Positions 1 through 64,000 of a stretch of 64,000 bases of DNA are shown piece by piece; within the stretch, counting starts at the first letter, position 1; the number at the start of each line of letters is the position of its first letter. The position numbers and the translations under genes are program-made. The DNA comes from Bacteroidales bacterium (GTDB lineage: Bacteria; Bacteroidota; Bacteroidia; Bacteroidales; P3): the NCBI GenBank assembly GCA_017522105.1, contig JAFXAA010000003.1, positions 28,340-92,339 of the forward strand, read 5' to 3'. The notes below the pieces were generated by a model. That model was not told the DNA's origin and ran no database searches. It was given only the letters and a program-made list of their open reading frames with translations.

Positions 1-1074
1 CTCTCCTACCATTGTGGAGTTGCTGTGGACATGATGTACGGCAGCTCCAGCGGCGCCTACACCAGTTGCGGCTATTGGTCCGATGCCTGCGCCGTCAGCG
101 CCTTCGTGGACTACTTCAAGTACGACCCCGACATTCAGTTCGCCGAGCGATACAACTATTCCGACAGCGCTTGGCGTGAGAAGATTGAAACCGACATCGC
201 CGCCGGACGTCCAATTTACTATTCCGGACGCGACCAAGACGGCGGCCACGCCTTTGTCCTCGACGGCATGGATCAGCAACGTCGCTACCACTTCAACTTC
301 GGCTGGGGCGGCTACGGTGACGGCTACTTTAACCTTTCCAATATAGCGCCAATCAGTAGCGGCACCGGCTCCAACCCCACCAACACCTTCAACTACAGCC
401 AGAGCGCTATCTTCAACATCAAGCCCATTCCCACCGTCCTCGACACGGTGGATGTATACGATACCGTCTGCTACGACGCCACATCCTACACTTTTTACGA
501 ATATACCTTAACACCGGCAAATAATACTTTCACACTTGTTCATCTTGACACAGTCTACCGTCTCCATCTCAATATAGCACAGCGCCGCTTTGTTTACCTT
601 AACGCCAATGGCGGTATGGGAGGAACCGTAACAACACGCTATTGTTACCTGAACGGCTATGTCGTTCCCGAATGCACATTTACAAAAGAAGGATATCGTT
701 TTGTGGGCTGGTCGACATCGCCAGATGGTGAAGATGTCATTCACAATGTCGGAGACACAATAAATGTGCGTAGAAACCTTGTTCTATATGCGATATGGCA
801 GAATGAAAACTTGGGATTAGAAGAAGTCCAGCACAACAATGTGGACCTTTGGCCCAACCCCACCACTGGTGACATCAACATCTCGGCACCGGACCTGCAA
901 GGTGCAAGCTTAGAAATCTTCGATGCCACGGGCCGCACTGTGCTAAGTACTGACAACCTTCAGACTCTTGGAGGAACAGTCCAAATTCCCCTGCATGCAT
1001 TGCCTGTAGGGGCATATACAATGCGTATAGCAACGGCGAATGGCCTCTATAATCAGCGAATAATCAAACGATAG
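1..1074 (+). CDS. C10 family (streptopain-like) cysteine peptidase, C-terminal part, with InlB B-repeat and T9SS sorting domain
   Basis: The frame is open from base 1, so the gene starts left of the window and the catalytic cysteine is not seen. The in-window translation begins with the C10-type strand YHCGVAVDMMYG. The catalytic histidine lies in DGGHAFVLDG (codon at 247-249), followed by the FGWGGYGDGYFNL segment typical of SpeB-like peptidases. Then come a Listeria-Bacteroides (InlB B) repeat at roughly bases 590-810 (GYRFVGWSTSPDG...LYAIW) and a C-terminal type IX secretion (type A) domain that starts LWPNPTTGDI and ends in basic IIKR. By family, this is a protein exported across the outer membrane by the Por system and either released or held at the surface, degrading host or dietary protein. 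The domain order is seen; the target is unknown. Confidence 0.9.
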   Translation, partial: LSYHCGVAVDMMYGSSSGAYTSCGYWSDACAVSAFVDYFKYDPDIQFAERYNYSDSAWREKIETDIAAGRPIYYSGRDQDGGHAFVLDGMDQQRRYHFNFGWGGYGDGYFNLSNIAPISSGTGSNPTNTFNYSQSAIFNIKPIPTVLDTVDVYDTVCYDATSYTFYEYTLTPANNTFTLVHLDTVYRLHLNIAQRRFVYLNANGGMGGTVTTRYCYLNGYVVPECTFTKEGYRFVGWSTSPDGEDVIHNVGDTINVRRNLVLYAIWQNENLGLEEVQHNNVDLWPNPTTGDINISAPDLQGASLEIFDATGRTVLSTDNLQTLGGTVQIPLHALPVGAYTMRIATANGLYNQRIIKR

Positions 1075-1094
1075 AAAAATAAAGTAAAGAAAAA

Positions 1095-1126
1095 TTTGGC
1101 CATGTGGGGAAAAGTTCGTACCTTTG
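1095..1126 (+). promoter_or_regulatory. Bacteroidota-type promoter of the initiator tRNA
   Basis: TTTG at 1095-1098 and TACCTTTG at 1119-1126 are 20 bases apart, matching the -33/-7 pattern of the Bacteroidota primary sigma factor. The tRNA begins 30 bases further on. Confidence 0.75.
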
Positions 1127-1155
1127 CACCCGATTTCAGCGATGAAATAAGAGAG

Positions 1156-1224
<69 letters not shown>

Positions 1225-1229
<5 letters not shown>

Positions 1230-1283
1230 GAGCAGGACAAGTCAGTGGACTTGTCCTTTTTTTGTTTCTTGCACCTGCCTGGT
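1225..1283 (+). repeat. direct repeat copy A: tRNA 3' end plus terminator
   Basis: Bases from CTACCGAG at the end of the tRNA through the terminator and the GTTTCTTGCA after it recur with few changes at 3102-3159. It resembles an attachment site at a tRNA 3' end. No integrase is present between the copies. Confidence 0.6.
1235..1263 (+). terminator. rho-independent terminator of the tRNA
   Basis: A 9-bp stem GGACAAGTC/GACTTGTCC with loop AGTG is followed by seven T. Confidence 0.9.
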
Positions 1284-1417
1284 TTCGTGTGTGCGTGGGT
1301 CGCCGACTTCTTTCTGCCACGTAGCGAGTAGGAGATTTTAAGTTTGGTCTGTGCGTTCATAATGCTAATGTTTTAATGTCTTATGAATATAAATAGTAGG
1401 TAGGTTTGAAAAGTGAC

Positions 1418-1447
1418 AAAAAAATCCCAGAAAAAAAATCTGGGATT
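1418..1447 (-). terminator. second minus-strand hairpin with T run
   Basis: The stem AATCCCAGA/TCTGGGATT has a loop of seven A/T bases and, read on the minus strand, is followed by seven T. It lies about 200 bases beyond the stop of the lipoprotein pair and may be a back-up terminator. The rest of 1264-1605 shows no coding signal. Confidence 0.55.
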
Positions 1448-1605
1448 CGCGACGCATATAGATTTGATGGGGGTAGGTAGGCTGTTTTTGTAGTCAATTA
1501 TTACAGGGGTTACCTGCCTTCCATCAATTAGTTAATAGTAAGTGGAAGAGGGTGATATATACTGAAACCATGAGCATTTTACATAGGGATGTGTATTCAA
1601 AGGAC

Positions 1606-1631
1606 AAAAAGGCGACTATAAATGTCGCCTT
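1606..1631 (-). terminator. terminator of the small lipoprotein genes
   Basis: The stem AAGGCGAC/GTCGCCTT with a 7-base loop is followed on the minus strand by TTT. It lies 27 bases past the stop of the lipoprotein at 1658. Confidence 0.7.
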
Positions 1632-1657
1632 ATTTGTGAATTCTTAAAATTGAAGAA

Positions 1658-2110
1658 TCATTCGGCTGCATATTGTTTATACAATTTGACCATTCTGTCT
1701 AGTGTCACAACACAAGCACGTTTGTAATCACTTATCGAGCCACGACTATATCTATCCCATGAATTTTGACCTTTCCCATCTTCTGATTGAACATACTCAT
1801 GAAATCTAGTGCTGGATTCAGTACTAGGATTCATTCCAGAGTAAATCAGAAGATATACCCATGCGTCTTTTTTAATACGACCTTTCACATCATCAACAGT
1901 TAAGTGTGAAACTATTATAGTTAACTCATCCCATATTTTACATTGGGTTGTGAAATCTATCTTGTCAAATGTTTCTAGACAGCGGTGTATGTTGGGTTCA
2001 TTATCACAGTAGGTAACCCATTGGTCTGCTGTCTTAATGTTATGTCCACCACAGGACACAAGGAATACCAAGCATACGACAAACTTCAAAAAACATATTG
2101 TTTTCTTCAT
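1658..2110 (-). CDS. small putative lipoprotein of unknown function
   Basis: 150 residues from the ATG at 2110; a TTG four codons upstream is possible, but the ATG gives the better signal peptide. MKKTICFLKFVVCLVFLVSCGG is a lipoprotein signal with the lipobox cysteine at about residue 20. The mature part is hydrophilic, with several Trp and Tyr, and contains WVYLLIYSGMNP. No family was recognised. It is followed by a terminator and preceded, 34 bases away, by a second lipoprotein gene, so the two are probably co-transcribed. It lies between two copies of the tRNA-tail repeat and is AT-richer than the core genes, as expected of acquired DNA. Confidence 0.7.
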   Translation of the reverse strand: MKKTICFLKFVVCLVFLVSCGGHNIKTADQWVTYCDNEPNIHRCLETFDKIDFTTQCKIWDELTIIVSHLTVDDVKGRIKKDAWVYLLIYSGMNPSTESSTRFHEYVQSEDGKGQNSWDRYSRGSISDYKRACVVTLDRMVKLYKQYAAE

Positions 2111-2144
2111 AATATAAGCCAATTATAAGACTATTTAATAATGC

Positions 2145-2588
2145 TTATTTTAGATTAACCTTAACAATGTCACCGAGTAACGCTTGTTTATTTTCCTCCA
2201 GTGTCCCATTACAATATATAGATGTAGAACCAGAATAATCAAAATCTGGACAAAATGATACCGCCAAGCATTTTGCGCCTAACGATAAATCAGCAGCATG
2301 AATCTCGTATATAACAACATAAAAAGTATGCAAAGCACCATTATACATCTGCTCGTTGACCATATTAACACAATACGCTGTGCAAGATTTTACATCTGTG
2401 TACGTCCGTTTTATTACCTCCCATCCAAATCTAACATGGGAAGGAACATTGGTTGTTATCTGAGCTGTGACCATTTCCGCCTCATTCTTTTGGCTGTTTT
2501 TGGCGACTTCCTTTTCTTGCGGATTGTTGTTGCAAGATAGCATACAAAAAGCAATCAATACTCCCCAAAACAATGTAACTTTTTTCAT
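2145..2588 (-). CDS. small putative lipoprotein of unknown function
   Basis: 147 residues from the ATG at 2588. The frame is open 84 bases further upstream, but that extension has no signal sequence, while MKKVTLFWGVLIAFCMLSCNNN is a clean lipoprotein signal with its cysteine at about residue 18. Low-complexity Lys/Glu/Asn follows (PQEKEVAKNSQKNEAEM), then a compact domain with several cysteines (SCTAYCVN, KCLAVSFC, IYCNG). No family was recognised. The only convincing promoter upstream lies about 315 bases away at 2902-2932, which would give a very long leader. Confidence 0.7.
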   Translation of the reverse strand: MKKVTLFWGVLIAFCMLSCNNNPQEKEVAKNSQKNEAEMVTAQITTNVPSHVRFGWEVIKRTYTDVKSCTAYCVNMVNEQMYNGALHTFYVVIYEIHAADLSLGAKCLAVSFCPDFDYSGSTSIYCNGTLEENKQALLGDIVKVNLK

Positions 2589-2895
2589 AATACAATCCCT
2601 AAATTTGTGTCGGGCGCAACTTCTGTTCTCGGCTCGGAGGAAAAAACCAAACAACGAAGAAAGTGGAGCCATCCATCAACGCCCTATCCTTTTTGCGTGA
2701 GGGCTTCGACTCCCTATAGTGTAAAGTATTTGGTGCAATGAACCGCTCCACGAAGGATATATAGAAAAACTATAATCCCACGGAGCATTTCATCTTCCCT
2801 TATTCCAAACACTTTTTGTGTGAGTTGTCGAAGTTCACGCAATCGGAATAAAGCGAAAATGCGCTTTCTAACGGTAAACCTTTCCTTGCGGTTTA
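2589..2895 (-). other. long structured leader or small RNA upstream of the lipoprotein
   Basis: Read on the minus strand from the promoter at 2902-2932, this gene-free stretch starts with a hairpin (GTAAACC...GGTTTAC at about 2874-2897), then a second one (AAAGCG/CGCTTT) and a third near 2700 (AGGG...CCCT). It is either a roughly 300-base 5' leader or a separate small RNA. No T-run terminator was found inside it, so a leader is slightly more likely. Confidence 0.3.
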
Positions 2896-2901
2896 CGGGT
2901 G

Positions 2902-2932
2902 CAAATATACAACTTTTTTCTTATCCGACAAA
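2902..2932 (-). promoter_or_regulatory. minus-strand Bacteroidota-type promoter
   Basis: TATATTTG (minus strand, 2902-2909) and TTTG (2929-2932) are 19 bases apart. The nearest gene downstream is the lipoprotein at 2588. Confidence 0.55.
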
Positions 2933-3101
2933 AACAATTTCAATTTGTTTTTTTAAAGAGGCTATAATATATTGTACTACAGACATCAGCCATGATGTTG
3001 ATTGGGCGCTATCGGCTTCGTCGGGTCGGGAATCCACTCGCGTATCGTCCACAACTTTTCCAAATCTTCAAGAAATCGGTGCGAAAAGATAACAGTTGAG
3101 C

Positions 3102-3159
3102 CTACCGAGTAGGACAAGTCAGTTGGCTTGTCCTTTTTTGTTTCCTGCAGGACGGCTGG
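3102..3159 (+). repeat. direct repeat copy B of the tRNA tail plus terminator
   Basis: CTACCGAG, a GGACAAG/CTTGTCC hairpin (3112-3133), six T and GTTTCCTGCA match 1225-1283 almost base for base, but no tRNA body lies upstream here. It still looks like a working terminator. It may be the far end of an element inserted at the tRNA, or the remains of a duplicated tRNA locus. Confidence 0.6.
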
Positions 3160-3296
3160 TTTTGCCGAATGTCAGGCAGCCAGTCGGGCGCCAATAGTCT
3201 TTGCGGGCTCCCGGAAACACACGTTTATGGAAGCCACCCACATGGAGACCCTATGGAGTCCCTATGGCCGTTCTGCAGCGTAGTTTAAATGTATCA

Positions 3297-3325
3297 CAAC
3301 AAGCAAAGCAATGTTGCTTGTTGTC
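3297..3325. other. 11-bp inverted repeat
   Basis: ACAACAAGCAA and TTGCTTGTTGT flank a 7-base loop. It has only a weak pyrimidine tail, so it is not a convincing terminator. It lies just before the possible transposase scrap. Confidence 0.4.
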
Positions 3326-3331
3326 TTCTCT

Positions 3332-3415
3332 CAGGTGCGCCTTTTGATGGCGGCAAGCGCCTACGTCGTGCTGCCGCAGGTGCTGGAATGTCGTCTGGAA
3401 GCCGTCATGAAGTAA
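3332..3415 (+). pseudogene. possible C-terminal scrap of an IS1380-type transposase
   Basis: A 27-codon open stretch reads VRLLMAASAYVVLPQVLE and then VMK stop. This resembles the last helix of IS4/IS1380-like transposases (RLLLxAAAYVLxQxL). Nothing else of a transposase remains upstream. The match is from memory of the family and short, so it is weak. Confidence 0.25.
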
Positions 3416-3501
3416 TAAATAATAGGGATGAAGAATGTGTTAATGCGTAAATGCGTTAGTGCTGACGCGCCAACACAATTGCACAATAACGCATTCTGCT
3501 A

Positions 3502-4431
3502 TTATTCTTCATTCTTTGTCTTCATCTGCGCTATGACTACACCGGCGATGACGATGGCGATGCCGGCAAGCTTGAGCCAGCTGAATTGCTCCTGTCCGAT
3601 GAGGATGGCTGCGATGAGCGAGAAGACAGGTATGGCGTTGTTGAAGATGCATGCCTCGGAGGCGCCGAGGTTGCGCACGCCGAGGTTGTAGAAGGCGTAG
3701 GCGAGGGTGGAGCAACAGATGCCGAGGGTGAGGAGGAGGAGGAGCATCTTGGGCGAATAGCTGAGGAGCGGCAGGTGGCTGCCGTCAAAGGCGAGTACGA
3801 GGGGAAGGAAGTAGATAAGTCCGATGAGGTTCTGCCATGTGGTGATGGTGAGTGGGCGGTAGCGATCCACGATCTTGACGAGGAGCAGAGTGTATACCAC
3901 CGCTATGGCCACGGCCCCTGCGAGGAAGAGCAGGCCTTGTGTGTTGCCGCCGAGGGCGTCGCCGCCGAGGATGAGGATGAAGACACCGCCGAGGGAGAGG
4001 ATGACACCGCCTATCAGGGGCAGGCTTATGCGTTTGCGGTAGGCCACCCACATGCCGAAGGGCACGAAGAGTGGTATGGTGGCTATGATGACGGAGGCGA
4101 GGCTGCCGCTGACGAGCTTGACGCCGCTGGTCTCGCAGAGGTGGTAGATGAAGGGTTCGCAGAGTGCGAGGAGGAGGAACCACTTGAGGTCGCCGTTCAG
4201 CAGTGAGCGGAGTCCGCGGCCGGGGCCGCGGCGTATGGGTTCGAGGTTGTGGCTGAGAGCCAGCAGCGGGAACATGACGACGGTGGCTATGGCGAGTCTC
4301 ATGGCGATGAGAATGGTGACGGTCATGTGCTCTTCGGTGAGGAAGAGTTCCTTGGTGAGGATGAAACTGATGCCCCAAAAGATGACGGATGTGCTTATGA
4401 GGATATAGGTGAGTGTCTTTGAGCGTTTCAC
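3502..4431 (-). CDS. DMT-superfamily (EamA domain) transporter
   Basis: 309 residues with about ten hydrophobic segments in the two-times-five EamA arrangement. It begins TYILISTSVIFWGISFILTKE, the usual start of this family, and the second half repeats the pattern (LGVRNLGASEACIFNNAIPVFSLIAAILIGQE). It is an inner-membrane carrier for an unknown small metabolite. The start codon is GTG at 4431; the overlapping ATG two bases upstream is in another frame and stops at once. A short array of 7-base repeats fills the 22-base gap to tamL, which lies upstream on the same strand. Confidence 0.88.
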   Translation of the reverse strand: MKRSKTLTYILISTSVIFWGISFILTKELFLTEEHMTVTILIAMRLAIATVVMFPLLALSHNLEPIRRGPGRGLRSLLNGDLKWFLLLALCEPFIYHLCETSGVKLVSGSLASVIIATIPLFVPFGMWVAYRKRISLPLIGGVILSLGGVFILILGGDALGGNTQGLLFLAGAVAIAVVYTLLLVKIVDRYRPLTITTWQNLIGLIYFLPLVLAFDGSHLPLLSYSPKMLLLLLTLGICCSTLAYAFYNLGVRNLGASEACIFNNAIPVFSLIAAILIGQEQFSWLKLAGIAIVIAGVVIAQMKTKNEE

Positions 4432-4459
4432 ATTAAACCTTAAACTTTAAACCTTAAAA
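4432..4459. repeat. 7-base repeat array (ATTAAAC/CTTAAAC type)
   Basis: Four degenerate heptamers, ATTAAAC CTTAAAC TTTAAAC CTTAAAA, fill the gap between two genes. The array touches the GTG start of the transporter and contains the stop codon of tamL. A close relative lies at 24346-24400. Confidence 0.7.
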
Positions 4460-6841
4460 CGGGTAGTTGATACCGAAGTTTGTTACTATCTGGTTGAAGC
4501 GCCAGTGTGGCGGGCGCCAGCGCTGCTCCATGGGGTAGCCGGGGTCGTAGAACGGTATGCCGAAGTCGACGCGCAGGGTGGCGATGGAGACGGCCACGCG
4601 GAGGCCGAGGCCGGCGCCGACGGCTATCTCCTGCGGCAGGCTGTTCCATTTGAAGTGTCCGTTGTCATATTGTTCCGAGGGGGTGAAGAGCCATACGTTG
4701 CCCATGTCGGCGAAGACGGCGCCCTCGAAGATGCCTGCTATCGGGAAGCGTCCTTCGATGTTCATCACGAGTTGTATGTCGCCCACGCGCTCCACGTCGG
4801 CCACGGCGTCGGACCCCTCGTGCACGTAGCCACCGGGGCCGAGGCGGCGCAGCTGCCATGCGCGCATGGTGGTGGGGCCGCCGCCGAAGAAGCTCTTCTC
4901 GTAGGGCATGGAGACGGAGTTTCCGTAGGGGATGCCGGTGCCCACGATGACACGCGTCACAAGGCTTGATTTGTCGCCTATGTAGAGGTAGTGTGTCACC
5001 TCCGCGCCGGCGCGTATGTACTGCGAGAAGGGGACGCCGAGAATCTGGCGCACATTGTTCTCGTCGGTCTCGGCGTGGCTGAGGGTAGCCATGCCGGCAA
5101 GCAGGTTGCCGGCGGTCTCCACAGAGAGGTGGAGGGCTGTGAAGTTCTCGCGCGAGGCGTATTTCTGGTTGCTGAAGGTGTAGTCGTAGCGTGCTGCGAG
5201 GATGAAGTGGCTGCTGTACTGGTATTTAAGGCGCAGGTCGTTGATCTGGTCTATGCGTGAGGCGAAGCCGTCGTCGAGGCCGAGCATACGCACGAAGGTC
5301 ATCTCTACGGGCAGGAGCTGGTTGCTGGCGCGACGGGAGTGGCTCCAGGTGTAGCCGAACGAGGTGTTGGCGAGCACTCGTTCAAAGTAGTAGCGGTACT
5401 GGTAGCTGCCGCCGGCGGAGAAGAGGGTGTGTGGCTTTATGCGTTGGAAGACGATGTTGCGTGTGAACGGCAGCAGGAATATGGGCATGTCGAGCGAGAT
5501 GTCTATGCCCGTCTCGAAGGCGGAGAAGTTGTCATAGAAACTCTGTCCGCGGTTGCGGAAGATGAGTTTTGGCAGCTCGAAGAGCACAGAGCTCTTGACC
5601 TTCAGCAGTTCAGCGCCACCAAAGAGGTTCTTGTGCTGGTATTCTATGGCTGTCTCTACGCCGAGGTTGCCACCGGTGAAGAAGTTCTGCGTGCTGTCGC
5701 CGGCACCGAGAGGGGAGGCGTTGGTGAGCTCTATGGAGAGCGACAGCTTCTGTTGCGTGGCGGGCACCAGCTTGATGTGGGCGTCGACAAGCGGCAGGGA
5801 ATCGGTGGATGCCGGCGACGGCGACATGTCGATGTTGATGTACTTGAAGTTGCGCAGGCCGAGGAGTGAGTTATAGGTATCGTTGATGTAGTGCGGACGG
5901 TAGGTCATGCCGGGGAATACCATGAGTGTGCGGCTGATGGTTTGTGGCTTGATGTCCATGGGGCGGTCGTAGACGAAGATGTTGTCTATGCGCCGTGAGG
6001 CTCCCGGATAGGTGTGTATCAGTGTGTCGAAGGATGTCGGCGCGTTGCGCAGGCCTGCGTTGCTGTTCGGGTAGACGAAGACATTGTTGATGTGGTATAC
6101 CCGCAGGTTGCGGCTGTCCACAAGCACGTCGATGCTGAGTTTTGAGGCCGAGTAGGTGGTGTCGACGCTGAAGCGCACGTTGTCGTTGGAGGCCAGGTAG
6201 TAGCCTGCCTCACGGAGGTTGGTGACCAGGCGGTTGCGCTCTGCGGCGATGTTGTCTTGGTCGTATGGGGTTCCGGCTTTCAGCGGCGAGCCCTCCTCCA
6301 GCTCTTCGAGCAGACGTCTGACGGCGGGGCTCTCGGTGCGGTACACCACCTCGTCGATGGTGTAGCGAGGCTTGGCTTTGATGCTGTAGCGTATGGCTAT
6401 GTTGCGTCGTCCCACGTCTATGGTGTCGAAGACTACGCGGCTGCCGAAACAGCCCTTGGCTTCCATCATCAGCTGCAGCTGCCGTGCCGTCTGTTTGGCT
6501 TTGTTTTCGTCGTATATGACCGGTGCCTGGCCGAGGCGGTGCAGGCCGTTGTTCCATAGGTTGGACGTGGTGTCGGTCATGAAGCAGTAGATCCACATGC
6601 TCACCGGCATGCTCTTTATCCCGAGGAACTTGGTGTTAGGGCGTTGCACGTAGTATTTCTTGGCCTGCTTGGCGGCATCTTTCACCTCTGGCGTCACGGC
6701 GCTGCTGTCGGCCATCTGCACGTCAAGCACTATGTCGTGCAGCACATGCTCGCCGGGGCCTATGTAGCGGCCTATGGTGCAGCTGGTGGCCATCAAGGCC
6801 GCTGCTACGGCGAGGATGATATGTGCGGCCTTATTTCTCAA
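4454..6841 (-). CDS. tamL: TamL-type Omp85 outer-membrane lipoprotein
   Basis: 795 residues. The N terminus RNKAAHIILAVAAALMATSC is a lipoprotein signal with the lipobox cysteine near residue 21, followed by IGRYIGPGEHVLHDIVLDV, then POTRA-like segments and a C-terminal barrel with the Omp85 motif region (GTGIPYGNSVSMPYEKSFFGGG, GPGGY) and a terminal aromatic (GINYPF). Bacteroidota TamL pairs with TamB to insert outer-membrane proteins; no tamB is in the window. The start is TTG at 6841, inside the end of kdtA (11-base overlap). The upstream frame closes two codons earlier and the next Met lies inside the signal peptide, so TTG with translational coupling is the best reading. Confidence 0.85.
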   Translation of the reverse strand: MRNKAAHIILAVAAALMATSCTIGRYIGPGEHVLHDIVLDVQMADSSAVTPEVKDAAKQAKKYYVQRPNTKFLGIKSMPVSMWIYCFMTDTTSNLWNNGLHRLGQAPVIYDENKAKQTARQLQLMMEAKGCFGSRVVFDTIDVGRRNIAIRYSIKAKPRYTIDEVVYRTESPAVRRLLEELEEGSPLKAGTPYDQDNIAAERNRLVTNLREAGYYLASNDNVRFSVDTTYSASKLSIDVLVDSRNLRVYHINNVFVYPNSNAGLRNAPTSFDTLIHTYPGASRRIDNIFVYDRPMDIKPQTISRTLMVFPGMTYRPHYINDTYNSLLGLRNFKYINIDMSPSPASTDSLPLVDAHIKLVPATQQKLSLSIELTNASPLGAGDSTQNFFTGGNLGVETAIEYQHKNLFGGAELLKVKSSVLFELPKLIFRNRGQSFYDNFSAFETGIDISLDMPIFLLPFTRNIVFQRIKPHTLFSAGGSYQYRYYFERVLANTSFGYTWSHSRRASNQLLPVEMTFVRMLGLDDGFASRIDQINDLRLKYQYSSHFILAARYDYTFSNQKYASRENFTALHLSVETAGNLLAGMATLSHAETDENNVRQILGVPFSQYIRAGAEVTHYLYIGDKSSLVTRVIVGTGIPYGNSVSMPYEKSFFGGGPTTMRAWQLRRLGPGGYVHEGSDAVADVERVGDIQLVMNIEGRFPIAGIFEGAVFADMGNVWLFTPSEQYDNGHFKWNSLPQEIAVGAGLGLRVAVSIATLRVDFGIPFYDPGYPMEQRWRPPHWRFNQIVTNFGINYPF

Positions 6842-8075
6842 TGGTATTCATTATCGTGTCGGTGCTGCCGAGGTTGCGGCGCATGAGTTGGAGACAGGCG
6901 TCGGAAGCGGCATGGTAGATGTCGTCGTCGGTAAACAATTTCCGTAGGAACGACACATCGGGATGTTCGTCTACAATCATGCAGCCTCCAAGTTCGATGA
7001 GGTCGTGTGCCTCTTGGAATTTGTGGTAGTTCGGGCCGAAGACGACGGGCTTGCCGTAGGCTACGGCCTCGAGAATATTGTGTATGCCCACGCCGAACCC
7101 TCCGCCGATATAAGCCACGGTGGCGTAGCGATAGAGCTTGGAGAGGAGGCCTATGTTGTCGATGATGAGGACATGGCTTTTTGCACTATAAGAACTAGTC
7201 GAACTTGAAAGACTGGAATATCTTATGCTGTTGGGGAACAGGTCTTCGATGCTGCGCAGGTGCTCTTCGTGTATCTCGTGCGGGGCGATGATGATGCGTT
7301 CGGGGAACCACTGCTTGCTCTCGCGCAGGCGTGCGATAAGCTGCTCGTCGGGTGGCCAGGTGCTCCCGGCCATCAGCACTTTGCCGCCGTATCCGTCAAG
7401 GAACTTCTCGACAACGGCGTCTCTTTCGGCGGCCTGGGCTATCTGGTGCACGCGGTCGAAGCGTGTGTCGCCTGCCAGGGAACAATGGTCGATACCATGG
7501 CTGCGGAGCAGCTGCAGGCTCTCCTTGTTCTGCACGAAGAGGTGGGTGAAGCAGTCGCGGAGCTGCCGGACGAACCAACGGCCCCAGGGCTTGAAGAAGT
7601 ATTGCTCCGGACGGAAGATGGCCGAGAAAATGTATGTGTCTATGCCGCGCTGGCGCAGGGCGTTCAGGTAGTTGTACCAGAACTCGTACTTGACGAAGAA
7701 GACCTTGTCGGGATGTGCAGCATCCAGGAAGCGGCGCACGTTGCCAGGGGTGTCCATGGGCAGGTAGCATACGGCCTCGGCCTTGGCGTAGTTCTTGCGC
7801 ACCTCGTAGCCCGAAGGAGAGAAGAAGGTGACGAGCACCTGATGGTCGGGGTGCCGCTCGCGGTAGCGCTCCAGCACCGGCCGTGCCTGCTCGAACTCGC
7901 CGAGGCTGGCAGCGTGGAACCACACGGTGGGCCTGTCGCCGGCCAGCTTGGCCAGTGCCGCTGGAGTCTCACGCCATCCGCGCACCATCTGGCGTGCCTT
8001 CACGTGACCGCAGAGCGCCGCCACGCGTATGCCGAGAGTGTAGAACCAGATGCCTAAAGTGTATAAGAGTCTCAT
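6831..8075 (-). CDS. kdtA: 3-deoxy-D-manno-octulosonic acid transferase
   Basis: 414 residues from the ATG at 8075; the frame is open upstream but runs into the preceding gene's tail without a membrane anchor. MRLLYTLGIWFYTLGIRVAAL is the N-terminal anchor. FHAASLGEFEQARP carries the GT30 glutamate thought to be catalytic. VKYEFWYNYLNALRQRGI and the C-terminal GGGFGVGIHNILEAVAYGKPVVFGP are the GT-B acceptor and nucleotide-sugar parts. It transfers Kdo from CMP-Kdo to lipid A precursor at the inner membrane. kdsA at 61.7 kb supplies Kdo-8-phosphate for the same route. It is followed by tamL with an 11-base overlap, tying two envelope functions together. Confidence 0.93.
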   Translation of the reverse strand: MRLLYTLGIWFYTLGIRVAALCGHVKARQMVRGWRETPAALAKLAGDRPTVWFHAASLGEFEQARPVLERYRERHPDHQVLVTFFSPSGYEVRKNYAKAEAVCYLPMDTPGNVRRFLDAAHPDKVFFVKYEFWYNYLNALRQRGIDTYIFSAIFRPEQYFFKPWGRWFVRQLRDCFTHLFVQNKESLQLLRSHGIDHCSLAGDTRFDRVHQIAQAAERDAVVEKFLDGYGGKVLMAGSTWPPDEQLIARLRESKQWFPERIIIAPHEIHEEHLRSIEDLFPNSIRYSSLSSSTSSYSAKSHVLIIDNIGLLSKLYRYATVAYIGGGFGVGIHNILEAVAYGKPVVFGPNYHKFQEAHDLIELGGCMIVDEHPDVSFLRKLFTDDDIYHAASDACLQLMRRNLGSTDTIMNTIEK

Positions 8076-8104
8076 TGTTCTTGTGATGGTGTTGATATCG
8101 CCAA

Positions 8105-8926
8105 TCAATAATAGTAGTAATCGTAGGTCGTCTTGCCCATGAGCGGGAACATCCACGACAGGCGCACGCCGTACATCAGGTCAAAGTAGCGGTTGTTGTC
8201 TTTGCTCTTAAGCCCCATGAGGTTGTCGAGTTGGTAGGGGCGGGTTGACCAGCTGAGGCATTCGCTCACCTCGAACATCACCTTGAAGTTCACGTAGGTG
8301 GAGATGTTGCTCATGAACACGAAGCCTATGCCTTCCGTCAGGATGGCGCCATGGCGCAGGTGGTCGTAAATTTTGGCGTAGTCGCCGTTGATCTGTGGCA
8401 CGGGGCTCTCGTTCATGTCCTGCGAGAAGACCGTCTTCTGCATGAACCATCCGCCGCTGAGCTTGAACATGATGCCGGAGTTGGGGTTGCCTTTTATGAC
8501 GGGTATTATTTTGGCTGCGCCCAGGCGGGCCGCGAGGCTTCTGTTGTATGCCGCCACGGCTCCGTCGTAGCCGCCCCAGCTGTATAGCACCCCGTTGTCG
8601 CCGTAGATGCTCATGCGGCTCTCGCGGTTGCGCAGGTTGTCGCTGTTGTAGCCGAACCATAGGTCGGCGTCCAGCGTCACCATCCAGTTGCTCTTGTACT
8701 TGTAGTCGCAGCCTATGGAGAAGTCGAGGTACGGCCCTTTGTAGAGGTCGCGCATGCTGCCGCCGGTCATGCCGGTGCTCGCTGCTCCGCTGCCGGGCAT
8801 CAGCGCGCCGGCAGTGAACCCAATGATATGGCACTCCAGCGTGTCCGCGCTCAGCTTCACCTGTCCGCGCGACAGGGTGGGCAACAGCATGGCCGTCAGC
8901 GCTATTATCCAAAATTTATTTCTCAT
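8105..8926 (-). CDS. predicted outer-membrane beta-barrel protein, function unknown
   Basis: 273 residues. A signal peptide (MRNKFWIIALTAMLLPTLSRG) is followed by alternating short strands rich in Gly, Tyr and Trp (YLDFSIGCDYKYKSNWMVTLDADLWFGYN, KLSGGWFMQKTVF, VNFKVMFEVSE). The C terminus YGVRLSWMFPLM...YDYYYY is aromatic, as in small barrels. No family name can be given with confidence. It lies 29 bases upstream of kdtA on the same strand, so it may head the kdtA-tamL transcript. Confidence 0.7.
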   Translation of the reverse strand: MRNKFWIIALTAMLLPTLSRGQVKLSADTLECHIIGFTAGALMPGSGAASTGMTGGSMRDLYKGPYLDFSIGCDYKYKSNWMVTLDADLWFGYNSDNLRNRESRMSIYGDNGVLYSWGGYDGAVAAYNRSLAARLGAAKIIPVIKGNPNSGIMFKLSGGWFMQKTVFSQDMNESPVPQINGDYAKIYDHLRHGAILTEGIGFVFMSNISTYVNFKVMFEVSECLSWSTRPYQLDNLMGLKSKDNNRYFDLMYGVRLSWMFPLMGKTTYDYYYY

Positions 8927-8941
8927 GTCAAAAAAAGTTCG

Positions 8942-8949
8942 TATCTTTG
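8942..8949 (+). promoter_or_regulatory. -7 element of the proS promoter
   Basis: TATCTTTG lies 66 bases before the proS start. The -33 region is only a weak TTATTT. The gap between the divergent genes is 89 bases. Confidence 0.6.
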
Positions 8950-9015
8950 CAAACTGTCTATTGAAACGATAGACGACTCAAAATATTGTATAATAAATAA
9001 AAAAATATAGCTTCA

Positions 9016-10488
9016 ATGGCAAAAGACTTTCCCAAACGCAGTGAGAACTACTCCGAATGGTACAACGAACTGGTGGTGCGCGCCGACCTGGCCGAGCAGA
9101 GCGCCGTGCGCGGCTGCATGGTCATAAAACCCTATGGCTATGCCATCTGGGAGAAAATGCAGCACCAGCTGGATAAGATGTTCAAAGAGACCGGCCACCA
9201 GAACGCCTACTTCCCCCTATTCATCCCCAAGAGCTTCCTCAGCCGCGAGGCCGAGCATGTCGAGGGCTTCGCTAAGGAGTGCGCCGTGGTGACCCACCAC
9301 CGCCTGATGAACGCCCCCGACGGCAGCGGCGTCGTCGTCGACCCCAGCGCCAAGCTCGAGGAAGAGCTCATCGTGCGTCCCACCTCCGAGACCATCATCT
9401 GGAGCACCTACAAGAACTGGATCAAGTCCTACCGCGACCTGCCCATCCTCTGCAACCAGTGGGCCAACGTTGTGCGCTGGGAGATGCGTACCCGCATGTT
9501 CCTCCGCACCGCCGAGTTCCTCTGGCAGGAAGGCCACACCGCCCACGCCACCCGCGAGGAGGCCGAGGAGGAGGCCCGCCGCATGCTCGAGGTCTATGCC
9601 GAGTTTGTGGAGAAATACATGGCCGTGCCCGTCCTCAAGGGTCACAAGAGCCCCAACGAGCGCTTCGCCGGCGCCCTCGACACCCTCTGCATCGAAGCCA
9701 TGATGCAGGACGGCAAGGCCCTGCAGGCAGGTACCTCCCACTTCCTGGGCCAGAACTTTGCCAAGGCCTTCGAGGTGCAGTTCCTCAACAAGGAGAACAA
9801 GCTCGAATACGTATGGGCCACCTCGTGGGGCGTCAGCACCCGACTCATGGGCGCCCTCATCATGACTCACTCCGACGACAACGGCCTCGTCCTGCCGCCG
9901 CACTTGGCACCCATCCACGTGGCCATCGTGCCCATCTGCAAGAGCGACGAACAACAGCGCCAGCTCGACGAGCACATCGCACCCATCATCAAGGCCCTCG
10001 AAGCCAAAGGCCTGGTGGTGAAATATGACAACCGTCCCGAGTACAAGCCCGGCTGGAAGTTCAACGAGTACGAGTTCAAGGGCGTCCCCGTGCGCCTGGC
10101 CATCGGCCCCCGCGACCTGGAGAACGGCACCTGCGAGGTATGCCGTCGTGACACGCTGGAGAAGATCACCATGCCCATCGAAGGCATCGCCGACCACGTC
10201 TACGACCTCATGGAGCAGATCCAGCAGAACCTCTTCAAGAAAGCCGCCGACTTCCGCGCCAGCATGACCCGCAAGGTCGACACCTGGGACGACTTCAAGG
10301 TCGAGATCGAGAAGAACGGCTTCCTCCTCTGCCATTGGGACGGCACCCAGGAGACCGAGGAGCGCATCAAGGAAGAGACCAAGGCCACCATCCGCTGCAT
10401 CCCCTTCGACGCCCCCGAAGAGGAAGGCAAGTGCATCTACAGCGGCAAGCCCAGCCACCGCCGCGTCGTCTTCGCACGCAGCTACTGA
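9016..10488 (+). CDS. proS: prolyl-tRNA synthetase (archaeal/eukaryote-like short type)
   Basis: 490 residues. It shows class II motif 2 and 3 landmarks and proline-enzyme signatures: [15 protein letters not shown], the [20 protein letters not shown] block, [20 protein letters not shown], and [17 protein letters not shown]. An anticodon-binding domain ([13 protein letters not shown]) and a zinc-domain-like C terminus ending in FARSY follow. The length and the missing editing insertion place it in the short ProS-type 3 branch common in Bacteroidota. It charges tRNA-Pro in the cytoplasm. It is a single-gene unit with its own promoter and a strong terminator 25 bases after the stop. Confidence 0.96.
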
Positions 10489-10512
10489 TAACGCCTTGTG
10501 TTATATTGAATT

Positions 10513-10550
10513 AAGCGGCAAGTGGCAGACGCCACTTGCCGCTTGATTTT
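10513..10550 (+). terminator. proS terminator
   Basis: A 14-bp perfect stem AAGCGGCAAGTGGC / GCCACTTGCCGCTT with loop AGAC is followed by GATTTT. Confidence 0.85.
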
Positions 10551-10598
10551 ACGCTGTCCCAATGCCTTGGTTTATAGCCATAAGTAAGTCTATAGGTT

Positions 10599-10642
10599 CT
10601 ACTCACCTTTTACTCACCTTTTACTCATCTTTTACTCAAACT
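10599..10642. repeat. 11-base tandem repeat, four units
   Basis: CTACTCACCTT is repeated as TTACTCACCTT, TTACTCATCTT and TTACTCAAACT. It marks the left side of the accessory region. No function is seen. Confidence 0.7.
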
Positions 10643-10802
10643 TTGCCCACCTCCGTAGTAACACCGTAGTAGCTCCCATGTTCCTCCGCTGTACGTCCGA
10701 CCGCCATCAGCGGAACGGCTGCCGACTGACAACAGATTATTACCCCGTCAACATAATCCAGTCACCAGACACAAAGGTGACAACCAGAATCAGCATATCA
10801 CA

Positions 10803-11549
10803 GTGGAACTGCTACGTAGCCTTTCAGCATTGGTAATGAAAAACACGGGGTCGGAATACAACACCATGTTGGGCAATTTTTCGGCAGCCAAGGGTGAGTT
10901 GAGGCTTTTGAATGTGAGTGCCGGAATAGGTGGAAGGTCATATCTGTCGTATCAGAAGGTTCCCGCTCGGCTACAGGAATTCTGTCAATGGCTCAATGCC
11001 GAGCGGAAACACCTGCACGAAGCAGACATTGAAGCGGTATATGACTTGAGTTTCGAAGCCCACTACAGGCTTGTGAATATTCATCCTTGGGCCGACGGTA
11101 ATGGTCGTATGAGCCGACTGGTGATGAATATGATACAGTACGAATTTGGCGTAGTGCCGTCGATAGTGAAAAAGGAGAAACGTAAGCAATACATCAGCTC
11201 TCTTGAACAAAGCGAAGAAGCAGAAGATTCAAAGAATTTCAAGACCTTCATGCTCCAGCATCATTGCGATAACCTGCTGAAACAGATTGAGGAGTACAAG
11301 CATAGCATGGGCGATGAAATCCATAGTGCCAAATCCGACAGCGCCTTGAATGGCACTATGGCACTAAGGATTATAGGCGCCTTACGCGCCAAGCCGTCAG
11401 CCACGATGGACAATCTGTCCAATACCCTGGGAATAGCCAGAAGGACGCTGGTACGATATATGAACAAGTTGCAGGAAGACAACAAGATAAAACGAGTGGG
11501 TGGCAGACGATACGGACATTGGGAAATCATAAAGGAGGACAATGAATGA
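10803..11549 (+). CDS. Fic domain protein, N-terminally truncated
   Basis: 248 residues from a GTG at 10803. The Fic active-site motif HPWADGNGR begins at H94 (codon 11082), so the AMP-transfer site looks intact. A C-terminal winged helix (TMDNLSNTLGIARRTLVRYMNKLQ) follows, ending KRVGGRRYGHWEII. Fic proteins with this arrangement normally carry about 80 more N-terminal residues. The frame is open back to a stop at 10659-10661 and reads HITVELLRSL just before the GTG, as in full-length relatives, but has no ATG, GTG or TTG upstream. The N terminus therefore seems lost, and the inhibitory helix that restrains Fic is not visible. It may be a decayed gene or be translated from the internal GTG. 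Confidence 0.75.
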   Translation: MELLRSLSALVMKNTGSEYNTMLGNFSAAKGELRLLNVSAGIGGRSYLSYQKVPARLQEFCQWLNAERKHLHEADIEAVYDLSFEAHYRLVNIHPWADGNGRMSRLVMNMIQYEFGVVPSIVKKEKRKQYISSLEQSEEAEDSKNFKTFMLQHHCDNLLKQIEEYKHSMGDEIHSAKSDSALNGTMALRIIGALRAKPSATMDNLSNTLGIARRTLVRYMNKLQEDNKIKRVGGRRYGHWEIIKEDNE

Positions 11550-12030
11550 TCCATTCGCAAGAACGTAGGAAACTTGTCTATTCCAGGTCTCTGCATAGTG
11601 CCATGAATCGGAAGAAAAGAGGCCGGTTATGCAAAGACTATTGACAATCCTTGTCAGCCAAGCCGACGGCAAACCACGGTGACCTCTCGGCGATCCATCG
11701 GCAGTTTTCTTTCTTCGTCCATTCTTCGTGGTTTCTATATGTCTTCTTTGCTGCAATAACGTACCACCTAAAAAACACATTGCACAAACAACCCATAAAC
11801 AATAGCAATTCCCGTGGGTGGCCGTTATCGGCCGTCCACCCCATACCTACCCCCATCATGCCCATTAAACCCATCGTGCCCGTTTAACCCATTCTGCCTG
11901 GCTCCATTGGAAACACGGCCTGCGACGCTAGCACGGCCAAGTGCATAGGGCTGGAGCAAACGCATTCTCCATGTCCTCTCGGCGACCATATTATTTCAGT
12001 ATTACATTTTTAACAGCCGTTAAAAAATAC
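11550..12030. other. gene-free stretch with short repeats
   Basis: No credible gene lies here. It holds a 9-base repeat array at about 11866-11902 (CCCATTAAA CCCATCGTG CCCGTTTAA CCCATTCTG), related to the one at 58429-58512, and no recognisable RNA. Confidence 0.5.
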
Positions 12031-12032
12031 AT

Positions 12033-12063
12033 TTTGCCATTCAAGAAAAAATGAGTATCTTTG
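12033..12063 (+). promoter_or_regulatory. promoter of the defence operon
   Basis: TTTG at 12033-12036 and TATCTTTG at 12056-12063 are 19 bases apart, followed by the DUF2971 start 17 bases later. It is the only convincing promoter before hsdM. Confidence 0.75.
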
Positions 12064-12080
12064 CAGTTTGAAAAAAAGAT

Positions 12081-12908
12081 ATGTGCAACGACAAGTTATA
12101 CAAATATCTTGACGCGAGCGGTGGATCGGCAATGCTGTACAACAGCACATTAATGTTCACCAACGCCACACAGTTGAACGACCCGTTCGACTGCCATCCA
12201 TTATATGTTCATTTTTCAAGAGAAATGCCAACACCTTACAAGGGTTGGCCGCCCGAAACTGTTTCAGAGTTAGAATACAACAAAGGCTTACAACGGAGAG
12301 ACAAAACATATATTTGCAGTCTTTCGAAAGTTTACGACTCCATTTTGATGTGGAGCTACTACAACCAACATCAGGGTATTTGTATCGGGTTGGATATGGA
12401 AAAAACGAGGAAGTGTCTGAACCGCATGATGGGCCTCTTTTATGGTTGCCCCGAACTTGAAGTTCAGTATCGGGATGTGATTAAAGAGCCATGCTCAATA
12501 AAAGGCCCCAACGATTTTCTCTGCAATCTTTTTGCCACCAAAGCAAAAGATTGGCAACACGAACAGGAGGTGCGTCTTATAGCGTACGACCCATCGCCAA
12601 TGTATATGCGCCTGTTACCCGGACAATATGAGGAGGACCCATCCTTTTGCACAAAACTCACTCGCATATTCCAAAAGAAAATGGACGAAACATCCATGGA
12701 TTGGAAAGACGTCCGAGCCTTTCTTGACATCGGTGGCGAGTGCTTTGAATCCGTCTACTTGGGGGTGAACTTGAATAAGAAAAAGAACGCAGAAAGTAGG
12801 GAAAAAATAATCAAGGCTGCCCGCAAGTGCAACCCCGACATCAAAATATACCAAATGACAATTGACCCCGAAGCCTTTAGGATGAAGCATGAACCGGTAG
12901 GTTTCTAA
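12081..12908 (+). CDS. DUF2971 family protein
   Basis: 275 residues. The start LYKYLDASGGSAML, NATQLNDPFDCHP, MWSYYNQHQGICIGLDM and the KDWQHEQEVRLIAY segment are the landmarks of DUF2971. Proteins of this family are often near phage-defence genes; their activity is not established. No signal peptide or membrane segment is present. It sits 12 bases before hsdM behind a good promoter, so it is probably the first gene of the restriction operon and may be a working part of it. Confidence 0.8.
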   Translation: MCNDKLYKYLDASGGSAMLYNSTLMFTNATQLNDPFDCHPLYVHFSREMPTPYKGWPPETVSELEYNKGLQRRDKTYICSLSKVYDSILMWSYYNQHQGICIGLDMEKTRKCLNRMMGLFYGCPELEVQYRDVIKEPCSIKGPNDFLCNLFATKAKDWQHEQEVRLIAYDPSPMYMRLLPGQYEEDPSFCTKLTRIFQKKMDETSMDWKDVRAFLDIGGECFESVYLGVNLNKKKNAESREKIIKAARKCNPDIKIYQMTIDPEAFRMKHEPVGF

Positions 12909-12920
12909 ATCTCAAAGAGT

Positions 12921-14633
12921 ATGTCAACAGAAGAACTGCAAAAACGGACAACCGTCAATATACAGGAGAAAGCCAATCTGATTTGGGCTATTGCCGATAA
13001 ACTGGTTGGCACATACAAACCTCACGAATACGGCAATGTGGTATTGCCCATGTGCGTCATCAAACGATTCTCCGACACTCTTGCACCGACCAAGCAGGCC
13101 GTGTTGGACGCCTACGAACTTTATGCCGTGAAGCGTAAGCTGGCAGTCTATGATGGCTTCCTGCGTGATGCCGCTGGCTTCGACTTCTACAACACTTCTC
13201 GCTTCACTTTCGACGGATTGTTGGCCGATGCCGACAACATAGCCGACAACTTCCGCAGCTACCTCAATCACTTTTCCAAGAATGTGATTGACATTATTGA
13301 GAAGTTCGACTTCGACAAGGAAATCTCCAAGATGGAGCATAACGGCATACTCTACAATGTCATTGCCGAGTTCTGTTCCAAGAAAGCCTATATGGGTGCC
13401 GACGCGATTTCGGCTGTCGATATGGGTTACATATTTGAGGAACTGGTAAGGAAGTTCTCAGAGAGCTACGACGAACAGGCAGGAGCACATTTTACCGCCC
13501 GTGACATTATCTATCTGATGGCCGAGCTGCTGATTGCCGAACAGTCCGACACGCTCCGCAAACAGGGCGTTACAGCTTCCATATACGATATGGCGATGGG
13601 TACAAGCCAGATGCTCGACTGTCTGGGCGAAAAGCTCCGCGAGATTGACCCCGATGCACAACTGACGGAGTTCGGGCAGGAACTGAACGAACAGACCTTT
13701 GCCATTGCCAAGTCAAACCTGCTCATCAAGGGTGGTCAAGCCGACAATATGCAGCACGGGAACACCCTGAGCGATGACAAATTTGACGGCTACCGTTTCG
13801 ACTATATCATTTCCAATCCACCGTTTGGCATCGAGTGGAAAAACGAGAAATCGGCTGTCGAGGCCGAACATCGGCGTGGTTCCGCTGGCAGGTTCGCACC
13901 TGGCCTCCCTGCCATAGGTGACAGCCAACAACTGTTTATGCTCAACGGTGTTGCTAAGCTCAAAGACAATGGCCGGATGGCTATCATTCAAAATGGTTCG
14001 CCATTGTTCAAGGGCGACGCTGGCAGCGGAGAGAGCGAGATTAGAGGCTATCTGCTGGAAAACGACTGGCTGGAAGCCATAGTGCAGATACCAAACGATA
14101 TGTTCTACAACACGGGTATTGCCACCTACATTTGGATTGTCACCAAGAACAAATCAACCCAGCGTGTAGGCAAGGTGCAGCTGATTGATGCCAGTCATTG
14201 CAGCCACAAACGCCGTAAGCCCATAGGCAACAAACGCAACGAGTTCACAGACGATTGTATTGCACTGGTGAGGAAAGCATATCTGGCCTTTACCGACGGT
14301 GTGTTTGAAGATGGTGACTTGCAGGTCGAAGTCAAGATAAAAGACAATGAAGATTTCAAGTTCCGCAAGGTGACGGTGGTTGACGGAAAGGATAAGGACA
14401 CCGAGACCATCCCTTGGAAAGAGGACGTTGAAGACTATATGCAGCGGAATGTCTATCCCTACCTACCCAAAGCCAAGATAGACCCCAAGAAGACCAAGAT
14501 AGGTTACGAGATACCCTTCACACGGGAATTCTACAAGTACGTTGCACCACGTAAGAGTGAAGACATATTCGCCCACCTGCAAGAGCTTGACCAACGTGAG
14601 CAGGAGTTGATGACTAAAATAATGGGGAGATAG
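12921..14633 (+). CDS. hsdM: type I restriction-modification system DNA methyltransferase subunit
   Basis: 570 residues. An N-terminal helical HsdM domain (IWAIADKLVGTYKPHEYGNVVLPMCVIKRF) precedes the N6-adenine methyltransferase domain. The SAM-binding motif I region reads YDMAMGTSQML (D223) instead of the usual DPxCGSG, a variant to note. The catalytic motif NPPF is at residues 299-302. GAHFTARDIIYLM is the conserved approach to motif I. It works as M2S with HsdS and as the core of R2M2S. hsdS starts 4 bases after the stop. Confidence 0.95.
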   Translation: MSTEELQKRTTVNIQEKANLIWAIADKLVGTYKPHEYGNVVLPMCVIKRFSDTLAPTKQAVLDAYELYAVKRKLAVYDGFLRDAAGFDFYNTSRFTFDGLLADADNIADNFRSYLNHFSKNVIDIIEKFDFDKEISKMEHNGILYNVIAEFCSKKAYMGADAISAVDMGYIFEELVRKFSESYDEQAGAHFTARDIIYLMAELLIAEQSDTLRKQGVTASIYDMAMGTSQMLDCLGEKLREIDPDAQLTEFGQELNEQTFAIAKSNLLIKGGQADNMQHGNTLSDDKFDGYRFDYIISNPPFGIEWKNEKSAVEAEHRRGSAGRFAPGLPAIGDSQQLFMLNGVAKLKDNGRMAIIQNGSPLFKGDAGSGESEIRGYLLENDWLEAIVQIPNDMFYNTGIATYIWIVTKNKSTQRVGKVQLIDASHCSHKRRKPIGNKRNEFTDDCIALVRKAYLAFTDGVFEDGDLQVEVKIKDNEDFKFRKVTVVDGKDKDTETIPWKEDVEDYMQRNVYPYLPKAKIDPKKTKIGYEIPFTREFYKYVAPRKSEDIFAHLQELDQREQELMTKIMGR

Positions 14634-14637
14634 GCGT

Positions 14638-15933
14638 ATGAGCAGGGCAATGAAAGATAGTGGAATACCGTGGATTGGTGAGATACCAAAGGGTTGGGAC
14701 ACTCTGAAAATAAAACAAGTGATGCGAAATAAAAGCATCAAAGGTTTCCCCAACGAAACTGTTTTGTCTTTATACCGTGATTATGGAGTGGTGCCAAAAG
14801 ATAGCCGAGATGACAACCACAACGTCACCTCAGAAGATACAAGTAGCTATAAACTTGTTGAGATTGGCGATTTTGTAATCAACAAAATGAAGGCTTGGCA
14901 AGGTTCAATGGCAGTATCTCAATACAGAGGCATTATTAGCCCAGCATACTACATTTGTCATTTCAAGAATGATGGTGTAGATAGGAGATACATCCACCAT
15001 TTGCTTCGCAACGACTCGTATAAGGCTGAATATATGAGGCTTTCCACAGGATTGCGTGTTGGTCAGTGGGATTTGAACATTGATGACTTTTTGTCTATTC
15101 CAATGGTTCTTCCTCCTGTTCCAGAACAGCAACGTATCGCGGAGTTCTTGGATAGGAAGTGTGGTGAGATTGACGAGGCGATAGCCTTGCAGGAAGATTT
15201 CATCGAGGAACTGAAAGTCTATAAGCAGTCCGTTATCACCGAAGTCGTCACCCGTGGCCTCAATCCCAATGTGAAGTTCAAAGACAGCGGTATTGATTGG
15301 ATTGGGCAGATACCTCAAGGATGGGAAGAGACAAAAGTTTTGAATCTTTTGTCAATGCCAATAACAGATGGTCCTCACGAAACACCTAAGTTATATGACA
15401 AAGGAATACCTTTTATTTCTGCCGATGCAGTATCTAATGGATGTATTAATTTTGAAAACAAACGAGGTTATATTTCAGAAGAATACTATTTGGAGTGTTG
15501 TAAAAAATATACCCCACAAAAAGGGGATATTTATATGATAAAATCTGGTGCTTCAACAGGAAGAACCGCCATTGTTGAGACTGATATGATTTTTACAATA
15601 TGGTCTCCTTTAGCTGTGTTTAGAGTCAATCCAACCTATTTGTATGAAAGGTTCCTTTTGTACGTTTTACGTTCTGATGGATTTCAAAAACAAGTCGAAA
15701 ACAAATGGACTTATGGGACACAGCAAAATATTGGAATGAGAGTATTGGAAAGACTTATTGTAAGTTATCCCACTCTGAAAGAGCAGCATCAAATCGCCGA
15801 CTACCTTGACAACAAATGTACCGAGATTGACAGCCTTATCGCCATCAAACAGCAGAAGATTGAGGAACTGAAAGACTACAAGAAGAGCATCATCTACGAA
15901 TACGTGACAGGAAAAAAGGAAGTCGATGGCTGA
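14638..15933 (+). CDS. hsdS: type I restriction-modification system specificity subunit
   Basis: 431 residues with two target-recognition domains. Each opens with the same phrase: KDSGIPWIGEIPKGW near residue 6 and KDSGIDWIGQIPQGW from residue 215. Each ends in a conserved helix (LPPVPEQQRIAEFLDRKCGEIDEAIALQEDFIEELKVYK; the second ends LDNKCTEIDSLIAIKQQKIEELKDYK). The two halves set a bipartite DNA target. Base composition falls in the variable parts, as is usual for exchanged recognition domains. Its last 8 bases overlap the start of the HEPN gene (ATGGCTGA). Confidence 0.93.
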   Translation: MSRAMKDSGIPWIGEIPKGWDTLKIKQVMRNKSIKGFPNETVLSLYRDYGVVPKDSRDDNHNVTSEDTSSYKLVEIGDFVINKMKAWQGSMAVSQYRGIISPAYYICHFKNDGVDRRYIHHLLRNDSYKAEYMRLSTGLRVGQWDLNIDDFLSIPMVLPPVPEQQRIAEFLDRKCGEIDEAIALQEDFIEELKVYKQSVITEVVTRGLNPNVKFKDSGIDWIGQIPQGWEETKVLNLLSMPITDGPHETPKLYDKGIPFISADAVSNGCINFENKRGYISEEYYLECCKKYTPQKGDIYMIKSGASTGRTAIVETDMIFTIWSPLAVFRVNPTYLYERFLLYVLRSDGFQKQVENKWTYGTQQNIGMRVLERLIVSYPTLKEQHQIADYLDNKCTEIDSLIAIKQQKIEELKDYKKSIIYEYVTGKKEVDG

Positions 15934-17185
15934 TACGAAAACATATAATGGGAAGTGGTGGATTCCCACGGAATTAGATAAAACAGAAGACTTTCGTTTT
16001 GCTGGAACTCTAACCATAGAAGGCGATGGCAGTTGTAGTCTTTTGATAAAAGCCCAACCCGATGGGAATAAATCATTTGAAAGCATTCCAGTGTTTTGGG
16101 GAGAAGATGAGAGTGGTGGTAAATATACCCTATTTGCGCTAACAATGACACAGTGGAATGTTGGTAAGTCATTGCGGTATAAGGCGAAATATGTTATTTG
16201 TGGTATCCATATATTATCTATGGACGAGCCATTTTTTGACGAGTGTCATGTTGAGTTTCCTTACCTTCAAACATGGACTGGTGCCACGATGCTGGACATT
16301 CCTCAGGATTATGAAGCGAACACTTTTACTATAGAGTACGGAAAAGACCATGTGTATGTTGAAGGAAAACTTGAAACATGGCTGCACTATAGAGTCGTAG
16401 ACAGAAACGTGTGCAAACAGGGAATGTTGGAGTTCACATCTTGGAAAGAAACCCAATACCATCTCATTTCGGAAAAACATTTGTCCATAAAGTCGTTTAA
16501 CAAATACATAAGAGAATTTGCGCAGTTCCTCTCATTAGCTTTGTATAGCAAACAGAATCCATCGGTTATTTATTTCCGTAAAAAAGGCGAAGAGAATGCT
16601 CACAGAATGTTTTTCATAGCACCGCATTCTCAGAAACCATTCGATACTGTGCTTATCCCCTTGTCTATGTTTAGGGATAGATTGTCCAATTTTATTTCAG
16701 GTTATCATTCCGCATTTGACAAGATTGAAACGTTGAATAGATATCTCATAACATCTATCCACTTCAGTGATTTTGACGCACCGGTATTTATTGTTGTTGC
16801 TCAAGCATTGGAAGGATATTACCAACGTTTTTTGAAAGGGAAAGAAGGTGTAAGTAAGCGGAAATGGGAAGCATTATTAAATCATTTTGAAGATGTAAAA
16901 GCATTAAGGGAGTGTAACATAGATGCAAATATTGTAAAAGACACACGAGACACGTACTCACATTTGTATATAGAGAAAGATTCAAAGAAATCAAATGTTG
17001 CCGAAGGAATGGACTTGGTAATGCTTACTCAAAAATGTAGAATATTGTTAACGTGTTGTTTACTTAAGGAAATAGGAATGACCACTGAAGAGATTAGCTC
17101 ATGTTTTGACAGAAATATTCTGCATTTCATGGTTTATAATGTAAAAAAGTACGAGACGGAGAAGCAAAATGAGGAAATGAAATAA
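15926..17185 (+). CDS. ApeA-like HEPN domain protein inside the hsd operon (putative RNase)
   Basis: 419 residues. The N-terminal half resembles the ApeA N-terminal domain (GKWWIP, FAGTLTIEGDGSCSL). The C-terminal half is a HEPN domain with the RNase motif R-x4-H as R341 DTYS H346 in IVKDTRDTYSHLY, then a helical end LTCCLLKEIGMTTEEI as in the Apea-type HEPN family. ApeA proteins are known anti-phage effectors, and HEPN motifs of this kind usually cut RNA. The gene begins inside hsdS (8-base overlap) and ends 15 bases before hsdR, so it is translated with the restriction enzyme. It is visibly AT-richer than hsdM and hsdR, as if inserted. The family and motif are seen; the guard role is inferred. 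Confidence 0.8.
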   Translation: MADTKTYNGKWWIPTELDKTEDFRFAGTLTIEGDGSCSLLIKAQPDGNKSFESIPVFWGEDESGGKYTLFALTMTQWNVGKSLRYKAKYVICGIHILSMDEPFFDECHVEFPYLQTWTGATMLDIPQDYEANTFTIEYGKDHVYVEGKLETWLHYRVVDRNVCKQGMLEFTSWKETQYHLISEKHLSIKSFNKYIREFAQFLSLALYSKQNPSVIYFRKKGEENAHRMFFIAPHSQKPFDTVLIPLSMFRDRLSNFISGYHSAFDKIETLNRYLITSIHFSDFDAPVFIVVAQALEGYYQRFLKGKEGVSKRKWEALLNHFEDVKALRECNIDANIVKDTRDTYSHLYIEKDSKKSNVAEGMDLVMLTQKCRILLTCCLLKEIGMTTEEISSCFDRNILHFMVYNVKKYETEKQNEEMK

Positions 17186-17200
17186 AACCCGAATCATAAT

Positions 17201-20200
17201 ATGGAAGATTCTGAGAAAAGATTTGAAAGCGACATAGAAGCCTATCTGCTCAGCGAGGGTGGGTATACAAAAGGCGACCAGAAGACATACGACAAGGCGA
17301 AAGCCATCGATATGGCTACGCTCATCAGTTTTATATTGCAGACCCAGCCGAAGACGTGGCAGAGGTATCAGAACGTGTACGGCGAGAGAGCAGAGAAGCA
17401 GCTGTACACCATCTTTCAACAGAATGTCGCCGACTTCGGGCTGATACACGTTTTGCGCCAAGGCGTGAAAGACCGTGGCATTGAACTTCGATTTGCCTAC
17501 TTCCAACCAGCTTCTCATAAAAACGAAGAGTTGGTGGAGAAATACCAGCAGAACATATTGACCTGTACACGCCAGTTCGCTTACTCGAAGCAAAACCATA
17601 ACACTATCGATATGGTGCTGTCGCTGAACGGCATTCCAGTAGTGGCCATTGAATTGAAGAACCAGTTGAAAGAGCAGAGCGTGGAGAACGGTAAACGCCA
17701 GTGGCGAGAAGACCGCGACCCCAAGGAACCGCTGTTCCATTTCAACAACCGCATACTGGCCTACTTCGCTGCCGACATCTACAACGTCTATATGACCACC
17801 GAATTGAAAGGCGAGGATACATTCTTCCTTCCGTTCAACCAAGGCAGCAACGGAGCTGGCAATATTGGTGACGGAGGCAATCCAAAGAACCCCGACGGCT
17901 ACGCCACCAGTTACCTTTGGGAGCGAGTGCTGAAACGTGATATGCTGCTGGCCATACTGCAACGCTATATCAGCCGTGAGGAAAAAGAGACCATCTTGTT
18001 GGAGAAAGGTAAGAAGGTCAAGAAGAAAAGTGTCAAGATTATCTTCCCCCGATACCACCAGCTCGATGTAGTAGAAAAGCTCGTTGATGATACCCGTAAG
18101 CAGTGCGAGGGCAAGAACTACCTGATACAACATTCGGCTGGCAGTGGTAAGAGCAATTCGATAGCTTGGCTCACCTATCGCCTGGCTTCGCTGCACGACG
18201 AGGAGGACACCGAGATGTTCCAGAGTGTCTTTGTAGTCACTGACCGCCGAGTGCTGAACCGCCAGTTGCAAGAAACCATACTTGGCTTTGACCACAAAAC
18301 TGGTCAGATTGTCACCATAACCGACAAGGATAACTCGACCAAGTTACGCGAAGCCATCAACGACAAGAAGCGTATCATTATCACCACACTTCACCGCTTC
18401 CCACTTATCTACAAAGAGCTTGACGGACACCAAGGCAAGCGTTTCGCTATCATTGTGGACGAAGCCCACAGTTCCCAGAGTGGCAAGAGTGCAGAGAAGC
18501 TGAAAGCTGCCCTTGCTGACACCGACGAGGCACTGAAAGAAATGGCCGAGCTGGAAGGCCGTACCGAAGAGGAGCTGAAAGACGGTATGGACGTAATGAC
18601 CGAGACCCTGCTGACCCAAGGACGGCACAAAAACGAATACTTCTACGCATTCACAGCAACCCCCAAGCCGAAGACTTTGCAGACATTCGGCATCGAGGCT
18701 GGCAAGGGCGAAGACGGTCAGCCACAATACACCGCTTTCCATCACTACTCGATGAGACAGGCCATCGACGAGGGTTTTATCCTCGACGTGTTGCAGTTCT
18801 TCACGCCGATAGAAACCAGCTACAAGGTGGCCAAGACCATTCAGGATAATCCAGAATACGAAGAACCGCCAGCACTAAAGGCTGTGCGCGAATACCACGA
18901 CAATCACCAGTTTGTGATCGAGCAGACAGCAGAGCTGATTGTGGAAAAGTTCAGGGAAATTACGCTGACCAAGATACATGGCAGGGCCAAGGCAATGGTG
19001 GTGTCGCCAAGCAGAGCACACGCCGTGCGCTACTATCTGGCCATAAAGGAATACTGCAAACAGAAAGGCTATACCGATGTGTCGCCATTGGTGGCCTTCA
19101 GTGGTACGGTCAGCTACGCTGGCAAAGAGTATACGGAACCGCAGCTGAACAGCACGGGTGATTTGAAGATTAGCGAGTCGGCATTGCCTATGTACTTTGC
19201 CAGCGATATGTACAATGTGCTGGTAGTGGCCGAGAAATACCAGACAGGATTTGACGAGCCGCTGTTGCACACGATGTTCGTCCTGAAGGGACTGAAAGGC
19301 GTTAAGGCCGTGCAGACACTTTCAAGGCTGAACCGCAGCTGCAAGGATAAGATAGACACATACGTCTTCGATTTCGTCAATTCTGCCGAAAGCATACAGG
19401 CATCGTTCAAGCCGTTCTACGAAGATACGCTGCTGGCCGAGCCAATAGATGTCAATGTGGTATATCGTTACCTGACTGAGTTGAAATCGTATCACCTGTG
19501 GAGCGACGAGGTGGAAGAAGCCGTCTATGCTGTCTATAACGAAAACCAGGACAACAAGACACTAGGCAAACTGTCGAGTGTGCTGAAACCAGTGGTGGAC
19601 GATTTTGGACAGTTAGACGAAGAAGATCGCTTCAAGGTGCGTTTCCTGGTCAAGTCTTTTGTCCGCTTCTACGCATATATGGCTCAGATTGCACGCACTT
19701 TCGACCGCGACCTGTTCAAGACTTACATCTTCTGTGAATACCTCTACAAACTGCTTCCTAAGACACCGCACGAAAAAGTGGATTTGAGTGGCAAGTTGAC
19801 GCTGGAACATCACCTGTTCAAGGTTCAGCCCAGTGGAGCTATACAGCTGAAGCCGACAACCGAGGAAAAGACCATCAAAGGTGAGAAAGGCGGCAAGGGC
19901 AAGAAGGAAGATGAGAAGCGCGACTTGCTGGACAACATTATTGAAAAGATTAACCTGATGTATCAGGGCAACTTTACCGAAGCTGACCGTGTGATTGTGG
20001 AGAGCATTTTCGACCGTTTGCAAGGCTCAGGCAAGACGCTGGCAAAGCAAGCCAAGACCACTGATGTCAATATGTTTGCTCGCAACATCTTCCCGAAGAC
20101 CTTCGACAAGGTGGCCCAGAAGTGTTATACAGAACAAATGGACGCATTCGCCCGTTTGTTTGAAGACCCGCAGTTTTACAAAACCGTTTTGGAAACTACA

Positions 20201-20767
20201 GCGAAGGCTATGTACTTCAAGTTCAAAAACGACGCGGAACAGGCCAAGGTGATACCATACAATGAGGAGGAAGAATCGTCAAATATGCCAATGGCTGCGG
20301 AAGACATCTTTATCTATGGTAGTATTCCTGTTGACCTTCCGAATACAAAAAGAACGGATTTGGTTGGAGAAAAGCTGGATTTGATATTGATGTATGCCAT
20401 CGGGCAACCAAATGCCCGCAAAAAGACGGAAGCAGCAGGAAAAATTGCGTTGGGAATAAAGGAAATCATGTTGGAGAATGAACAGTTGGCGGCATACACG
20501 AGTTTGAAGTATCTTTTGTTTCATTATTGGAGCAATCCAAAAGCTTATCTATTGACAAAGGAACCTTTGTTGGTGGATCCGGACAAGGTGCCATCAGATT
20601 ACCTAAAGAGAATGGAGAAAGATGCAGTAAAATATCTACTTCTGGAATATAGCCCAGACAGTCCATCAAATCTTGGCAATATCGATGTCCTCAAGACACA
20701 GAGAAGAGGTGAAATCAGATATTTGCCTTTTGTAACTACCATTGAAAGTATTGTCAAAGATGAATAG
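17201..20767 (+). CDS. hsdR: type I restriction enzyme, endonuclease/translocase subunit
   Basis: 1188 residues. An N-terminal nuclease domain has a PD-(D/E)xK site at D137 and E151-L-K153 (IDMVLSLNG...AIELKN). The helicase motor has Walker A AGSGKS at 313-318, DEAH at 420-423, FTATPKPKT and a second RecA lobe. A C-terminal helical domain follows. From about base 20260 the base composition becomes AT-rich and the last 170 or so residues (IYGSIPVDLPNTKRT onward) look different in style, perhaps a replaced tail. It overlaps the AbiH gene by 8 bases. It translocates and cuts unmodified DNA. Confidence 0.95.
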   Translation: MEDSEKRFESDIEAYLLSEGGYTKGDQKTYDKAKAIDMATLISFILQTQPKTWQRYQNVYGERAEKQLYTIFQQNVADFGLIHVLRQGVKDRGIELRFAYFQPASHKNEELVEKYQQNILTCTRQFAYSKQNHNTIDMVLSLNGIPVVAIELKNQLKEQSVENGKRQWREDRDPKEPLFHFNNRILAYFAADIYNVYMTTELKGEDTFFLPFNQGSNGAGNIGDGGNPKNPDGYATSYLWERVLKRDMLLAILQRYISREEKETILLEKGKKVKKKSVKIIFPRYHQLDVVEKLVDDTRKQCEGKNYLIQHSAGSGKSNSIAWLTYRLASLHDEEDTEMFQSVFVVTDRRVLNRQLQETILGFDHKTGQIVTITDKDNSTKLREAINDKKRIIITTLHRFPLIYKELDGHQGKRFAIIVDEAHSSQSGKSAEKLKAALADTDEALKEMAELEGRTEEELKDGMDVMTETLLTQGRHKNEYFYAFTATPKPKTLQTFGIEAGKGEDGQPQYTAFHHYSMRQAIDEGFILDVLQFFTPIETSYKVAKTIQDNPEYEEPPALKAVREYHDNHQFVIEQTAELIVEKFREITLTKIHGRAKAMVVSPSRAHAVRYYLAIKEYCKQKGYTDVSPLVAFSGTVSYAGKEYTEPQLNSTGDLKISESALPMYFASDMYNVLVVAEKYQTGFDEPLLHTMFVLKGLKGVKAVQTLSRLNRSCKDKIDTYVFDFVNSAESIQASFKPFYEDTLLAEPIDVNVVYRYLTELKSYHLWSDEVEEAVYAVYNENQDNKTLGKLSSVLKPVVDDFGQLDEEDRFKVRFLVKSFVRFYAYMAQIARTFDRDLFKTYIFCEYLYKLLPKTPHEKVDLSGKLTLEHHLFKVQPSGAIQLKPTTEEKTIKGEKGGKGKKEDEKRDLLDNIIEKINLMYQGNFTEADRVIVESIFDRLQGSGKTLAKQAKTTDVNMFARNIFPKTFDKVAQKCYTEQMDAFARLFEDPQFYKTVLETTAKAMYFKFKNDAEQAKVIPYNEEEESSNMPMAAEDIFIYGSIPVDLPNTKRTDLVGEKLDLILMYAIGQPNARKKTEAAGKIALGIKEIMLENEQLAAYTSLKYLLFHYWSNPKAYLLTKEPLLVDPDKVPSDYLKRMEKDAVKYLLLEYSPDSPSNLGNIDVLKTQRRGEIRYLPFVTTIESIVKDE

Positions 20768-22019
20768 GCTTGTACTCATAGGCAACGGCTTCGACTTGGC
20801 TCATGGTCTCAAAACCAAATATGAGCACTTCATAGATTGGTATTGGGAAGAATGGGGTAATCGATTGATGGTCGGTAAGAAATATAAATACGAAGATGAG
20901 TTTTGCTTGTTTGAATTACGAGATAAGGTTGGCATCGGTAATTGGTACTTGGTACGTGATTGGTATTTCCAAGATATAAAGTTGAATGCTAAGGAATTCG
21001 TACAAAGGGCAAAAAATGACACAAACTTGTGCATATTTAATTACAAAAGCCCTTTCTTTGAGCAAATCAACAAAAGCATAGAGGACAAGGGATGGGTGGA
21101 TATAGAGAACGAATATTATCTTTTACTGAAAAGATATGCCATAGAAAAACCCTCAAAAAATGACGTTATAAACCTAAACAAACAATTACATTTTTTGCAG
21201 GACAAATTAATTGAGTACTTAAGTGAGATTAATGAACAAGACAAAAATACCATAGATAAAATCAAAGAAAAAATCTTTGCACCAATTAATTCTTCTGATG
21301 TAGCCGTTGGAGCAACGAAAGTTTTAAATGAATATGTGGATTGGTGTATGGGGCTGCAGCATGGCGAATTGGAAAGGAAATTGAAAGAATATGGTATTGA
21401 TAGTGATCGTAGTTTTATTTATTTAAACGAGGTTGATGAATATTGGCAAAACCGCACCAGTTTTGTTGACTATCCTAGAGTGTTTAGATTACCCGATAAT
21501 ATAATGCTCCTGAACTTCAACTACACTAATACCGCAATGCAGTACATGCCATTGGAAGGACAAATATTTTTCCTCAACCATATTCATGGAGAGGTATCAA
21601 ATCCTCAAAATGTCATTTTCGGCTATGGTGATGAATTGGATGATGACTACAAGGCTATCCAAAATATTAATGACAATGATTATCTTAAAAATGTCAAGTC
21701 AATACGGTATTTAGAATCATGCAAATATAGAAGTGTATTGTCATTTATAGACTCTGCCCCATTTCAAGTTTGTATTATGGGGCATTCTTGCGGCAACAGC
21801 GACCGAACTCTACTTAACACACTTTTTGAGCATAGGAATTGTATCTCTATCAAGCCTTACTATTACATAAAAGAAAACGGAGATGACAATTATTTAGAAC
21901 TGGTACAAAACATCAGTCGTAACTTTACTGACATGAAACTTTTCCGCGACAGAGTAGTTAACAAAGAATATTGCGAACCACTTACGCATAAAAAAAAACA
22001 ACTAAATTTGATGGTTTGA
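20760..22019 (+). CDS. AbiH family phage abortive-infection protein
   Basis: 419 residues from the ATG at 20760 (ATGAATAG, overlapping the hsdR stop). A start six codons earlier is possible, but MNRLVLIGNGFDLAHGLKTKYEHF is the canonical AbiH opening. Other family features are WYWEEW, a middle coiled region (NKQLHFLQDKLIEYLSEINEQDKNTIDKIKEKIF), ILNFNYTNTA-like NFNYTNT and IHGEVSNPQNVIFGYGDE near residue 280, and IMGHSCGNSDRTLL near 345. In lactococcal AbiH the protein aborts phage infection by an unknown mechanism. It is AT-rich compared with hsdR. The stop-start overlap argues for co-translation with the restriction subunit. Confidence 0.88.
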   Translation: MNRLVLIGNGFDLAHGLKTKYEHFIDWYWEEWGNRLMVGKKYKYEDEFCLFELRDKVGIGNWYLVRDWYFQDIKLNAKEFVQRAKNDTNLCIFNYKSPFFEQINKSIEDKGWVDIENEYYLLLKRYAIEKPSKNDVINLNKQLHFLQDKLIEYLSEINEQDKNTIDKIKEKIFAPINSSDVAVGATKVLNEYVDWCMGLQHGELERKLKEYGIDSDRSFIYLNEVDEYWQNRTSFVDYPRVFRLPDNIMLLNFNYTNTAMQYMPLEGQIFFLNHIHGEVSNPQNVIFGYGDELDDDYKAIQNINDNDYLKNVKSIRYLESCKYRSVLSFIDSAPFQVCIMGHSCGNSDRTLLNTLFEHRNCISIKPYYYIKENGDDNYLELVQNISRNFTDMKLFRDRVVNKEYCEPLTHKKKQLNLMV

Positions 22020-22044
22020 CAAGACGGCAAAACCGATACACACA

Positions 22045-22785
22045 ATGAAATACAAAAAGCATATATTTTATTGGTTATTCCCCTTTGTTTTGATGCTCGT
22101 CGCTTGTTCGCGAGAAGATGTGGTATTTGATAGCATTGATTCGTCGCCAACACCTAATAACAATGAAGAACCAGAAGTGATGTATGGTTGCAACCTATTA
22201 AAAAACGGTGGTTTGGAGGATTGGGAAGTAGTGCCTATCGGAATGTATGATTACATTATTGACTGGCTTCCTCATAATAATGGAAATGTGAAGATGGAGT
22301 GGGTAACAGTATGTGAAGGCAAGCGTTCGGCCAAAATGAAGTCTTTGAAAACTGGTTCATCTGCTCGTGTGGATCAGTGTATACCGGTAATACCTGGTGA
22401 TAGAATAAGAATTCGGTTTAATTATTTTGTGGAACAATGGAAAACAAATGGAGCGAGAACATATTGCTATTTTAGAACCAAAGCCGTTGAGTCATCAACT
22501 ATTCCGACAGATGAACTGAAGGCGTTTTATAGTGACAATGATTATTATGTCATTAGGGGTGGCGGATATGGTATCAAGTATCTTCCCCATAGCACAGGTA
22601 TTTGGCAAACATTTGATGAAACTATTGTGGTTCCACCAACGGCAAATTATTTTGTTTTTGGGGTAAATAGCTATTACGGTACAACAATATATATTGATGA
22701 TTGCTATGTCGGTGGGGAAATCAGGCACAGTGATTATTCTGCCAGGGATGACTTATCAAACGAAAAACAGGAAGAATCTAGGTGA
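22045..22785 (+). CDS. putative lipoprotein with a carbohydrate-binding-like (jelly-roll) domain
   Basis: 246 residues. MKYKKHIFYWLFPFVLMLVACS is a lipoprotein signal with its cysteine near residue 21. The mature part opens with NLLKNGGLEDWE, the typical start of CBM4/9-like jelly rolls, and continues in beta-rich sequence (RIRIRFNYFVEQW, IYIDDCYVGG). By family it binds sugars or glycans at the cell surface. It follows AbiH by 25 bases with no visible terminator, so it may be read from the defence operon. A lipoprotein is an odd member there and it may simply be a neighbour. Confidence 0.7.
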   Translation: MKYKKHIFYWLFPFVLMLVACSREDVVFDSIDSSPTPNNNEEPEVMYGCNLLKNGGLEDWEVVPIGMYDYIIDWLPHNNGNVKMEWVTVCEGKRSAKMKSLKTGSSARVDQCIPVIPGDRIRIRFNYFVEQWKTNGARTYCYFRTKAVESSTIPTDELKAFYSDNDYYVIRGGGYGIKYLPHSTGIWQTFDETIVVPPTANYFVFGVNSYYGTTIYIDDCYVGGEIRHSDYSARDDLSNEKQEESR

Positions 22786-22904
22786 GAATGTGTTAATGTG
22801 TGATTGCGTTTGCTCGGCAAGTCATGTCTCCCACGGAGCCATGCAGAGTGTGTAAATGTATGAATGTGTAAATCATAGAATATGTAAATGCGTTAGTCTG
22901 TAAT

Positions 22905-22935
22905 TTTGACATTTGAAATAAAACCCGTATCTTTG
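22905..22935 (+). promoter_or_regulatory. promoter of the second fic gene
   Basis: TTTG at 22905-22908 and TATCTTTG at 22928-22935 are 19 bases apart. The fic start is 59 bases downstream. Confidence 0.75.
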
Positions 22936-22994
22936 CATCCGGAAACAATCATAGGGCGGACATAAAACAATACAGAAAGATAGTTGGACTAAAT

Positions 22995-23999
22995 ATGACG
23001 GAATTACCAAGGAAATACAATCAGGCTGACGAGAACAACCGAAAGATTTCTGCTTATCGGCCTCTGCCACCAGAGACGCTGAATTCGCTACGTGAATACT
23101 ACCGTGTGGGGCTGACCTATACCAGTAACGCACTGGAAGGAAACAGTCTGACGGAGTCGGAGACCAAGGTTGTCATCGAGGATGGACTGACAATAGAGGG
23201 CAAGCCTCTGCGCGACCACTACGAAGCTGTTGGTCACGCCAAGGCGTATGACTATATCTACAGTATCACCGAGAATGAAAAGCTGTGTGAGGAAGATATC
23301 ATCACTCTGCATCGTCTGTTCTACCAACAGATAAATGCTGAGGAAGCTGGACGTTACCGCACAGTGAAGGTGTATATCAGCGGCAGTCGCTATGCTGTGG
23401 CTGCAGTATCGAAAATTTCCGCAGAGATGCAGAAGCTTGTCAAGTGGTACAACGATAACGAGAAAAAGCTGCACCCTGTAGAACTGGCTGCTATGCTGCA
23501 CCAACGTTTCGTTTTCATTCACCCATTTGTTGATGGCAACGGACGTGTGGCACGTTTGCTTATGAACCTTTCACTGCTGCGCAACGGATATACCATTGCC
23601 ATCATTCCTGCTATTCTCCGCCACGAGTATATCCATTCGCTCGAAATGGCACATGTTAGCCCAGAAGTATTCACCGACTTTATTGCCGACCGTATAATCG
23701 CTACCCAGCTCGACCTGCTCCGACTGATGGGAGACGGGGATGATACTGTAAATGATACTGTAAATGATACTGTAAAACGTGTCGATACACCTCGGCTTTC
23801 CAAGACAGAGCAAGCTGTGTTGGCGGCTATCGGCATGCATCCAGACTATTCCTATGAACAGTTGGCGGCAGTGTGCGGTGTTTCGCGTCCCACGATTGCA
23901 AGGACGATAAAGACTTTACAAGCCTGCAACTGCATCCGCCGTATAGGTTCTGACAAGAAAGGCCGCTGGGAAATCATTAACGAATCAAGAATCTCATAA
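22995..23999 (+). CDS. Fic family protein with inhibitory helix and C-terminal winged helix
   Basis: 334 residues, full length. The N-terminal inhibitory motif S-x3-E-G-N is at S44-E48-G49-N50 (TSNALEGN). The active site HPFVDGNGR begins at H176. A C-terminal winged helix (SYEQLAAVCGVSRPTIARTIKTLQ) ends KKGRWEII, close to the end of the truncated Fic at 11.5 kb. Fic enzymes transfer AMP or similar groups to proteins; the in-chain helix makes this class II (self-restrained). The linker before the winged helix holds three DTVN units made by a 12-base tandem repeat. It has its own promoter and closes the accessory block. Confidence 0.9.
   Translation: MTELPRKYNQADENNRKISAYRPLPPETLNSLREYYRVGLTYTSNALEGNSLTESETKVVIEDGLTIEGKPLRDHYEAVGHAKAYDYIYSITENEKLCEEDIITLHRLFYQQINAEEAGRYRTVKVYISGSRYAVAAVSKISAEMQKLVKWYNDNEKKLHPVELAAMLHQRFVFIHPFVDGNGRVARLLMNLSLLRNGYTIAIIPAILRHEYIHSLEMAHVSPEVFTDFIADRIIATQLDLLRLMGDGDDTVNDTVNDTVKRVDTPRLSKTEQAVLAAIGMHPDYSYEQLAAVCGVSRPTIARTIKTLQACNCIRRIGSDKKGRWEIINESRIS
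23740..23776. repeat. 12-base in-frame tandem repeat in fic
   Basis: GATACTGTAAAT occurs twice and is followed by GATACTGTAAAA, encoding DTVN DTVN DTVK. Changes in copy number would lengthen or shorten the linker without breaking the frame. Confidence 0.85.
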
Positions 24000-24400
24000 G
24001 GGCAACACGACAATGCGTTAATGTGAGGGTATTGGGCAGTTGCTCTCCGCTCTCCGCTTTCAACTCCCCACTATTGTTCAGGTCCGCTCTAACTCCGGTC
24101 TAACTCCGCTCCAGGTCCGCTCGAAAATTGCTCCGCTCGGATGGCGAAAATGGCGGTGCCGGGATGGTGGGTGTCGCTGAAGCGGGTGGGGGAGTACTGT
24201 AAGTGGAAAGTGGAAAGTTGAAAGTTGGAGGTGTTTTGGGTGCGACAGCCTCACTTTCCACATGCTTTTCCATTGCTGCTTGCAATATTTTTTGCAAACT
24301 TTCGTTAAAAAGATGTCACTGATAAGGAATAACCACGACAACCACCATAAAACTTAAAACTTTAAACCATAAACTTAAAATCTTAAACTTTAAACCTTAT
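24000..24400. other. gene-free junction rich in degenerate repeats
   Basis: No convincing gene. It holds CTCCGCT/CTCCGGT-type words at 24040-24120, GAAAGTGGAAAGTTG words at 24190-24230, and the heptamer array at 24346-24400. It is the right border of the accessory block. Confidence 0.5.
24346..24400. repeat. 7-base repeat array directly before deoD
   Basis: Units such as ACTTAAA ACTTTAA ACCATAA ACTTAAA ATCTTAA ACTTTAA ACCTTAT run right up to the deoD ATG, so they occupy the whole ribosome-binding region. Confidence 0.8.
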
Positions 24401-25114
24401 ATGAACAACACCCCCACTCCTCACATCGGCGCACGGAAAGGCGAGATTGCCGACATCGTCATCATGGCGGGCGACCCGCTGCGCGTCAAGTTCATGGCCG
24501 AGAACTACCTGGAGAACCCCGTGCTTTTCAACCAGGTACGCGGCATGCTGGGCTACACCGGCATGCGCGACGGTCGCCGTATCAGCGTCATGGGCCACGG
24601 CATGGGCGGCCCCTCGATAGGCATCTACACCTACGAGCTGTACAACTTCTACGACGTGCAGACCATCATCCGCGTGGGCTCCGCCGGCTCCATCCAGGAG
24701 GACCTCCACGTCGGCGACCTCGTCATCGCCACCGGCGCCTGCACCAACTCCAACTACGCCGCGCAGTACGAGCTGCCCGGCACCTTCGCCCCCATCGCCG
24801 ACTTCCAGCTCGCCCGCCGCGCCGTGGAGGCCTGCGAACGCATGGGCTACCGCCACCGCGTGGGCAACGTGCTCTCGTCCGACATGTTCTACGCCGCCAA
24901 CGCCCACAACGACCGCTGGCAGCGCATGGGCGTGCTGGCCGTGGAGATGGAGATTGCGCAGCTCTACATGAATGCGGCCTACGCCAAAAAGAAGGCCCTC
25001 GGCATCTGCACCGTCTCCGACCACCTGATCACCGGCGAAGCCACCACCGCCGAGCAGCGCCAGACCACCTTCACCAAGATGATGGACGTGGCGTTTGAGA
25101 TAGTTAGGAGTTAA
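24401..25114 (+). CDS. deoD: purine-nucleoside phosphorylase
   Basis: 237 residues, the normal DeoD length. Landmarks are the N-terminal HIGARKGEIADIVIMAGDPLR phosphate-binding strand, GHGMGGPSIGIYTYEL, RVGSAGSIQ, and VEMEIAQLY with the purine and ribose contacts. SDHLITGE is the catalytic Asp loop. The hexameric cytoplasmic enzyme splits purine (deoxy)nucleosides with phosphate for salvage. The start is the ATG that touches the heptamer array; no Shine-Dalgarno site is present. Confidence 0.95.
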   Translation: MNNTPTPHIGARKGEIADIVIMAGDPLRVKFMAENYLENPVLFNQVRGMLGYTGMRDGRRISVMGHGMGGPSIGIYTYELYNFYDVQTIIRVGSAGSIQEDLHVGDLVIATGACTNSNYAAQYELPGTFAPIADFQLARRAVEACERMGYRHRVGNVLSSDMFYAANAHNDRWQRMGVLAVEMEIAQLYMNAAYAKKKALGICTVSDHLITGEATTAEQRQTTFTKMMDVAFEIVRS

Positions 25115-25215
25115 GAGTTATGAGTTTTTGATTAAAAAAAACATCAATTTGTATAATAATTTAGTTAATTTTACGTTAATCGGGCAAATTGTTTAACTTC
25201 TAAAACTATATCATT

Positions 25216-25947
25216 ATGAAGATTTGCAACAAGATGTTTGCCGAATGTCTGGGTACATTCGTGCTGGTGCTCGGCGGCTGCGGTACCGCGCTGTTCGGAC
25301 ACGTAGGTTTCCTCGGTGTGGCCATCGCCTTCGGCCTCACTGTCATTGCCATGGCCTACGGCGTGGGCCACATCAGCAGCGCCCACCTCAACCCCGCCGT
25401 CTCGTTTGGTGTGTGGATTAACGGCCGTATGTCGTTGAAAGACATGCTTCTCTACTGGGTGAGCCAGTGCGTCGGCGCCATCATCGCCGGTGCTGTGCTG
25501 CTCTGCATCTGGAATGCCGCCGGCATGGGCCAGACGGGTGTCTTCGCCGCCAACGGCTACGGCGCTGAGTTCGCCGCCGCCACGGGCAATCCCGACTATC
25601 TGAGCGTCAGCATGTGGGGTGCCTTCCTCGTCGAGGCCCTGCTGACCTTCGTCTTCCTGATGGTCATCCTCGGTGTCACCGACGACCGCCACGCCAACGG
25701 CAAGTTCGGCGGCCTGGCCATCGGTCTCACCCTGGTGCTCATCCACCTTGTGAGTATCCCGCTGACCAACACCAGCGTCAACCCCGCTCGCTCGCTGAGC
25801 CAGGCCCTCTTCAGCAACGCTGACGGCTGGAGCGCCTGCAGCCAGCTGTGGCTCTTCATCGTGGCCCCGCTCGTGGGCGCCGCCCTCGCCGGCCTGGCCT
25901 ACAAGTGCCTCGGCGGTTGCTGCTGCAAGAGCTGCAAGAAAGACTGA
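25216..25947 (+). CDS. aqpZ: aquaporin Z-like MIP channel
   Basis: 243 residues with six membrane helices and two half-helices carrying NPA motifs (HLNPAVSFGVW near residue 63, VNPARSLSQALF near 193). AECLGTFVLVLGGCG and YGVGHISSAHLNPA match water-specific AqpZ more than glycerol channels. The C terminus is a cysteine cluster (GGCCCKSCKKD), which is not usual and might bind metal or cross-link; that is inference. Single gene, closed by a strong terminator. Confidence 0.92.
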   Translation: MKICNKMFAECLGTFVLVLGGCGTALFGHVGFLGVAIAFGLTVIAMAYGVGHISSAHLNPAVSFGVWINGRMSLKDMLLYWVSQCVGAIIAGAVLLCIWNAAGMGQTGVFAANGYGAEFAAATGNPDYLSVSMWGAFLVEALLTFVFLMVILGVTDDRHANGKFGGLAIGLTLVLIHLVSIPLTNTSVNPARSLSQALFSNADGWSACSQLWLFIVAPLVGAALAGLAYKCLGGCCCKSCKKD

Positions 25948-25970
25948 CCTGTGGTTTTGTGACCACTAAG

Positions 25971-26005
25971 AGCGGCTCGCGCCTTTGGCGCGGGCCGCTT
26001 CTTTT
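25971..26005 (+). terminator. aqpZ terminator
   Basis: The GC-rich stem AGCGGCTCGCGCC / GCGCGGGCCGCT with loop TTTG is followed by TTCTTTT. Confidence 0.85.
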
Positions 26006-26211
26006 ATGCTGCTGCCAGCGAGCCCCTTCGCCACAACCACGGCCATGCTACGGCCGTCCTATCGCATCTGGGGCATGCATGGCCGATGCGCGGCCGAAGG
26101 AGGGCCGAGGAGGGGCCGAAGGGGGGCCGAAGGGACTGTATTCAAAAGGCGGGAAATTAGCTTGTTGCGCCCGTGTGGGTGCCATATACTGCTGATTGTC
26201 AGGGTGTGGGC
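26006..26211. other. gene-free stretch with GGCCGA-rich repeats
   Basis: Contains GGCCGAAGGAGGGCCGAGGA-like words at about 26090-26135, related in style to the repeats at 39.8 and 57.0 kb. No gene was seen. Confidence 0.4.
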
Positions 26212-27717
26212 TTAAAGGGTGTCGCCGCCCAGATGGCCGTCGCCGGAGAGGGTGTCGGGGCCTATGGTCATTTGCTCGACGGTGCCGACGAGGCTGTCGT
26301 CGTAAGGGCGGCAGAGGCGGATGTAATTGTCTGTCCAGCCCTCCATGAACTTGAATGAAGAATGAAGAGTGAAGAATGAAGAATTGTCCTGGCGCATGTT
26401 GTCTGGCCATTTGATATTCTTCATTCTTATTTCTTCATTCTTCATTTCTGTCTGCTTGCTTTCCCAGAGGACGGGGCGTGTCTTGCCGAGCTGGCTCTGG
26501 ATGAAGGCCTGGTGTTTGCGCTCGCTGAGTTCGAGGAGGCGTGCCGTGTGCTCGTGGCGCACGGGGACGGGTATTTTCTCGCCGAGGCGGAGTGCGGCTG
26601 TGCCGGGGCGGTCGCTGTAGGTGAAGACGTGGAGGTAGGAGATGGGGAGCGATTCGACGAAGTCGAGGGTGCGTGCGAACTCCTCCTCGTTCTCGCCGTT
26701 GAAGCCCGCCATGATGTCGGCGGCGATGCAGGCGTCGGGCATGACGGCCTTGATGCGTTCGAGCTTGGCGCGGTAGAGGGCGGTGTCGTAGCGGCGGTGC
26801 ATGAGGGAGAGCACGTGGTCGGAGCCTGCCTGGAGGGGGATGTGGAAGTGGGGGAGGAAGGCGCGTGAGGAGGCCACGAAGTCTATGATGTCGTCGGTGA
26901 GGAGGTTGGGTTCGATGGAGGAGATGCGGTAGCGCAGTATGCCCTCTATCTTGTCGAGGCCGCGGAGGAGGTCTAGGAAGCTTTCGCCCTGGTGCTGGCC
27001 GAAGGTGCCGGTGTTGACGCCGGTGAGCACCACCTCGCGTGCGCCTTCGTCGGCTATGCGGCGGGCCATGCAGAGGGTCTCCTCGACGGAAGCCGAGCGC
27101 GAGCGGCCGCGGGCGAAGGGGATGGCGCAGTAGGTGCAGAAGTAGTCGCAGCCGTCTTGTATCTTGAAGAAGGTGCGGGTGCGGGCTGATTCTCCCGCGG
27201 AGGAATACTGTAGGGTGAAAGTGTTGGTGGTTGCGTTATTGTTTGATTTTTCGCTAATTTGATTTGATTCAGCGGTGCTCAAGGCCGCTCCCTGCGGTCG
27301 GGCAGGCGTTATTGCGTTAGTGGCTGGCGCGTCAGCCGACTGGCCACTGGGCACTGACCACTGGCCACTGACCGCTGACCACTCTCCGCTTTCCACTATC
27401 TCTGGCAGTAGGTGTTTGCGGTCGTTGCCGAGGACGAGGGTGACGCCGGGGATTTTCTCTATTTCGCCGGCGGCGACCTGTGCGAAGCATCCCATGACGA
27501 CGATGCGTGCGTCGGGGTTGAGGCGGTGTGCGTGGTGGATGGCTGTGCGGCACTTCTTCTCGGCCACGGCTGTGACAGTGCAAGTGTTGATGATGTAGAG
27601 GTCTGCTGGCTGACCCCAGTTGACGACAGTGTGGCCCATGGCGGCGAGGCGGCGCAGGGTGTCTGATGTCTCGGCGAAGTTGAGCTTGCAGCCCAGGGTA
27701 TGTGCGGCGATGAGCAT
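26212..27717 (-). CDS. mtaB: tRNA (t6A37)-C2 methylthiotransferase, MtaB type, with two low-complexity insertions
   Basis: 501 residues, longer than the usual 420-450. The N-terminal UPF0004 domain has its three cluster cysteines (HTLGCKLN, NTCTVT, VMGCFAQ). The radical-SAM motif C-x3-C-x2-C is intact in DGCDYFCTYC. A C-terminal TRAM domain follows. It converts t6A37 to ms2t6A37 in ANN-decoding tRNAs. Two stretches do not belong to the family: residues about 114-175 in the linker between domains (SGEWSAVSGQWSVPSGQ...) and about 420-455 inside the TRAM domain (EMKNEEIRMKN...HSSFK). Both are translations of the 7-base repeat arrays that elsewhere lie between genes. The frame is kept, so the enzyme may still work. 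Confidence 0.9.
   Translation of the reverse strand: MLIAAHTLGCKLNFAETSDTLRRLAAMGHTVVNWGQPADLYIINTCTVTAVAEKKCRTAIHHAHRLNPDARIVVMGCFAQVAAGEIEKIPGVTLVLGNDRKHLLPEIVESGEWSAVSGQWSVPSGQSADAPATNAITPARPQGAALSTAESNQISEKSNNNATTNTFTLQYSSAGESARTRTFFKIQDGCDYFCTYCAIPFARGRSRSASVEETLCMARRIADEGAREVVLTGVNTGTFGQHQGESFLDLLRGLDKIEGILRYRISSIEPNLLTDDIIDFVASSRAFLPHFHIPLQAGSDHVLSLMHRRYDTALYRAKLERIKAVMPDACIAADIMAGFNGENEEEFARTLDFVESLPISYLHVFTYSDRPGTAALRLGEKIPVPVRHEHTARLLELSERKHQAFIQSQLGKTRPVLWESKQTEMKNEEIRMKNIKWPDNMRQDNSSFFTLHSSFKFMEGWTDNYIRLCRPYDDSLVGTVEQMTIGPDTLSGDGHLGGDTL
26352..26451. repeat. inverted pair of 7-base arrays inside mtaB (TRAM domain)
   Basis: GAATGAAGAATGAAGAGTGA-type units at 26352-26386 face TTCATTCTTCATTTC-type units at 26418-26450, forming a long imperfect inverted repeat. 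They are translated in frame as a foreign loop of about 35 residues. Confidence 0.75.
27342..27398. repeat. 7-base array inside mtaB (interdomain linker)
   Basis: Eight units GGCCACT GGGCACT GACCACT GGCCACT GACCGCT GACCACT CTCCGCT TTCCACT. They are the same family as the large array at 62484-62719, here read in frame as WSAVSGQWSV-like sequence. Confidence 0.8.
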
Positions 27718-27762
27718 TATTAGTTATGAGTTTTTAGTTATGAGTTTTTAGTTATGGGTGGA
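27718..27762. repeat. short 14-base repeat upstream of mtaB
   Basis: TTATGAGTTTTTAG is repeated about three times right beside the mtaB start. Confidence 0.65.
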
Positions 27763-27801
27763 GGTGGGAAATGTTAAAATAGTGTTAAAGTGCAGATTTA
27801 T

Positions 27802-27832
27802 TTTGCCAGAATGTAGAATATGTGTATCTTTG
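27802..27832 (+). promoter_or_regulatory. promoter without a downstream plus-strand gene
   Basis: TTTG at 27802-27805 and TATCTTTG at 27825-27832 are 19 bases apart. Neighbouring genes are both on the minus strand, so this promoter points to a non-coding transcript. Confidence 0.7.
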
Positions 27833-27838
27833 CAGTCG

Positions 27839-27975
27839 GAAAGAAGAGGGGAAGACACCCCTTAATGATTGGGAACTAATGGAAAAGGTGCTCCAAACTA
27901 CCTTCTAAATTTTGGATTTTGTAATAGTGTTTAATGGTAGATACAGCCCCCTGTCTTGGGGGCTGCGTCTTTTTT
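27839..27975 (+). ncRNA. candidate small RNA of about 135 bases
   Basis: Bounded by a clear promoter (27802-27832) and a strong terminator (CAGCCCCC/GGGGGCTG, 27944-27965, then six T). Between them are a 5' hairpin (AGGGG...CCCCT, about 27846-27862) and a TCCAAA...TTTTGGA pair (about 27892-27916). A nine-codon frame (ATG GAA AAG GTG CTC ... TAA, from 27880) is possible but short. It does not clearly match a known family; a 6S-like role is possible but unproven. Confidence 0.5.
27944..27975 (+). terminator. terminator of the candidate small RNA
   Basis: 8-bp GC stem, loop TGTCTT, then CGTCTTTTTT on the plus strand only. Confidence 0.8.
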
Positions 27976-27982
27976 ATGCCTT

Positions 27983-29032
27983 TTATTTTTCCTTGTCACG
28001 GATGAGTTGCTCAAGGGGTGAGTCCTCCTCATACTGGCGGCTGCGCACCATCTTGAGGCCGTCCTCGTCGGGGAAGATGACGAAGTCGGGCTGTGGCTCG
28101 AGGATGAGGATGTCTCGTCCTTCGGCGTCCTTGGAGGTGCCCTGCACGCAGTTCATAGCCACGAGGATGCGGCTCTTGCGGTTGGCGTAGGCGAAGTGTT
28201 CGCTGCCGAGGCGGTCGTAGAGGGCTTCGGAGCTCTCGTGGCTGACGCGTTTGGAGCCGTCCTTGAGGTAGACGACGACCTTGGCCTTGCCCTGCGGGGC
28301 GAGGCATGCGATGTCGAAGATGGATACGAACTCGGTGTCAGGGGTGAGCAGGCGTACGCGTCGGTCGCTGAGGGTGCCGTGGTTCCATGTCTCGTCGATG
28401 GTGAGGTGGTTGTCCTCGAAGAAGCGGTAGGAGCCGTGGCGGAAGCCGTCCTTGTAGTGACCGTCGCGGATGAGGAGGCCGTTGTCGTCGTATTCGACGA
28501 GGCGACCTTCGAGGCCGCCACGGACGTAGACGCCTGTGATGTAGCCTCGCTCGCCGATGCGCTTCCACCAGCGGCCGTGGCGGTGGTTGTCGGCCCAGAT
28601 GGCCACCTCGGCGGTGTCGCCCTTGGAGGTGTAGATGATGTGGGGGCCGTGCTTGACGCCCATCTTGTAGGAGGCCTCCTTGACGAGGCGTCCCTGCTCG
28701 TTGAAGAAGCGCCAGAGGCCGTCGCGGTTGCGCTGGTTGAAGGAGCCCGTGGCGAGGAGGTGGCCCTGCTCGTCGTAGGCCTCGTGGCGGCAGACGCGGC
28801 CGGGCTCGCTGTAGGTGTTGCGGATGCGCACAGAGCCGTCGTGGTAGTAGTAGGTGAAGGTGCCGGTCTCGAGGCCGTCGACGAAGGTGCCCTCGTAGAT
28901 TTTGGAGCCGTCCTTGTCGGTGCGCACCCAGTGGCCTTGTCGGCGCCCTTGCTTGTCGATTGTGTTCTGTGCCACGGCGCCGACGGAGGTCAGCAGCAGC
29001 GTGGCCGCGAGGATGAAGGTTGTCTTTTTCAT
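27983..29032 (-). CDS. secreted MORN/YwqK-type repeat protein
   Basis: 349 residues with a signal peptide (MKKTTFILAATLLLTSVGAVAQ). About seven repeats of the form YxxGxxxGxWxxxxxxG run from about residue 28 to 215 (RRQGHWVRTDKDGSKIYEGTFVDG, GSFNQRNRDGLWRFFNEQG, GHYKDGFRHGSYRFFEDN), followed by a non-repeat C-terminal domain. Such proteins are often labelled YwqK-family antitoxin, but here there is no toxin partner, and export suggests a periplasmic or surface role. It is a single gene, convergent with the candidate small RNA. Confidence 0.8.
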   Translation of the reverse strand: MKKTTFILAATLLLTSVGAVAQNTIDKQGRRQGHWVRTDKDGSKIYEGTFVDGLETGTFTYYYHDGSVRIRNTYSEPGRVCRHEAYDEQGHLLATGSFNQRNRDGLWRFFNEQGRLVKEASYKMGVKHGPHIIYTSKGDTAEVAIWADNHRHGRWWKRIGERGYITGVYVRGGLEGRLVEYDDNGLLIRDGHYKDGFRHGSYRFFEDNHLTIDETWNHGTLSDRRVRLLTPDTEFVSIFDIACLAPQGKAKVVVYLKDGSKRVSHESSEALYDRLGSEHFAYANRKSRILVAMNCVQGTSKDAEGRDILILEPQPDFVIFPDEDGLKMVRSRQYEEDSPLEQLIRDKEK

Positions 29033-29104
29033 GGTGTGTACTTGCTTATTTGTTTGGATAACGAGGTTTTATATAAATTATTTTAATATGTAGAAAAAAA
29101 GATG

Positions 29105-29112
29105 TATTTTTG
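29105..29112 (+). promoter_or_regulatory. -7 element before the phosphonate operon
   Basis: TATTTTTG lies 37 bases before the first gene. The -33 element is weak. Confidence 0.5.
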
Positions 29113-29148
29113 CATCGTGAAAGGTGAATGAACAAACAGTGAAAAGCG

Positions 29149-29928
29149 ATGAAGAATGTAGCAGTGATACTGGCGGGAGGTATCGGTAGCCGCATGTACA
29201 ATGAAGCAGTTCGCTCCACAATGTCGCGTTCTGCTTTATTGCCCAAGCAGTTCCTCGAAGTGGGTGGACGTGCTGTGGTGGAGTATTCCATCGATGCCTT
29301 CGACAGCCACCAGTCCATCGACGAGGTGGCCGTGGTGGTGCATCCCGAGTGGAGGCGCCGCATGGAAGAGATTGCGGAGGCGCGCAAGTGGCGCAAGCTG
29401 GGGAAGATAGTGGACGGCGGCAGCGAGCGCTACATGTCGAGCCTCAATGCCGTGATGGCGTATATAGACTATCCCGACGACACCAACCTGCTGCTGCACG
29501 ATGCTGCGAGGCCCTGTGTGTCTGGGGCGTTGATAGGCCGTGTGGCCGAGGCCTTGAAACACAACGAAGCCGTGGGCGTTGCTGTGCCGAGCACGGACAC
29601 CATGTGGGAGGTGCATCCCGACATGAGTGGAGAGTTTGGTGCCGGAAGCGCAGAATTCGAGATACCGCGCCTGGTGGCGCGCATACCCGAGCGGAGGCTC
29701 ATGTGGCGAGCGCAGACGCCGCAGGCTTTCCGTCTGCCGCTGATCCGCGATGCCTACCAGCGAGCCCTGCAAGACCCTCAGTTCAGGGCCACCGACGACT
29801 GCGGAGTGGTGCGCAGGTACCTGCCTGGGGTGAAAATAGCCGTCGTCGAAGGTGAAGAGAGAAATATGAAACTGACAAACGCGGACGATATGTCCTTGGT
29901 GCAAAAATATATCAACAGCAATGGATAA
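29149..29928 (+). CDS. IspD/TarI-family cytidylyltransferase heading a phosphonate operon
   Basis: 259 residues. The start [52 protein letters not shown] and a terminal [15 protein letters not shown] are IspD/TarI landmarks, so it joins CTP to an alcohol phosphate or similar. Between GSRM and PKQF there are about 15 residues ([15 protein letters not shown]) where relatives have 4-5, so the CTP-binding loop is enlarged. It overlaps the next gene by 8 bases and begins a five-gene run for phosphonate chemistry. It may activate a phosphonate or a polyol phosphate for LicD, or be the cell's IspD. The context favours the first; no second ispD was seen here. Confidence 0.75.
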
Positions 29929-31231
29929 GAAGACAGTATACGTCGGCATGAGTGCCGACATGATCCATCCGGGTCATCTGAACATAATACACGAAGCCGT
30001 GAAGCTTGGCAGCGTCACCGTTGGCGTGCTCACCGATGCGGCAATAGCGAGCTACAAGCGTCTGCCGTACCTCACCTACGAGCAGCGCGCCGAGATAGTG
30101 AGCAACATAAAGGGTGTTGACAGGGTGGTGCCGCAGACCACGCTGGACTATGTGCCCAACCTGCGAGAGCTGAAGCCGGACTATGTGGTGCATGGCGACG
30201 ACTGGAAGGAGGGGGTGCAGCAGAAGACCCGCCAGCGCATCATAGAGTGCATGGCTGAGTGGGGTGGCAAGGTGATAGACATTCCCTACACGCAGGGTAT
30301 CAGCAGTACGGCCATGAACCAGCGGCTGAAAGAGATAGGCACCACGCCGGAGATACGCATGAAGAGGCTGCGCCGTCTCATTGGCGCCAAGAAGATAGTG
30401 CGCATACTGGAGAGCCACAGCGGTCTGACGGGCCTTATAATAGAAAACACGTCGGTTGAGGTGAACGGCAAGAAGGAAGAGTTCGACGGCATGTGGGCCA
30501 GCAGTCTCACCGACAGTACCAGCAAAGGAAAGCCGGATATCGAGGCCGTGGACATCACCACGCGCCTGCACGACCTCAACGATGCGCTGGAGGTGACCAC
30601 CAAGCCTGTTATCTTCGACGGAGACACCGGCGGCAAGGTGGAGCATTTCGTCTTCACTGTGCGCACCCTGGAGCGCCTCGGAATATCGGCGGTTATCATA
30701 GAGGACAAGGTAGGCCTGAAGCAGAACTCGCTCTTCGGCACCGATGCCGTGCAGACGCAGGACACCATAGAAGGGTTCTGCGCCAAGATACGCGCCGGCA
30801 AGAACGCGCAGATAACCGACGACTTCATGGTTATTGCCCGCATAGAGAGCCTCATCGCCGGCAAGCCGGTGGAGGACGCCCTGGAGCGTGCCTTCGCTTA
30901 TGTGGCCGCCGGTGCCGACGGCATCATGATACACAGCAAGAACAAAGACGGCATGGACATCAAGGAGTTCTGTCAGCGCTTCCGCGAGAAAGACGTGGAG
31001 ACGCCCATCGTGGCGGTGCCCACCACCTACAACCAGTACACCGAGGACGAGTTGGCCTCGTGGGGCATCAATGTGGTCATCTATGCCAACCACATGCTGC
31101 GTGCTGCCTATCCCGCCATGGTGAACTGCGCCAAGAGCATACTGATGCACCAGCGCAGCCTTGAGGCCAGTGAGGAATACTGCATGCCCATAAAGGAAAT
31201 ACTCACCCTTATACCAGGTACAAAGAAATGA
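29921..31231 (+). CDS. pepM: phosphoenolpyruvate mutase fused to an N-terminal cytidylyltransferase-like domain
   Basis: 436 residues. Residues 1-135 are a nucleotidyltransferase of the HxGH type ([41 protein letters not shown]). Residues about 150-430 are PEP mutase, with the diagnostic [10 protein letters not shown] (EDKx5NS) that separates mutases from isocitrate-lyase relatives. PEP mutase makes phosphonopyruvate, the first step of nearly all phosphonate pathways. Fusion to a cytidylyltransferase is known in this family and points to CMP-phosphonate as donor. Overlaps: 8 bases with the gene before, 4 with the decarboxylase after. Confidence 0.93.
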
Positions 31232-32349
31232 TACGTCCAGAGTTCTTCATGGAACGGCTGAAGGCCGTGGGGGTGGAGTTCTTCGCCGGGGTGCCGGACT
31301 CGCTGCTGAAAAACATTTGTGCCTATATGACGGACAACCTTGATGAAAGCCATCATGTCATCGCCGCCAACGAAGGCGGGGCTGTCGGTCTGGCGGCAGG
31401 CTACCACCTTGCCACAGGCAAGCCTGGCTGTGTGTATATGCAGAACAGCGGAGAGGGCAATGCCGTCAACCCGTTGGCCTCGTTGATGGACAAGGACGTG
31501 TATGGCATGCCATTGCTGCTGATTATAGGGTGGCGAGGGCGCCCGGGTGTGCACGACGAGCCGCAGCATGTGAAGCAAGGCAAGATAACCACGGGACTGC
31601 TCAACACCCTCGGCATCAACTATGATGTCCTTGCCAAAGAAGAGTCTGTGGCAGAACGTCAGATAGAGAATGCTGCCAAGGCGCTGCGCAACAACGAGGT
31701 CTATGCCTTGGTGGTGGAGAAGGACACCTTCGACAGCTATTCGCTGAAGAACACGCGGCCGGAGCGTTGTGTGATGAGCCGCGAGGAGGCCATACGCATT
31801 GTAGCGGCGAGTATGCCGGCTGATGCCGTTGTTGTCGGCACGACAGGCATGATAAGCCGTGAACTGTTTGAATACCGTACCGCCATGAGTCAGGGTCATG
31901 AGCGTGACTTCTTGACTGTGGGTTCCATGGGACATGCGTCGATGATAGCCCTCGGCATTGCCATGCAGCAGCCAGGCCGCAAGGTCTATTGCTTTGACGG
32001 CGACGGTGCGGCCATCATGCACATGGGCAATATGGCAATCGTCGGCAGCAAGGCCCCGCGCAACTTTGTGCACGTAGTGTTCAACAATGGCGCACATGAT
32101 TCGGTGGGTGGACAGCCAACAGTGGGTCATTATATTGACATGGTCGGCATAGCCAAAGCCATGCACTATGCGCATGTCTCAACGGTGAGCAATCCCGAAG
32201 AGTTGCGTAAATGTCTTGACGTCATGCCCTCCGACGGCCCGGTGATGCTTGAAGTGCGCGTGAAGAGGGGCAACCGAAAAGACCTCGGCAGACCTACAAC
32301 CACCCCGGAACAGAACAAGGAAGCCCTCATGACGTTCCTTAAGAAATGA
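31228..32349 (+). CDS. ppd: phosphonopyruvate decarboxylase
   Basis: 373 residues. A thiamine-diphosphate enzyme: [12 protein letters not shown] and the [18 protein letters not shown] glutamate in the PYR half; [20 protein letters not shown] and [14 protein letters not shown] in the PP half (GDG...N motif). The reaction is phosphonopyruvate to phosphonoacetaldehyde plus CO2, which pulls the unfavourable mutase step forward. The ATG overlaps the pepM stop (ATGA), so the two are translated together. Confidence 0.94.
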
Positions 32350-32353
32350 TGCC

Positions 32354-33448
32354 ATGCAGAAGATATTGAACGGATATTGTAGCATCGAGGCAGCTTTGCG
32401 CGAGGTCGGTGCCAAGAAGTTCATGCTGGTATGTGATTCTTCGTATGCTTTCTTGCCGATAAAAGACCTGCTTAACCCCGCTGTCGTCTTTGACCAGTTC
32501 ACGCCAAACCCGCTGTATGAAGATGTATGCAAAGGTGTCGGCATGTTTAACGCCAACGGCTGCGATGCCCTTGTCGCTGTCGGGGGCGGCTCGACAATCG
32601 ACGTGGCGAAGTGCATAAAGCTTTACTGCAGGATGGACCCTTCGCGCAACTATCTTGAGCAGGAATGCTTTGATAGCGGCATACCGCTGATAGCGGTGCC
32701 CACCACGGCTGGTACAGGCAGCGAGAGCACGCACTATGCCGTCATTTACTATGAGGGCAAGAAGCAGAGCGTGGCCCATGCAAGCATTGTCCCCGACTAT
32801 GCTGTCCTGGAGCCTATGCTGCTCAAGACCTTGCCACTTTACCAGAAGAAGTGCACAATGCTCGATGCTCTCTGTCAGGGCATAGAATCGCTGTGGAGTG
32901 TCAACTCGACAGAAGAGAGTATGCTGTACGGCAAGATTGCCATACAGGGAATAATGGATTATTGGCACGAATACATAGAGCAAAACACCGACGAGGCGGC
33001 CCGTGGCATCATGTCGGCGGCCAACTATGCCGGGCGTGCCATCAACATTACGCAGACAACGGCGCCACATGCCATGAGCTACAAGCTCACGTCTATATAT
33101 GGGTTGCCGCACGGCCATGCCGTGGCTCTTTGCTTGCCCGAGGTGTGGATGTATATGCTTGAGCACCCTGACCAGTGCATAGATCCGCGTGGTCGCGAGC
33201 ATCTGGAGTTCGTCTTTGAGTGGTTGGGACGGTTGATGAATTGCGACTCGGCCTACAAAGGCCTTATGATGTTCCGTGCCATAATGTTCTCTCTCGACAT
33301 GCCGCTGCCAAAATGCCACGACCGTGCCGCCGAGCTTGAAGTGCTGACATCATCCGTCAATCCGGTACGGCTGAAGAACAATCCCGTGGCGCTGTCCGAA
33401 GACACATTGCGTTACCTCTATAACAGAATACTTCCATGCGAGAATTGA
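32354..33448 (+). CDS. iron-containing alcohol dehydrogenase, probable phosphonoacetaldehyde reductase
   Basis: 364 residues. GGGSTIDVAK is the nucleotide-binding phrase and PTTAGTGSE the group III ADH signature; metal ligands probably include H in LPHGHAVALCLPEV and the DALCQGIESLW helix. In this position it should reduce phosphonoacetaldehyde to 2-hydroxyethylphosphonate. No aminotransferase for 2-aminoethylphosphonate is in the operon, so the hydroxy compound is the expected product. It overlaps licD by 13 bases. The exact substrate is inferred from context. Confidence 0.85.
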   Translation: MQKILNGYCSIEAALREVGAKKFMLVCDSSYAFLPIKDLLNPAVVFDQFTPNPLYEDVCKGVGMFNANGCDALVAVGGGSTIDVAKCIKLYCRMDPSRNYLEQECFDSGIPLIAVPTTAGTGSESTHYAVIYYEGKKQSVAHASIVPDYAVLEPMLLKTLPLYQKKCTMLDALCQGIESLWSVNSTEESMLYGKIAIQGIMDYWHEYIEQNTDEAARGIMSAANYAGRAINITQTTAPHAMSYKLTSIYGLPHGHAVALCLPEVWMYMLEHPDQCIDPRGREHLEFVFEWLGRLMNCDSAYKGLMMFRAIMFSLDMPLPKCHDRAAELEVLTSSVNPVRLKNNPVALSEDTLRYLYNRILPCEN

Positions 33449-34128
33449 TAGTGAAACTTGCCACATTCCTTGGCTTGTACAGCTTCCTGATGAAGATAGA
33501 CAACCGGCGCGAGACCCGGAAGCAGAACCGTGCCTTTATGAAATATGGGCTCGAAGCCCTGCGCGAGGCGGTTGCGGCCACCGATGAGTGCGGTGGCAAG
33601 CTCTTCCTCGCCTTCGGCTCGTTGTTGGGAGCCTACCGTGAAAAGGGTTTCATACCGTTTGACTATGACCTCGACACAGGCCTTATGGCCGACGAACGCA
33701 CCGACGAACTCGTCGCTGCCATGCGCCGCCATGGCTTCACCCTCCTGCGGCAGTACTATATCAAGACCACAGGCCGCATCTGCGAGGACAAGTACGACTA
33801 CAAGGGAGTGCATATCGATGTCCATTATTTCTATCACAATGCCGACGGCGACATCTATTGCGACCTCTGTCTGCCACACGAAAGCAAGCCGTGGCGCGAG
33901 GCCAATGCCACCGACGGTTTCCCCACCATTATCCGCACTGTGCCCGACAGCACTTTTTCCAAGCAGGACTTCCTTGGATTAAAGGTGTATATGCCTGACC
34001 GCACAGAAGACTGGCTCCGGACCCTCTATGGCGAACATTTCATGATTCCAGACCCCAAGTGGACGATGGGAGACCATAAAAAACGCTCCCAGACCAACGG
34101 AGAGCGTATGTATCGGCGCCAGCTCTAA
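33436..34128 (+). CDS. licD: LicD family phosphotransferase
   Basis: 230 residues. The LicD core is clear: AFGSLLGAYREKGFIPFDYDLDTGL, with the metal-binding Asp pair, and VHIDVHYFYHNADGD. It has the C-terminal W-x-LYG-x-x-F end. LicD proteins move a phosphocholine-like group from CDP to a glycan. Here the donor would be a CMP-phosphonate made by the genes just upstream. It ends 4 bases inside the opposing glycosyltransferase. The surface glycan it modifies is not in the window. Confidence 0.88.
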   Translation: MRELIVKLATFLGLYSFLMKIDNRRETRKQNRAFMKYGLEALREAVAATDECGGKLFLAFGSLLGAYREKGFIPFDYDLDTGLMADERTDELVAAMRRHGFTLLRQYYIKTTGRICEDKYDYKGVHIDVHYFYHNADGDIYCDLCLPHESKPWREANATDGFPTIIRTVPDSTFSKQDFLGLKVYMPDRTEDWLRTLYGEHFMIPDPKWTMGDHKKRSQTNGERMYRRQL

Positions 34129-35216
34129 GGTAATACGGCCCGGAACTTGTCCACCATGCGGTCGGCCGAGTAGTTCTCAACGAACATCTGGCGGCTGTAT
34201 GCGTTGAAGCGGGGGTGTGGCGTGGAGCAGAAGCCGTTGATGGCCCCCACGAATTCATCGGCCGTCAGGCAGCAGGCCCCCGCTTTGGCATAGTCCACTT
34301 CGTAGCCGCTCCAGGCCTCCGGCGTGCCTATGATGTTTTTGCCGTACATCATGCTCTCGCATGTCTTCACCTTCATGCCGCTGCCTTTGAAGATGGGCAG
34401 CACCATCAGGTCGGCCTCTTCGAAGACGGGAGCCAGGTCGGGGACATTACTCTGCACCTCAATGTCGCTGCGCAGCCACTCGGCATCCTTCAGCCTCTCC
34501 ATACCTTTGCCCACCACCAGCATGCGTATGTCAACCCTTGGCAGTACGTTCTTCACGAACCATTCAATGCCCTCCACATTGGCGGGGAAGTATGCGCCGA
34601 GGAAGACGCAAAGCGGCCGTTTGGCTACGTAGGCTGTTGGGTAGGTGTCGCGCTGGTAGGTGTCTACGAAGGCTATGGGAATCAGCTGGTCGGCATGTCT
34701 GCCGTAGCGGCGGAAGAACTCATCGTCGTCGCGTCTGCTGAGTGCTATGGTGCGGTCGGCATAGCGGCAGCTCCAGCGGTCGTTGCGGTCGGCGCAAGGC
34801 ACCACAAGCCACCGCATCGGGTTGAGCCTGTTGGAGTATTTGGCTGCGAAATAGACCGCTTCCACGTTGTGGAAGAAGCAGATTACGCGTCCTTTATAGC
34901 CACTTTCCTTCAGCTTCTTGGCCACGATGCCAAACACCGAGCGGTCCACAAAGACCACATCGTATACCGCGGCCTTCTCCACTATGGCTTTCACCCGCTG
35001 CGGTGTCAGGCCGAAGTAGTAGCCAAGCGGCATGTACATCACCCCTTGCAGGTACTCCCACGCCGTGCGGCGGTGTGCCTCGTCGTGGATGAAGTAGGTG
35101 TCCACGTTTTCTTCGCCGGCTATGCGGCACAGCACCGTTCGGTTCAGCTCGCTGGCTTTCTCACCGCCTTCGGGCACCCCGCGGGTCTTCTTGTATCTTA
35201 TGACCAGTATCCTCAT
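34125..35216 (-). CDS. glycosyltransferase, GT-B fold (GT4-like)
   Basis: 363 residues. The N-terminal ILVIRYKKTRGVPEGGEKASE and C-terminal Rossmann halves show YADRTIALSRRDDDEF, CVFLGAYFPANVEGIEWF, DLMVLPIFKGSGMKVKTCESM and YGKNIIGTPEAWSG, the GT4 nucleotide-sugar site (with E in KTCESM). It shares tail ends with licD (4-base overlap) and runs head-on toward it. It overlaps yfhO by 4 bases (ATGA) on the same strand. It probably builds the glycan that LicD decorates, but sugar and linkage are unknown. Confidence 0.87.
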   Translation of the reverse strand: MRILVIRYKKTRGVPEGGEKASELNRTVLCRIAGEENVDTYFIHDEAHRRTAWEYLQGVMYMPLGYYFGLTPQRVKAIVEKAAVYDVVFVDRSVFGIVAKKLKESGYKGRVICFFHNVEAVYFAAKYSNRLNPMRWLVVPCADRNDRWSCRYADRTIALSRRDDDEFFRRYGRHADQLIPIAFVDTYQRDTYPTAYVAKRPLCVFLGAYFPANVEGIEWFVKNVLPRVDIRMLVVGKGMERLKDAEWLRSDIEVQSNVPDLAPVFEEADLMVLPIFKGSGMKVKTCESMMYGKNIIGTPEAWSGYEVDYAKAGACCLTADEFVGAINGFCSTPHPRFNAYSRQMFVENYSADRMVDKFRAVLP

Positions 35217-37690
35217 GCTTCATTGCGCTTGCGGTAGTAGAGCACTATGCCGCCGCAGGCCAGCAGCACCAGCACCACAGAGCCGATGATTGTCACCGTG
35301 TCCATCCTGTGGTACAGCGGCGCCTCGTCCTTGAACTCAATCACGTGGTCGCCGGCCGGTATCACCATGGCGCGGAGGATGTAGTTGGCACGTATGTATT
35401 CAGCAGGCTTGCCGTCGATGTAGGCGCGCCAGTCGGGCTCATAGTACACCTCGCTGAACACAGCCAGACGTTCGCCGTTGGTGTGGCTGCGGTAGCGCAG
35501 GTGGTCTGGATTGTAGGGCTTCATGTGCTCCATTTCTATGCGGTCGGTGCTGTCCGTTCTCCATTGTGCACCTTCAAGCGCCCATTCCTCGCGGTTCACC
35601 ACCGCCGTTGTCGCCGGGTTGGTGGTGTTCAGCGCCAGTATCTCGCCATTGGCGTCGTCCACCCATTTCACGCTGTCCACCAGCCATGCGTTGCCCAGTG
35701 CCTCGGGATTGCGCATCACCTTGCCGTCCTGTCGCACCACATAGCGCGCGTTGAGCATGTTCAGCACCCCCGGGTTGATGTGTCGGCTCAGGTAGAAGTC
35801 GATGAGGTCCTGGTAGCGGCGCATCTTCACGGCGCTGTAGCCGCCCACCTGGTGGTGGAAGGCCGCCGGTTTGCTGTCGTTGAAGGTGTTGGTGGCCATG
35901 TTCAGCACGCGGTAGTCGCGGTCGCCGGCCTCTGCCGCCATCTCGTCGATGGTGTAGTCCCACTGGTCGGGCTTCAGTCTTACCTGCTGCTCGCTCACAT
36001 AGTTCTTGTCGTTCAGGTAGCGGCGGTCCACACCCCACAGGTCTACCAGCGTCAGCACTGCCAGTACCACGGCGAAGACAGCCGGTGCGTTCTTGCCCTT
36101 GCCCATCTTGTTCACATAGAGCCACAGCGCCGCAAAGGCCAGGACCACGAAGAGCAGCGACCGCCACGAGTCGCTTTGGAACAGCGCCTTGCGGTCTTGT
36201 ATGAAGATACCTTGTATCTGGCTCCACTGGCTGCCATACTGGCCTGCCATCTGGCGGTCGGCGGCACCACTGTAGCCGAAGCTGCCGCTCAACAAGAGCC
36301 CGACGAGGAGTATCGCCGCCGTCAGGCCGCCGCCGATATAGAGGGCTGCGTTCTTGCGCTTCTGCTCCACGTCGGCCGAGAAGAGTTCCTTCAGGCCCAG
36401 CACGGCCATCAGCACCGTCGCCACGTTGGCCAGCACCAAGCTCATGCTCGGCGTGCGGAACTTATTGTACAGGGGCATGTTGTTGAACAGCCACTCGTTG
36501 AGCCCCATAAAGTTGCGCCCCCACGACATCAGGATGGCCACCACTGTGGCAGCCAGCAGCCACCACCGTTCGGGCCCTTTGACCAGCATCAGACCCACGA
36601 AGAAGAGGAATATCACTATGGCTCCGAAATACACGGGGCCGCTGGTGAAGGGCTGCTCGCCCCAGTAGAGGGGCATCTGCTGTTGGTGGAAGGCTTTGTA
36701 GCTTGCGCTCTCGGTGCTCACGGGTTCGCTGCTGCCGCCGCCCGCGGCGCCCGGCACCAGCAGGGTGTAGGTCTCGCCGACGCCGTAGCTCCACGAGAAG
36801 GCGTAGTCTATGTCCAGGCCGCTCTTCTTGCCGCCTATCGAGGCGGGCTCGCCGTCATGGTACAGGTCTTCCGGCGTCACCGTGATGGCGTTGCCGCCGC
36901 GCATGGTGTATTTGGCATACTGCTGGCTGACCATCAGAGCACGGGCGTTGCAGGCGAAGGCCAGCGCGCAGCCCACGAGCAGGATGCCCAGGCCCCCGAA
37001 GAAGCGCGGCAGGCGCTTCTCCACGATGGCGTAGACGAAGTGCGCCAATCCCAGCAGCACAGCGCCTATGATGGTGTAGTAGGTTATCTGTATGTGGTTG
37101 AAGTTAAGCTGCAAGCCCAGCGCCAGCGTGAAGAGCAGACCTCCCCACAGCCAGTCGCCCCACTTCTTGTCCCCTTCCTTGGGGCGGCGCAGGCAGAGCA
37201 CCATGCCGGCCAGGATGGGGGCTGTCATGGCCAGGGCCCAGGCCTTGCTTATGTGGCCGGCTTCGACGATGATGATGTTGTAGCTCCCCAGGCCGAAGGC
37301 CAGGGCGCCCAGCAGCGCCAGCAGGGGCGAACAGCCCAGCGCCGCCAGCGCCACATAGAACCCCAGCAGGTAGAGGAAAAGCACGCCTATGCTGCGTCCC
37401 CAGCCGAGGGCCTCCAGGTTCGTCACTGCGCGCAGCGGGGCGAAGATGCTCTTCATCGGTGCGTTGCCGCCCACCTGGTAGACAGGCATGCCGCTGAACA
37501 TGGCACTGTTCCACAGCGCGTGGTCGCCGGTCTTCTCGTGGTAGTCCTTGGTCTCTTTCACCATGGCCTCGAACTTCTGTATGTCGCCCTGGTACACCAC
37601 TTTGCCGCTAAGCACCGGCGAAAAGTACACCATTGCCACCGCCAGCATGACGACGATGAGGCCTGCATGAATCCAAAAAGTCTTCTTCAT
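35213..37690 (-). CDS. YfhO family membrane protein
   Basis: 825 residues with about 12 membrane helices. The N-terminal FSPVLSGKVVYQGDI...HALWNSAMFSGMPVYQ is characteristic of Bacteroidota YfhO. A long extracytoplasmic C-terminal part (YRVLNMATNTFNDSKPAAFHH, GGYSAVKMRRYQDL, SEVYYEPDWRAYIDG) precedes a last helix (IGSVVLVLLACGGIVLYY). YfhO proteins are thought to be lipid-linked-sugar glycosyltransferases for lipoteichoic-acid or glycan side chains, which fits the LicD and GT4 neighbours. The mechanism is not established. Confidence 0.87.
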   Translation of the reverse strand: MKKTFWIHAGLIVVMLAVAMVYFSPVLSGKVVYQGDIQKFEAMVKETKDYHEKTGDHALWNSAMFSGMPVYQVGGNAPMKSIFAPLRAVTNLEALGWGRSIGVLFLYLLGFYVALAALGCSPLLALLGALAFGLGSYNIIIVEAGHISKAWALAMTAPILAGMVLCLRRPKEGDKKWGDWLWGGLLFTLALGLQLNFNHIQITYYTIIGAVLLGLAHFVYAIVEKRLPRFFGGLGILLVGCALAFACNARALMVSQQYAKYTMRGGNAITVTPEDLYHDGEPASIGGKKSGLDIDYAFSWSYGVGETYTLLVPGAAGGGSSEPVSTESASYKAFHQQQMPLYWGEQPFTSGPVYFGAIVIFLFFVGLMLVKGPERWWLLAATVVAILMSWGRNFMGLNEWLFNNMPLYNKFRTPSMSLVLANVATVLMAVLGLKELFSADVEQKRKNAALYIGGGLTAAILLVGLLLSGSFGYSGAADRQMAGQYGSQWSQIQGIFIQDRKALFQSDSWRSLLFVVLAFAALWLYVNKMGKGKNAPAVFAVVLAVLTLVDLWGVDRRYLNDKNYVSEQQVRLKPDQWDYTIDEMAAEAGDRDYRVLNMATNTFNDSKPAAFHHQVGGYSAVKMRRYQDLIDFYLSRHINPGVLNMLNARYVVRQDGKVMRNPEALGNAWLVDSVKWVDDANGEILALNTTNPATTAVVNREEWALEGAQWRTDSTDRIEMEHMKPYNPDHLRYRSHTNGERLAVFSEVYYEPDWRAYIDGKPAEYIRANYILRAMVIPAGDHVIEFKDEAPLYHRMDTVTIIGSVVLVLLACGGIVLYYRKRNEA

Positions 37691-37723
37691 TGGTATGATC
37701 TCTTGATTCTTAATTCTTAGTTT

Positions 37724-39712
37724 TTAACTTTTCACCGTTGGGTACTCCACCCTCACGTGGTAGATGCTCATCATCTTGGCCTTCAAAATGGCGCGTATGC
37801 GCGCTATGTCGCCGTAGGTCAGTGGGCTGTTGTCCAGCTGCCCCGCCTTTATCTTGTCGTCGATGAGCTTGTCTATCAGCGCGTCCGTGGCCTCCTTGGT
37901 GTGCGCCTTGAGGCTGCGGCAGGCCGCCTCCACGGTGTCCACAATCATCACCACCGCCGTCTCGCGGCTGAAGGGGCACGGGCCGTGGTAGCGGAAGAGG
38001 CTCGTGTCGAAGTCGCCGTCGGGGTGCAGTTCCAGCTCCTTGGCGTAGAAGTAGCCTGTGAAGGTGGTGCCGTGGTGTGTGCGTATGAAGTCCTGCACCT
38101 CGGCAGGCAGGTGGTATTTGCGTGCCAGCGCGAGGCCGTCGGTGACGTGGCTGGTGATGATGCGTGCGCTCTCGGCGTAGTCCAGCTCCTCGTGCGGGTT
38201 GAACCCCGAAGTCTGGTTCTCGGTGAAGTAGAACGGGTTGCACACCTTGCCGATGTCGTGGTAGAGGGCTCCCACCTTGGCCAGCAGGGCGTTGCCGCCA
38301 ATCTCGCCCACCAGGTCTTCGGCTATGTTGGCCACCTGCATCGAGTGCTGGAAGGTGCCGGGGGCGCGGCGCGAGAGCTCGCGCAGGGCCTTGTGGCTCG
38401 TGCTGCTGAGCTCCATGAGCGTCAGGCTGGTGGTGATGCCGAAGAACTTCTCGAAGAGGTATATCAGCGGGTAGGCCAGCAGCGTCAGCAGGGCGTTGAG
38501 GAAGAACATCAGGAAGCGGTCGGCGGTGATGGCGTTCAGGTTGGTGTCCTGGCTGAGCACGCCGGCCACATAGATGAACGAGTAGCTGGCGAAGATCACC
38601 AGCGCCAGCACGAAGAACTGGCTGCGCCGTTCAAGGTCGCGCACGGCGATGATGCTCATCATGCCCGTCACCAGCTGGTAGAAGATGAACTCGAAGGCGT
38701 TGGGCACCAGGTTGGCCAGTATGATGACCGTCGTCAGGTGTATGTAGAGGGCCACGCGCATGTCGAAGAAGACGCGCATCAGGATGGGCACTATGCACAT
38801 CGGCACCAGCAGCACCCAGTCGGGGTTCACCCTCACCACCAGGGCCTCGATGGCCGACATCAGGAGTATGAGCAGCATGACGAAGGTCACCTTGCGGTTG
38901 TCCTCCAGGATGGGGTGTCGCGTGTTCTTGAGGAACATGTAGAGGGCCGTGAAGGCTATGATGGCCAGCAGCAGCTGGCCTCCCATCTGGCCCCAGAGGC
39001 TGAACGAGTCGCTGAAGCGGCGGTCGTTCTCGGCTTCGAGGCTGCGTATTATCTGGGCCTTCTCCTCGCTCACCTCCTCGCCCTTGCTCACTATGTGGTC
39101 GCCCGCCATGACCATCTGGCTGCTGTAGCTTATCTGCGACAGACGGCTTTCAAGCTCCAGGGCCGTGCGTGCCGCGTCGGGCACCAGGCTCGGCGCCAGC
39201 ACGCTGTCGCGCAGCAGCCCCGCGTCGAGGTCGGCCGGGCTCACGAAGTCGCTCCCCTTGTGCATGCTGCCCATGTTGCCTTCGAGCACCACCACCGTGC
39301 GTCCGTCGAGGCTCGCCACCCCCTCGGGCAGCGCTATGTAGCCTATGCCGTAGATGCAGTCGGCCTGCCGCCGCAGGGCGCGCCGGGCGGCGGCCCCGAG
39401 GCCTCTGTGCCCCTCCTCGATGCGCTGCAGCGCCGTGGCGTGCGCCGTGGAGTCCACGCGGTAGTACAGGATGGCCTTCTGCCGTTCGGCCTCCTCCTCG
39501 CGCTGCATCTCGTCGGCCGACTTGAGCACCGCAAAGTCGTAGGGCGCCACCAGGTCGGCCTCGCGCCACACGGCCCCCACCTTGTAGTCGTAGTGCACTC
39601 CGTGGCGCGTGTGCGGAAAAATGACGACAATGGCCACCGCCGTCACAAGCATCACTAATATCTTGTATAGCAGTGGTAAACGTTTCACCGTCGCAGTCAA
39701 AATGTTACTCAT
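37724..39712 (-). CDS. 7TM-HD family phosphodiesterase (PgpH/YqfF-like)
   Basis: 662 residues. An N-terminal helix and extracytoplasmic 7TMR-HDED domain to about residue 245 precede seven membrane helices (LLLAIIAFTALYMFL ... FLMFFLNALLTLLAYPLIY), then a cytoplasmic HD domain with HSMQVANIAE and the metal motif HDIGK (LYHDIGKVCNPFYF). In Firmicutes this family hydrolyses c-di-AMP. The same role is expected here but not shown. A 34-base gap separates it from yfhO; a promoter lies at 39733-39740. Confidence 0.9.
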   Translation of the reverse strand: MSNILTATVKRLPLLYKILVMLVTAVAIVVIFPHTRHGVHYDYKVGAVWREADLVAPYDFAVLKSADEMQREEEAERQKAILYYRVDSTAHATALQRIEEGHRGLGAAARRALRRQADCIYGIGYIALPEGVASLDGRTVVVLEGNMGSMHKGSDFVSPADLDAGLLRDSVLAPSLVPDAARTALELESRLSQISYSSQMVMAGDHIVSKGEEVSEEKAQIIRSLEAENDRRFSDSFSLWGQMGGQLLLAIIAFTALYMFLKNTRHPILEDNRKVTFVMLLILLMSAIEALVVRVNPDWVLLVPMCIVPILMRVFFDMRVALYIHLTTVIILANLVPNAFEFIFYQLVTGMMSIIAVRDLERRSQFFVLALVIFASYSFIYVAGVLSQDTNLNAITADRFLMFFLNALLTLLAYPLIYLFEKFFGITTSLTLMELSSTSHKALRELSRRAPGTFQHSMQVANIAEDLVGEIGGNALLAKVGALYHDIGKVCNPFYFTENQTSGFNPHEELDYAESARIITSHVTDGLALARKYHLPAEVQDFIRTHHGTTFTGYFYAKELELHPDGDFDTSLFRYHGPCPFSRETAVVMIVDTVEAACRSLKAHTKEATDALIDKLIDDKIKAGQLDNSPLTYGDIARIRAILKAKMMSIYHVRVEYPTVKS

Positions 39713-39732
39713 GGTTCTCCATATATGGGCTG

Positions 39733-39740
39733 CAAAGATA
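39733..39740 (-). promoter_or_regulatory. -7 element of the 7TM-HD gene
   Basis: TATCTTTG on the minus strand, 20 bases before the start codon. Confidence 0.6.
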
Positions 39741-39835
39741 CAACTTTTTCACGACATGGGTGAAAAAATATTGTTTCCGCGCCCGCGAGCCGCTGTTCTG
39801 CCGCTGCCCCCACGGAGCCGGTACGGAGCCCCTAC

Positions 39836-39967
39836 GGCCGTTCTTCCGCCGAGGGGCGTAGTTCCGTCGTCTCCGCGACGGCCGTTCTTCCGCCGAGGGG
39901 CGTAGTTCCGTCGGCTCCGCGACGGCCGTTCTTCCGCCGAGAGGCGTAGTTCCGTCGGCTCCGCGAC
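39836..39967. repeat. 44-bp tandem repeat, three units
   Basis: Units start at 39836, 39880 and 39924 with GGCCGTTCTTCCGCCGAG and end CTCCGCGAC. They differ by only one or two bases. They lie between divergent genes, next to the 31-bp inverted repeat. Confidence 0.9.
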
Positions 39968-39972
39968 GGCAC

Positions 39973-40039
39973 TTCTTCAGTAGTTCTTCAGTAGTTCTTC
40001 AGTCAAACACTGAAGAACTACTGAAGAACTACTGAAGAA
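39973..40039. repeat. 31-bp inverted repeat, copy 1 (loop CAAAC)
   Basis: Arms made of 11-base units (TTCTTCAGTAG) pair over 31 bases around the loop CAAAC at 40004-40008. One more ACTGAAGAACT unit and GCCGTAGGGACTCCGTAGGG follow. The second copy is at 56918-56984. No T run follows, so it is not a standard terminator. Confidence 0.9.
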
Positions 40040-40180
40040 CTACTGAAGAACTGCCGTAGGGACTCCGTAGGGGCTCCGGGGCGGAGGCGTCGGGGAGAAC
40101 TTTTTTTTTGCGTCCACACAATAAAAAGCGCTGTGCTGTGTTATATGTAAAATTGAAAATAACAAATAAAACAGTATAAG

Positions 40181-40933
40181 ATGAAGAAAATCTTTGCAAT
40201 GGCAGCTGCGCTGCTGCTCACCGCCAGCATGGTGGACGCCCAGAACTCGTTCAAGGGCATCGTGAAGTACAAGGTGGAGTCGACGGGCCAGGTGGCCATG
40301 ACAATCCCCGAGGAGGCCGCGACGGCCGAAATCAAGGTGTCCGGCGACGACATGTTCACCAAGAGCGCCATTTTCATGAGCTCGCCATTCGCGGAATGTG
40401 TGCTGGTGCAGAACCTCACCATGACGCGCTGTGAGAACTACGGTCCCCTGCTGAGCTACCTGCGCAGCAACGGGTCGGAGTTCGATTACCAGGGCGACGG
40501 CAAGCTGATCATCAAGAACACCGCCAAGGCTGACGCTTTCGACAGCCTTGAGATTGTGGACAAGGAGCCGGGGCACTTCTACCTGGAGTACACCAGCGAG
40601 ACGAAGCAGATCGCCGGCGTGACGGCCAAGAAGATGGTGCGCCACATGTATGACGAGGAAGGCACGGACCACCCCACGGAGATGTGGATCAGCGACGAGA
40701 TAGGGCCGCGTGTCAACATCCTCTTCGACGGCATCAAGGGCATGCCGCTGCAGTGCACCGTCGACGCCGGCGAGGGCAAGGCCATCACCTACACCGCCAC
40801 GGAGGTGGTGAAGGGCAAGGTGAAGGAAGCCGACTTCCTGCTGCCCGACGGCTACGACACCCTCAGCGAGGAGGAACTCGAAACCCTCGGCACCCAGCTG
40901 CAGGAAGAGCTGGAGCTGCTGCAGGAGGAGTAG
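40181..40933 (+). CDS. secreted protein of unknown function (DUF4412-like)
   Basis: 250 residues with signal peptide MKKIFAMAAALLLTASMVDAQ. The mature part begins FKGIVKYKVESTGQ and includes YLEYTSETKQIAGVTAKKMVRHMY and EMWISDEIGPRVNILFDGIKGMPLQC. This pattern, a beta-rich domain with an IAGxxAKK turn, recalls DUF4412/GLPGLI-type Bacteroidota proteins. The C terminus is an acidic helix of Glu and Leu. It lies 40 bases before ftsK; the gap is filled by a heptamer array. Function unknown. Confidence 0.65.
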   Translation: MKKIFAMAAALLLTASMVDAQNSFKGIVKYKVESTGQVAMTIPEEAATAEIKVSGDDMFTKSAIFMSSPFAECVLVQNLTMTRCENYGPLLSYLRSNGSEFDYQGDGKLIIKNTAKADAFDSLEIVDKEPGHFYLEYTSETKQIAGVTAKKMVRHMYDEEGTDHPTEMWISDEIGPRVNILFDGIKGMPLQCTVDAGEGKAITYTATEVVKGKVKEADFLLPDGYDTLSEEELETLGTQLQEELELLQEE

Positions 40934-40936
40934 TAT

Positions 40937-40973
40937 CAGAGTTAAGAGTTAGGAGTTAAGAGTTAGGAGTCGA
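40937..40973. repeat. 7-base array directly before ftsK
   Basis: GAGTTAA GAGTTAG GAGTTAA GAGTTAG GAGTCGA runs up to the GTG start of ftsK. Confidence 0.85.
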
Positions 40974-43565
40974 GTGGGCAAGGGTAAGAAGAATACGAAA
41001 GGCAAGGGCAAGGCTGCCGCGGGCAAGAGCCGCGCGGCGGCTTTCGGCGCATTCCTGCGGAGCCAGCGCTTCGCGCACATCCGCGGGGCGGTCTACGTGC
41101 TGTTCTCAATCTTCCTGGTCATAGCCATGACGGGCTTCTATGTCACCGACGCCCGCGGCGGCTGGACGGGAAGCCTCGGCAAGGGGGTGGCGGAGTTCTT
41201 TGCCGTCAACCTCTTCGGCATTGGCAGCCTGGGCTTCGCGCTGCTCTTTTTCGTCTACGGCATGAGGCTGTGGGGCGTGGTGGTGATGCCGTGGTGGAAG
41301 ACCTTCGGCTGCACGCTGTTCTGGATGCTTTGGTGCTCGCTGACGTTGGGCTACATAGGCGGTGCGTGGGTCAAGAGCGAAGGCTTCGAGAACTACGCGG
41401 GCATTGGACTGCTCATGGCCGAGCCGCTGCACAGGCTCATGGGCTGGTGGACGCTGGTGGTGCTGCTTTTCCTGGCGGTGCTCTTCCTCGTGCTGGTGCA
41501 CAAGATGGAGCTGCCCAAGGTAGACATCAAGGGCTTGGCCAAAAAGGTGGAGCACGAGCTTGAGACCGTGGCCACCGACGACGGCGCCGGACAGGGCAAT
41601 GCCGCCGCCGTGCGCCAGGAGGCCGCCGCTGTGGCGCCAGCGCCGCGCGAGGATGTGCAGGACGATGAGGACGAGGGTGCCGACTTCGACGAGGAGGCCA
41701 TGGCCCTCTTCCACAGCCACAACGAGCCGCAACCGGCCGACATGCCAGTGGACGACGAGCCTGCCTTCAGCATAGACGACGAGTTCGCCCGCATCAACGC
41801 CAGGGCGATGGAAGCGGAAAGTGGAGAGCGGAAAGTGGAAAGTGGAGAGTTGGAAGTGGAGAGTGGAGAGCGGAAAGTGGAAAACGGAGATGGGGGTGTG
41901 AGCTTCACCATCGAGGGGCTTGACGAAGAGTCTGCCCCTGCCGACGGCACCGCTGGTGCCGCCGAGGAGTCTGCCGCCACTGACGGCGAGCTGCTGGACG
42001 AGAACGGCGAGCCCCTGGCCGAAGACGACTACCGCCGCCACATAGGCCTCGACGAGCCCTACGACCCGCACCTCGACTTGAGCGACTTTGTGATGCCCGA
42101 CACCGGCATCCTCGAAGACTGGGAGGCGTCGAACACGCGCGTCACCAAAGAGGAGCTGGTGGCCAACAAAGACCGCATCGTGCAGACCCTGAAGGACTAC
42201 GGCATAGAGATCACCGAGATAGCGGCCACGCCTGGTCCCACGGTGACCCTCTACAAGATTAAGCCCGCCGCGGGTGTGCGCATCAGCAAGATAAAGAACC
42301 TGGAGGACGACATAGCCCTGAGCCTTGCCGCCCTCGGCATACGCATCATAGCCCCCATACCGGGCGAGAGCAACGTGGGCATCGAGGTGCCCAATGCCAA
42401 GCCGCAGATCGTGGCCATGAAGACCATGCTGGAGAGCGAGGCCTTCCAGAAGGCCAAGGACAAGATGGAGCTGCCCATAGCCTTCGGCAAGACCATCAGC
42501 AACGAGTGTTTCGTCACCGACCTGGCCAAGATGCCGCACCTGCTCATGGCCGGTGCCACGGGTACCGGTAAGAGCGTGGGCCTCAACGCCGTGCTGGCGA
42601 GCCTGCTCTACACCAAGCATCCTTCGGAGCTGAAGCTGGTGCTTGTGGACCCGAAGAAGGTGGAGTTCAGCCTCTACTCTGCCTTGGAGCGCCACTACCT
42701 GGCCAAGATGCCAGACGAGGAAGAGGCCGTCATCACCGACGTCAAGAAGGTGGTGCGCACGCTGAACAGCCTCTGCATAGAGATGGACAGCCGCTACGAC
42801 CTGCTAAAACAGGCCAAGGTGAGGAAGATAACGGAATACAACGAGAAGTTCTGCAAGCGGATGCTGAGCCCCGCCAACGGGCACCGCTACCTGCCGTATA
42901 TAGTGGTGGTCATCGACGAGTTCGGCGACCTCATCATGACGGCCGGCAAGGAGGTGGAGCTGCCGATAGCGCGACTGGCACAGTTGGCGCGCGCCGTGGG
43001 CATACACCTCATCATAGCCACCCAGCGTCCGACGACCAACATCATCACCGGCACCATAAAGGCCAACTTCCCTGCGCGTGTGGCGTTCCGCGTCACCAGC
43101 GGCATAGACAGCAAAACCATCCTCGACACCGGCGGCGCCCAGCAGCTCATAGGGCGTGGCGACATGCTCATCTCGCTGGCCGGCAAGGACATGATACGTC
43201 TGCAGTGCGCCCTTATCGACACGCCGGAGATTGAGAAACTCGTCAAGTTCATAGGCGACCAGCGCGGCTATCCCGACGGCTTCGAGCTGCCTGAGTACCT
43301 GGACGAGAACGAGGAACCCAACAAGGAGTTCGACGCCAAGAGCAAAGACGAGTTCTTCAACGACGCGGCGCGCCTGGTGGTGGCGTCGCAGTTCGGCAGC
43401 ACCTCGCTGCTGCAGCGCAAGCTGCAACTCGGCTACAACCGCGCCGGACGCATAATAGACCAGCTGGAGGCCGCAGGCATCGTGGGCCCCAGCAACGGCA
43501 GCAAGCCCCGCGACGTGCTGATACACGACGAGGTGAGCCTCGAAGAATTATTGAAAACCCTATGA
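40974..43565 (+). CDS. ftsK: DNA translocase FtsK/SpoIIIE
   Basis: 863 residues from a GTG at 40974. Four membrane helices (about 25-170) anchor it at the division site. A long acidic linker (about 190-370) leads to the motor: Walker A GATGTGKSVGLNA, Walker B VVVIDEFGDLIM, and ATQRPTTNIITG. The C-terminal gamma winged helix (QFGSTSLLQRKLQLGYNRAGRIIDQLE) reads DNA polarity. It pumps and resolves chromosome dimers at division. Inside the linker, residues about 281-306 (SGERKVESGELEVESGERKV) are a translated 7-base array, tolerated because linkers are unstructured. Its stop overlaps the next gene (ATGA). Confidence 0.96.
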   Translation: MGKGKKNTKGKGKAAAGKSRAAAFGAFLRSQRFAHIRGAVYVLFSIFLVIAMTGFYVTDARGGWTGSLGKGVAEFFAVNLFGIGSLGFALLFFVYGMRLWGVVVMPWWKTFGCTLFWMLWCSLTLGYIGGAWVKSEGFENYAGIGLLMAEPLHRLMGWWTLVVLLFLAVLFLVLVHKMELPKVDIKGLAKKVEHELETVATDDGAGQGNAAAVRQEAAAVAPAPREDVQDDEDEGADFDEEAMALFHSHNEPQPADMPVDDEPAFSIDDEFARINARAMEAESGERKVESGELEVESGERKVENGDGGVSFTIEGLDEESAPADGTAGAAEESAATDGELLDENGEPLAEDDYRRHIGLDEPYDPHLDLSDFVMPDTGILEDWEASNTRVTKEELVANKDRIVQTLKDYGIEITEIAATPGPTVTLYKIKPAAGVRISKIKNLEDDIALSLAALGIRIIAPIPGESNVGIEVPNAKPQIVAMKTMLESEAFQKAKDKMELPIAFGKTISNECFVTDLAKMPHLLMAGATGTGKSVGLNAVLASLLYTKHPSELKLVLVDPKKVEFSLYSALERHYLAKMPDEEEAVITDVKKVVRTLNSLCIEMDSRYDLLKQAKVRKITEYNEKFCKRMLSPANGHRYLPYIVVVIDEFGDLIMTAGKEVELPIARLAQLARAVGIHLIIATQRPTTNIITGTIKANFPARVAFRVTSGIDSKTILDTGGAQQLIGRGDMLISLAGKDMIRLQCALIDTPEIEKLVKFIGDQRGYPDGFELPEYLDENEEPNKEFDAKSKDEFFNDAARLVVASQFGSTSLLQRKLQLGYNRAGRIIDQLEAAGIVGPSNGSKPRDVLIHDEVSLEELLKTL
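41815..41892. repeat. 7-base array inside ftsK
   Basis: Eleven units in phase: GAAAGTG GAGAGCG GAAAGTG GAAAGTG GAGAGTT GGAAGTG GAGAGTG GAGAGCG GAAAGTG GAAAACG GAGATGG. Read in the ftsK frame they give an ESGERKVESGE-type stretch. Confidence 0.85.
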
Positions 43566-43813
43566 TTATGAAACGCAAGATACTGTTATTGGCTGGTGCG
43601 GCGCTCCTGCTGGCCGGCGCGGCGGGATGCTCGAAAGAGAAGACTTGCCGCTGCTCGGTGAGGGGCACGTCGCACGTGCGCATCATCAAAATCGACAAGG
43701 GAGACTGCACGCAGCTGCACGTGTTCCAGGGTCACGACGCGGTGGACTCGATATGGGCCGACTCGCTGCTGTGCACCGACTATGAGTTCCGTATAGATTC
43801 CATCTTTGAATAA
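43562..43813 (+). CDS. small lipoprotein with a CxC motif, unknown function
   Basis: 83 residues. Starts at the ATG overlapping the ftsK stop; a second ATG two codons in gives the same signal peptide KRKILLLAGAALLLAGAAGC. The mature part starts with a short KEKTCRCSVRG segment holding C-x-C. It is a paralogue in layout of the next gene (KERQCKCTYTE), and the two share TCRCS/QCKCT and an IDKGDC/VDNGMKC pair. No family was recognised. The cysteines and the thioredoxin-like gene downstream suggest a thiol role. Confidence 0.75.
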   Translation: MIMKRKILLLAGAALLLAGAAGCSKEKTCRCSVRGTSHVRIIKIDKGDCTQLHVFQGHDAVDSIWADSLLCTDYEFRIDSIFE

Positions 43814-43822
43814 GAGCAAGCC

Positions 43823-44089
43823 ATGAAGAAGATACTGATGACGATGGCTGCCGCAGCGCTCCTGCTGGCCACGGCCTGCAACAAGGAACGGCAATGCAAG
43901 TGCACGTACACCGAGCTGGAGGATGACAATTCGCTGCGCTTCCTGTATGTTGACAACGGAATGAAGTGCGAGAGCATCACCGAGATGGCCGAGGAGGTGC
44001 ACGTCACCGACAGCACCACGACACCGCCGAGCCACTCGCTGCGCCGCATTGAGACGCACAAGGTGTCGTGCCGCGAATATGGCAAGTGA
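43823..44089 (+). CDS. small lipoprotein with a CxC motif, unknown function
   Basis: 88 residues. MKKILMTMAAAALLLATACNKE is a lipoprotein signal. The mature start RQCKCTYTEL carries C-x-C, with another Cys in VDNGMKCES and one near the end (VSCREY). It resembles its upstream neighbour and is 9 bases from it. It overlaps the MauE-thioredoxin gene by 11 bases, so the three are probably made together. Function unknown. Confidence 0.75.
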   Translation: MKKILMTMAAAALLLATACNKERQCKCTYTELEDDNSLRFLYVDNGMKCESITEMAEEVHVTDSTTTPPSHSLRRIETHKVSCREYGK

Positions 44090-44942
44090 CAGGGTGGGGT
44101 GGGTGCCAACGGCGCTCCGCGTGGCGCTCGCTGCCGTTTTTGTCGTGTCGGCGGTGGCCAAGCTGATGGCTATCGACGATTTCGAGATGTATATCTTTTC
44201 CTATGGTTTTGTGCCGCTCAATGCGGCGTACATCCTTGCGCGCCTGTGCATCGTGGCCGAAGCGGCTCTTGGGGTGCTTCTTGCCTTGGGGTGGTGGCGC
44301 CGCTGGGTGAGCCTGGCAGCGCTGTGTCTGCTGCTTTTTTTCAGCCTCTTCCTGTGCTATGCCGCCCTGGCAGGGCGCGACGACTCGTGTCAGTGCATGG
44401 GACGCCTGGCCGACATGCCTCCGGCGGTATCTTTGCTGAAGAATGCGGTGCTGACAGCCATGGCGCTGGGAGTGAACGTGTCCGAGAGGCGCAAGGGCGT
44501 GGGTAAGAAAGAGGGCAGTGGGCGGTGTATCGGTGCCGCTGTGGGGTGCGTGGCCGTGCTTGCGGCTGTGTTTGCCGTCTCGGTGCCAGACAACTGGATG
44601 TTCGGTGCGTCGGAGATGCCGTATGACAAGGCTCTGTTGGACGAGGTGGTAGAGGAGCGCGACCTTGGCAGCGGGCACATGCTGGTGGCTTTTGTCACTC
44701 CGGGTTGCCCGTACTGCCAGCTGAGCCGCGAGAAGATAGGCTCCATCGTCAAGCGGCACGGCATTGACACGGTGTCGATAGCCTATCTGGAGCCTGGCGA
44801 CATTGGCGCGCAGCGTTTCATGGACTTGACCTATGGCAGCCGTCCGCTGATAATACTCCTCGACGACGGCACGCCAGTGGCTACCTATCACTACCGCAAC
44901 ATCAGCGAGGAGGAGTTGGCGGGCTTCCTGCCGCAGCGATAG
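44079..44942 (+). CDS. MauE/DoxX-like membrane protein fused to a thioredoxin-like domain
   Basis: 287 residues from the ATG at 44079; an in-frame start 10 codons earlier would lie deeper in the previous gene. The N-terminal half has four membrane helices of the MauE/DoxX type (ALRVALAAVFVVSAVAKLMAIDDFE is the family start), with a C-x-C pair (DDSCQCMGRL). A fifth helix leads to a periplasmic domain with a thioredoxin-like CPYC site (VTPGCPYCQLSREKIG). It may pass electrons across the inner membrane to periplasmic thiols, possibly those of the two CxC lipoproteins. That link is inferred. Confidence 0.82.
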   Translation: MASDRVGWVPTALRVALAAVFVVSAVAKLMAIDDFEMYIFSYGFVPLNAAYILARLCIVAEAALGVLLALGWWRRWVSLAALCLLLFFSLFLCYAALAGRDDSCQCMGRLADMPPAVSLLKNAVLTAMALGVNVSERRKGVGKKEGSGRCIGAAVGCVAVLAAVFAVSVPDNWMFGASEMPYDKALLDEVVEERDLGSGHMLVAFVTPGCPYCQLSREKIGSIVKRHGIDTVSIAYLEPGDIGAQRFMDLTYGSRPLIILLDDGTPVATYHYRNISEEELAGFLPQR

Positions 44943-44982
44943 AGTGTTGAAAACTTTATTGTATTATATGCAAAAATAGTTG

Positions 44983-44990
44983 TATATTTG
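44983..44990 (+). promoter_or_regulatory. -7 element of the purF-like gene
   Basis: TATATTTG lies 82 bases before the start; the -33 is weak. Confidence 0.5.
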
Positions 44991-45072
44991 TGCTTTAATA
45001 CAAGAGTTGAATGTCGTATAACGTCATTGTTATCAATATATTAATGTTATCTTTAAAAATTAAAAAAGCATT

Positions 45073-46482
45073 ATGAGCGGTTTCTTCGGCGTCGTCAGCG
45101 AACGTCCATGTATCTCCGATCTGTTCTACGGGACGGATTATCATTCGCATCTTGGCACCAAGCGTGCAGGTATGGCTACTTTCGACAATGGTCAGGCCCA
45201 CCAAAACATCCACAACATCCAGAACTCGCATTTCCGTCCGAAGTTCTCCAAGGATCTGGACGAGATGAAGGGCAATGTGGGTATAGGCATTATCAGCGAC
45301 ACCGAGGCCCAGCCAGTGATGGTGAACTCGCACCTGGGTCGTTTCGCCATAGCCACGGTGTCGAAGATTAACAACATCGACGAGTTGGAGCAGGACTGCC
45401 TGTCGCGTCACCAACAGTTCACCGACTTGAGCCGCGGCAAGACCAACCCCACGGAACTTGTGGCGCTGCTCATCTCGCAGGGCAAGGACTTTGTGGACGG
45501 CATAGAGAACGTGTACAAGCGGGTGAAGGGCAGCTGCTCGATGCTGATACTGACACCTGACGGCATTATCGCCGCTCGCGACCGCTACGGCCGCACCCCG
45601 ATTGTCATAGGCCGACGTGGCAATGACTATGCTGTGGCCAGCGAGAGTCACAGCTATATAAACCTCGGCTATGAGACGTGCCGTTTTGTGGGTCCCGGCG
45701 AGGTGCTGAAGGTGACGACAGACGGAGGCATCAAAGTGCTCCGCGGAGCCGAGGAGAAGAACCAGATATGTTCGTTCCTGTGGATATATTACGGCTATCC
45801 GTGCACGGAATATGAAGGCATCAATGCCGAAGAGGTGCGTTACAACCTTGGCCACATCATGGGCGAGCGTGACGACGTGGCTGCCGACTTTGTGAGCCCC
45901 ATACCCGATTCGGGCATAGGCATGGCTCTGGGCTACAGCAACGGGCGCCAGATACCCTACAAGCGCGGTCTGCTGAAATACACTCCCACCTGGAGCCGCA
46001 GTTTCATGCCCGTCAGCCAGGAGGACAGGTTCCTTGTGGCCAAGATGAAGCTGATACCCAGCCGGGCTGTGCTTCAGGGCAAAGAGGTGGTCTTCTGTGA
46101 CGACTCCATTGTGCGTGGCACTCAGTTGCGCGACAATGTGAAGATGCTCTACGATTTCGGCGCCAAAAAGGTGCATATCCGTATCAGCTGTCCGCCTCTG
46201 GTGCACGGCTGTACGTTCCTCAACTTCAGTGAAAGCAAGACAGACCGCGAGCTTATCACCCGGCGTGTGATAGAGGAACTGGAGGGTGGCGAGGTGCGTC
46301 GCCTTGAGGCTTACCACGACGCTACAACGAAGGAATACGCCAACATGGTGGAGAGAATACGTCAGCATGTTGGTGTCGACACCCTGAAGTTCAACACGGT
46401 GGAGGATGTTTGTGCAGCTGTGGGCCTGCCCAAGGAGAGCATCTGCACGCATTGCTTCGACGCCTCTTCATACGGTGACTAA
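45073..46482 (+). CDS. amidophosphoribosyltransferase homologue lacking the N-terminal catalytic cysteine
   Basis: 469 residues. The fold of PurF is clear: an N-terminal glutaminase domain (GTDYHSHLGTKRAGMATFD, RFAIATVSKINN, ARDRYGRTPIVIG, ASESHSYINLGYE) and a phosphoribosyltransferase domain with the PRPP loop VVFCDDSIVRGTQLRDN. True PurF begins Met-Cys, the Cys being the glutamine nucleophile; here the start is MSGFFGVVSERPC, with Ser at position 2. The protein thus cannot use glutamine in the usual way and may use ammonia, have another role, or be regulatory. Similar Cys-less homologues with GFFG starts occur in Bacteroidota. A separate true purF is expected elsewhere. Confidence 0.85.
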   Translation: MSGFFGVVSERPCISDLFYGTDYHSHLGTKRAGMATFDNGQAHQNIHNIQNSHFRPKFSKDLDEMKGNVGIGIISDTEAQPVMVNSHLGRFAIATVSKINNIDELEQDCLSRHQQFTDLSRGKTNPTELVALLISQGKDFVDGIENVYKRVKGSCSMLILTPDGIIAARDRYGRTPIVIGRRGNDYAVASESHSYINLGYETCRFVGPGEVLKVTTDGGIKVLRGAEEKNQICSFLWIYYGYPCTEYEGINAEEVRYNLGHIMGERDDVAADFVSPIPDSGIGMALGYSNGRQIPYKRGLLKYTPTWSRSFMPVSQEDRFLVAKMKLIPSRAVLQGKEVVFCDDSIVRGTQLRDNVKMLYDFGAKKVHIRISCPPLVHGCTFLNFSESKTDRELITRRVIEELEGGEVRRLEAYHDATTKEYANMVERIRQHVGVDTLKFNTVEDVCAAVGLPKESICTHCFDASSYGD

Positions 46483-46509
46483 CAATATAAAACAAAAACA
46501 CTCAAGCAC

Positions 46510-48348
46510 ATGAAACGACTCCTTTTGCTACTTGTTCTTCTGGTACCGCTTTCGGCTATAGGCCAGACCCCAAAGGGTTTGAAACGCAGTGTGCACGCAC
46601 CAACAGTGCTCAGTGTGGGCGACATTATGGGCAATTATGGGCTTGATTCGGCCTGGGTCAATGATACCGCCGCCGCGGTACGTTACCTTGAGGAACAGCC
46701 CGAAGACTATGTGGCGTTGACGAACCTGTGTGTCTCTATACGTACAAAGGCGCAGAAGGCCATCAGCTCGATAGAGAACGACTATGAGTTCCGCGACAGT
46801 CTTATATGGCTCGACAGCAATACGGTACTCGCCGATTACCCGATATATGAGTACCGGCTGCGCAGATTGGCCGATTTCATGGGGAAAATGAGCATCCGTT
46901 ACAGTCGTCTGGAGCAGCAGAGGATAGAAGTGGAACGAGAAGCCGCCCGCCAGCGTGCCATAGAGGAGGCCCGTCGCCAGCAGGAGGAACGTAACCGCAT
47001 TGCCGCCGACCTGCGCTCGAACATTGAGCTGCACCACCGTGCCATTATAGAAAAGTGCGACGGAGCAGGCGTTACCGACAAGGTAAAGCTCAAGGAGTTG
47101 AAAGACTTGTATTACAGCTACCTGATGGTATACAACAAGTATGACCTCTCGGCGGGGAATGCCACCAATGAGAGCATAGCAAGGCTTGACGAGCTCAATG
47201 CATTCCAGAATGACTTGCTGGAGAATGTCCTCGGCAACAATTCTCTGCCGTTCCAGATAGAGAACTTCAAGAATGTGCTGAAGGTGAGATGCGAGAAGGA
47301 GAACAGTGATGTATACCGCAGCTACACCAAGGTCTTCAAGCACACTTCGGTGCCAGTGTCTTTTGCAGATGTCAGAGAGTATGAGGAGTATATCAACCGT
47401 ATGCATACGGTAATCAATGTACAGCAGCGTTATATGCAGACTATTGACCTGCGAGCCACCATAGCGTCTGGTTCGGAAGCGATATACTCACAGTACGGTA
47501 AGAAATACCGAGAGGTCGTTGCTTCCTATAAAGAGGTTCTGAAGGGTTTGAACCAGGTGCCGGCCTTTACTACCAACGCAGAGAGCCTGTTGTTCATACA
47601 GAGTCTTGAGGATTTTGTGGCGGCACAGCAGCTGTATGTTGACTATTTCGGTCAGCTGGAGGAAATCTCACAGCGGTCGGACAGCATAATGAAGCGTGGC
47701 ACATCGACGCGTCAGCTGTATGACGTGGTTGTCGCTTATCGTGAGGTGTCAGAGAACATGATGCCTGTTCCGTCGTTCAAGGATCCTGATGGCGCCAAGG
47801 TGTATGAGGGTCAGCTACAGGAGGTGAGAGATGTGCAGCAGTGCTATATGGATGTCCTCGCGAAGCGAACAACAATAGCAAGGAACGATGACACTATAGT
47901 GTCTGCCAAGAAACTCGACAGGGTGCTTGCTAATGGTTACAAGCTCTTGCGTAAACAAGTTGACCTCAAGCCTTCGTTTGCCACTGTCGAGCGGGGGCGC
48001 AGTTTCCTTGATATGCTGTCATCGCACATAGAAATGCAGAACTTGTGCCTCGTCACGAAGAAGAAGTTGGAGCAGATACAGCGTAACGAGGGCTTCATAG
48101 ATTTCAGGGAGAACCCGTTCCGTAATATTGTGAAGGCCTACAAGCGCATGTACAAGGCTTACAGTGATGTCAGTGAGATTACCAACACTGAGGATTTGCG
48201 GCGTTACAGTCGCCAGTGCGACCGTATCCTTGACCTGCAGCAGGCATTCATAGATGTTCAGAAGAGTCCCTCTGTTCAGGAGACGGACAATAGCCTGAAG
48301 CGGGAGACGAGCATTGACAAGATAAGATTGATTATGGGGCTGAATTAA
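46510..48348 (+). CDS. secreted repeat protein, five units of about 67 residues, unknown function
   Basis: 612 residues, signal peptide MKRLLLLLVLLVPLSAIGQ. A strongly charged coiled coil lies at about 128-170 (RLEQQRIEVEREAARQRAIE...). From about residue 272 to 583 the chain is built of five copies, about 67 residues apart, of a helical unit that starts with VxxYKxVxKxxxxVPxF and ends LxxVxxxQQxYMDV (starts near 272, 336, 405, 472, 539). All-helical and periplasmic or surface-located. No family was recognised. Its stop codon lies inside the terminator loop. Confidence 0.75.
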   Translation: MKRLLLLLVLLVPLSAIGQTPKGLKRSVHAPTVLSVGDIMGNYGLDSAWVNDTAAAVRYLEEQPEDYVALTNLCVSIRTKAQKAISSIENDYEFRDSLIWLDSNTVLADYPIYEYRLRRLADFMGKMSIRYSRLEQQRIEVEREAARQRAIEEARRQQEERNRIAADLRSNIELHHRAIIEKCDGAGVTDKVKLKELKDLYYSYLMVYNKYDLSAGNATNESIARLDELNAFQNDLLENVLGNNSLPFQIENFKNVLKVRCEKENSDVYRSYTKVFKHTSVPVSFADVREYEEYINRMHTVINVQQRYMQTIDLRATIASGSEAIYSQYGKKYREVVASYKEVLKGLNQVPAFTTNAESLLFIQSLEDFVAAQQLYVDYFGQLEEISQRSDSIMKRGTSTRQLYDVVVAYREVSENMMPVPSFKDPDGAKVYEGQLQEVRDVQQCYMDVLAKRTTIARNDDTIVSAKKLDRVLANGYKLLRKQVDLKPSFATVERGRSFLDMLSSHIEMQNLCLVTKKKLEQIQRNEGFIDFRENPFRNIVKAYKRMYKAYSDVSEITNTEDLRRYSRQCDRILDLQQAFIDVQKSPSVQETDNSLKRETSIDKIRLIMGLN

Positions 48349-48361
48349 TCAGCCCCTTTTT
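48336..48361 (+). terminator. terminator overlapping the stop codon of the repeat protein
   Basis: GGGGCTGA/TCAGCCCC with loop ATTAA is followed by TTTTTT. The TAA stop lies in the hairpin. Confidence 0.85.
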
Positions 48362-48366
48362 CGTGC

Positions 48367-49734
48367 CTATTTGGAGAACGCAAGTGGTTCTGCCTGTCCG
48401 TTTTCTACGCCGTTGATGAACACGCGTTCAATCCTGGTATGGAACGTCTGTCCTTCGAGGGGGCTCCATCCGCATTTGCTCAACAGGCTCTCTTTTGTCA
48501 CAGATTCGGCAACCTCGGGCCGCACAAGCACAAGGTCAGCCTTGTAGCCTTTGCGGATGAAACCGCGTTCTTTGATGCCGAAGAGTATGGCCGGGTTGTG
48601 GCACATCTTCTGTATAATCATTGGCAGGATGGTGGAAGACATAAAGCTTCCGTCGGAGGCTTCGGGGTTGAACACACTCTCAAGCATCATCTGTAGGGAG
48701 TGTTGTACCGACGGTATGCCGCTCGGGGCGTCAAAGTAAGGCTTTTGCTTGGCTTCAAGACTGTGAGGTGCATGGTCGGTGGCGATGGTGTCGATGAGTC
48801 CGTCTTCGAGTGCGGCCCATAGGGCGAGCCTGTCGTCATTGCTTTTGATGGCGGGGTTGCACTTGATGAGGTTGCCGAGCTGGGCGTAGTCGCGGTCGTC
48901 AAACCACAGGTGGTTTGGCGTTACTTCGGCGGTGACGTGCTTGTTTTCTATGTCGAAGTTGCTCAGAAGGCTTAGCTCTGTTGCCGTGGAGAGGTGGGCG
49001 ATATGGAGATGGGTGCCGAAGCGGCGCGCACGCTCAATGGCTTTGTAGGTGCTCAGGAAGCATGCTTCGGTATTTCGTATTTTGGGGTGCAGCTCTGCGG
49101 TCTCTTTGGGAGTCCCTTGGTATTCCCGCTTCATGTTCTGCATGTTGGCCGCTATTATGTTTTCCTCTTCGCAGTGGGCTACGATGAGCTTGTGTGCATC
49201 GCGGAACAGTCGGTCCAGTTGTTCTTGGTCGTTCACAAGCATGTTGCCTGTGCTTGAGCCGAGGAATAGCTTTATGGCGGCATAGTCTGTGGGGGCAATG
49301 CTCAAGAGGGTGTCTATGTTGTCGTTGGTAGCGCCGAGCATGAAACCGTAGTTCACTGCGCTGTCGCGTGCGGCAAGGACTTCTTTCTGTCTTAAAGCAT
49401 CAATGGTTGTAGTCTGCGGTTTTGTGTTCGGCATGTCTATGACGGAGGTGACTCCTCCAGCACGTGCAGCGCGGCTTTCTGTATAGAATGTTCCGGCCGG
49501 GTTCTCGCTTAGGCCTCCGTCGCGGAAATGCACATGGGTGTCGATAACACCTGGGATAAGAAGAAGGCCGGTGGCATCGACGATGGTTTCCGTTGGCATG
49601 CACTCTACCAGGGAATGAAGGCTCTGGGAGGATGACTCGAACACTTCAGAGATGCGGTCGCCGTCAATCAAGACAGAGCCGACAAAAATGCGGCCTTCGT
49701 TGACGATGGCCGCATTATGTATCAAGGTTTTCAA
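48367..49734 (-). CDS. pyrC: dihydroorotase (class I type)
   Basis: 455 residues. Zinc-site landmarks: DTHVHFRDGG, the second metal-site histidine in HLHIAHLSTATE, and DTIATDHAPHSLEAKQKP with the catalytic Asp. MPNTKPQT is the substrate loop. It closes carbamoyl-aspartate to dihydroorotate in pyrimidine synthesis. A dihydroorotate-dehydrogenase-like gene is at 60.2 kb. It converges on the repeat-protein gene with a terminator between them. Confidence 0.94.
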   Translation of the reverse strand: MKTLIHNAAIVNEGRIFVGSVLIDGDRISEVFESSSQSLHSLVECMPTETIVDATGLLLIPGVIDTHVHFRDGGLSENPAGTFYTESRAARAGGVTSVIDMPNTKPQTTTIDALRQKEVLAARDSAVNYGFMLGATNDNIDTLLSIAPTDYAAIKLFLGSSTGNMLVNDQEQLDRLFRDAHKLIVAHCEEENIIAANMQNMKREYQGTPKETAELHPKIRNTEACFLSTYKAIERARRFGTHLHIAHLSTATELSLLSNFDIENKHVTAEVTPNHLWFDDRDYAQLGNLIKCNPAIKSNDDRLALWAALEDGLIDTIATDHAPHSLEAKQKPYFDAPSGIPSVQHSLQMMLESVFNPEASDGSFMSSTILPMIIQKMCHNPAILFGIKERGFIRKGYKADLVLVRPEVAESVTKESLLSKCGWSPLEGQTFHTRIERVFINGVENGQAEPLAFSK

Positions 49735-49769
49735 AGCGATATTGTCTTAACTGTTCAACTATTCTCTAA

Positions 49770-51122
49770 TCAGAATTTACGACCTTCTGCCCAGCGGCGT
49801 CCTGCGATTTGTGCTTCTGCAGAGGTGTTGTATTGGTTTTTGACGACGAACTGGCCAGTATGGTCTATGCATCCCCACTTGCCGTCCATCTTGGCGGGGG
49901 CGACGCGGTCATTCCACACATAGGTGAAGAGTTTTGCGTCCTCAAGGGTGGGCTGGATGACCCATTCTCCTTTGTAGTCTACATATCCCCAGGCTCCCGT
50001 GCCCTGGTCTTTGACGGGGTAAAGCCAGTGTCCGAGTTCTTCGCCGCGATCCCATTGGTCGCCGGCGAGCCATGCTTCAGAGGAGAGGGTGAAGACGTTG
50101 CGAGACAGGTCGTCGCCGGTGTCGCTGACAACCATCCAGTAGCCGTCGAGTTTGGCTGTGGCGAAGAGGCCTGTATCGTTGGCGAAGCGTGTGGCAGCTT
50201 CGTATTTGGGCTGTATGCGCCATTCTCCGCTCCAGTCCACCCAGCCCCATTTGCCGTTGGCAGGGTTGGAGACAGGGTAGCGCCATCCTTCGAGACTGCG
50301 TCCGTGCTCATATTGCAGCAGTGCGTCGGCAGCCTCCTCCTGGGTGAAGAATATGGGGGTGCTGACAATGTTGCCGTTGCGGTCAATGTTGCCCCAGCGG
50401 CCTTCCTGCTTCACTTGTGTGTAGGGGTAGTTGTTGTCGCTGCCGAAAGGCGTCAGGTCTTCGTACATTGGCTGTACAGCCCAGCGTCCAAGGTAGTCCA
50501 CAAACCCCCAGAGACCATTCTTGGGGTTGGTTACTGGCAACCGCCACGTGTAGAAGTTGCGGCCGACAGCCCATTGTGCTCCGGCTTCTTCGGCCTGCTC
50601 TGCGCTCATGAAGATGTTGTTCACCACCAGCACGCCGCGCCCGTCAATGCAACCCCAGCGGTCGTCTTTCTTCACCGTGGCGTAGCTTTTCGGGTCACGT
50701 CCTTGGTGCGGGTTGGCTGCTTGGTAAATGGGTTGGTATTTCCATCGGCCATAGTAGTCAACGAATCCCCAGCGGCCATCAGCGGCGTTGCGTGCGGGGT
50801 AAACCCATTTGCCGGGTTCGGTCATTTGTTCCCACTGTCGTCCGGCTTCCTGTGCTGCTTCCTTGGTGGGGAATAGGTTGCGGCAGACCATGTTGCCGTC
50901 GATGTCGATGCAGCCCCAGCGGCCATCGACTTTTACTGGTGCCCATCGGCGTGTGCTGCCTTCAAAATTGCCTGCGCGCTGGTATTGCGGCATTAGCTTC
51001 CAGCTGCCGTCGTCGTTTTTGTAGCCAAATGTCTGTGTGGCGCTTTCGAAGACGGGTTTCTGTGCGTCAAGTGGTGCTACGGCAAGCAGTGCCATAGTGA
51101 TTGTGAAGAGAAGTCTTCTCAT
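49770..51122 (-). CDS. secreted WG-repeat protein
   Basis: 450 residues with signal peptide MRRLLFTITMALLAVAPLDAQ. About nine WG units follow (RWGCIDIDGN, RWGFVDYYGRW, LWGFVDYLGRW, KWGWVDWSGEW, AWGYVDYKGEW, KWGCIDHTGQ), alternating a long and a short form, with a helical EAAQEAGRQWE-type spacer between pairs. WG repeats form beta-propeller-like or solenoid folds of unknown role. It follows the efflux genes on the same strand, 15 bases after tolC, so it may be part of that operon. Function unknown. Confidence 0.85.
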   Translation of the reverse strand: MRRLLFTITMALLAVAPLDAQKPVFESATQTFGYKNDDGSWKLMPQYQRAGNFEGSTRRWAPVKVDGRWGCIDIDGNMVCRNLFPTKEAAQEAGRQWEQMTEPGKWVYPARNAADGRWGFVDYYGRWKYQPIYQAANPHQGRDPKSYATVKKDDRWGCIDGRGVLVVNNIFMSAEQAEEAGAQWAVGRNFYTWRLPVTNPKNGLWGFVDYLGRWAVQPMYEDLTPFGSDNNYPYTQVKQEGRWGNIDRNGNIVSTPIFFTQEEAADALLQYEHGRSLEGWRYPVSNPANGKWGWVDWSGEWRIQPKYEAATRFANDTGLFATAKLDGYWMVVSDTGDDLSRNVFTLSSEAWLAGDQWDRGEELGHWLYPVKDQGTGAWGYVDYKGEWVIQPTLEDAKLFTYVWNDRVAPAKMDGKWGCIDHTGQFVVKNQYNTSAEAQIAGRRWAEGRKF

Positions 51123-51137
51123 ATCTGTCTGTGTTTT

Positions 51138-52511
51138 TTATTGTTCTCCATGTTGTCTTAAATCCAGCAGGCGCCGGCGCGCTACGGTGTAGGTGGTGCG
51201 GCGGTCGGTGATGGCGTTCTGTGCCTGAAGTAGGAGGGCATGGGCCTGCAGCACCTCCGAGAGGGTGTTGTTGCCGGCGGTGTAGTTGAGGTTGGCCAGG
51301 CGGTAGTTCTCCTGGGCCACCTCCAGCGCCGACGAGTCGGAGCGCATCAGCATGTAGGCGTCCAGCATGTCGCTGTAGGCTTTCTCCTCTTCCAGCGACA
51401 TCATCTTGCCGAGGTTGTCTTGTATTATGCTGGCCTCCTCTATGGCTATGTTGTGCTGGCGTATCTTGTGTGCCGTCTCCCACCATGCAGTCAACGGGAT
51501 GTTGAGCGAGAGCACGGCGAAGGCGTTGCCCAACGCGTCTTTCTTTATCATGTTGCCGTAGAAGCCTACACCAACGAGTGAGAGCTGCGGCAGTGTCTCG
51601 CCGATGGTCATCTTCTTCTTCAGCTTCTCGGCCTTCACGTTGATTTGCAGCAGCTGCATCTCCGGCCTCAGACTGTCGGCACTCGTGGTGTAGCTGTATT
51701 CTATCGGTGGCAGGGTTGGTGTCTCGGGGTCGGCAAAGACTATGTCGTCCGAGTATTCTATGCCTATCTGCTGGCACAGCAGGCGCTTGGCAAGCCTTAT
51801 GCCGCTTGTCAGCTGTTGCTGGTTCGCCATCATTTCGTTGCGCTTAAGCTGCACCTGCAGAGCGTCGCTCTTGGTCACCAGTCCGTTGGCCAGTGCGCTC
51901 TCCACCGTGTGGTCGAGCGAGTCTATGAGGGTAAGTGCGGCCTTCAGGGTGGCCACCTTCTGCTGAAGCCCTGTGACGAGGAAGTATGACGACTCGATGT
52001 TCTCTATCACGTCGCGCTCTTTGGCAGCAGCCTGCAGCTGTGCGGCGTCCACGCCGAGCTGTGCCAGGCGGTTGCCGTTGGCAATGCGTCCTCCGGCGAA
52101 GATAGGCTGTGCTACCGTGGCGGAGAGGCTCGCTCCATTCTTCATCAGCGTCATCTCGCTCCTTATGTCAGAACCGCCGGTCACAGCCCCTTCGTAGATG
52201 GCTTGTAGCAATTCGCGCATGTCATCCGACTGGATGTCGTTGATGCCGAAGCGTATCAACGGGTCGGCGGCGAAGTAGCCGAGGGCTCCCACCCGTATCT
52301 GTGGGAAGTATTTGGTGAACACCTGTTTCTTTACCTCCTGTGCTTTCAGTACGTCAAGCTGCGAGGTGCGTATGTCGGCGTTGTTGCGTCTGGCCAGCGC
52401 CAGGCAGCTGTCCAGGGTCAACTCCTGCGCCGCCGGCATGGCTGGCGCAAGGGCTATGCCGATGCACAACGCTGCCCGCATTATGGTGTTCCTGTGTGTC
52501 TTGTTCTTCAT
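51138..52511 (-). CDS. TolC family outer-membrane efflux protein
   Basis: 457 residues. Signal peptide, then LTLDSCLALARRNNADIRTSQLDVLKAQEVKKQVFTKYFPQI, the classic TolC repeat start. Long helices and a second repeat (EEASIIQDNLGKMMSLEEEKAYSDMLDAY) follow, ending ALLLQAQNAITDRRTTYTVARRRLL. It forms the outer-membrane channel for the RND pump encoded upstream (12 bases away). Export substrate unknown. Confidence 0.9.
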   Translation of the reverse strand: MKNKTHRNTIMRAALCIGIALAPAMPAAQELTLDSCLALARRNNADIRTSQLDVLKAQEVKKQVFTKYFPQIRVGALGYFAADPLIRFGINDIQSDDMRELLQAIYEGAVTGGSDIRSEMTLMKNGASLSATVAQPIFAGGRIANGNRLAQLGVDAAQLQAAAKERDVIENIESSYFLVTGLQQKVATLKAALTLIDSLDHTVESALANGLVTKSDALQVQLKRNEMMANQQQLTSGIRLAKRLLCQQIGIEYSDDIVFADPETPTLPPIEYSYTTSADSLRPEMQLLQINVKAEKLKKKMTIGETLPQLSLVGVGFYGNMIKKDALGNAFAVLSLNIPLTAWWETAHKIRQHNIAIEEASIIQDNLGKMMSLEEEKAYSDMLDAYMLMRSDSSALEVAQENYRLANLNYTAGNNTLSEVLQAHALLLQAQNAITDRRTTYTVARRRLLDLRQHGEQ

Positions 52512-52523
52512 CAGTCTCTTGTT

Positions 52524-55500
52524 TTACTGTTCGCCCAACTTTATCGGCCTGAAGTTTTGTCGTTTCTTGCCTTCGAAGGCCACGCAGTAGGCCACAGGCA
52601 ATATAGTGATGACCAACGGCAGCGTGAATATGGTGCCGAAGCATATCACCACGCCCATGGGCATCCACAGCATGGTGCCGGCCAGTATCATCGGCACCAC
52701 TCCCAGGGCTGTCGTCGCCGACGTCAGGAAGATGGGCCTCATGCGGCGCAGGCCCGCCTGGTAGGCCGCCTCGCTCACCGACAGCAGCTGCTTGCTCCGC
52801 AGCTCAGACACGTAGTCGTACATGATGATGGCGTTCCTCACGATGATGCCGACGAGCGATATCAGACCCAGTGTCGCCGTGATGGAGAAGTCGAGCCCGA
52901 AAATCCACAGTCCGAAGGTGGTGCCGAAAATGCACAGCACCGCCATCGAGATGGAGAGCAGCGAGATGCCTATCTTGCCGTAGTGGATGATGAGCACGAG
53001 GAACATCACGCCCACTGCCGCCAGCACCGCCAGTATCAGCCGCGGGAACACCTCGCCGGAGAAGGCGTAGGTGCCACCGGGCTCCCAGCTCACCCCTTCG
53101 GGCAGATCCATGGCATCCAGCTTTTCGGCAATCTTCTTGTATTCTTTTATCTGTCCAGCGCCCGACATCACGTCGGCCGACACTGTTATGCAGCGCACGC
53201 CGTTGCGGTGGGGCATGTTGTTGTGGTGGAAGCGCGGCACCACGTCGGCCACCTGGCGCAGCGGCACCCACACGCCGGGTTGCGCGCACGGCACCAGCAG
53301 GTCGCCCAGCTCGCCGTAGGACATGCCGCTGGGACCGTCGGAGTAGACGGTGATGGGAATGTTGTAGTCGCCCTCCCACACCGACGACATCTGCGTGCCA
53401 GACAGTGCTCCGTTCAGGTACACCGACAGCGTGGCCTGCGTGATGCCGAGGCGGTTGGCTTCGTCGGTCTTCATCACTATGTCCAGCATCTCCTCCGTCT
53501 CGTCATAGTCGGAGTGCACATAGAACAGGTTGGGGTTCTCCTTCATCAGGCGCAGCAGCGAGTCGCGCACGGGCTCCATCTTGCCGTAGTCGTCGCCCTT
53601 GATGTAGAACTCTACAGGCGACGGTGCAAACTGGTAGTCCATCTGCTTGAAGCGCACCTGTGCGTTGGGGAATATATTCTCGTAGCGCTGCGCATATTCC
53701 GCTATCAGCTCCTTGGTGGCGTTGTCGCTCTTGGTGATGACGATGAACTGCGCGTAGTTGTCCGACGCCAGCTGCGGGGCGTACATCATGTGGAAGCGCG
53801 GCGACGACATACCGACAAACTCCGTGACGCTCTCCACGCGCGGGTCGGCCTGCAGTATGCTCGACAGCGAGTCGGCCACCTTCTCGCTCTCCTCGATCGT
53901 CGACCCTGCGGCCAGATGTATCTCCACCGCGAAGCTGTTGCGCTCGGCCTTGGGCAGCACCTGTATGTTGATTACTGTGAAGAGCAAGCCGCCCAGCACC
54001 ACCGAGGCAACGCCCACGGCCAGCGTCAGCTTCTTGTGGCGGAAGCACAGGTCGAGCAGCCGCTTGTAGGCGTTCTGCAGGCCGTCGAAGAACTTGCCCT
54101 GCAGCACCGCGAAGCGCGACGGCTTGGAGTTCTTGTTGTACTTGATGATGTGCGCCGACAGGAACGGTATCACCAGCACGGCGTACAGGTAGCTGCACGT
54201 CAGGGCTATCAATATCGTCCACGGGAAGAGCCCTACGAAGTCGCCCATCATGTTGTCCTTGAAGATGCCCAGGGTGGGGAAGAACATCATCGCTATCGAC
54301 GCCGTGGCGAACAGCATGGAGGCCGACAGCTTCTTCGTGGACACCGCCGCCGAATACCACCGCGAGTGCCCCTCGTGCAGCATGTCTGTGTAGCCGTCGA
54401 TGACCACCACCGAGTCGTCCACTATCATGCCCAGCACGGCTATCAGGGCCGCCAGGGTCACCGTGTTCATCTCGAACCCTATGAAGTACATGACGCCCAG
54501 CGTGGCGGCAATGCAGATGGGCACCGACGTGGAACTCACCAAGGCCGTCTGCAGCGGGAAGAGCATCAGCATCACTATGATGACCACCAGGATGGCCTCC
54601 ATCAGGTCTTTCATGAACGACCGCACCGAGCGGTCCACCACCTGCGGCTGGTCGGTGATGCGGTGTATGTGTATGTCGGGCGTCAGGCTCTTCGAGTATT
54701 CGGCAATGATTTTGTCCACCTTGCCGCCGAACTCAACCACGTTGTTGCCCGGCCGCATCTCTATCGAGAGCATCAGGCACCTTGTGCCTGTCACCGTGTT
54801 GTCAGAGTACTTTATGTGCGGCGACGACTCCGGGTAGCGCGACTCCAGGCGCGCCACATCGCGCAGACGCAGCGTCTGGCCCGTCAGCGGGTCGGCGAAG
54901 ATCACCAGCTCGCTCAGGTCGTACACGCTGCCGTAGGGTATCGACACATGCACCAGCGCGTTGCCGTTGTCGTTGCTCATCTTGCCCGAGACGGTGCGGA
55001 AGCCGTGTGCCGCCAGCTCGGCGCTCACCGCCGAGGGCGAGATGGCGTACTGCGTCAGCTTCATCGGGTCCATGTGCACCGCTATCTCCTCGCGCTGCGC
55101 GCCGACTATGCTGATCTTGCCCATCTCGTGTATACTGCGCAGGCGCGCCGAGAGGCCCTTGGCCATCTCTTCAAGCTCGCGTGGCGACCGCTCTTTGCTC
55201 TCCACTGCCAGCAGCAGCGACGATGCGTTGCCGAAGTCGTCTATCACCGCCGTCGCCAGCACTCCCTGCGGCAAGTCCGTCAGCCTGAACAGCGACAGCC
55301 CTTCGCGTATGCGCGACCACGTAATCTTCGGGTCGTTGTCGCTGTGCACCAGCGTCACGAAGACATACAGCATGCCGTTCTTGCTGTACGAGTAGGTCTT
55401 GGTCTTGTCCACGTCGGTGAACGTGAACAGGTAGTCCTCCACCTTGCCTGCCACCTGCTCCTCTATCTCCTCCGCCGTGGCGCCGGGGTAGACCACGGCC

Positions 55501-55652
55501 ACCACGCCCTGGCTGATGCTCACGTTGGGGAACTCGTTCTTGTTCAAGTGCGGCAGCGCGTAGACGCCCAAGGCGATCACCACGATTATGCTGAATGCGA
55601 GCATTGGGAAGCTGCGCATCGCGCCTTCAATCATATTTGTCCTTCTTGCCAT
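52524..55652 (-). CDS. RND efflux transporter permease
   Basis: 1042 residues, 12 membrane helices and two large periplasmic loops, the AcrB/MexB layout. The proton-relay Asp pair is in helix 4 (GMIVDDSVVVID), and the late phrase ATTALGVVPMILAGTMLWMPMG is typical. N-terminal SFPMLAFSIIVVIALGVYALPHLNKNEFPNV resembles the divergent RND pumps common in Bacteroidota rather than classical AcrB. It sits between adaptor and TolC genes and uses the proton gradient to pump unknown compounds. A heptamer array fills the 39 bases to the adaptor gene. Confidence 0.93.
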   Translation of the reverse strand: MARRTNMIEGAMRSFPMLAFSIIVVIALGVYALPHLNKNEFPNVSISQGVVAVVYPGATAEEIEEQVAGKVEDYLFTFTDVDKTKTYSYSKNGMLYVFVTLVHSDNDPKITWSRIREGLSLFRLTDLPQGVLATAVIDDFGNASSLLLAVESKERSPRELEEMAKGLSARLRSIHEMGKISIVGAQREEIAVHMDPMKLTQYAISPSAVSAELAAHGFRTVSGKMSNDNGNALVHVSIPYGSVYDLSELVIFADPLTGQTLRLRDVARLESRYPESSPHIKYSDNTVTGTRCLMLSIEMRPGNNVVEFGGKVDKIIAEYSKSLTPDIHIHRITDQPQVVDRSVRSFMKDLMEAILVVIIVMLMLFPLQTALVSSTSVPICIAATLGVMYFIGFEMNTVTLAALIAVLGMIVDDSVVVIDGYTDMLHEGHSRWYSAAVSTKKLSASMLFATASIAMMFFPTLGIFKDNMMGDFVGLFPWTILIALTCSYLYAVLVIPFLSAHIIKYNKNSKPSRFAVLQGKFFDGLQNAYKRLLDLCFRHKKLTLAVGVASVVLGGLLFTVINIQVLPKAERNSFAVEIHLAAGSTIEESEKVADSLSSILQADPRVESVTEFVGMSSPRFHMMYAPQLASDNYAQFIVITKSDNATKELIAEYAQRYENIFPNAQVRFKQMDYQFAPSPVEFYIKGDDYGKMEPVRDSLLRLMKENPNLFYVHSDYDETEEMLDIVMKTDEANRLGITQATLSVYLNGALSGTQMSSVWEGDYNIPITVYSDGPSGMSYGELGDLLVPCAQPGVWVPLRQVADVVPRFHHNNMPHRNGVRCITVSADVMSGAGQIKEYKKIAEKLDAMDLPEGVSWEPGGTYAFSGEVFPRLILAVLAAVGVMFLVLIIHYGKIGISLLSISMAVLCIFGTTFGLWIFGLDFSITATLGLISLVGIIVRNAIIMYDYVSELRSKQLLSVSEAAYQAGLRRMRPIFLTSATTALGVVPMILAGTMLWMPMGVVICFGTIFTLPLVITILPVAYCVAFEGKKRQNFRPIKLGEQ

Positions 55653-55654
55653 CC

Positions 55655-55697
55655 ACTCAAAGCTTAAAACTCAAAGCTCATAACTCATAACTCAAAA
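55655..55697. repeat. 7-base array between the pump and adaptor genes
   Basis: ACTCAAA GCTTAAA ACTCAAA GCTCATA ACTCATA ACTCAAA ACTCC. The adaptor's stop codon (55692-55694) lies inside the array. Confidence 0.85.
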
Positions 55698-56747
55698 CTC
55701 CCTCACCTCCTGCACCTTCAGCCTGGCACCGGTGTAGAGCTTCTGGTGCCCTTCGACCACCACCGTGTCGCCGTCGGCAAGCCCTTCCTCCACCATCACG
55801 CCGCTCTTCAGAAAGTCGCCCACCGTGATGCTGCGCTGGCGCGCCACACCGTTCTCTATCACCCACACGCACTGTCCGTCGGGCATGGTATGTATGCTGT
55901 TCAGCGGCACCATCACTTTGCGCTCGCCATCATTGGCCTTGCTTTCGTTCCTCGTCACCTTCACCTTGGCCACCATGTCGGGCAGCAACCCCTCCACATC
56001 GCCCGAGGTGATGGAGGCATGCACCAGGTAGGTGTGACCCAGTGGGTTGGCAGCCAGGCTCTTGTCGCTGATGCGCAGCGTCAGCTCCCGCTCGTCGAGC
56101 GCCGGCACCGTGGCCGTGGCGGCATCGCCGGCGGCCATGTGGCGTATCTCCTGCTCCGGCACCGAGAACGAGATGCGCAGACGGTTCATGTCCAGTACTT
56201 TGCACACCGTCTCGCCGGGGCGCATCTCCTGCCCTTCGTGCAGGTCACCGCACGACACCGTGCCGCTGAAAGGCGCCCGTATGGTGCATTCTTCAAGGCG
56301 TTTGCGTGTGCTCACTTCCGTCTGGCGAGCCTTCTCAAGGTCTGTCTGCATCTGCACCCAGCGCACCTCGCTTATGCCACCCTCCTTGTACACTCCCTCC
56401 AGCCTGCGGTAGGCATCCTCGGCCTGGCGCAGCGTGGCCAGGGCTGTGGCGTGGAGGCTTGAGGTAGTGGTGCTGTCTATCATCGCCAGCACCTGCCCCT
56501 TGGCCACTCGCTGCCCGTTCCTCACGTTCACCTTCGTCAGCGTCCCGCCAAGGGGGAAGGCCATGCAGATGCTCTTCTCCGACGAAATATCGCCCACGTA
56601 GTTGCGCTCCGTCGTCGCATCCGACGCGCCTACAACCATGACGTTGACCGGTATTGTGTCCGTCCAGCCCGATGCCGACTGGTGCTTCTTTCCGCACGAA
56701 CACAGGCACAGGGCTGCAGCGGCAACGAGTGTAAAGAGTTGTTTCAT
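55692..56747 (-). CDS. RND efflux periplasmic adaptor (membrane-fusion) lipoprotein
   Basis: 351 residues. MKQLFTLVAAAALCLCSCGKK is a lipoprotein signal. Half-motifs of the biotinyl-lipoyl-like domain flank an alpha-hairpin: VNVRNGQRVAKGQVLAMID, a helical pair (LRQAEDAYRRLEGVYKEGGISEVRWVQMQTDLEKARQTE), then RAPFSGTVSCGDLHEGQEM. A beta-barrel and membrane-proximal domain end the chain. It links the RND permease to TolC. It is first in the minus-strand operon adaptor-permease-TolC-WG protein, with a good promoter just upstream. Confidence 0.92.
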   Translation of the reverse strand: MKQLFTLVAAAALCLCSCGKKHQSASGWTDTIPVNVMVVGASDATTERNYVGDISSEKSICMAFPLGGTLTKVNVRNGQRVAKGQVLAMIDSTTTSSLHATALATLRQAEDAYRRLEGVYKEGGISEVRWVQMQTDLEKARQTEVSTRKRLEECTIRAPFSGTVSCGDLHEGQEMRPGETVCKVLDMNRLRISFSVPEQEIRHMAAGDAATATVPALDERELTLRISDKSLAANPLGHTYLVHASITSGDVEGLLPDMVAKVKVTRNESKANDGERKVMVPLNSIHTMPDGQCVWVIENGVARQRSITVGDFLKSGVMVEEGLADGDTVVVEGHQKLYTGARLKVQEVREF

Positions 56748-56785
56748 AGTGGGGTATATGCTTTTTGTTGTCTGTTCTTTTTTTG

Positions 56786-56817
56786 CAAATTTACACCTTT
56801 TTTACAAATCGTGCAAA
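56786..56817 (-). promoter_or_regulatory. promoter of the efflux operon
   Basis: TAAATTTG (minus, 56786-56793) and TTTG (56814-56817) are 20 bases apart. Confidence 0.65.
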
Positions 56818-56917
56818 TTTATTTTATCCTTCCTTTGCCCCGCCGCGTATGTCCTGCCCGCACGCCCCGCTTTTCCTACGGTCCCCCTACGCCTTTCCTA
56901 CGGACCCGGTACGGCAT

Positions 56918-56984
56918 TTCTTCAGTAGTTCTTCAGTAGTTCTTCAGTGTTTGACTGAAGAACTACTGAAGAACTACTGAAGAA
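56918..56984. repeat. 31-bp inverted repeat, copy 2 (loop GTTTG)
   Basis: The same 31-bp arms as at 39973-40039, but the 5-base loop is GTTTG, the reverse complement of CAAAC. It is followed by GGCCGTAGGGGCTCCGTAGG. It lies between the promoters of the efflux operon and the lyase gene. Confidence 0.9.
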
Positions 56985-57154
56985 CGGCCGTAGGGGCTCC
57001 GTAGGGGCTCCGTAGGGGAGCGGTGGCGATGACGGAGCGTGGCCGCATGTTTTGCCTCTTTTTTGTGATGTGCGTAATGCATTGTGGCAGTGTGGGGTGC
57101 GATAAAATGTGCGCTTTTTTGACAGAAAAGGCGCTCTATGTCAAAATTTAGTTG

Positions 57155-57162
57155 TATTTTTG
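57155..57162 (+). promoter_or_regulatory. -7 element of the PLP lyase gene
   Basis: TATTTTTG lies 45 bases before the start codon; the -33 element is weak. Confidence 0.5.
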
Positions 57163-57207
57163 CAGTTTGAAAAAAAGAATATCAACAATTATAAATTACA
57201 GACAACG

Positions 57208-58413
57208 ATGAACAAATTTGATCCCGCAACCGCTATTCAGCGCATCGATGGCCGCGACGCCAACCGCGGCGTGAACCCCGCAATCTGTGACTCCGCCACT
57301 TTCACTTTCCCCGAGGCACACCTGATGACCGAGACTTTCCACGGCGAGACCGAGGGCTACTTCCTCTACAGCCGTCACTGGAACCCCTCCAACCTTGCTC
57401 TCTGCCAGCGCCTGGCCGCTATGGAAGGCACCGAGATGGCTTGGGTCACCGGCAGCGGTCTGGCCGCCATTACCAGCGCCCTGCTGCACGAGGTGAAGAG
57501 CGGCGACCACATCGTGGCCAGCATGACCACCTACGGTGGCACCTTCGCCTTCATGAACAACTGGATTAAGAAGTTCGGCGTCGACGTGACTTTCGTCAAC
57601 ATGCAGGACCTCAATGCCGTGAAGAAAGCCCTCGACGAGCACCCCAACACCAAGGTCGTGTACACCGAGACCATGAACAACCCCCTGCTCCGCATCGCCA
57701 ACGTGCCCGAGCTGAGCAAGATGGCCCATGCCGTCGGCGCCAAGCTCATCGTCGACAACACCTTCACCCCGATGATTTTCAGCCCCTGCCGCCTGGGTGC
57801 CGACGTCACCGTCTACTCGATGACCAAGTACATCAACGGCACGAACGACTGCGTGGCCGGTGCCATCTGCGGCAGCGCTGAGTACATCAACAGCCTGATC
57901 GACGTCAACAACGGCACCTGCATGCTCCTCGGCCCCGTGCTCGACCCCATGCGCAGCGCCTCCATCAACAAGAACCTGCACACCCTGCACATCCGCATGA
58001 AGAAGCACAGCGAGAACGCCATGTACCTGGCCAAGCGCTTCAAAGAGGTTGGCTTCAAATACAACTACCCCGGCCTGCCCGAGCACCCCGACTACAAGCT
58101 GTTCTGCAGCATGATGAACGAGGGCTACGGCTTCGGCGGCATGATCAGCATCGACATGGGCACTGCCGACCGCGCCAGCAAGATCATGGAGCTCATGCAG
58201 CAGAAGGGTGTCGGCTACCTCGCCGTCTCGCTGGGTTACTTCAAGACCCTCTTCAGCAACAGCGGCAAGAGCACCAGCTCCGAGGTGCCCGAGGACATCC
58301 AGAAGGAGATGGGCATGAGCGAAGGCCTGATACGCTTCAGCATGGGTCTGGACAACGACATCGAGGCCACCTTCCAGCTCATCAAGGAGAGCGTGGACGC
58401 CTTCAACAAGTAA
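57208..58413 (+). CDS. Cys/Met-metabolism PLP enzyme, methionine gamma-lyase-like
   Basis: 401 residues from the ATG at 57208; the frame is open 99 bases upstream, but that part runs over the promoter and is not family sequence. Landmarks: YFLYSRHWNPSNLALCQRLAAMEGTE, TGSGLAAITSALL (phosphate site), LIVDNTFTPMIFSP and the PLP lysine in SMTKYINGTNDCVAG. LGPVLDPMRSASINKNLHTLHIRMKKHS is the usual C-domain. It splits or builds sulfur amino acids. Methionine gamma-lyase (giving methanethiol, ammonia and 2-oxobutyrate) fits best, but gamma-synthase activity cannot be ruled out. It stands alone with its own promoter. Confidence 0.82.
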   Translation: MNKFDPATAIQRIDGRDANRGVNPAICDSATFTFPEAHLMTETFHGETEGYFLYSRHWNPSNLALCQRLAAMEGTEMAWVTGSGLAAITSALLHEVKSGDHIVASMTTYGGTFAFMNNWIKKFGVDVTFVNMQDLNAVKKALDEHPNTKVVYTETMNNPLLRIANVPELSKMAHAVGAKLIVDNTFTPMIFSPCRLGADVTVYSMTKYINGTNDCVAGAICGSAEYINSLIDVNNGTCMLLGPVLDPMRSASINKNLHTLHIRMKKHSENAMYLAKRFKEVGFKYNYPGLPEHPDYKLFCSMMNEGYGFGGMISIDMGTADRASKIMELMQQKGVGYLAVSLGYFKTLFSNSGKSTSSEVPEDIQKEMGMSEGLIRFSMGLDNDIEATFQLIKESVDAFNK

Positions 58414-58428
58414 ATAATAATCAATAAA

Positions 58429-58512
58429 TAGGCTTAATGGGCTTAATGGGTCGAATGGGCATTGCTCATCAAACTCATTAAACCCATTAAGCCTATTAAC
58501 CCCATCAACCCA
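58429..58512. repeat. 9-base inverted repeat arrays before elbB
   Basis: GGCTTAATG GGCTTAATG GGTCGAATG at about 58431-58457 faces CATTAAACC CATTAAGCC TATTAACCC CATCAACCC at 58476-58511. The two halves are complementary in type and could fold back on each other. The second half touches the elbB ATG. Confidence 0.8.
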
Positions 58513-59196
58513 ATGAAAAAGATAGCAATTATTCTCAGCGGCTGCGGCAACCGCGACGGCAGCGAGCTCCAGGAGAGCCTCTCGTTGATGCTGGCCATAG
58601 ACCGCCGTGGATGGCAGTACCAGTGCTTCGCGCCGGAAGGCCTGTTCGAGGTGGTGCCGCACGTCGACGTGCAGGACGATGAGGAGGAGGGCACGGTGCT
58701 CGACATGGAGCAGCGCGACATCTTTGTGGAGAGCGCCCGCATAGCCCGCGGCAACCTGCTGCCGCTGGAGCAGTACCGCCCTGCCGACTACGACTGCCTG
58801 GCGCTGCCAGGCGGCATGGGTGCAGCCCGCAACCTCAGCACCTTCGCTTTCGACGGCCCTAGGATGGAGGTCGTTGACAGCGTGCAGGACGCCATTCTGG
58901 AGACCTACCGCGCCGAGAAGCCTGTCGTGGCCATGTGCATAGCCCCCATGGTGGTGGCCAAGGTGCTGGGCCGCTACGAGGTGGAGCTCACCCTCGGCCC
59001 CGACGACAACCAGGCCTCGCAGGTGGCCAAGGGCTTCGGCTGCAGGGTGCGTGCCTGCGGCCCCACGGACGTGTGCGTGGACGAGGAACACAAGGTCGTC
59101 ACCACGCCCGCCTACATGGCCGCTTCGCGCATAAGCGAGATCTTCGCCGGTGCCGAGAATATGGTGGCCGGGCTTCAGCAGATGCTGGGCGAATAG
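58513..59196 (+). CDS. elbB: ElbB family isoprenoid-biosynthesis-linked glyoxalase-like protein
   Basis: 227 residues from the ATG at 58513. An earlier in-frame ATG at 58462 would only add translated repeats (KPIKPINPINP), so it is rejected. MKKIAIILSGCGNRDGSELQESL, CFAPE, ARGNLLPLEQYRPADYDCLALPGGMGAARNL and the nucleophile elbow AMCIAPMVVAKVL are ElbB (DJ-1/PfpI fold) features. Its relation to isoprenoid supply is known from E. coli only loosely; glyoxalase activity is weak. It converges with a TPR protein gene behind a shared terminator. Confidence 0.92.
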   Translation: MKKIAIILSGCGNRDGSELQESLSLMLAIDRRGWQYQCFAPEGLFEVVPHVDVQDDEEEGTVLDMEQRDIFVESARIARGNLLPLEQYRPADYDCLALPGGMGAARNLSTFAFDGPRMEVVDSVQDAILETYRAEKPVVAMCIAPMVVAKVLGRYEVELTLGPDDNQASQVAKGFGCRVRACGPTDVCVDEEHKVVTTPAYMAASRISEIFAGAENMVAGLQQMLGE

Positions 59197-59212
59197 GCTT
59201 GGCGAAGGCATA

Positions 59213-59248
59213 AAAAAAACAGGGCTTCCGTGCTGGAGCCCTGTTTTT
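59213..59248. terminator. bidirectional terminator between elbB and the TPR gene
   Basis: AAAAACAGGGCT...AGCCCTGTTTTT can fold from either strand and ends both convergent genes. Confidence 0.85.
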
Positions 59249-59262
59249 GTGTCGTTGAGGCT

Positions 59263-59937
59263 TTATTCGGCAGCCTCGGCAAGGCCGATGTACTTGTCTA
59301 TCTCCTGCCACTCGCTGCTCTCGGGGTAGCTGCGCTTGACGGTCTGGAAGCACTTGAGGGCCTCGGCCTTGTTTCCTGCTGCGAGGTTGGCCAGTCCGGC
59401 TTTGAACCATGCCGTGGGGGCGGTGATGTAGTTGTCGTCGGTCTGGGCGGCCTTGACGTAGAGGCTGATGGCCTTGTCGGTGTTGCCGAGTTCCATCTCC
59501 GCGTCGCCCTGGCCCATGATGGCGAGGGGTTTGGTGAAGGTGTCCTTGCCGCTGTACTTGCCGAGCCACTTGCTGGCTTCGTCGTAGTTGCCGAGGCGCA
59601 GGTTGGCCATGCCGGCGTAGTACTTGGCCAGGTTGCCGGCCTTGGTGCAGCCGTAGCTGTCAATGATGCTCATGAATCCGCGGTAGGTGTCGTCGCCGTT
59701 GAGGGCTTTCTCGTAGTCGCCCTGAGCAAACCACTGCTCGGCGGCGAACATCTCTTCGGCTGCGCGCACCTCGCGGGGCTGGAAGTACCACTTGCGCAGG
59801 CCAAAGACGGCCAGCACGATGACCACGATGGCCACCACGCAGATGAGGATTGTCTTCTGGTTTTTCTGGATGAATTCCTCCGAGCGGGTGATGACGCTGC
59901 CCATCTCGGTGTTCTTTTCTTCAACTTGTTTTTCCAT
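59263..59937 (-). CDS. membrane-anchored TPR protein (YfgM-like)
   Basis: 224 residues. One membrane helix near 28-47 (KTILICVVAIVVIVLAVFGL) is followed by a chain of about five tetratricopeptide units (AEQWFAQGDYEKALNG, YYAGMANLRLGNYDEASKWLG, GQGDAEMELGNTDKAISLYVKA, KAGLANLAAGNKAEALKCFQTV). This layout matches YfgM-like proteins associated with the Sec machinery, but no partner is in view. A promoter with TATCTTTG lies 37 bases upstream. Confidence 0.85.
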   Translation of the reverse strand: MEKQVEEKNTEMGSVITRSEEFIQKNQKTILICVVAIVVIVLAVFGLRKWYFQPREVRAAEEMFAAEQWFAQGDYEKALNGDDTYRGFMSIIDSYGCTKAGNLAKYYAGMANLRLGNYDEASKWLGKYSGKDTFTKPLAIMGQGDAEMELGNTDKAISLYVKAAQTDDNYITAPTAWFKAGLANLAAGNKAEALKCFQTVKRSYPESSEWQEIDKYIGLAEAAE

Positions 59938-59973
59938 ATTAATATGTGTGTATTATGCTTTTTAAAACGGGTG

Positions 59974-60006
59974 CAAAGATACGACTTTTTTGTGAAACGC
60001 GACAAA
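59974..60006 (-). promoter_or_regulatory. promoter of the TPR gene
   Basis: TATCTTTG (minus, 59974-59981) and TTTG (60003-60006) are 21 bases apart. Confidence 0.6.
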
Positions 60007-60141
60007 AAAAGTGTGTTGTGTATGGTGTGCGGCAGGTGTGGGTGAGGGAAGAGGTGTTTTTGTGTGTGTTGATTATCAATATTGTATAAAAAATAATGTT
60101 AAAAAATGTAAGAATTTTTTTTTTTGTAAATATATTTTACA

Positions 60142-60149
60142 TACTTTTG
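60142..60149 (+). promoter_or_regulatory. -7 element of the PyrD-like gene
   Basis: TACTTTTG lies 33 bases before the start codon in an AT-rich region. Confidence 0.5.
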
Positions 60150-60182
60150 CAAAGAATATTGTAAGACATAAAAGGAGCAATT

Positions 60183-61166
60183 ATGGATACTAAAACCAAA
60201 TATTTGGGGCTTGAGTTGAAGAGCCCTGTGATAGTCGGAAGCTGCGGCTTGACGGCCGATGTGGACAAGATGGTGCAGATGGAGCAGGCCGGCGCCGGTG
60301 CCGTGGTGCTGAAGTCTGTCTTCGAGGAGCAGATAATCCATGACATCAAGCGCAACACGCACATGGTGGCACCGACCGACAACTACGGCGACAGCTACGA
60401 GTACATAGCCATGCATGTGGCCGACGACTCGCTGGAGAAGCATTTCGGCATGATCCGCGAGGCAAAGCGCAGACTGACGATACCCGTCATAGGTTCGATA
60501 AACTGCTTCTCCTATGAGAACTGGCTCACCTACGCCAAGCGTTTCGAGGACGCCGGATGTGACGCCCTGGAGCTCAACATGGCCATCCTGCCTTACGAGA
60601 CGAGCCTTTCGGCCGACGATGTGGACCGCGTCTATTCGCAGATTATCAACACGCTTCGCAAGTCAATAAGCATCCCCATCAGCATCAAGATAGGTGCCTA
60701 TTTCACCGATATGGCCAAGCAGCTGCAGCAGCTGAGCTGGATGGGCATACAGGGTGTGACGATGTTCAACAAGAGCGTTGAGGTGGATATCGACATTGAG
60801 AACGAGACTTTGAGGAATGCTTCCTACCTCTCGGTGCATGAGGACATGTTCCGCACGCTGCGCTGGGTGGCCTTGATGAGCAAGAAGATGCGCTGCGACA
60901 TCAGCGCCTCGACGGGAGTGTACACGGCCGACGACGTGGTGAAGATGCTACTGGCTGGTGCCAACAGCGTGCAGGTGGTGAGCTGCCTCTACAAGAACGG
61001 CATTGACACATTGAAGGAACTCAATGCCGGACTTCAGGCGTGGATGCAGAAGAAGGGCTACGACAGTGTCTCTGACTTCCGCGGCAAGCTTGCCGTGATG
61101 CCTGCCGACAAGGCTTCGGTGGCCATGCGAACCCAGTTCATGAAGTATTTCGCAGAAATTGTTTAG
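60183..61166 (+). CDS. dihydroorotate-dehydrogenase-like protein
   Basis: 327 residues forming an FMN-type TIM barrel: LGLELKSPVIVGSCGLT, SINCFSYENWLTYAKRFEDAGCDALELNM, ISIKIGAYFTDMAKQL, and SASTGVYTADDVVKMLLAGANSVQVVSCLYKNG (FMN phosphate site). In true PyrD the base in the active loop is Cys or Ser in an N-P-rich context; here the region near NMAILPYETS lacks the usual motif, so the reaction is uncertain. Bacteroidota often carry this second PyrD-like gene. It is followed, 44 bases on, by the four-helix-bundle gene and kdsA. Confidence 0.85.
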   Translation: MDTKTKYLGLELKSPVIVGSCGLTADVDKMVQMEQAGAGAVVLKSVFEEQIIHDIKRNTHMVAPTDNYGDSYEYIAMHVADDSLEKHFGMIREAKRRLTIPVIGSINCFSYENWLTYAKRFEDAGCDALELNMAILPYETSLSADDVDRVYSQIINTLRKSISIPISIKIGAYFTDMAKQLQQLSWMGIQGVTMFNKSVEVDIDIENETLRNASYLSVHEDMFRTLRWVALMSKKMRCDISASTGVYTADDVVKMLLAGANSVQVVSCLYKNGIDTLKELNAGLQAWMQKKGYDSVSDFRGKLAVMPADKASVAMRTQFMKYFAEIV

Positions 61167-61210
61167 CAAGTAAATCAATAGTTATCAGTCATTAACATTA
61201 TTACAAGATT

Positions 61211-61666
61211 ATGGAACAGCAAGAAGAGAGAACAGTCAGTTTCTTCCGTTTTGAAGATTTGCGCGTCTACACCAAGGCAACGGATTATGCCACATGGGTG
61301 ACGACCAACGTGGCTGGCGACGAGAAAAACAAGTCGCTCGTGGGCGCTTTCTGCCACTCGGCCTATGACATAGCACTCAATATCGCGGAAGGGTCAAGCC
61401 GCAGCAAGAGCCAGTTCGACCACTACCTGAAGATAGCAAAGACGGCTATCCGCGAGTGCGTGGTGTACACCGAAGTGGCCGCCAACCTTGGAGTGTTCAG
61501 CGCTGAGCAGAAGGAACAGTCACGCGAGTACCTGATGGAACTCACACGTATGCTTGGCGCCCTCATCATAAGCCTGCAACGCTCCGCCGAAAGGCGCCAG
61601 ATGCGTGGCGACAGCGAGCCGGAAGGTGAGACCGACCCATACGCAAACGATGAAATGTCATATTGA
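61211..61666 (+). CDS. four-helix-bundle protein (23S rRNA intervening-sequence protein family)
   Basis: 151 residues. FRFEDLRVYTKATDYATWV, SYDIALNIAEGSSRSKS-like YDIALNIAEGSSRSKSQF and LKIAKTAIRECVVYTEVAANLG are the family's helices. The C-terminal tail (MRGDSEPEGETDPYANDEMSY) is acidic and extra. Relatives are found in rRNA inserts and also as free genes of unknown function. Its stop overlaps the kdsA start by one base (TGATG), so the two are co-translated. Confidence 0.9.
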   Translation: MEQQEERTVSFFRFEDLRVYTKATDYATWVTTNVAGDEKNKSLVGAFCHSAYDIALNIAEGSSRSKSQFDHYLKIAKTAIRECVVYTEVAANLGVFSAEQKEQSREYLMELTRMLGALIISLQRSAERRQMRGDSEPEGETDPYANDEMSY

Positions 61667-62484
61667 TGTACCCTGAAATAAAGAACATAAAACACACAGA
61701 GACCGGCAATTTCTTCCTGATTGCCGGTCCTTGTGTTGTAGAGGACCACGAGAACCCGTTTGTGGTGTGCGAAAAACTGAAGGAGGTGACCGACAGGCTT
61801 CGCATACCGTTCATGTTCAAGGCCAGCTACCGCAAGGCCAACCGCTCCAGCGTGAGTTCGTTCACAGGCATAGGCGACCTCGAGGCGCTGCGTGTGCTGC
61901 GCGAGGTGGGGGAGAGGTACGGCGTGCCCGTGGTGACCGACATACACACCAACGAGGAGGCCAGGATGGCCGCCGACTATGCCGACGTGCTGCAGATACC
62001 TGCTTTCCTCTGCCGTCAGACGGAGCTCCTCAAGGCCGCCGCTGAGACCGGCCGCTGCGTGAACGTCAAGAAGGGCCAGTTCCTCTCGCCAGAGGCGATG
62101 GAGCAGGTCTGCGGCAAGATGCGCGCCTTCGGCAGCAACAACTTCATGCTCACCGAGCGCGGCACCACTTTCGGCTACCAGGATCTGGTGGTGGACTTCC
62201 GCGGGGTGCCCACGATGCAGAAGAACGGGGTGCCCGTGGTGGTGGACATCACCCACTCGCTGCAGCAGCCCAACCAGGGCAGCGGCGTCACCGGCGGACG
62301 CCCGGACATGATAGAGACCATAGCCCGCGCGGCTGTCGCCGTGGGCGCCGACGGCCTCTTCATGGAGACGCACCCAGAACCGGCACGCGCCAAGAGCGAC
62401 GGCGCCAACATGCTGCGCCTCGACCTCGCCGAAGGCCTGCTGGGCAGGCTTGTGGCCATACGCCAGACGATAAACAAATTCTAA
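61666..62484 (+). CDS. kdsA: 3-deoxy-8-phosphooctulonate synthase
   Basis: 272 residues from the ATG at 61666; a TTG one codon earlier is less likely. Landmarks: FFLIAGPCVVEDHENPF, FKASYRKANRSSVSSFTGIG, GVPVVTDIHT, LQIPAFLCRQTELLKAAAETG, VNVKKGQFLSP, and LTERGTTFGYQDLVVDFRG. It condenses PEP with arabinose-5-phosphate to Kdo-8-phosphate for LPS core. The N terminus has the Cys of the metal-dependent branch (GPCVVED). Together with kdtA (6.8 kb) it supports a Kdo-containing outer membrane. Confidence 0.95.
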   Translation: MYPEIKNIKHTETGNFFLIAGPCVVEDHENPFVVCEKLKEVTDRLRIPFMFKASYRKANRSSVSSFTGIGDLEALRVLREVGERYGVPVVTDIHTNEEARMAADYADVLQIPAFLCRQTELLKAAAETGRCVNVKKGQFLSPEAMEQVCGKMRAFGSNNFMLTERGTTFGYQDLVVDFRGVPTMQKNGVPVVVDITHSLQQPNQGSGVTGGRPDMIETIARAAVAVGADGLFMETHPEPARAKSDGANMLRLDLAEGLLGRLVAIRQTINKF

Positions 62485-62719
62485 CCTAACCACTGACCAC
62501 TAACCACTGACCACTAACCACTGACCACTAACCACTGACCACTAACCACTGACCACTGACCACTAACCACTAACCACTGACCACTAACCACTAACCACTG
62601 ACCACTAACCACTGACCACTGACCACTGACCACTAACCACTGACCACTAACCACTGACCACTAACCACTAACCACTTAACACTTAACACTTAACCCTTAA
62701 CCCTTAACCCATACCCCCC
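62484..62719. repeat. large 7-base array filling the kdsA-exonuclease gap
   Basis: About 33 units in one phase, mainly CCACTGA and CCACTAA, then CACTTAA, CCCTTAA and CCCATAC. It fills the whole gap from the kdsA stop to the next start codon. There are no unique spacers, so it is not CRISPR. Confidence 0.95.
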
Positions 62720-63580
62720 ATGGAACTGAACCTCACCAAACCTATCATCTTCTTCGACCTTGAGACCACCGGCGTGCAGGTGGGCCACGACCACATTGTG
62801 GAGATATGCCTGCACAAGGTGATGCCCGACGGCACTTCGGACACCCGCGTGGAGCGCGTGCGCCCCGCCGACGCCGAGGGCAAGACGGTGCACATACCCG
62901 AGCAGACCACCGCCGTGCACGGCATCACCGACGCCGACGTGGCCGACAAGCCTACCTTTCGTGAGCTGGCACCCAGCCTGCTGGAGTATATCGGCGACGC
63001 CGACCTCGCGGGCTACAACAGCAACAAGTTCGACGTGCCGCTGCTGGTGGAGGAATTCCTCCGTGCCGGCATCGACTTCGACCTCCGCTGCCGCCGCCTG
63101 GTCGACGTGCAGAACATCTTTCACCAGATGGAGCAGCGCACGCTGGTGGCCGCCTACAAGTTCTACTGCCATAAAGACCTTGAGAACGCCCACAGCGCCG
63201 CCGCCGACACCATAGCCACCTACGAGGTGCTCAAGGCACAGCTCGACCGCTACAAGGGCGTTGACTACAAGGACCGCTCCGGCAAGGTGAGCCAGCCCGT
63301 GGTCAACGACATCGACGCCCTCAGCCGCTTCACGGCCAACAGCCAGTGGGCCGACCTTGTGGGCCACATAGGCTACGACGCCCAGCACCGCGAGGTGTTC
63401 AACTTCGGCAAGCACAAGGGCGTGCCGGTGGAGCAGGTCTTCGAGCAGGAACCCTCCTACTACGACTGGATGATGAAGAGCGACTTCCCGCTCAGCACCA
63501 AGAAACTCATCACGGAGATCTGGGACCGCCGCAAGCAGAAGAAGCTCGACGCGCTGAAGGCCCACTTCGGCGGCAAATGA
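62720..63580 (+). CDS. 3'-5' exonuclease (DnaQ-like, DEDDh) with DUF3820 domain
   Basis: 286 residues. Exonuclease motifs: IFFDLETTG (Exo I, D and E), AGYNSNKFDVPLLVEEF (Exo II), and AHSAAADTIATYEVL (Exo III, H and D). A C-terminal DUF3820-type domain with FNFGKHKGVPVEQV and YYDWMM follows. It trims DNA or RNA 3' ends; in Bacteroidota such free proofreading-like exonucleases accompany DNA repair. The start ATG is the first base after the heptamer array. A terminator follows 30 bases after the stop. Confidence 0.92.
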   Translation: MELNLTKPIIFFDLETTGVQVGHDHIVEICLHKVMPDGTSDTRVERVRPADAEGKTVHIPEQTTAVHGITDADVADKPTFRELAPSLLEYIGDADLAGYNSNKFDVPLLVEEFLRAGIDFDLRCRRLVDVQNIFHQMEQRTLVAAYKFYCHKDLENAHSAAADTIATYEVLKAQLDRYKGVDYKDRSGKVSQPVVNDIDALSRFTANSQWADLVGHIGYDAQHREVFNFGKHKGVPVEQVFEQEPSYYDWMMKSDFPLSTKKLITEIWDRRKQKKLDALKAHFGGK

Positions 63581-63610
63581 TTTTGTATAATTAATCATAT
63601 TTTAATTATA

Positions 63611-63645
63611 GAAAACCCCTGCGGATGTCCGCGGGGGTTTTCTTT
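63611..63645 (+). terminator. exonuclease gene terminator
   Basis: GAAAACCCC...GGGGTTTTC hairpin with an inner GCGG/CCGC stem, followed by TTTGG. Confidence 0.75.
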
Positions 63646-63646
63646 G

Positions 63647-63720
63647 GTTAAGAGTTAAGAGTCGGGAGTGATGGGGGAGTGATGGAGGAGTGATGGGGGA
63701 GTGATGGTGGAGTGAGGGGG
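63647..63720. repeat. 7- and 11-base repeat array
   Basis: GAGTTAA, GAGTCGG and GAGTGAT units, the last joined by GGGG or GGAG to give an 11-base period, repeated about five times. Confidence 0.85.
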
Positions 63721-63762
63721 GAGTGATGGGGACAAATGTTTTGTTGGCGGCAAACGAACATC

Positions 63763-63855
63763 TCTAACCTCTAACCTCTGACCTCTGACCACTAACCACT
63801 GACCACTGTCCACTGACCACTGACCACTGACCACTGGCCACTGGCCACTGACCAC
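63763..63855. repeat. 7-base array beside the DUF6266 gene
   Basis: CTCTAAC CTCTAAC CTCTGAC CTCTGAC CACTAAC CACTGAC and similar, same family as 62484-62719, ending exactly at the stop of the minus-strand gene. Confidence 0.9.
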
Positions 63856-64000
63856 TCATCCCACGATGCCGGTGCCGATGTAGGTGGAGGGGGAGTCGAG
63901 GCCGAGGTTGTCGCGGCCGGCGCCGATGGCGAAGCCGTAGACGTGCACCTCGACGCCGCTCCAGGTGCTCGGCAGGTTCACCTCCACGACGCCCGTGCTG
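63856..64000 (-). CDS. DUF6266 family protein, C-terminal end
   Basis: The last 48 codons of a minus-strand gene that begins right of the window; stop at 63856-63858. The visible part reads VVEVNLPSTWSGVEVHVYG, FAIGAGRDN, DSPSTYIGTGIVG. The W-x2-VEVxVY-FA pattern and the S-x-STYIGTG end are those of DUF6266, a Bacteroidota family of unknown function often present in many copies. The stop abuts a heptamer array. Confidence 0.7.
   Translation of the reverse strand, partial: STGVVEVNLPSTWSGVEVHVYGFAIGAGRDNLGLDSPSTYIGTGIVG

Follow-up and report, generated by a model that had tools for sequence, protein, structure and literature searches.

An ApeA-family HEPN gene in the hsdS-hsdR slot of a Bacteroidales type I restriction-modification operon

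The operon and its ApeA-family protein

The window, i.e., the whole stretch of 64,000 nucleotides that was analyzed, contains a type I restriction-modification (R-M) operon with an additional gene of the ApeA family located between hsdS and hsdR. The genes are as follows (positions of the window):

12081..12908, + strand: DUF2971 protein gene (275 aa; Pfam DUF2971, 3.7e-6; PADLOC candidate PDC-S31, 9.8e-28)
12921..14633, + strand: hsdM, type I methyltransferase subunit (570 aa; Pfam N6_Mtase, 1.9e-54, and HsdM_N, 1.4e-22)
14638..15933, + strand: hsdS, specificity subunit (431 aa; Pfam Methylase_S, 2.3e-22; PADLOC Specificity_I, 2.1e-101)
15926..17185, + strand: ApeA-family HEPN gene (419 aa; ApeA_NTD1 at residues 7-258 and a C-terminal HEPN domain with R341-DTYS-H346)
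17201..20767, + strand: hsdR, restriction/translocase subunit (1188 aa; Pfam SWI2_SNF2, 2.7e-20, and HSDR_N, 3.4e-12)
20760..22019, + strand: AbiH-family gene (Pfam AbiH, 1.1e-27; 8-bp overlap with hsdR)

The reading frames of HsdM, HsdS, and HsdR are all complete and collinear, as expected of a type I R-M operon, and the NCBIfam models TIGR00497 (98 bits on HsdM, cut-off 243) and TIGR00348 (178 bits on HsdR, cut-off 285) score below their thresholds. The DUF2971 gene ends 12 bp before hsdM in the reading frames of the window and, judging from this spacing, is probably the first gene of the operon. The bases at the junctions were read directly: the ATG of the HEPN gene at 15926 lies within an 8-base overlap with hsdS, whose TGA occupies 15931-15933, and the TAA of the HEPN gene ends at 17185, 15 bases before the ATG of hsdR at 17201, which agrees base for base with the original prediction. 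Behind hsdR, the ATG of the AbiH gene was read at 20760. The G+C content is 0.37 in the HEPN gene and 0.40 in hsdS versus 0.48 in hsdR and 0.50 in hsdM, so the HEPN gene is AT-rich as had been claimed, and hsdS is likewise low. Scans for promoters (28 versus 22.5 in shuffled sequences, sd 4.5) and terminators (14 versus 10.6, sd 3.4) gave counts little above chance and were not used.

With regard to the protein, the prediction of an ApeA-like HEPN protein with R341-x4-H346 is borne out by both residues and by both ApeA domains in Pfam, namely ApeA_NTD1 (residues 7-258, E=6.4e-26, 91.9 bits against a cut-off of 25.5) and HEPN_Apea (residues 313-389, E=8.8e-12, 46.1 bits against 24.4). PADLOC assigned the protein to PDC-S58 (2.9e-25) and Cas13-ApeA (1.8e-11), and NCBIfam gave no match. 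No additional Pfam domain was detected, and neither Pfam nor PADLOC found a P-loop/ABC-ATPase domain anywhere in the 419 residues. The Arg and His of the motif are aligned in all 23 family members compared (9/9 close and 14/14 wider), and several N-terminal residues recur in ApeAs found in different settings, namely G59 (14/14), G27 (13/14), W117 (12/14), and W11 (11/14).

The two halves of the protein evolve at different rates. Between the window protein and eight others, residues 1-200 are 23-28% identical and the HEPN part (residues 291-395) is 43-52% identical. Such faster divergence of the N-terminal part fits a sensor domain, and it would also fit a partner-binding domain. The R-M-linked members (417-433 aa) are no longer than 14 others (408-497 aa). 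Predicted structures were too poor for the fold to be used (mean pLDDT 47.9 for the window protein with the 5-row alignment A2, and 49.9 for the L021 protein with the 6-row alignment A3), and these low-pLDDT models place strands in the first half and helices in the second. Searches of solved structures by sequence or profile yielded only a single chance match at E 0.89.

Recurrence and exchange of the HEPN gene

The original prediction was made to depend on recurrence of the hsdS-HEPN-hsdR order, and this order was found in seven of the ten members of the HEPN group (the window, L019-L022, L090, and L093), with the HEPN start overlapping the hsdS stop by 4 or 8 bp in five of the seven. In L091 the HEPN gene directly follows hsdR, which brings the members located in type I operons to eight of ten. 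The remaining two show no hsd neighbor: one lies at a contig end (L086, no hsd gene recognized beside it) and the other is truncated (L092, 237 aa) and distant from hsd genes. The location of eight of ten members in type I operons suggests that the proteins may depend to some extent on R-M. Duplicate places were merged by coordinates (L003 and L080 with L022, L081 with L020, L082 with L019, L083 with L090, and L084 and L094 with L091). Partial, broken, or weak places (L044, L046, L047, L079, and L089) were kept outside the tree and motif list; L092 was included in both and kept out of the conservation count, and L093 is absent from the tree.

A search of the order with the single protein found it in 2/393 genomes, including the window's own, and four relatives from the genome collection showed a best-segment identity to the window protein of only 29-33%. 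When the G201 family was searched with a profile, 7/173 matched, namely the six found previously and a 32-bit match (G1134, L095). Phage and plasmid records contained no match to the window protein; the L021 protein had no match in phage records and one partial match, from Rhodococcus, in plasmid records (30% of the query, 30.8% identity). Among viral contigs, none matched the single protein and one (L093) matched the A2 profile.

The slot itself is variable. In the window and four operons whose HsdR is 94-96% identical, it holds the ApeA gene, a 218-aa gene, a 137-aa gene, and, in two cases, nothing. In these two empty alleles (G929 and G906, with HsdR 95% and 96% identical) hsdS and hsdR are just 5 bp apart, which fits the earlier view that the HEPN gene was inserted into an existing operon. 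The empty alleles also rule out the HEPN gene as a requirement of the R-M system. An hsdR survey covered 120 genomes of the genus, 15 of which together held 16 matches, and 12 remained after four (G920, G926, G950, and G906:C57) were left out because contig ends hide the hsdS-hsdR junction. Eight of these 12 readable slots are filled, with at least six kinds of genes; contents elsewhere in the genus are Fic, DUF1016, AlbA_2, or YobI/AbiH/Fic genes, the Fic gene of L033 being assigned from its N-terminus, which hardly differs from the one in L032, where Pfam confirmed Fic. Searches with hsdM matched 6/149 genomes of the family and, at a strict limit, the window alone among the genomes of the order (1/393).

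The histories of HEPN and Hsd proteins disagree. The window and L021 are 81% identical in HsdM and only 30% in HEPN; conversely, L021 and L019 share 55% in HEPN and 42% in HsdM. One HEPN lineage (54-56% identical) sits with Hsd complexes that are 42% (HsdM) and 36-38% (HsdR) identical, and Hsd complexes that are 81% (HsdM) and 68-69% (HsdR) identical carry HEPN proteins of only 30-31% identity. Judged from these identities and the tree, in which the program flagged long branches among the wider ApeA members, HEPN genes have passed from one Hsd lineage to another. Together with the variable slot contents, this disagreement points to ApeA as exchangeable cargo, with an N-terminal domain of its own that evolves fast.

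Wider ApeAs were also found in other contexts. The neighborhoods of 18 places (15 and L087-L089) were screened by phmmer, for which proteins of the window and of L019/L022 served as queries, and selected neighbors were also run against Pfam. A possible restriction-type gene lies near five of them (L037, L038, L042, L045, and L048), of which L037 and L038 are ApeAs directly behind, and on the same strand as, a type IIG-like gene and a DNA methylase gene, respectively. None was recognized at the other 13, in a screen that is incomplete and that distant hsd genes may escape.

Possible roles of the embedded protein

The explanation we favor, with a probability of roughly 0.5, is that the HEPN protein is an ApeA-type abortive-infection effector with its own N-terminal trigger, carried as exchangeable cargo of the type I hsdS-hsdR slot. 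The overlapping start suggests that translation is coupled, so that the protein would be made alongside the R-M subunits. At rest, the N-terminal domain would hold the HEPN RNase off; a signal from phage that survives restriction, or that is degrading DNA, would be sensed by this domain, and the activated HEPN domain would cut RNA via R341/H346, so that translation halts and the infected cell stops producing phage. Restriction would be the first line of defense and the predicted suicidal RNase the second. This explanation is favored by the complete ApeA architecture, the conserved Arg/His pair, and the N-terminal residues common to ApeAs elsewhere, as well as by the recurrent slot placement, the start overlaps, the swaps between Hsd lineages, the empty or variable slots, and the existence of wider ApeAs outside such operons. 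A preprint whose title states that ApeA is activated by deoxydinucleotides (cited in PMC13405049) also favors it; that title concerns another ApeA, and the ligand here may differ since the N-terminal part is so divergent even from its nearest kin. The predominance of type I operons within the group (eight of ten) counts against this explanation, as does the second reading of the fast N-terminal evolution, namely a partner-binding domain.

A tentative, broader possibility is that embedded ApeAs are wired to restriction, being either held by Hsd and freed upon phage inhibition or switched on by short deoxynucleotides derived from restriction. The first form, in which binding by HsdMSR keeps the HEPN RNase inactive until a phage anti-restriction protein disables the complex, is what the original prediction had drawn from gene position, and we consider it unlikely. 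It agrees with the prrC-like position, the start overlaps with hsdS, and the frequency of type I operons in the group, and a 2013 survey of HEPN proteins proposed it for R-M-linked HEPN families generally (PMC3710099). However, one HEPN lineage serves divergent Hsd complexes and similar Hsd complexes carry divergent HEPN proteins, near-identical operons have the slot empty or otherwise filled, the protein lacks an ABC-ATPase domain, R-M linkage brings no gain in length, and the HEPN gene of L091 sits after hsdR. This indirect evidence on silencing by Hsd mostly argues against tight co-adaptation, although binding of HEPN to a conserved Hsd surface would be compatible with all of these observations. 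A PrrC-like role read from position alone was rejected, since the slot has different occupants, or none at all, in near-identical operons. The literature search found no published test of the guard idea for ApeA among the matches listed.

Mere co-location is also improbable; here the slot would simply be a hotspot of recombination, and the HEPN protein would act in defense independently, functionally untied to restriction. The many kinds of genes in the slots of the genus and the two group members without an hsd neighbor are in line with this; on the other hand, one HEPN group occupies slots of at least two clearly distinct Hsd lineages and follows hsdR in a third, which exceeds the expectation for random cargo that has no preference for R-M. 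Slightly less likely still is a two-step relay, in which cutting by HsdR and then cellular exonucleases would yield short phage deoxynucleotides that trigger the neighboring ApeA, restriction thereby activating rather than silencing it: the preprint title, the repeated finding of such genes inside R-M operons, and the arrangement of L037 and L038 speak for it, but possible restriction-type genes were recognized near five of the 18 wider ApeAs in the incomplete screen, and no nuclease was identified beside L038.

Natural matched sets, i.e., near-identical Hsd complexes with and without HEPN and one HEPN lineage with different Hsd complexes, make it possible to decide experimentally whether embedded HEPN genes guard, are fed by, or merely accompany the restriction enzyme. 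If true, wiring to restriction would amount to a two-stage restriction-to-RNase immunity, brought by an exchangeable module to distantly related type I enzymes.

Comparison with known systems

Compared with ApeA, the window protein has the same full-length architecture, the same Rx4H motif, and a single-protein organization, and differs in the placement of its gene within a type I R-M operon. In the EcoprrI system, the Hsd complex keeps the anticodon nuclease encoded by prrC silent until an anti-restriction factor sets it free. Both loci carry a HEPN-superfamily nuclease gene between hsdS and hsdR of a type I operon, but the window protein lacks the ABC-ATPase domain that forms the N-terminal part of PrrC (PMC3710099). 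The original prediction had called the two families unrelated; family and architecture do differ, whereas the nuclease domain of PrrC has also been assigned to the HEPN superfamily (PMC3710099), so the claim holds only in part.

An ApeA-family gene within an R-M operon was listed for epsilonproteobacteria (PMC3710099, Table 1), which belong to a different phylum. Other effectors embedded in type I operons include DarTG2, located between hsdS and hsdR in EPEC (PMC12255303), RloF of Campylobacter, located in the same gap (PMC11411939), and TgvAB of V. cholerae VPI-2, which by itself gave phage protection that was weaker than that of the whole cluster against several phages (PMC11411939); the embedding is alike and the effectors differ. 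The occurrence of ApeA in R-M operons was published in 2013, along with the analogy to PrrC for R-M-linked HEPN families, among which ApeA is listed (PMC3710099), and the hsdS-hsdR gap was published as a possible defense hotspot in 2025; the locus described here is a new example of this known layout.

The window operon and its HEPN protein

The HEPN gene of the window, which encodes a 419-aa protein, is located between hsdS and hsdR of a type I R-M operon. Its first 8 bases are shared with the end of hsdS, and 15 bases separate its stop from hsdR; both values, like the four gene positions, are as originally predicted:

12921-14633, plus strand, hsdM
14638-15933, plus strand, hsdS
15926-17185, plus strand, HEPN gene
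17201-20767, plus strand, hsdR

The ApeA-like assignment is also borne out, as the protein contains R341 and H346, its residues 7-258 match Pfam ApeA_NTD1 (6.4e-26) and its residues 313-389 HEPN_Apea (8.8e-12), each above the curated cut-off, and it is also matched by PADLOC PDC-S58 and Cas13-ApeA. Since an AbiH gene (20760-22019) shares 8 bases with the end of hsdR and a DUF2971 (PDC-S31) gene (12081-12908) lies 12 bases upstream of hsdM, the apparent operon comprises six genes, three of them outside the R-M enzyme.

Several of these partners recur. AbiH genes were also found behind hsdR in the loci L029 (8866-10140; 56% identical to that of the window), L073, and L074, and in one case (L071) inside the hsdS-hsdR slot. 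A DUF2971 gene directly precedes hsdM in L032 (1694-2506) and occurs as a 96-aa piece in L031 (16336-16626). Fic genes flank the window operon on both sides (10803-11549 and 22995-23999). Residues 955-1188 of the window HsdR are 66-70% identical to the C-terminal parts of otherwise distant HsdRs in G803 and G906:C57 (loci L073 and L074), which suggests chimeric hsdR genes; the near HsdR relatives in genomes G862, G906, and G929 stop near residue 1035.

Recurrence of the HEPN gene in type I operons

A one-genome-per-species collection (84,980 species) was scanned with a two-sequence profile, and four relatives (L019-L022) were confirmed from 36 candidate stretches. Profile searches detected the gene in 5 of 120 genomes of the window's genus (the window's own, G918, G892, G846, and G938) and in 6 of 99 genomes of the genus of G201, three of these six being L019, L020, and L022 again by coordinates, while a scan of viral contigs confirmed one (L093) of 40 candidates. 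The window, L019-L022, L090, L086, L091, and L092 form a fully supported tree group of nine rows (100/100). The HEPN protein of L093, found later than the tree, is 70% identical to that of L021, thus bringing the known group to ten.

The hsdS-HEPN-hsdR order highlighted by the original prediction is recurrent: seven of the ten members (window, L019, L020, L021, L022, L090, and L093) lie in this slot, in the same orientation as the operon and downstream of hsdM. In L091, the HEPN gene follows hsdR at a distance of 35 bp in a different type I operon, in which the specificity domain is fused to a second HsdM, and type I operons thus house 8/10 members. The L086 gene is at a contig end, overlaps an upstream gene without known family, and is not followed by hsdR, as no hsd match was listed in the 4.5 kb downstream; the L092 gene is truncated, with no hsd match listed in its stretch. 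Because L019, L020, L022, and L090 represent one Hsd lineage (HsdM 98-99% identical in the three compared; HsdR 93-94% among L019, L022, and L090), the seven slot loci reflect fewer than seven independent events.

Five of the seven HEPN genes come straight after hsdS, overlapping it by 4 or 8 bases; a PIN_8-type gene intervenes in L022 and L090. In the window and L021, hsdR is the next gene after the HEPN gene. In L093, the two are separated by a pair of genes, of which one is a candidate for PADLOC PDC-S02, and the intervening sets in L019, L020, L022, and L090 include a gene of 194 aa and an AAA_15 ATPase. L019 and L020 also encode a 1233-aa slot protein (11311-15012 in each), the L019 copy drawing no hit from Pfam or PADLOC; in L041 (14067-17871), where no hsd gene was recognised, a relative spread over two reading frames is near an ApeA gene.

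Across the phylum, ApeA_NTD1 matches occurred in 16/395 genomes including the window's, 14 of them above cut-off. The hsdS-HEPN-hsdR order was not seen at the 15 other places or in L087-L089, where neighbours were screened by phmmer with the window, L019, and L022 proteins and by Pfam for selected neighbours, so that distant hsd genes may have escaped. Among these ApeAs, that of L037 comes immediately after a type IIG-like gene and that of L038 immediately after a DNA methylase gene; that of L042 is close to a gene for type I specificity and a weak hsdM match on the opposite strand, that of L045 is behind a ResIII helicase fragment, and that of L048 is 2.2 kb upstream of an SNF2/ResIII helicase. 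Elsewhere, a protein kinase (L035), an HNH gene (L034), or AlbA_2 and AAA genes (L088) are found among the neighbours. The L088 run (1964-11493), perhaps a different defence cluster, holds a 445-aa ApeA relative, AAA_15 and AlbA_2 genes, and, judged by eye, a phosphoadenosine-phosphosulfate-reductase-like gene.

Slot contents and exchange between Hsd lineages

HsdR matches (E 1e-80) were found in 15/120 genomes of the window's genus. Among the 12 loci with a visible hsdS-hsdR junction, the slot is filled in eight (ApeA in the window; a gene of 218 aa that matches 23S_rRNA_IVP below threshold; a 137-aa gene without family; Fic in two; DUF1016/YhcG; AlbA_2; YobI-ATPase + AbiH + Fic) and empty in four. 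In the four operons nearest to the window's (HsdR 94-96% identical), it holds the 218-aa gene (G862), the 137-aa gene (G812), or nothing (G906 and G929, with 5 bp from hsdS to hsdR). Judged from these alleles, this R-M lineage can do without the HEPN gene and has either acquired or lost it, in keeping with the predicted insertion. Its predicted AT-richness holds as well: G+C is 0.34-0.39 across the seven slot members versus 0.47-0.55 for hsdM, and lower in 6/6 loci with both computed. Short ACCTAAGA/ACCTAGGA-type repeats flank the 218-aa gene of G862 (L029, 4974-5783).

The HEPN and R-M genes evidently have different histories, as identities and tree branching are discordant. L021 and the window share 81% identity in HsdM and 69% in HsdR versus 30% in HEPN; the L021 HEPN has 55-56% identity with its counterparts in L019, L020, L022, and L090, and HsdM and HsdR of L021 and L019 are 42% and 36% identical. 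L093 behaves likewise (81%, 68%, and 31% for HsdM, HsdR, and HEPN against the window; 42%, 37%, and 54% against L019). In the tree, L021 and L019 HEPNs are united (100/99), and the window HEPN falls outside.

Mode of action and known systems

We favour an abortive RNase with its own sensor (probability about 0.5) over the alternatives. A self-contained effector is suggested by an ApeA architecture that is complete and carries no further Pfam domain, by N-terminal residues also present in ApeAs of other contexts, and by a faster-changing N-terminal part (in comparisons of the window protein with eight others, 23-28% identical versus 43-52% for the HEPN part). The strongest fact against it, the housing of 8/10 members in type I operons, speaks for a PrrC-like guard of the restriction complex. 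Such a guard is nonetheless unlikely, since HEPN exchange between Hsd lineages and empty slot alleles weigh against the tight and co-adapted type of complex that PrrC forms, although binding to a conserved surface would be compatible with both. Mere co-location of the HEPN gene with R-M genes ranks slightly lower, and a relay in which restriction feeds ApeA is the least probable. Deoxydinucleotide activation of ApeA is reported in the title of a 2026 preprint (reference list of PMC13405049); if the window protein responds likewise, DNA breakdown would set it off, and restriction itself could be a source.

No report of ApeA in Bacteroidota hsd operons was found among the listed matches from open-licence literature. 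ApeA/BMEI1217 is entered in PMC3710099 as 'In epsilonproteobacteria embedded in R-M operons', and the same source ties at least 16 HEPN clades to R-M and puts forward PrrC-like release for R-M-linked HEPN. TgvAB is described within a type I operon and RloF is cited as sitting between hsdR and hsdS (PMC11411939), while PrrC, which is sequestered by the type I complex (PMC3874165), is counted among R-M guardian systems (PMC12707154).
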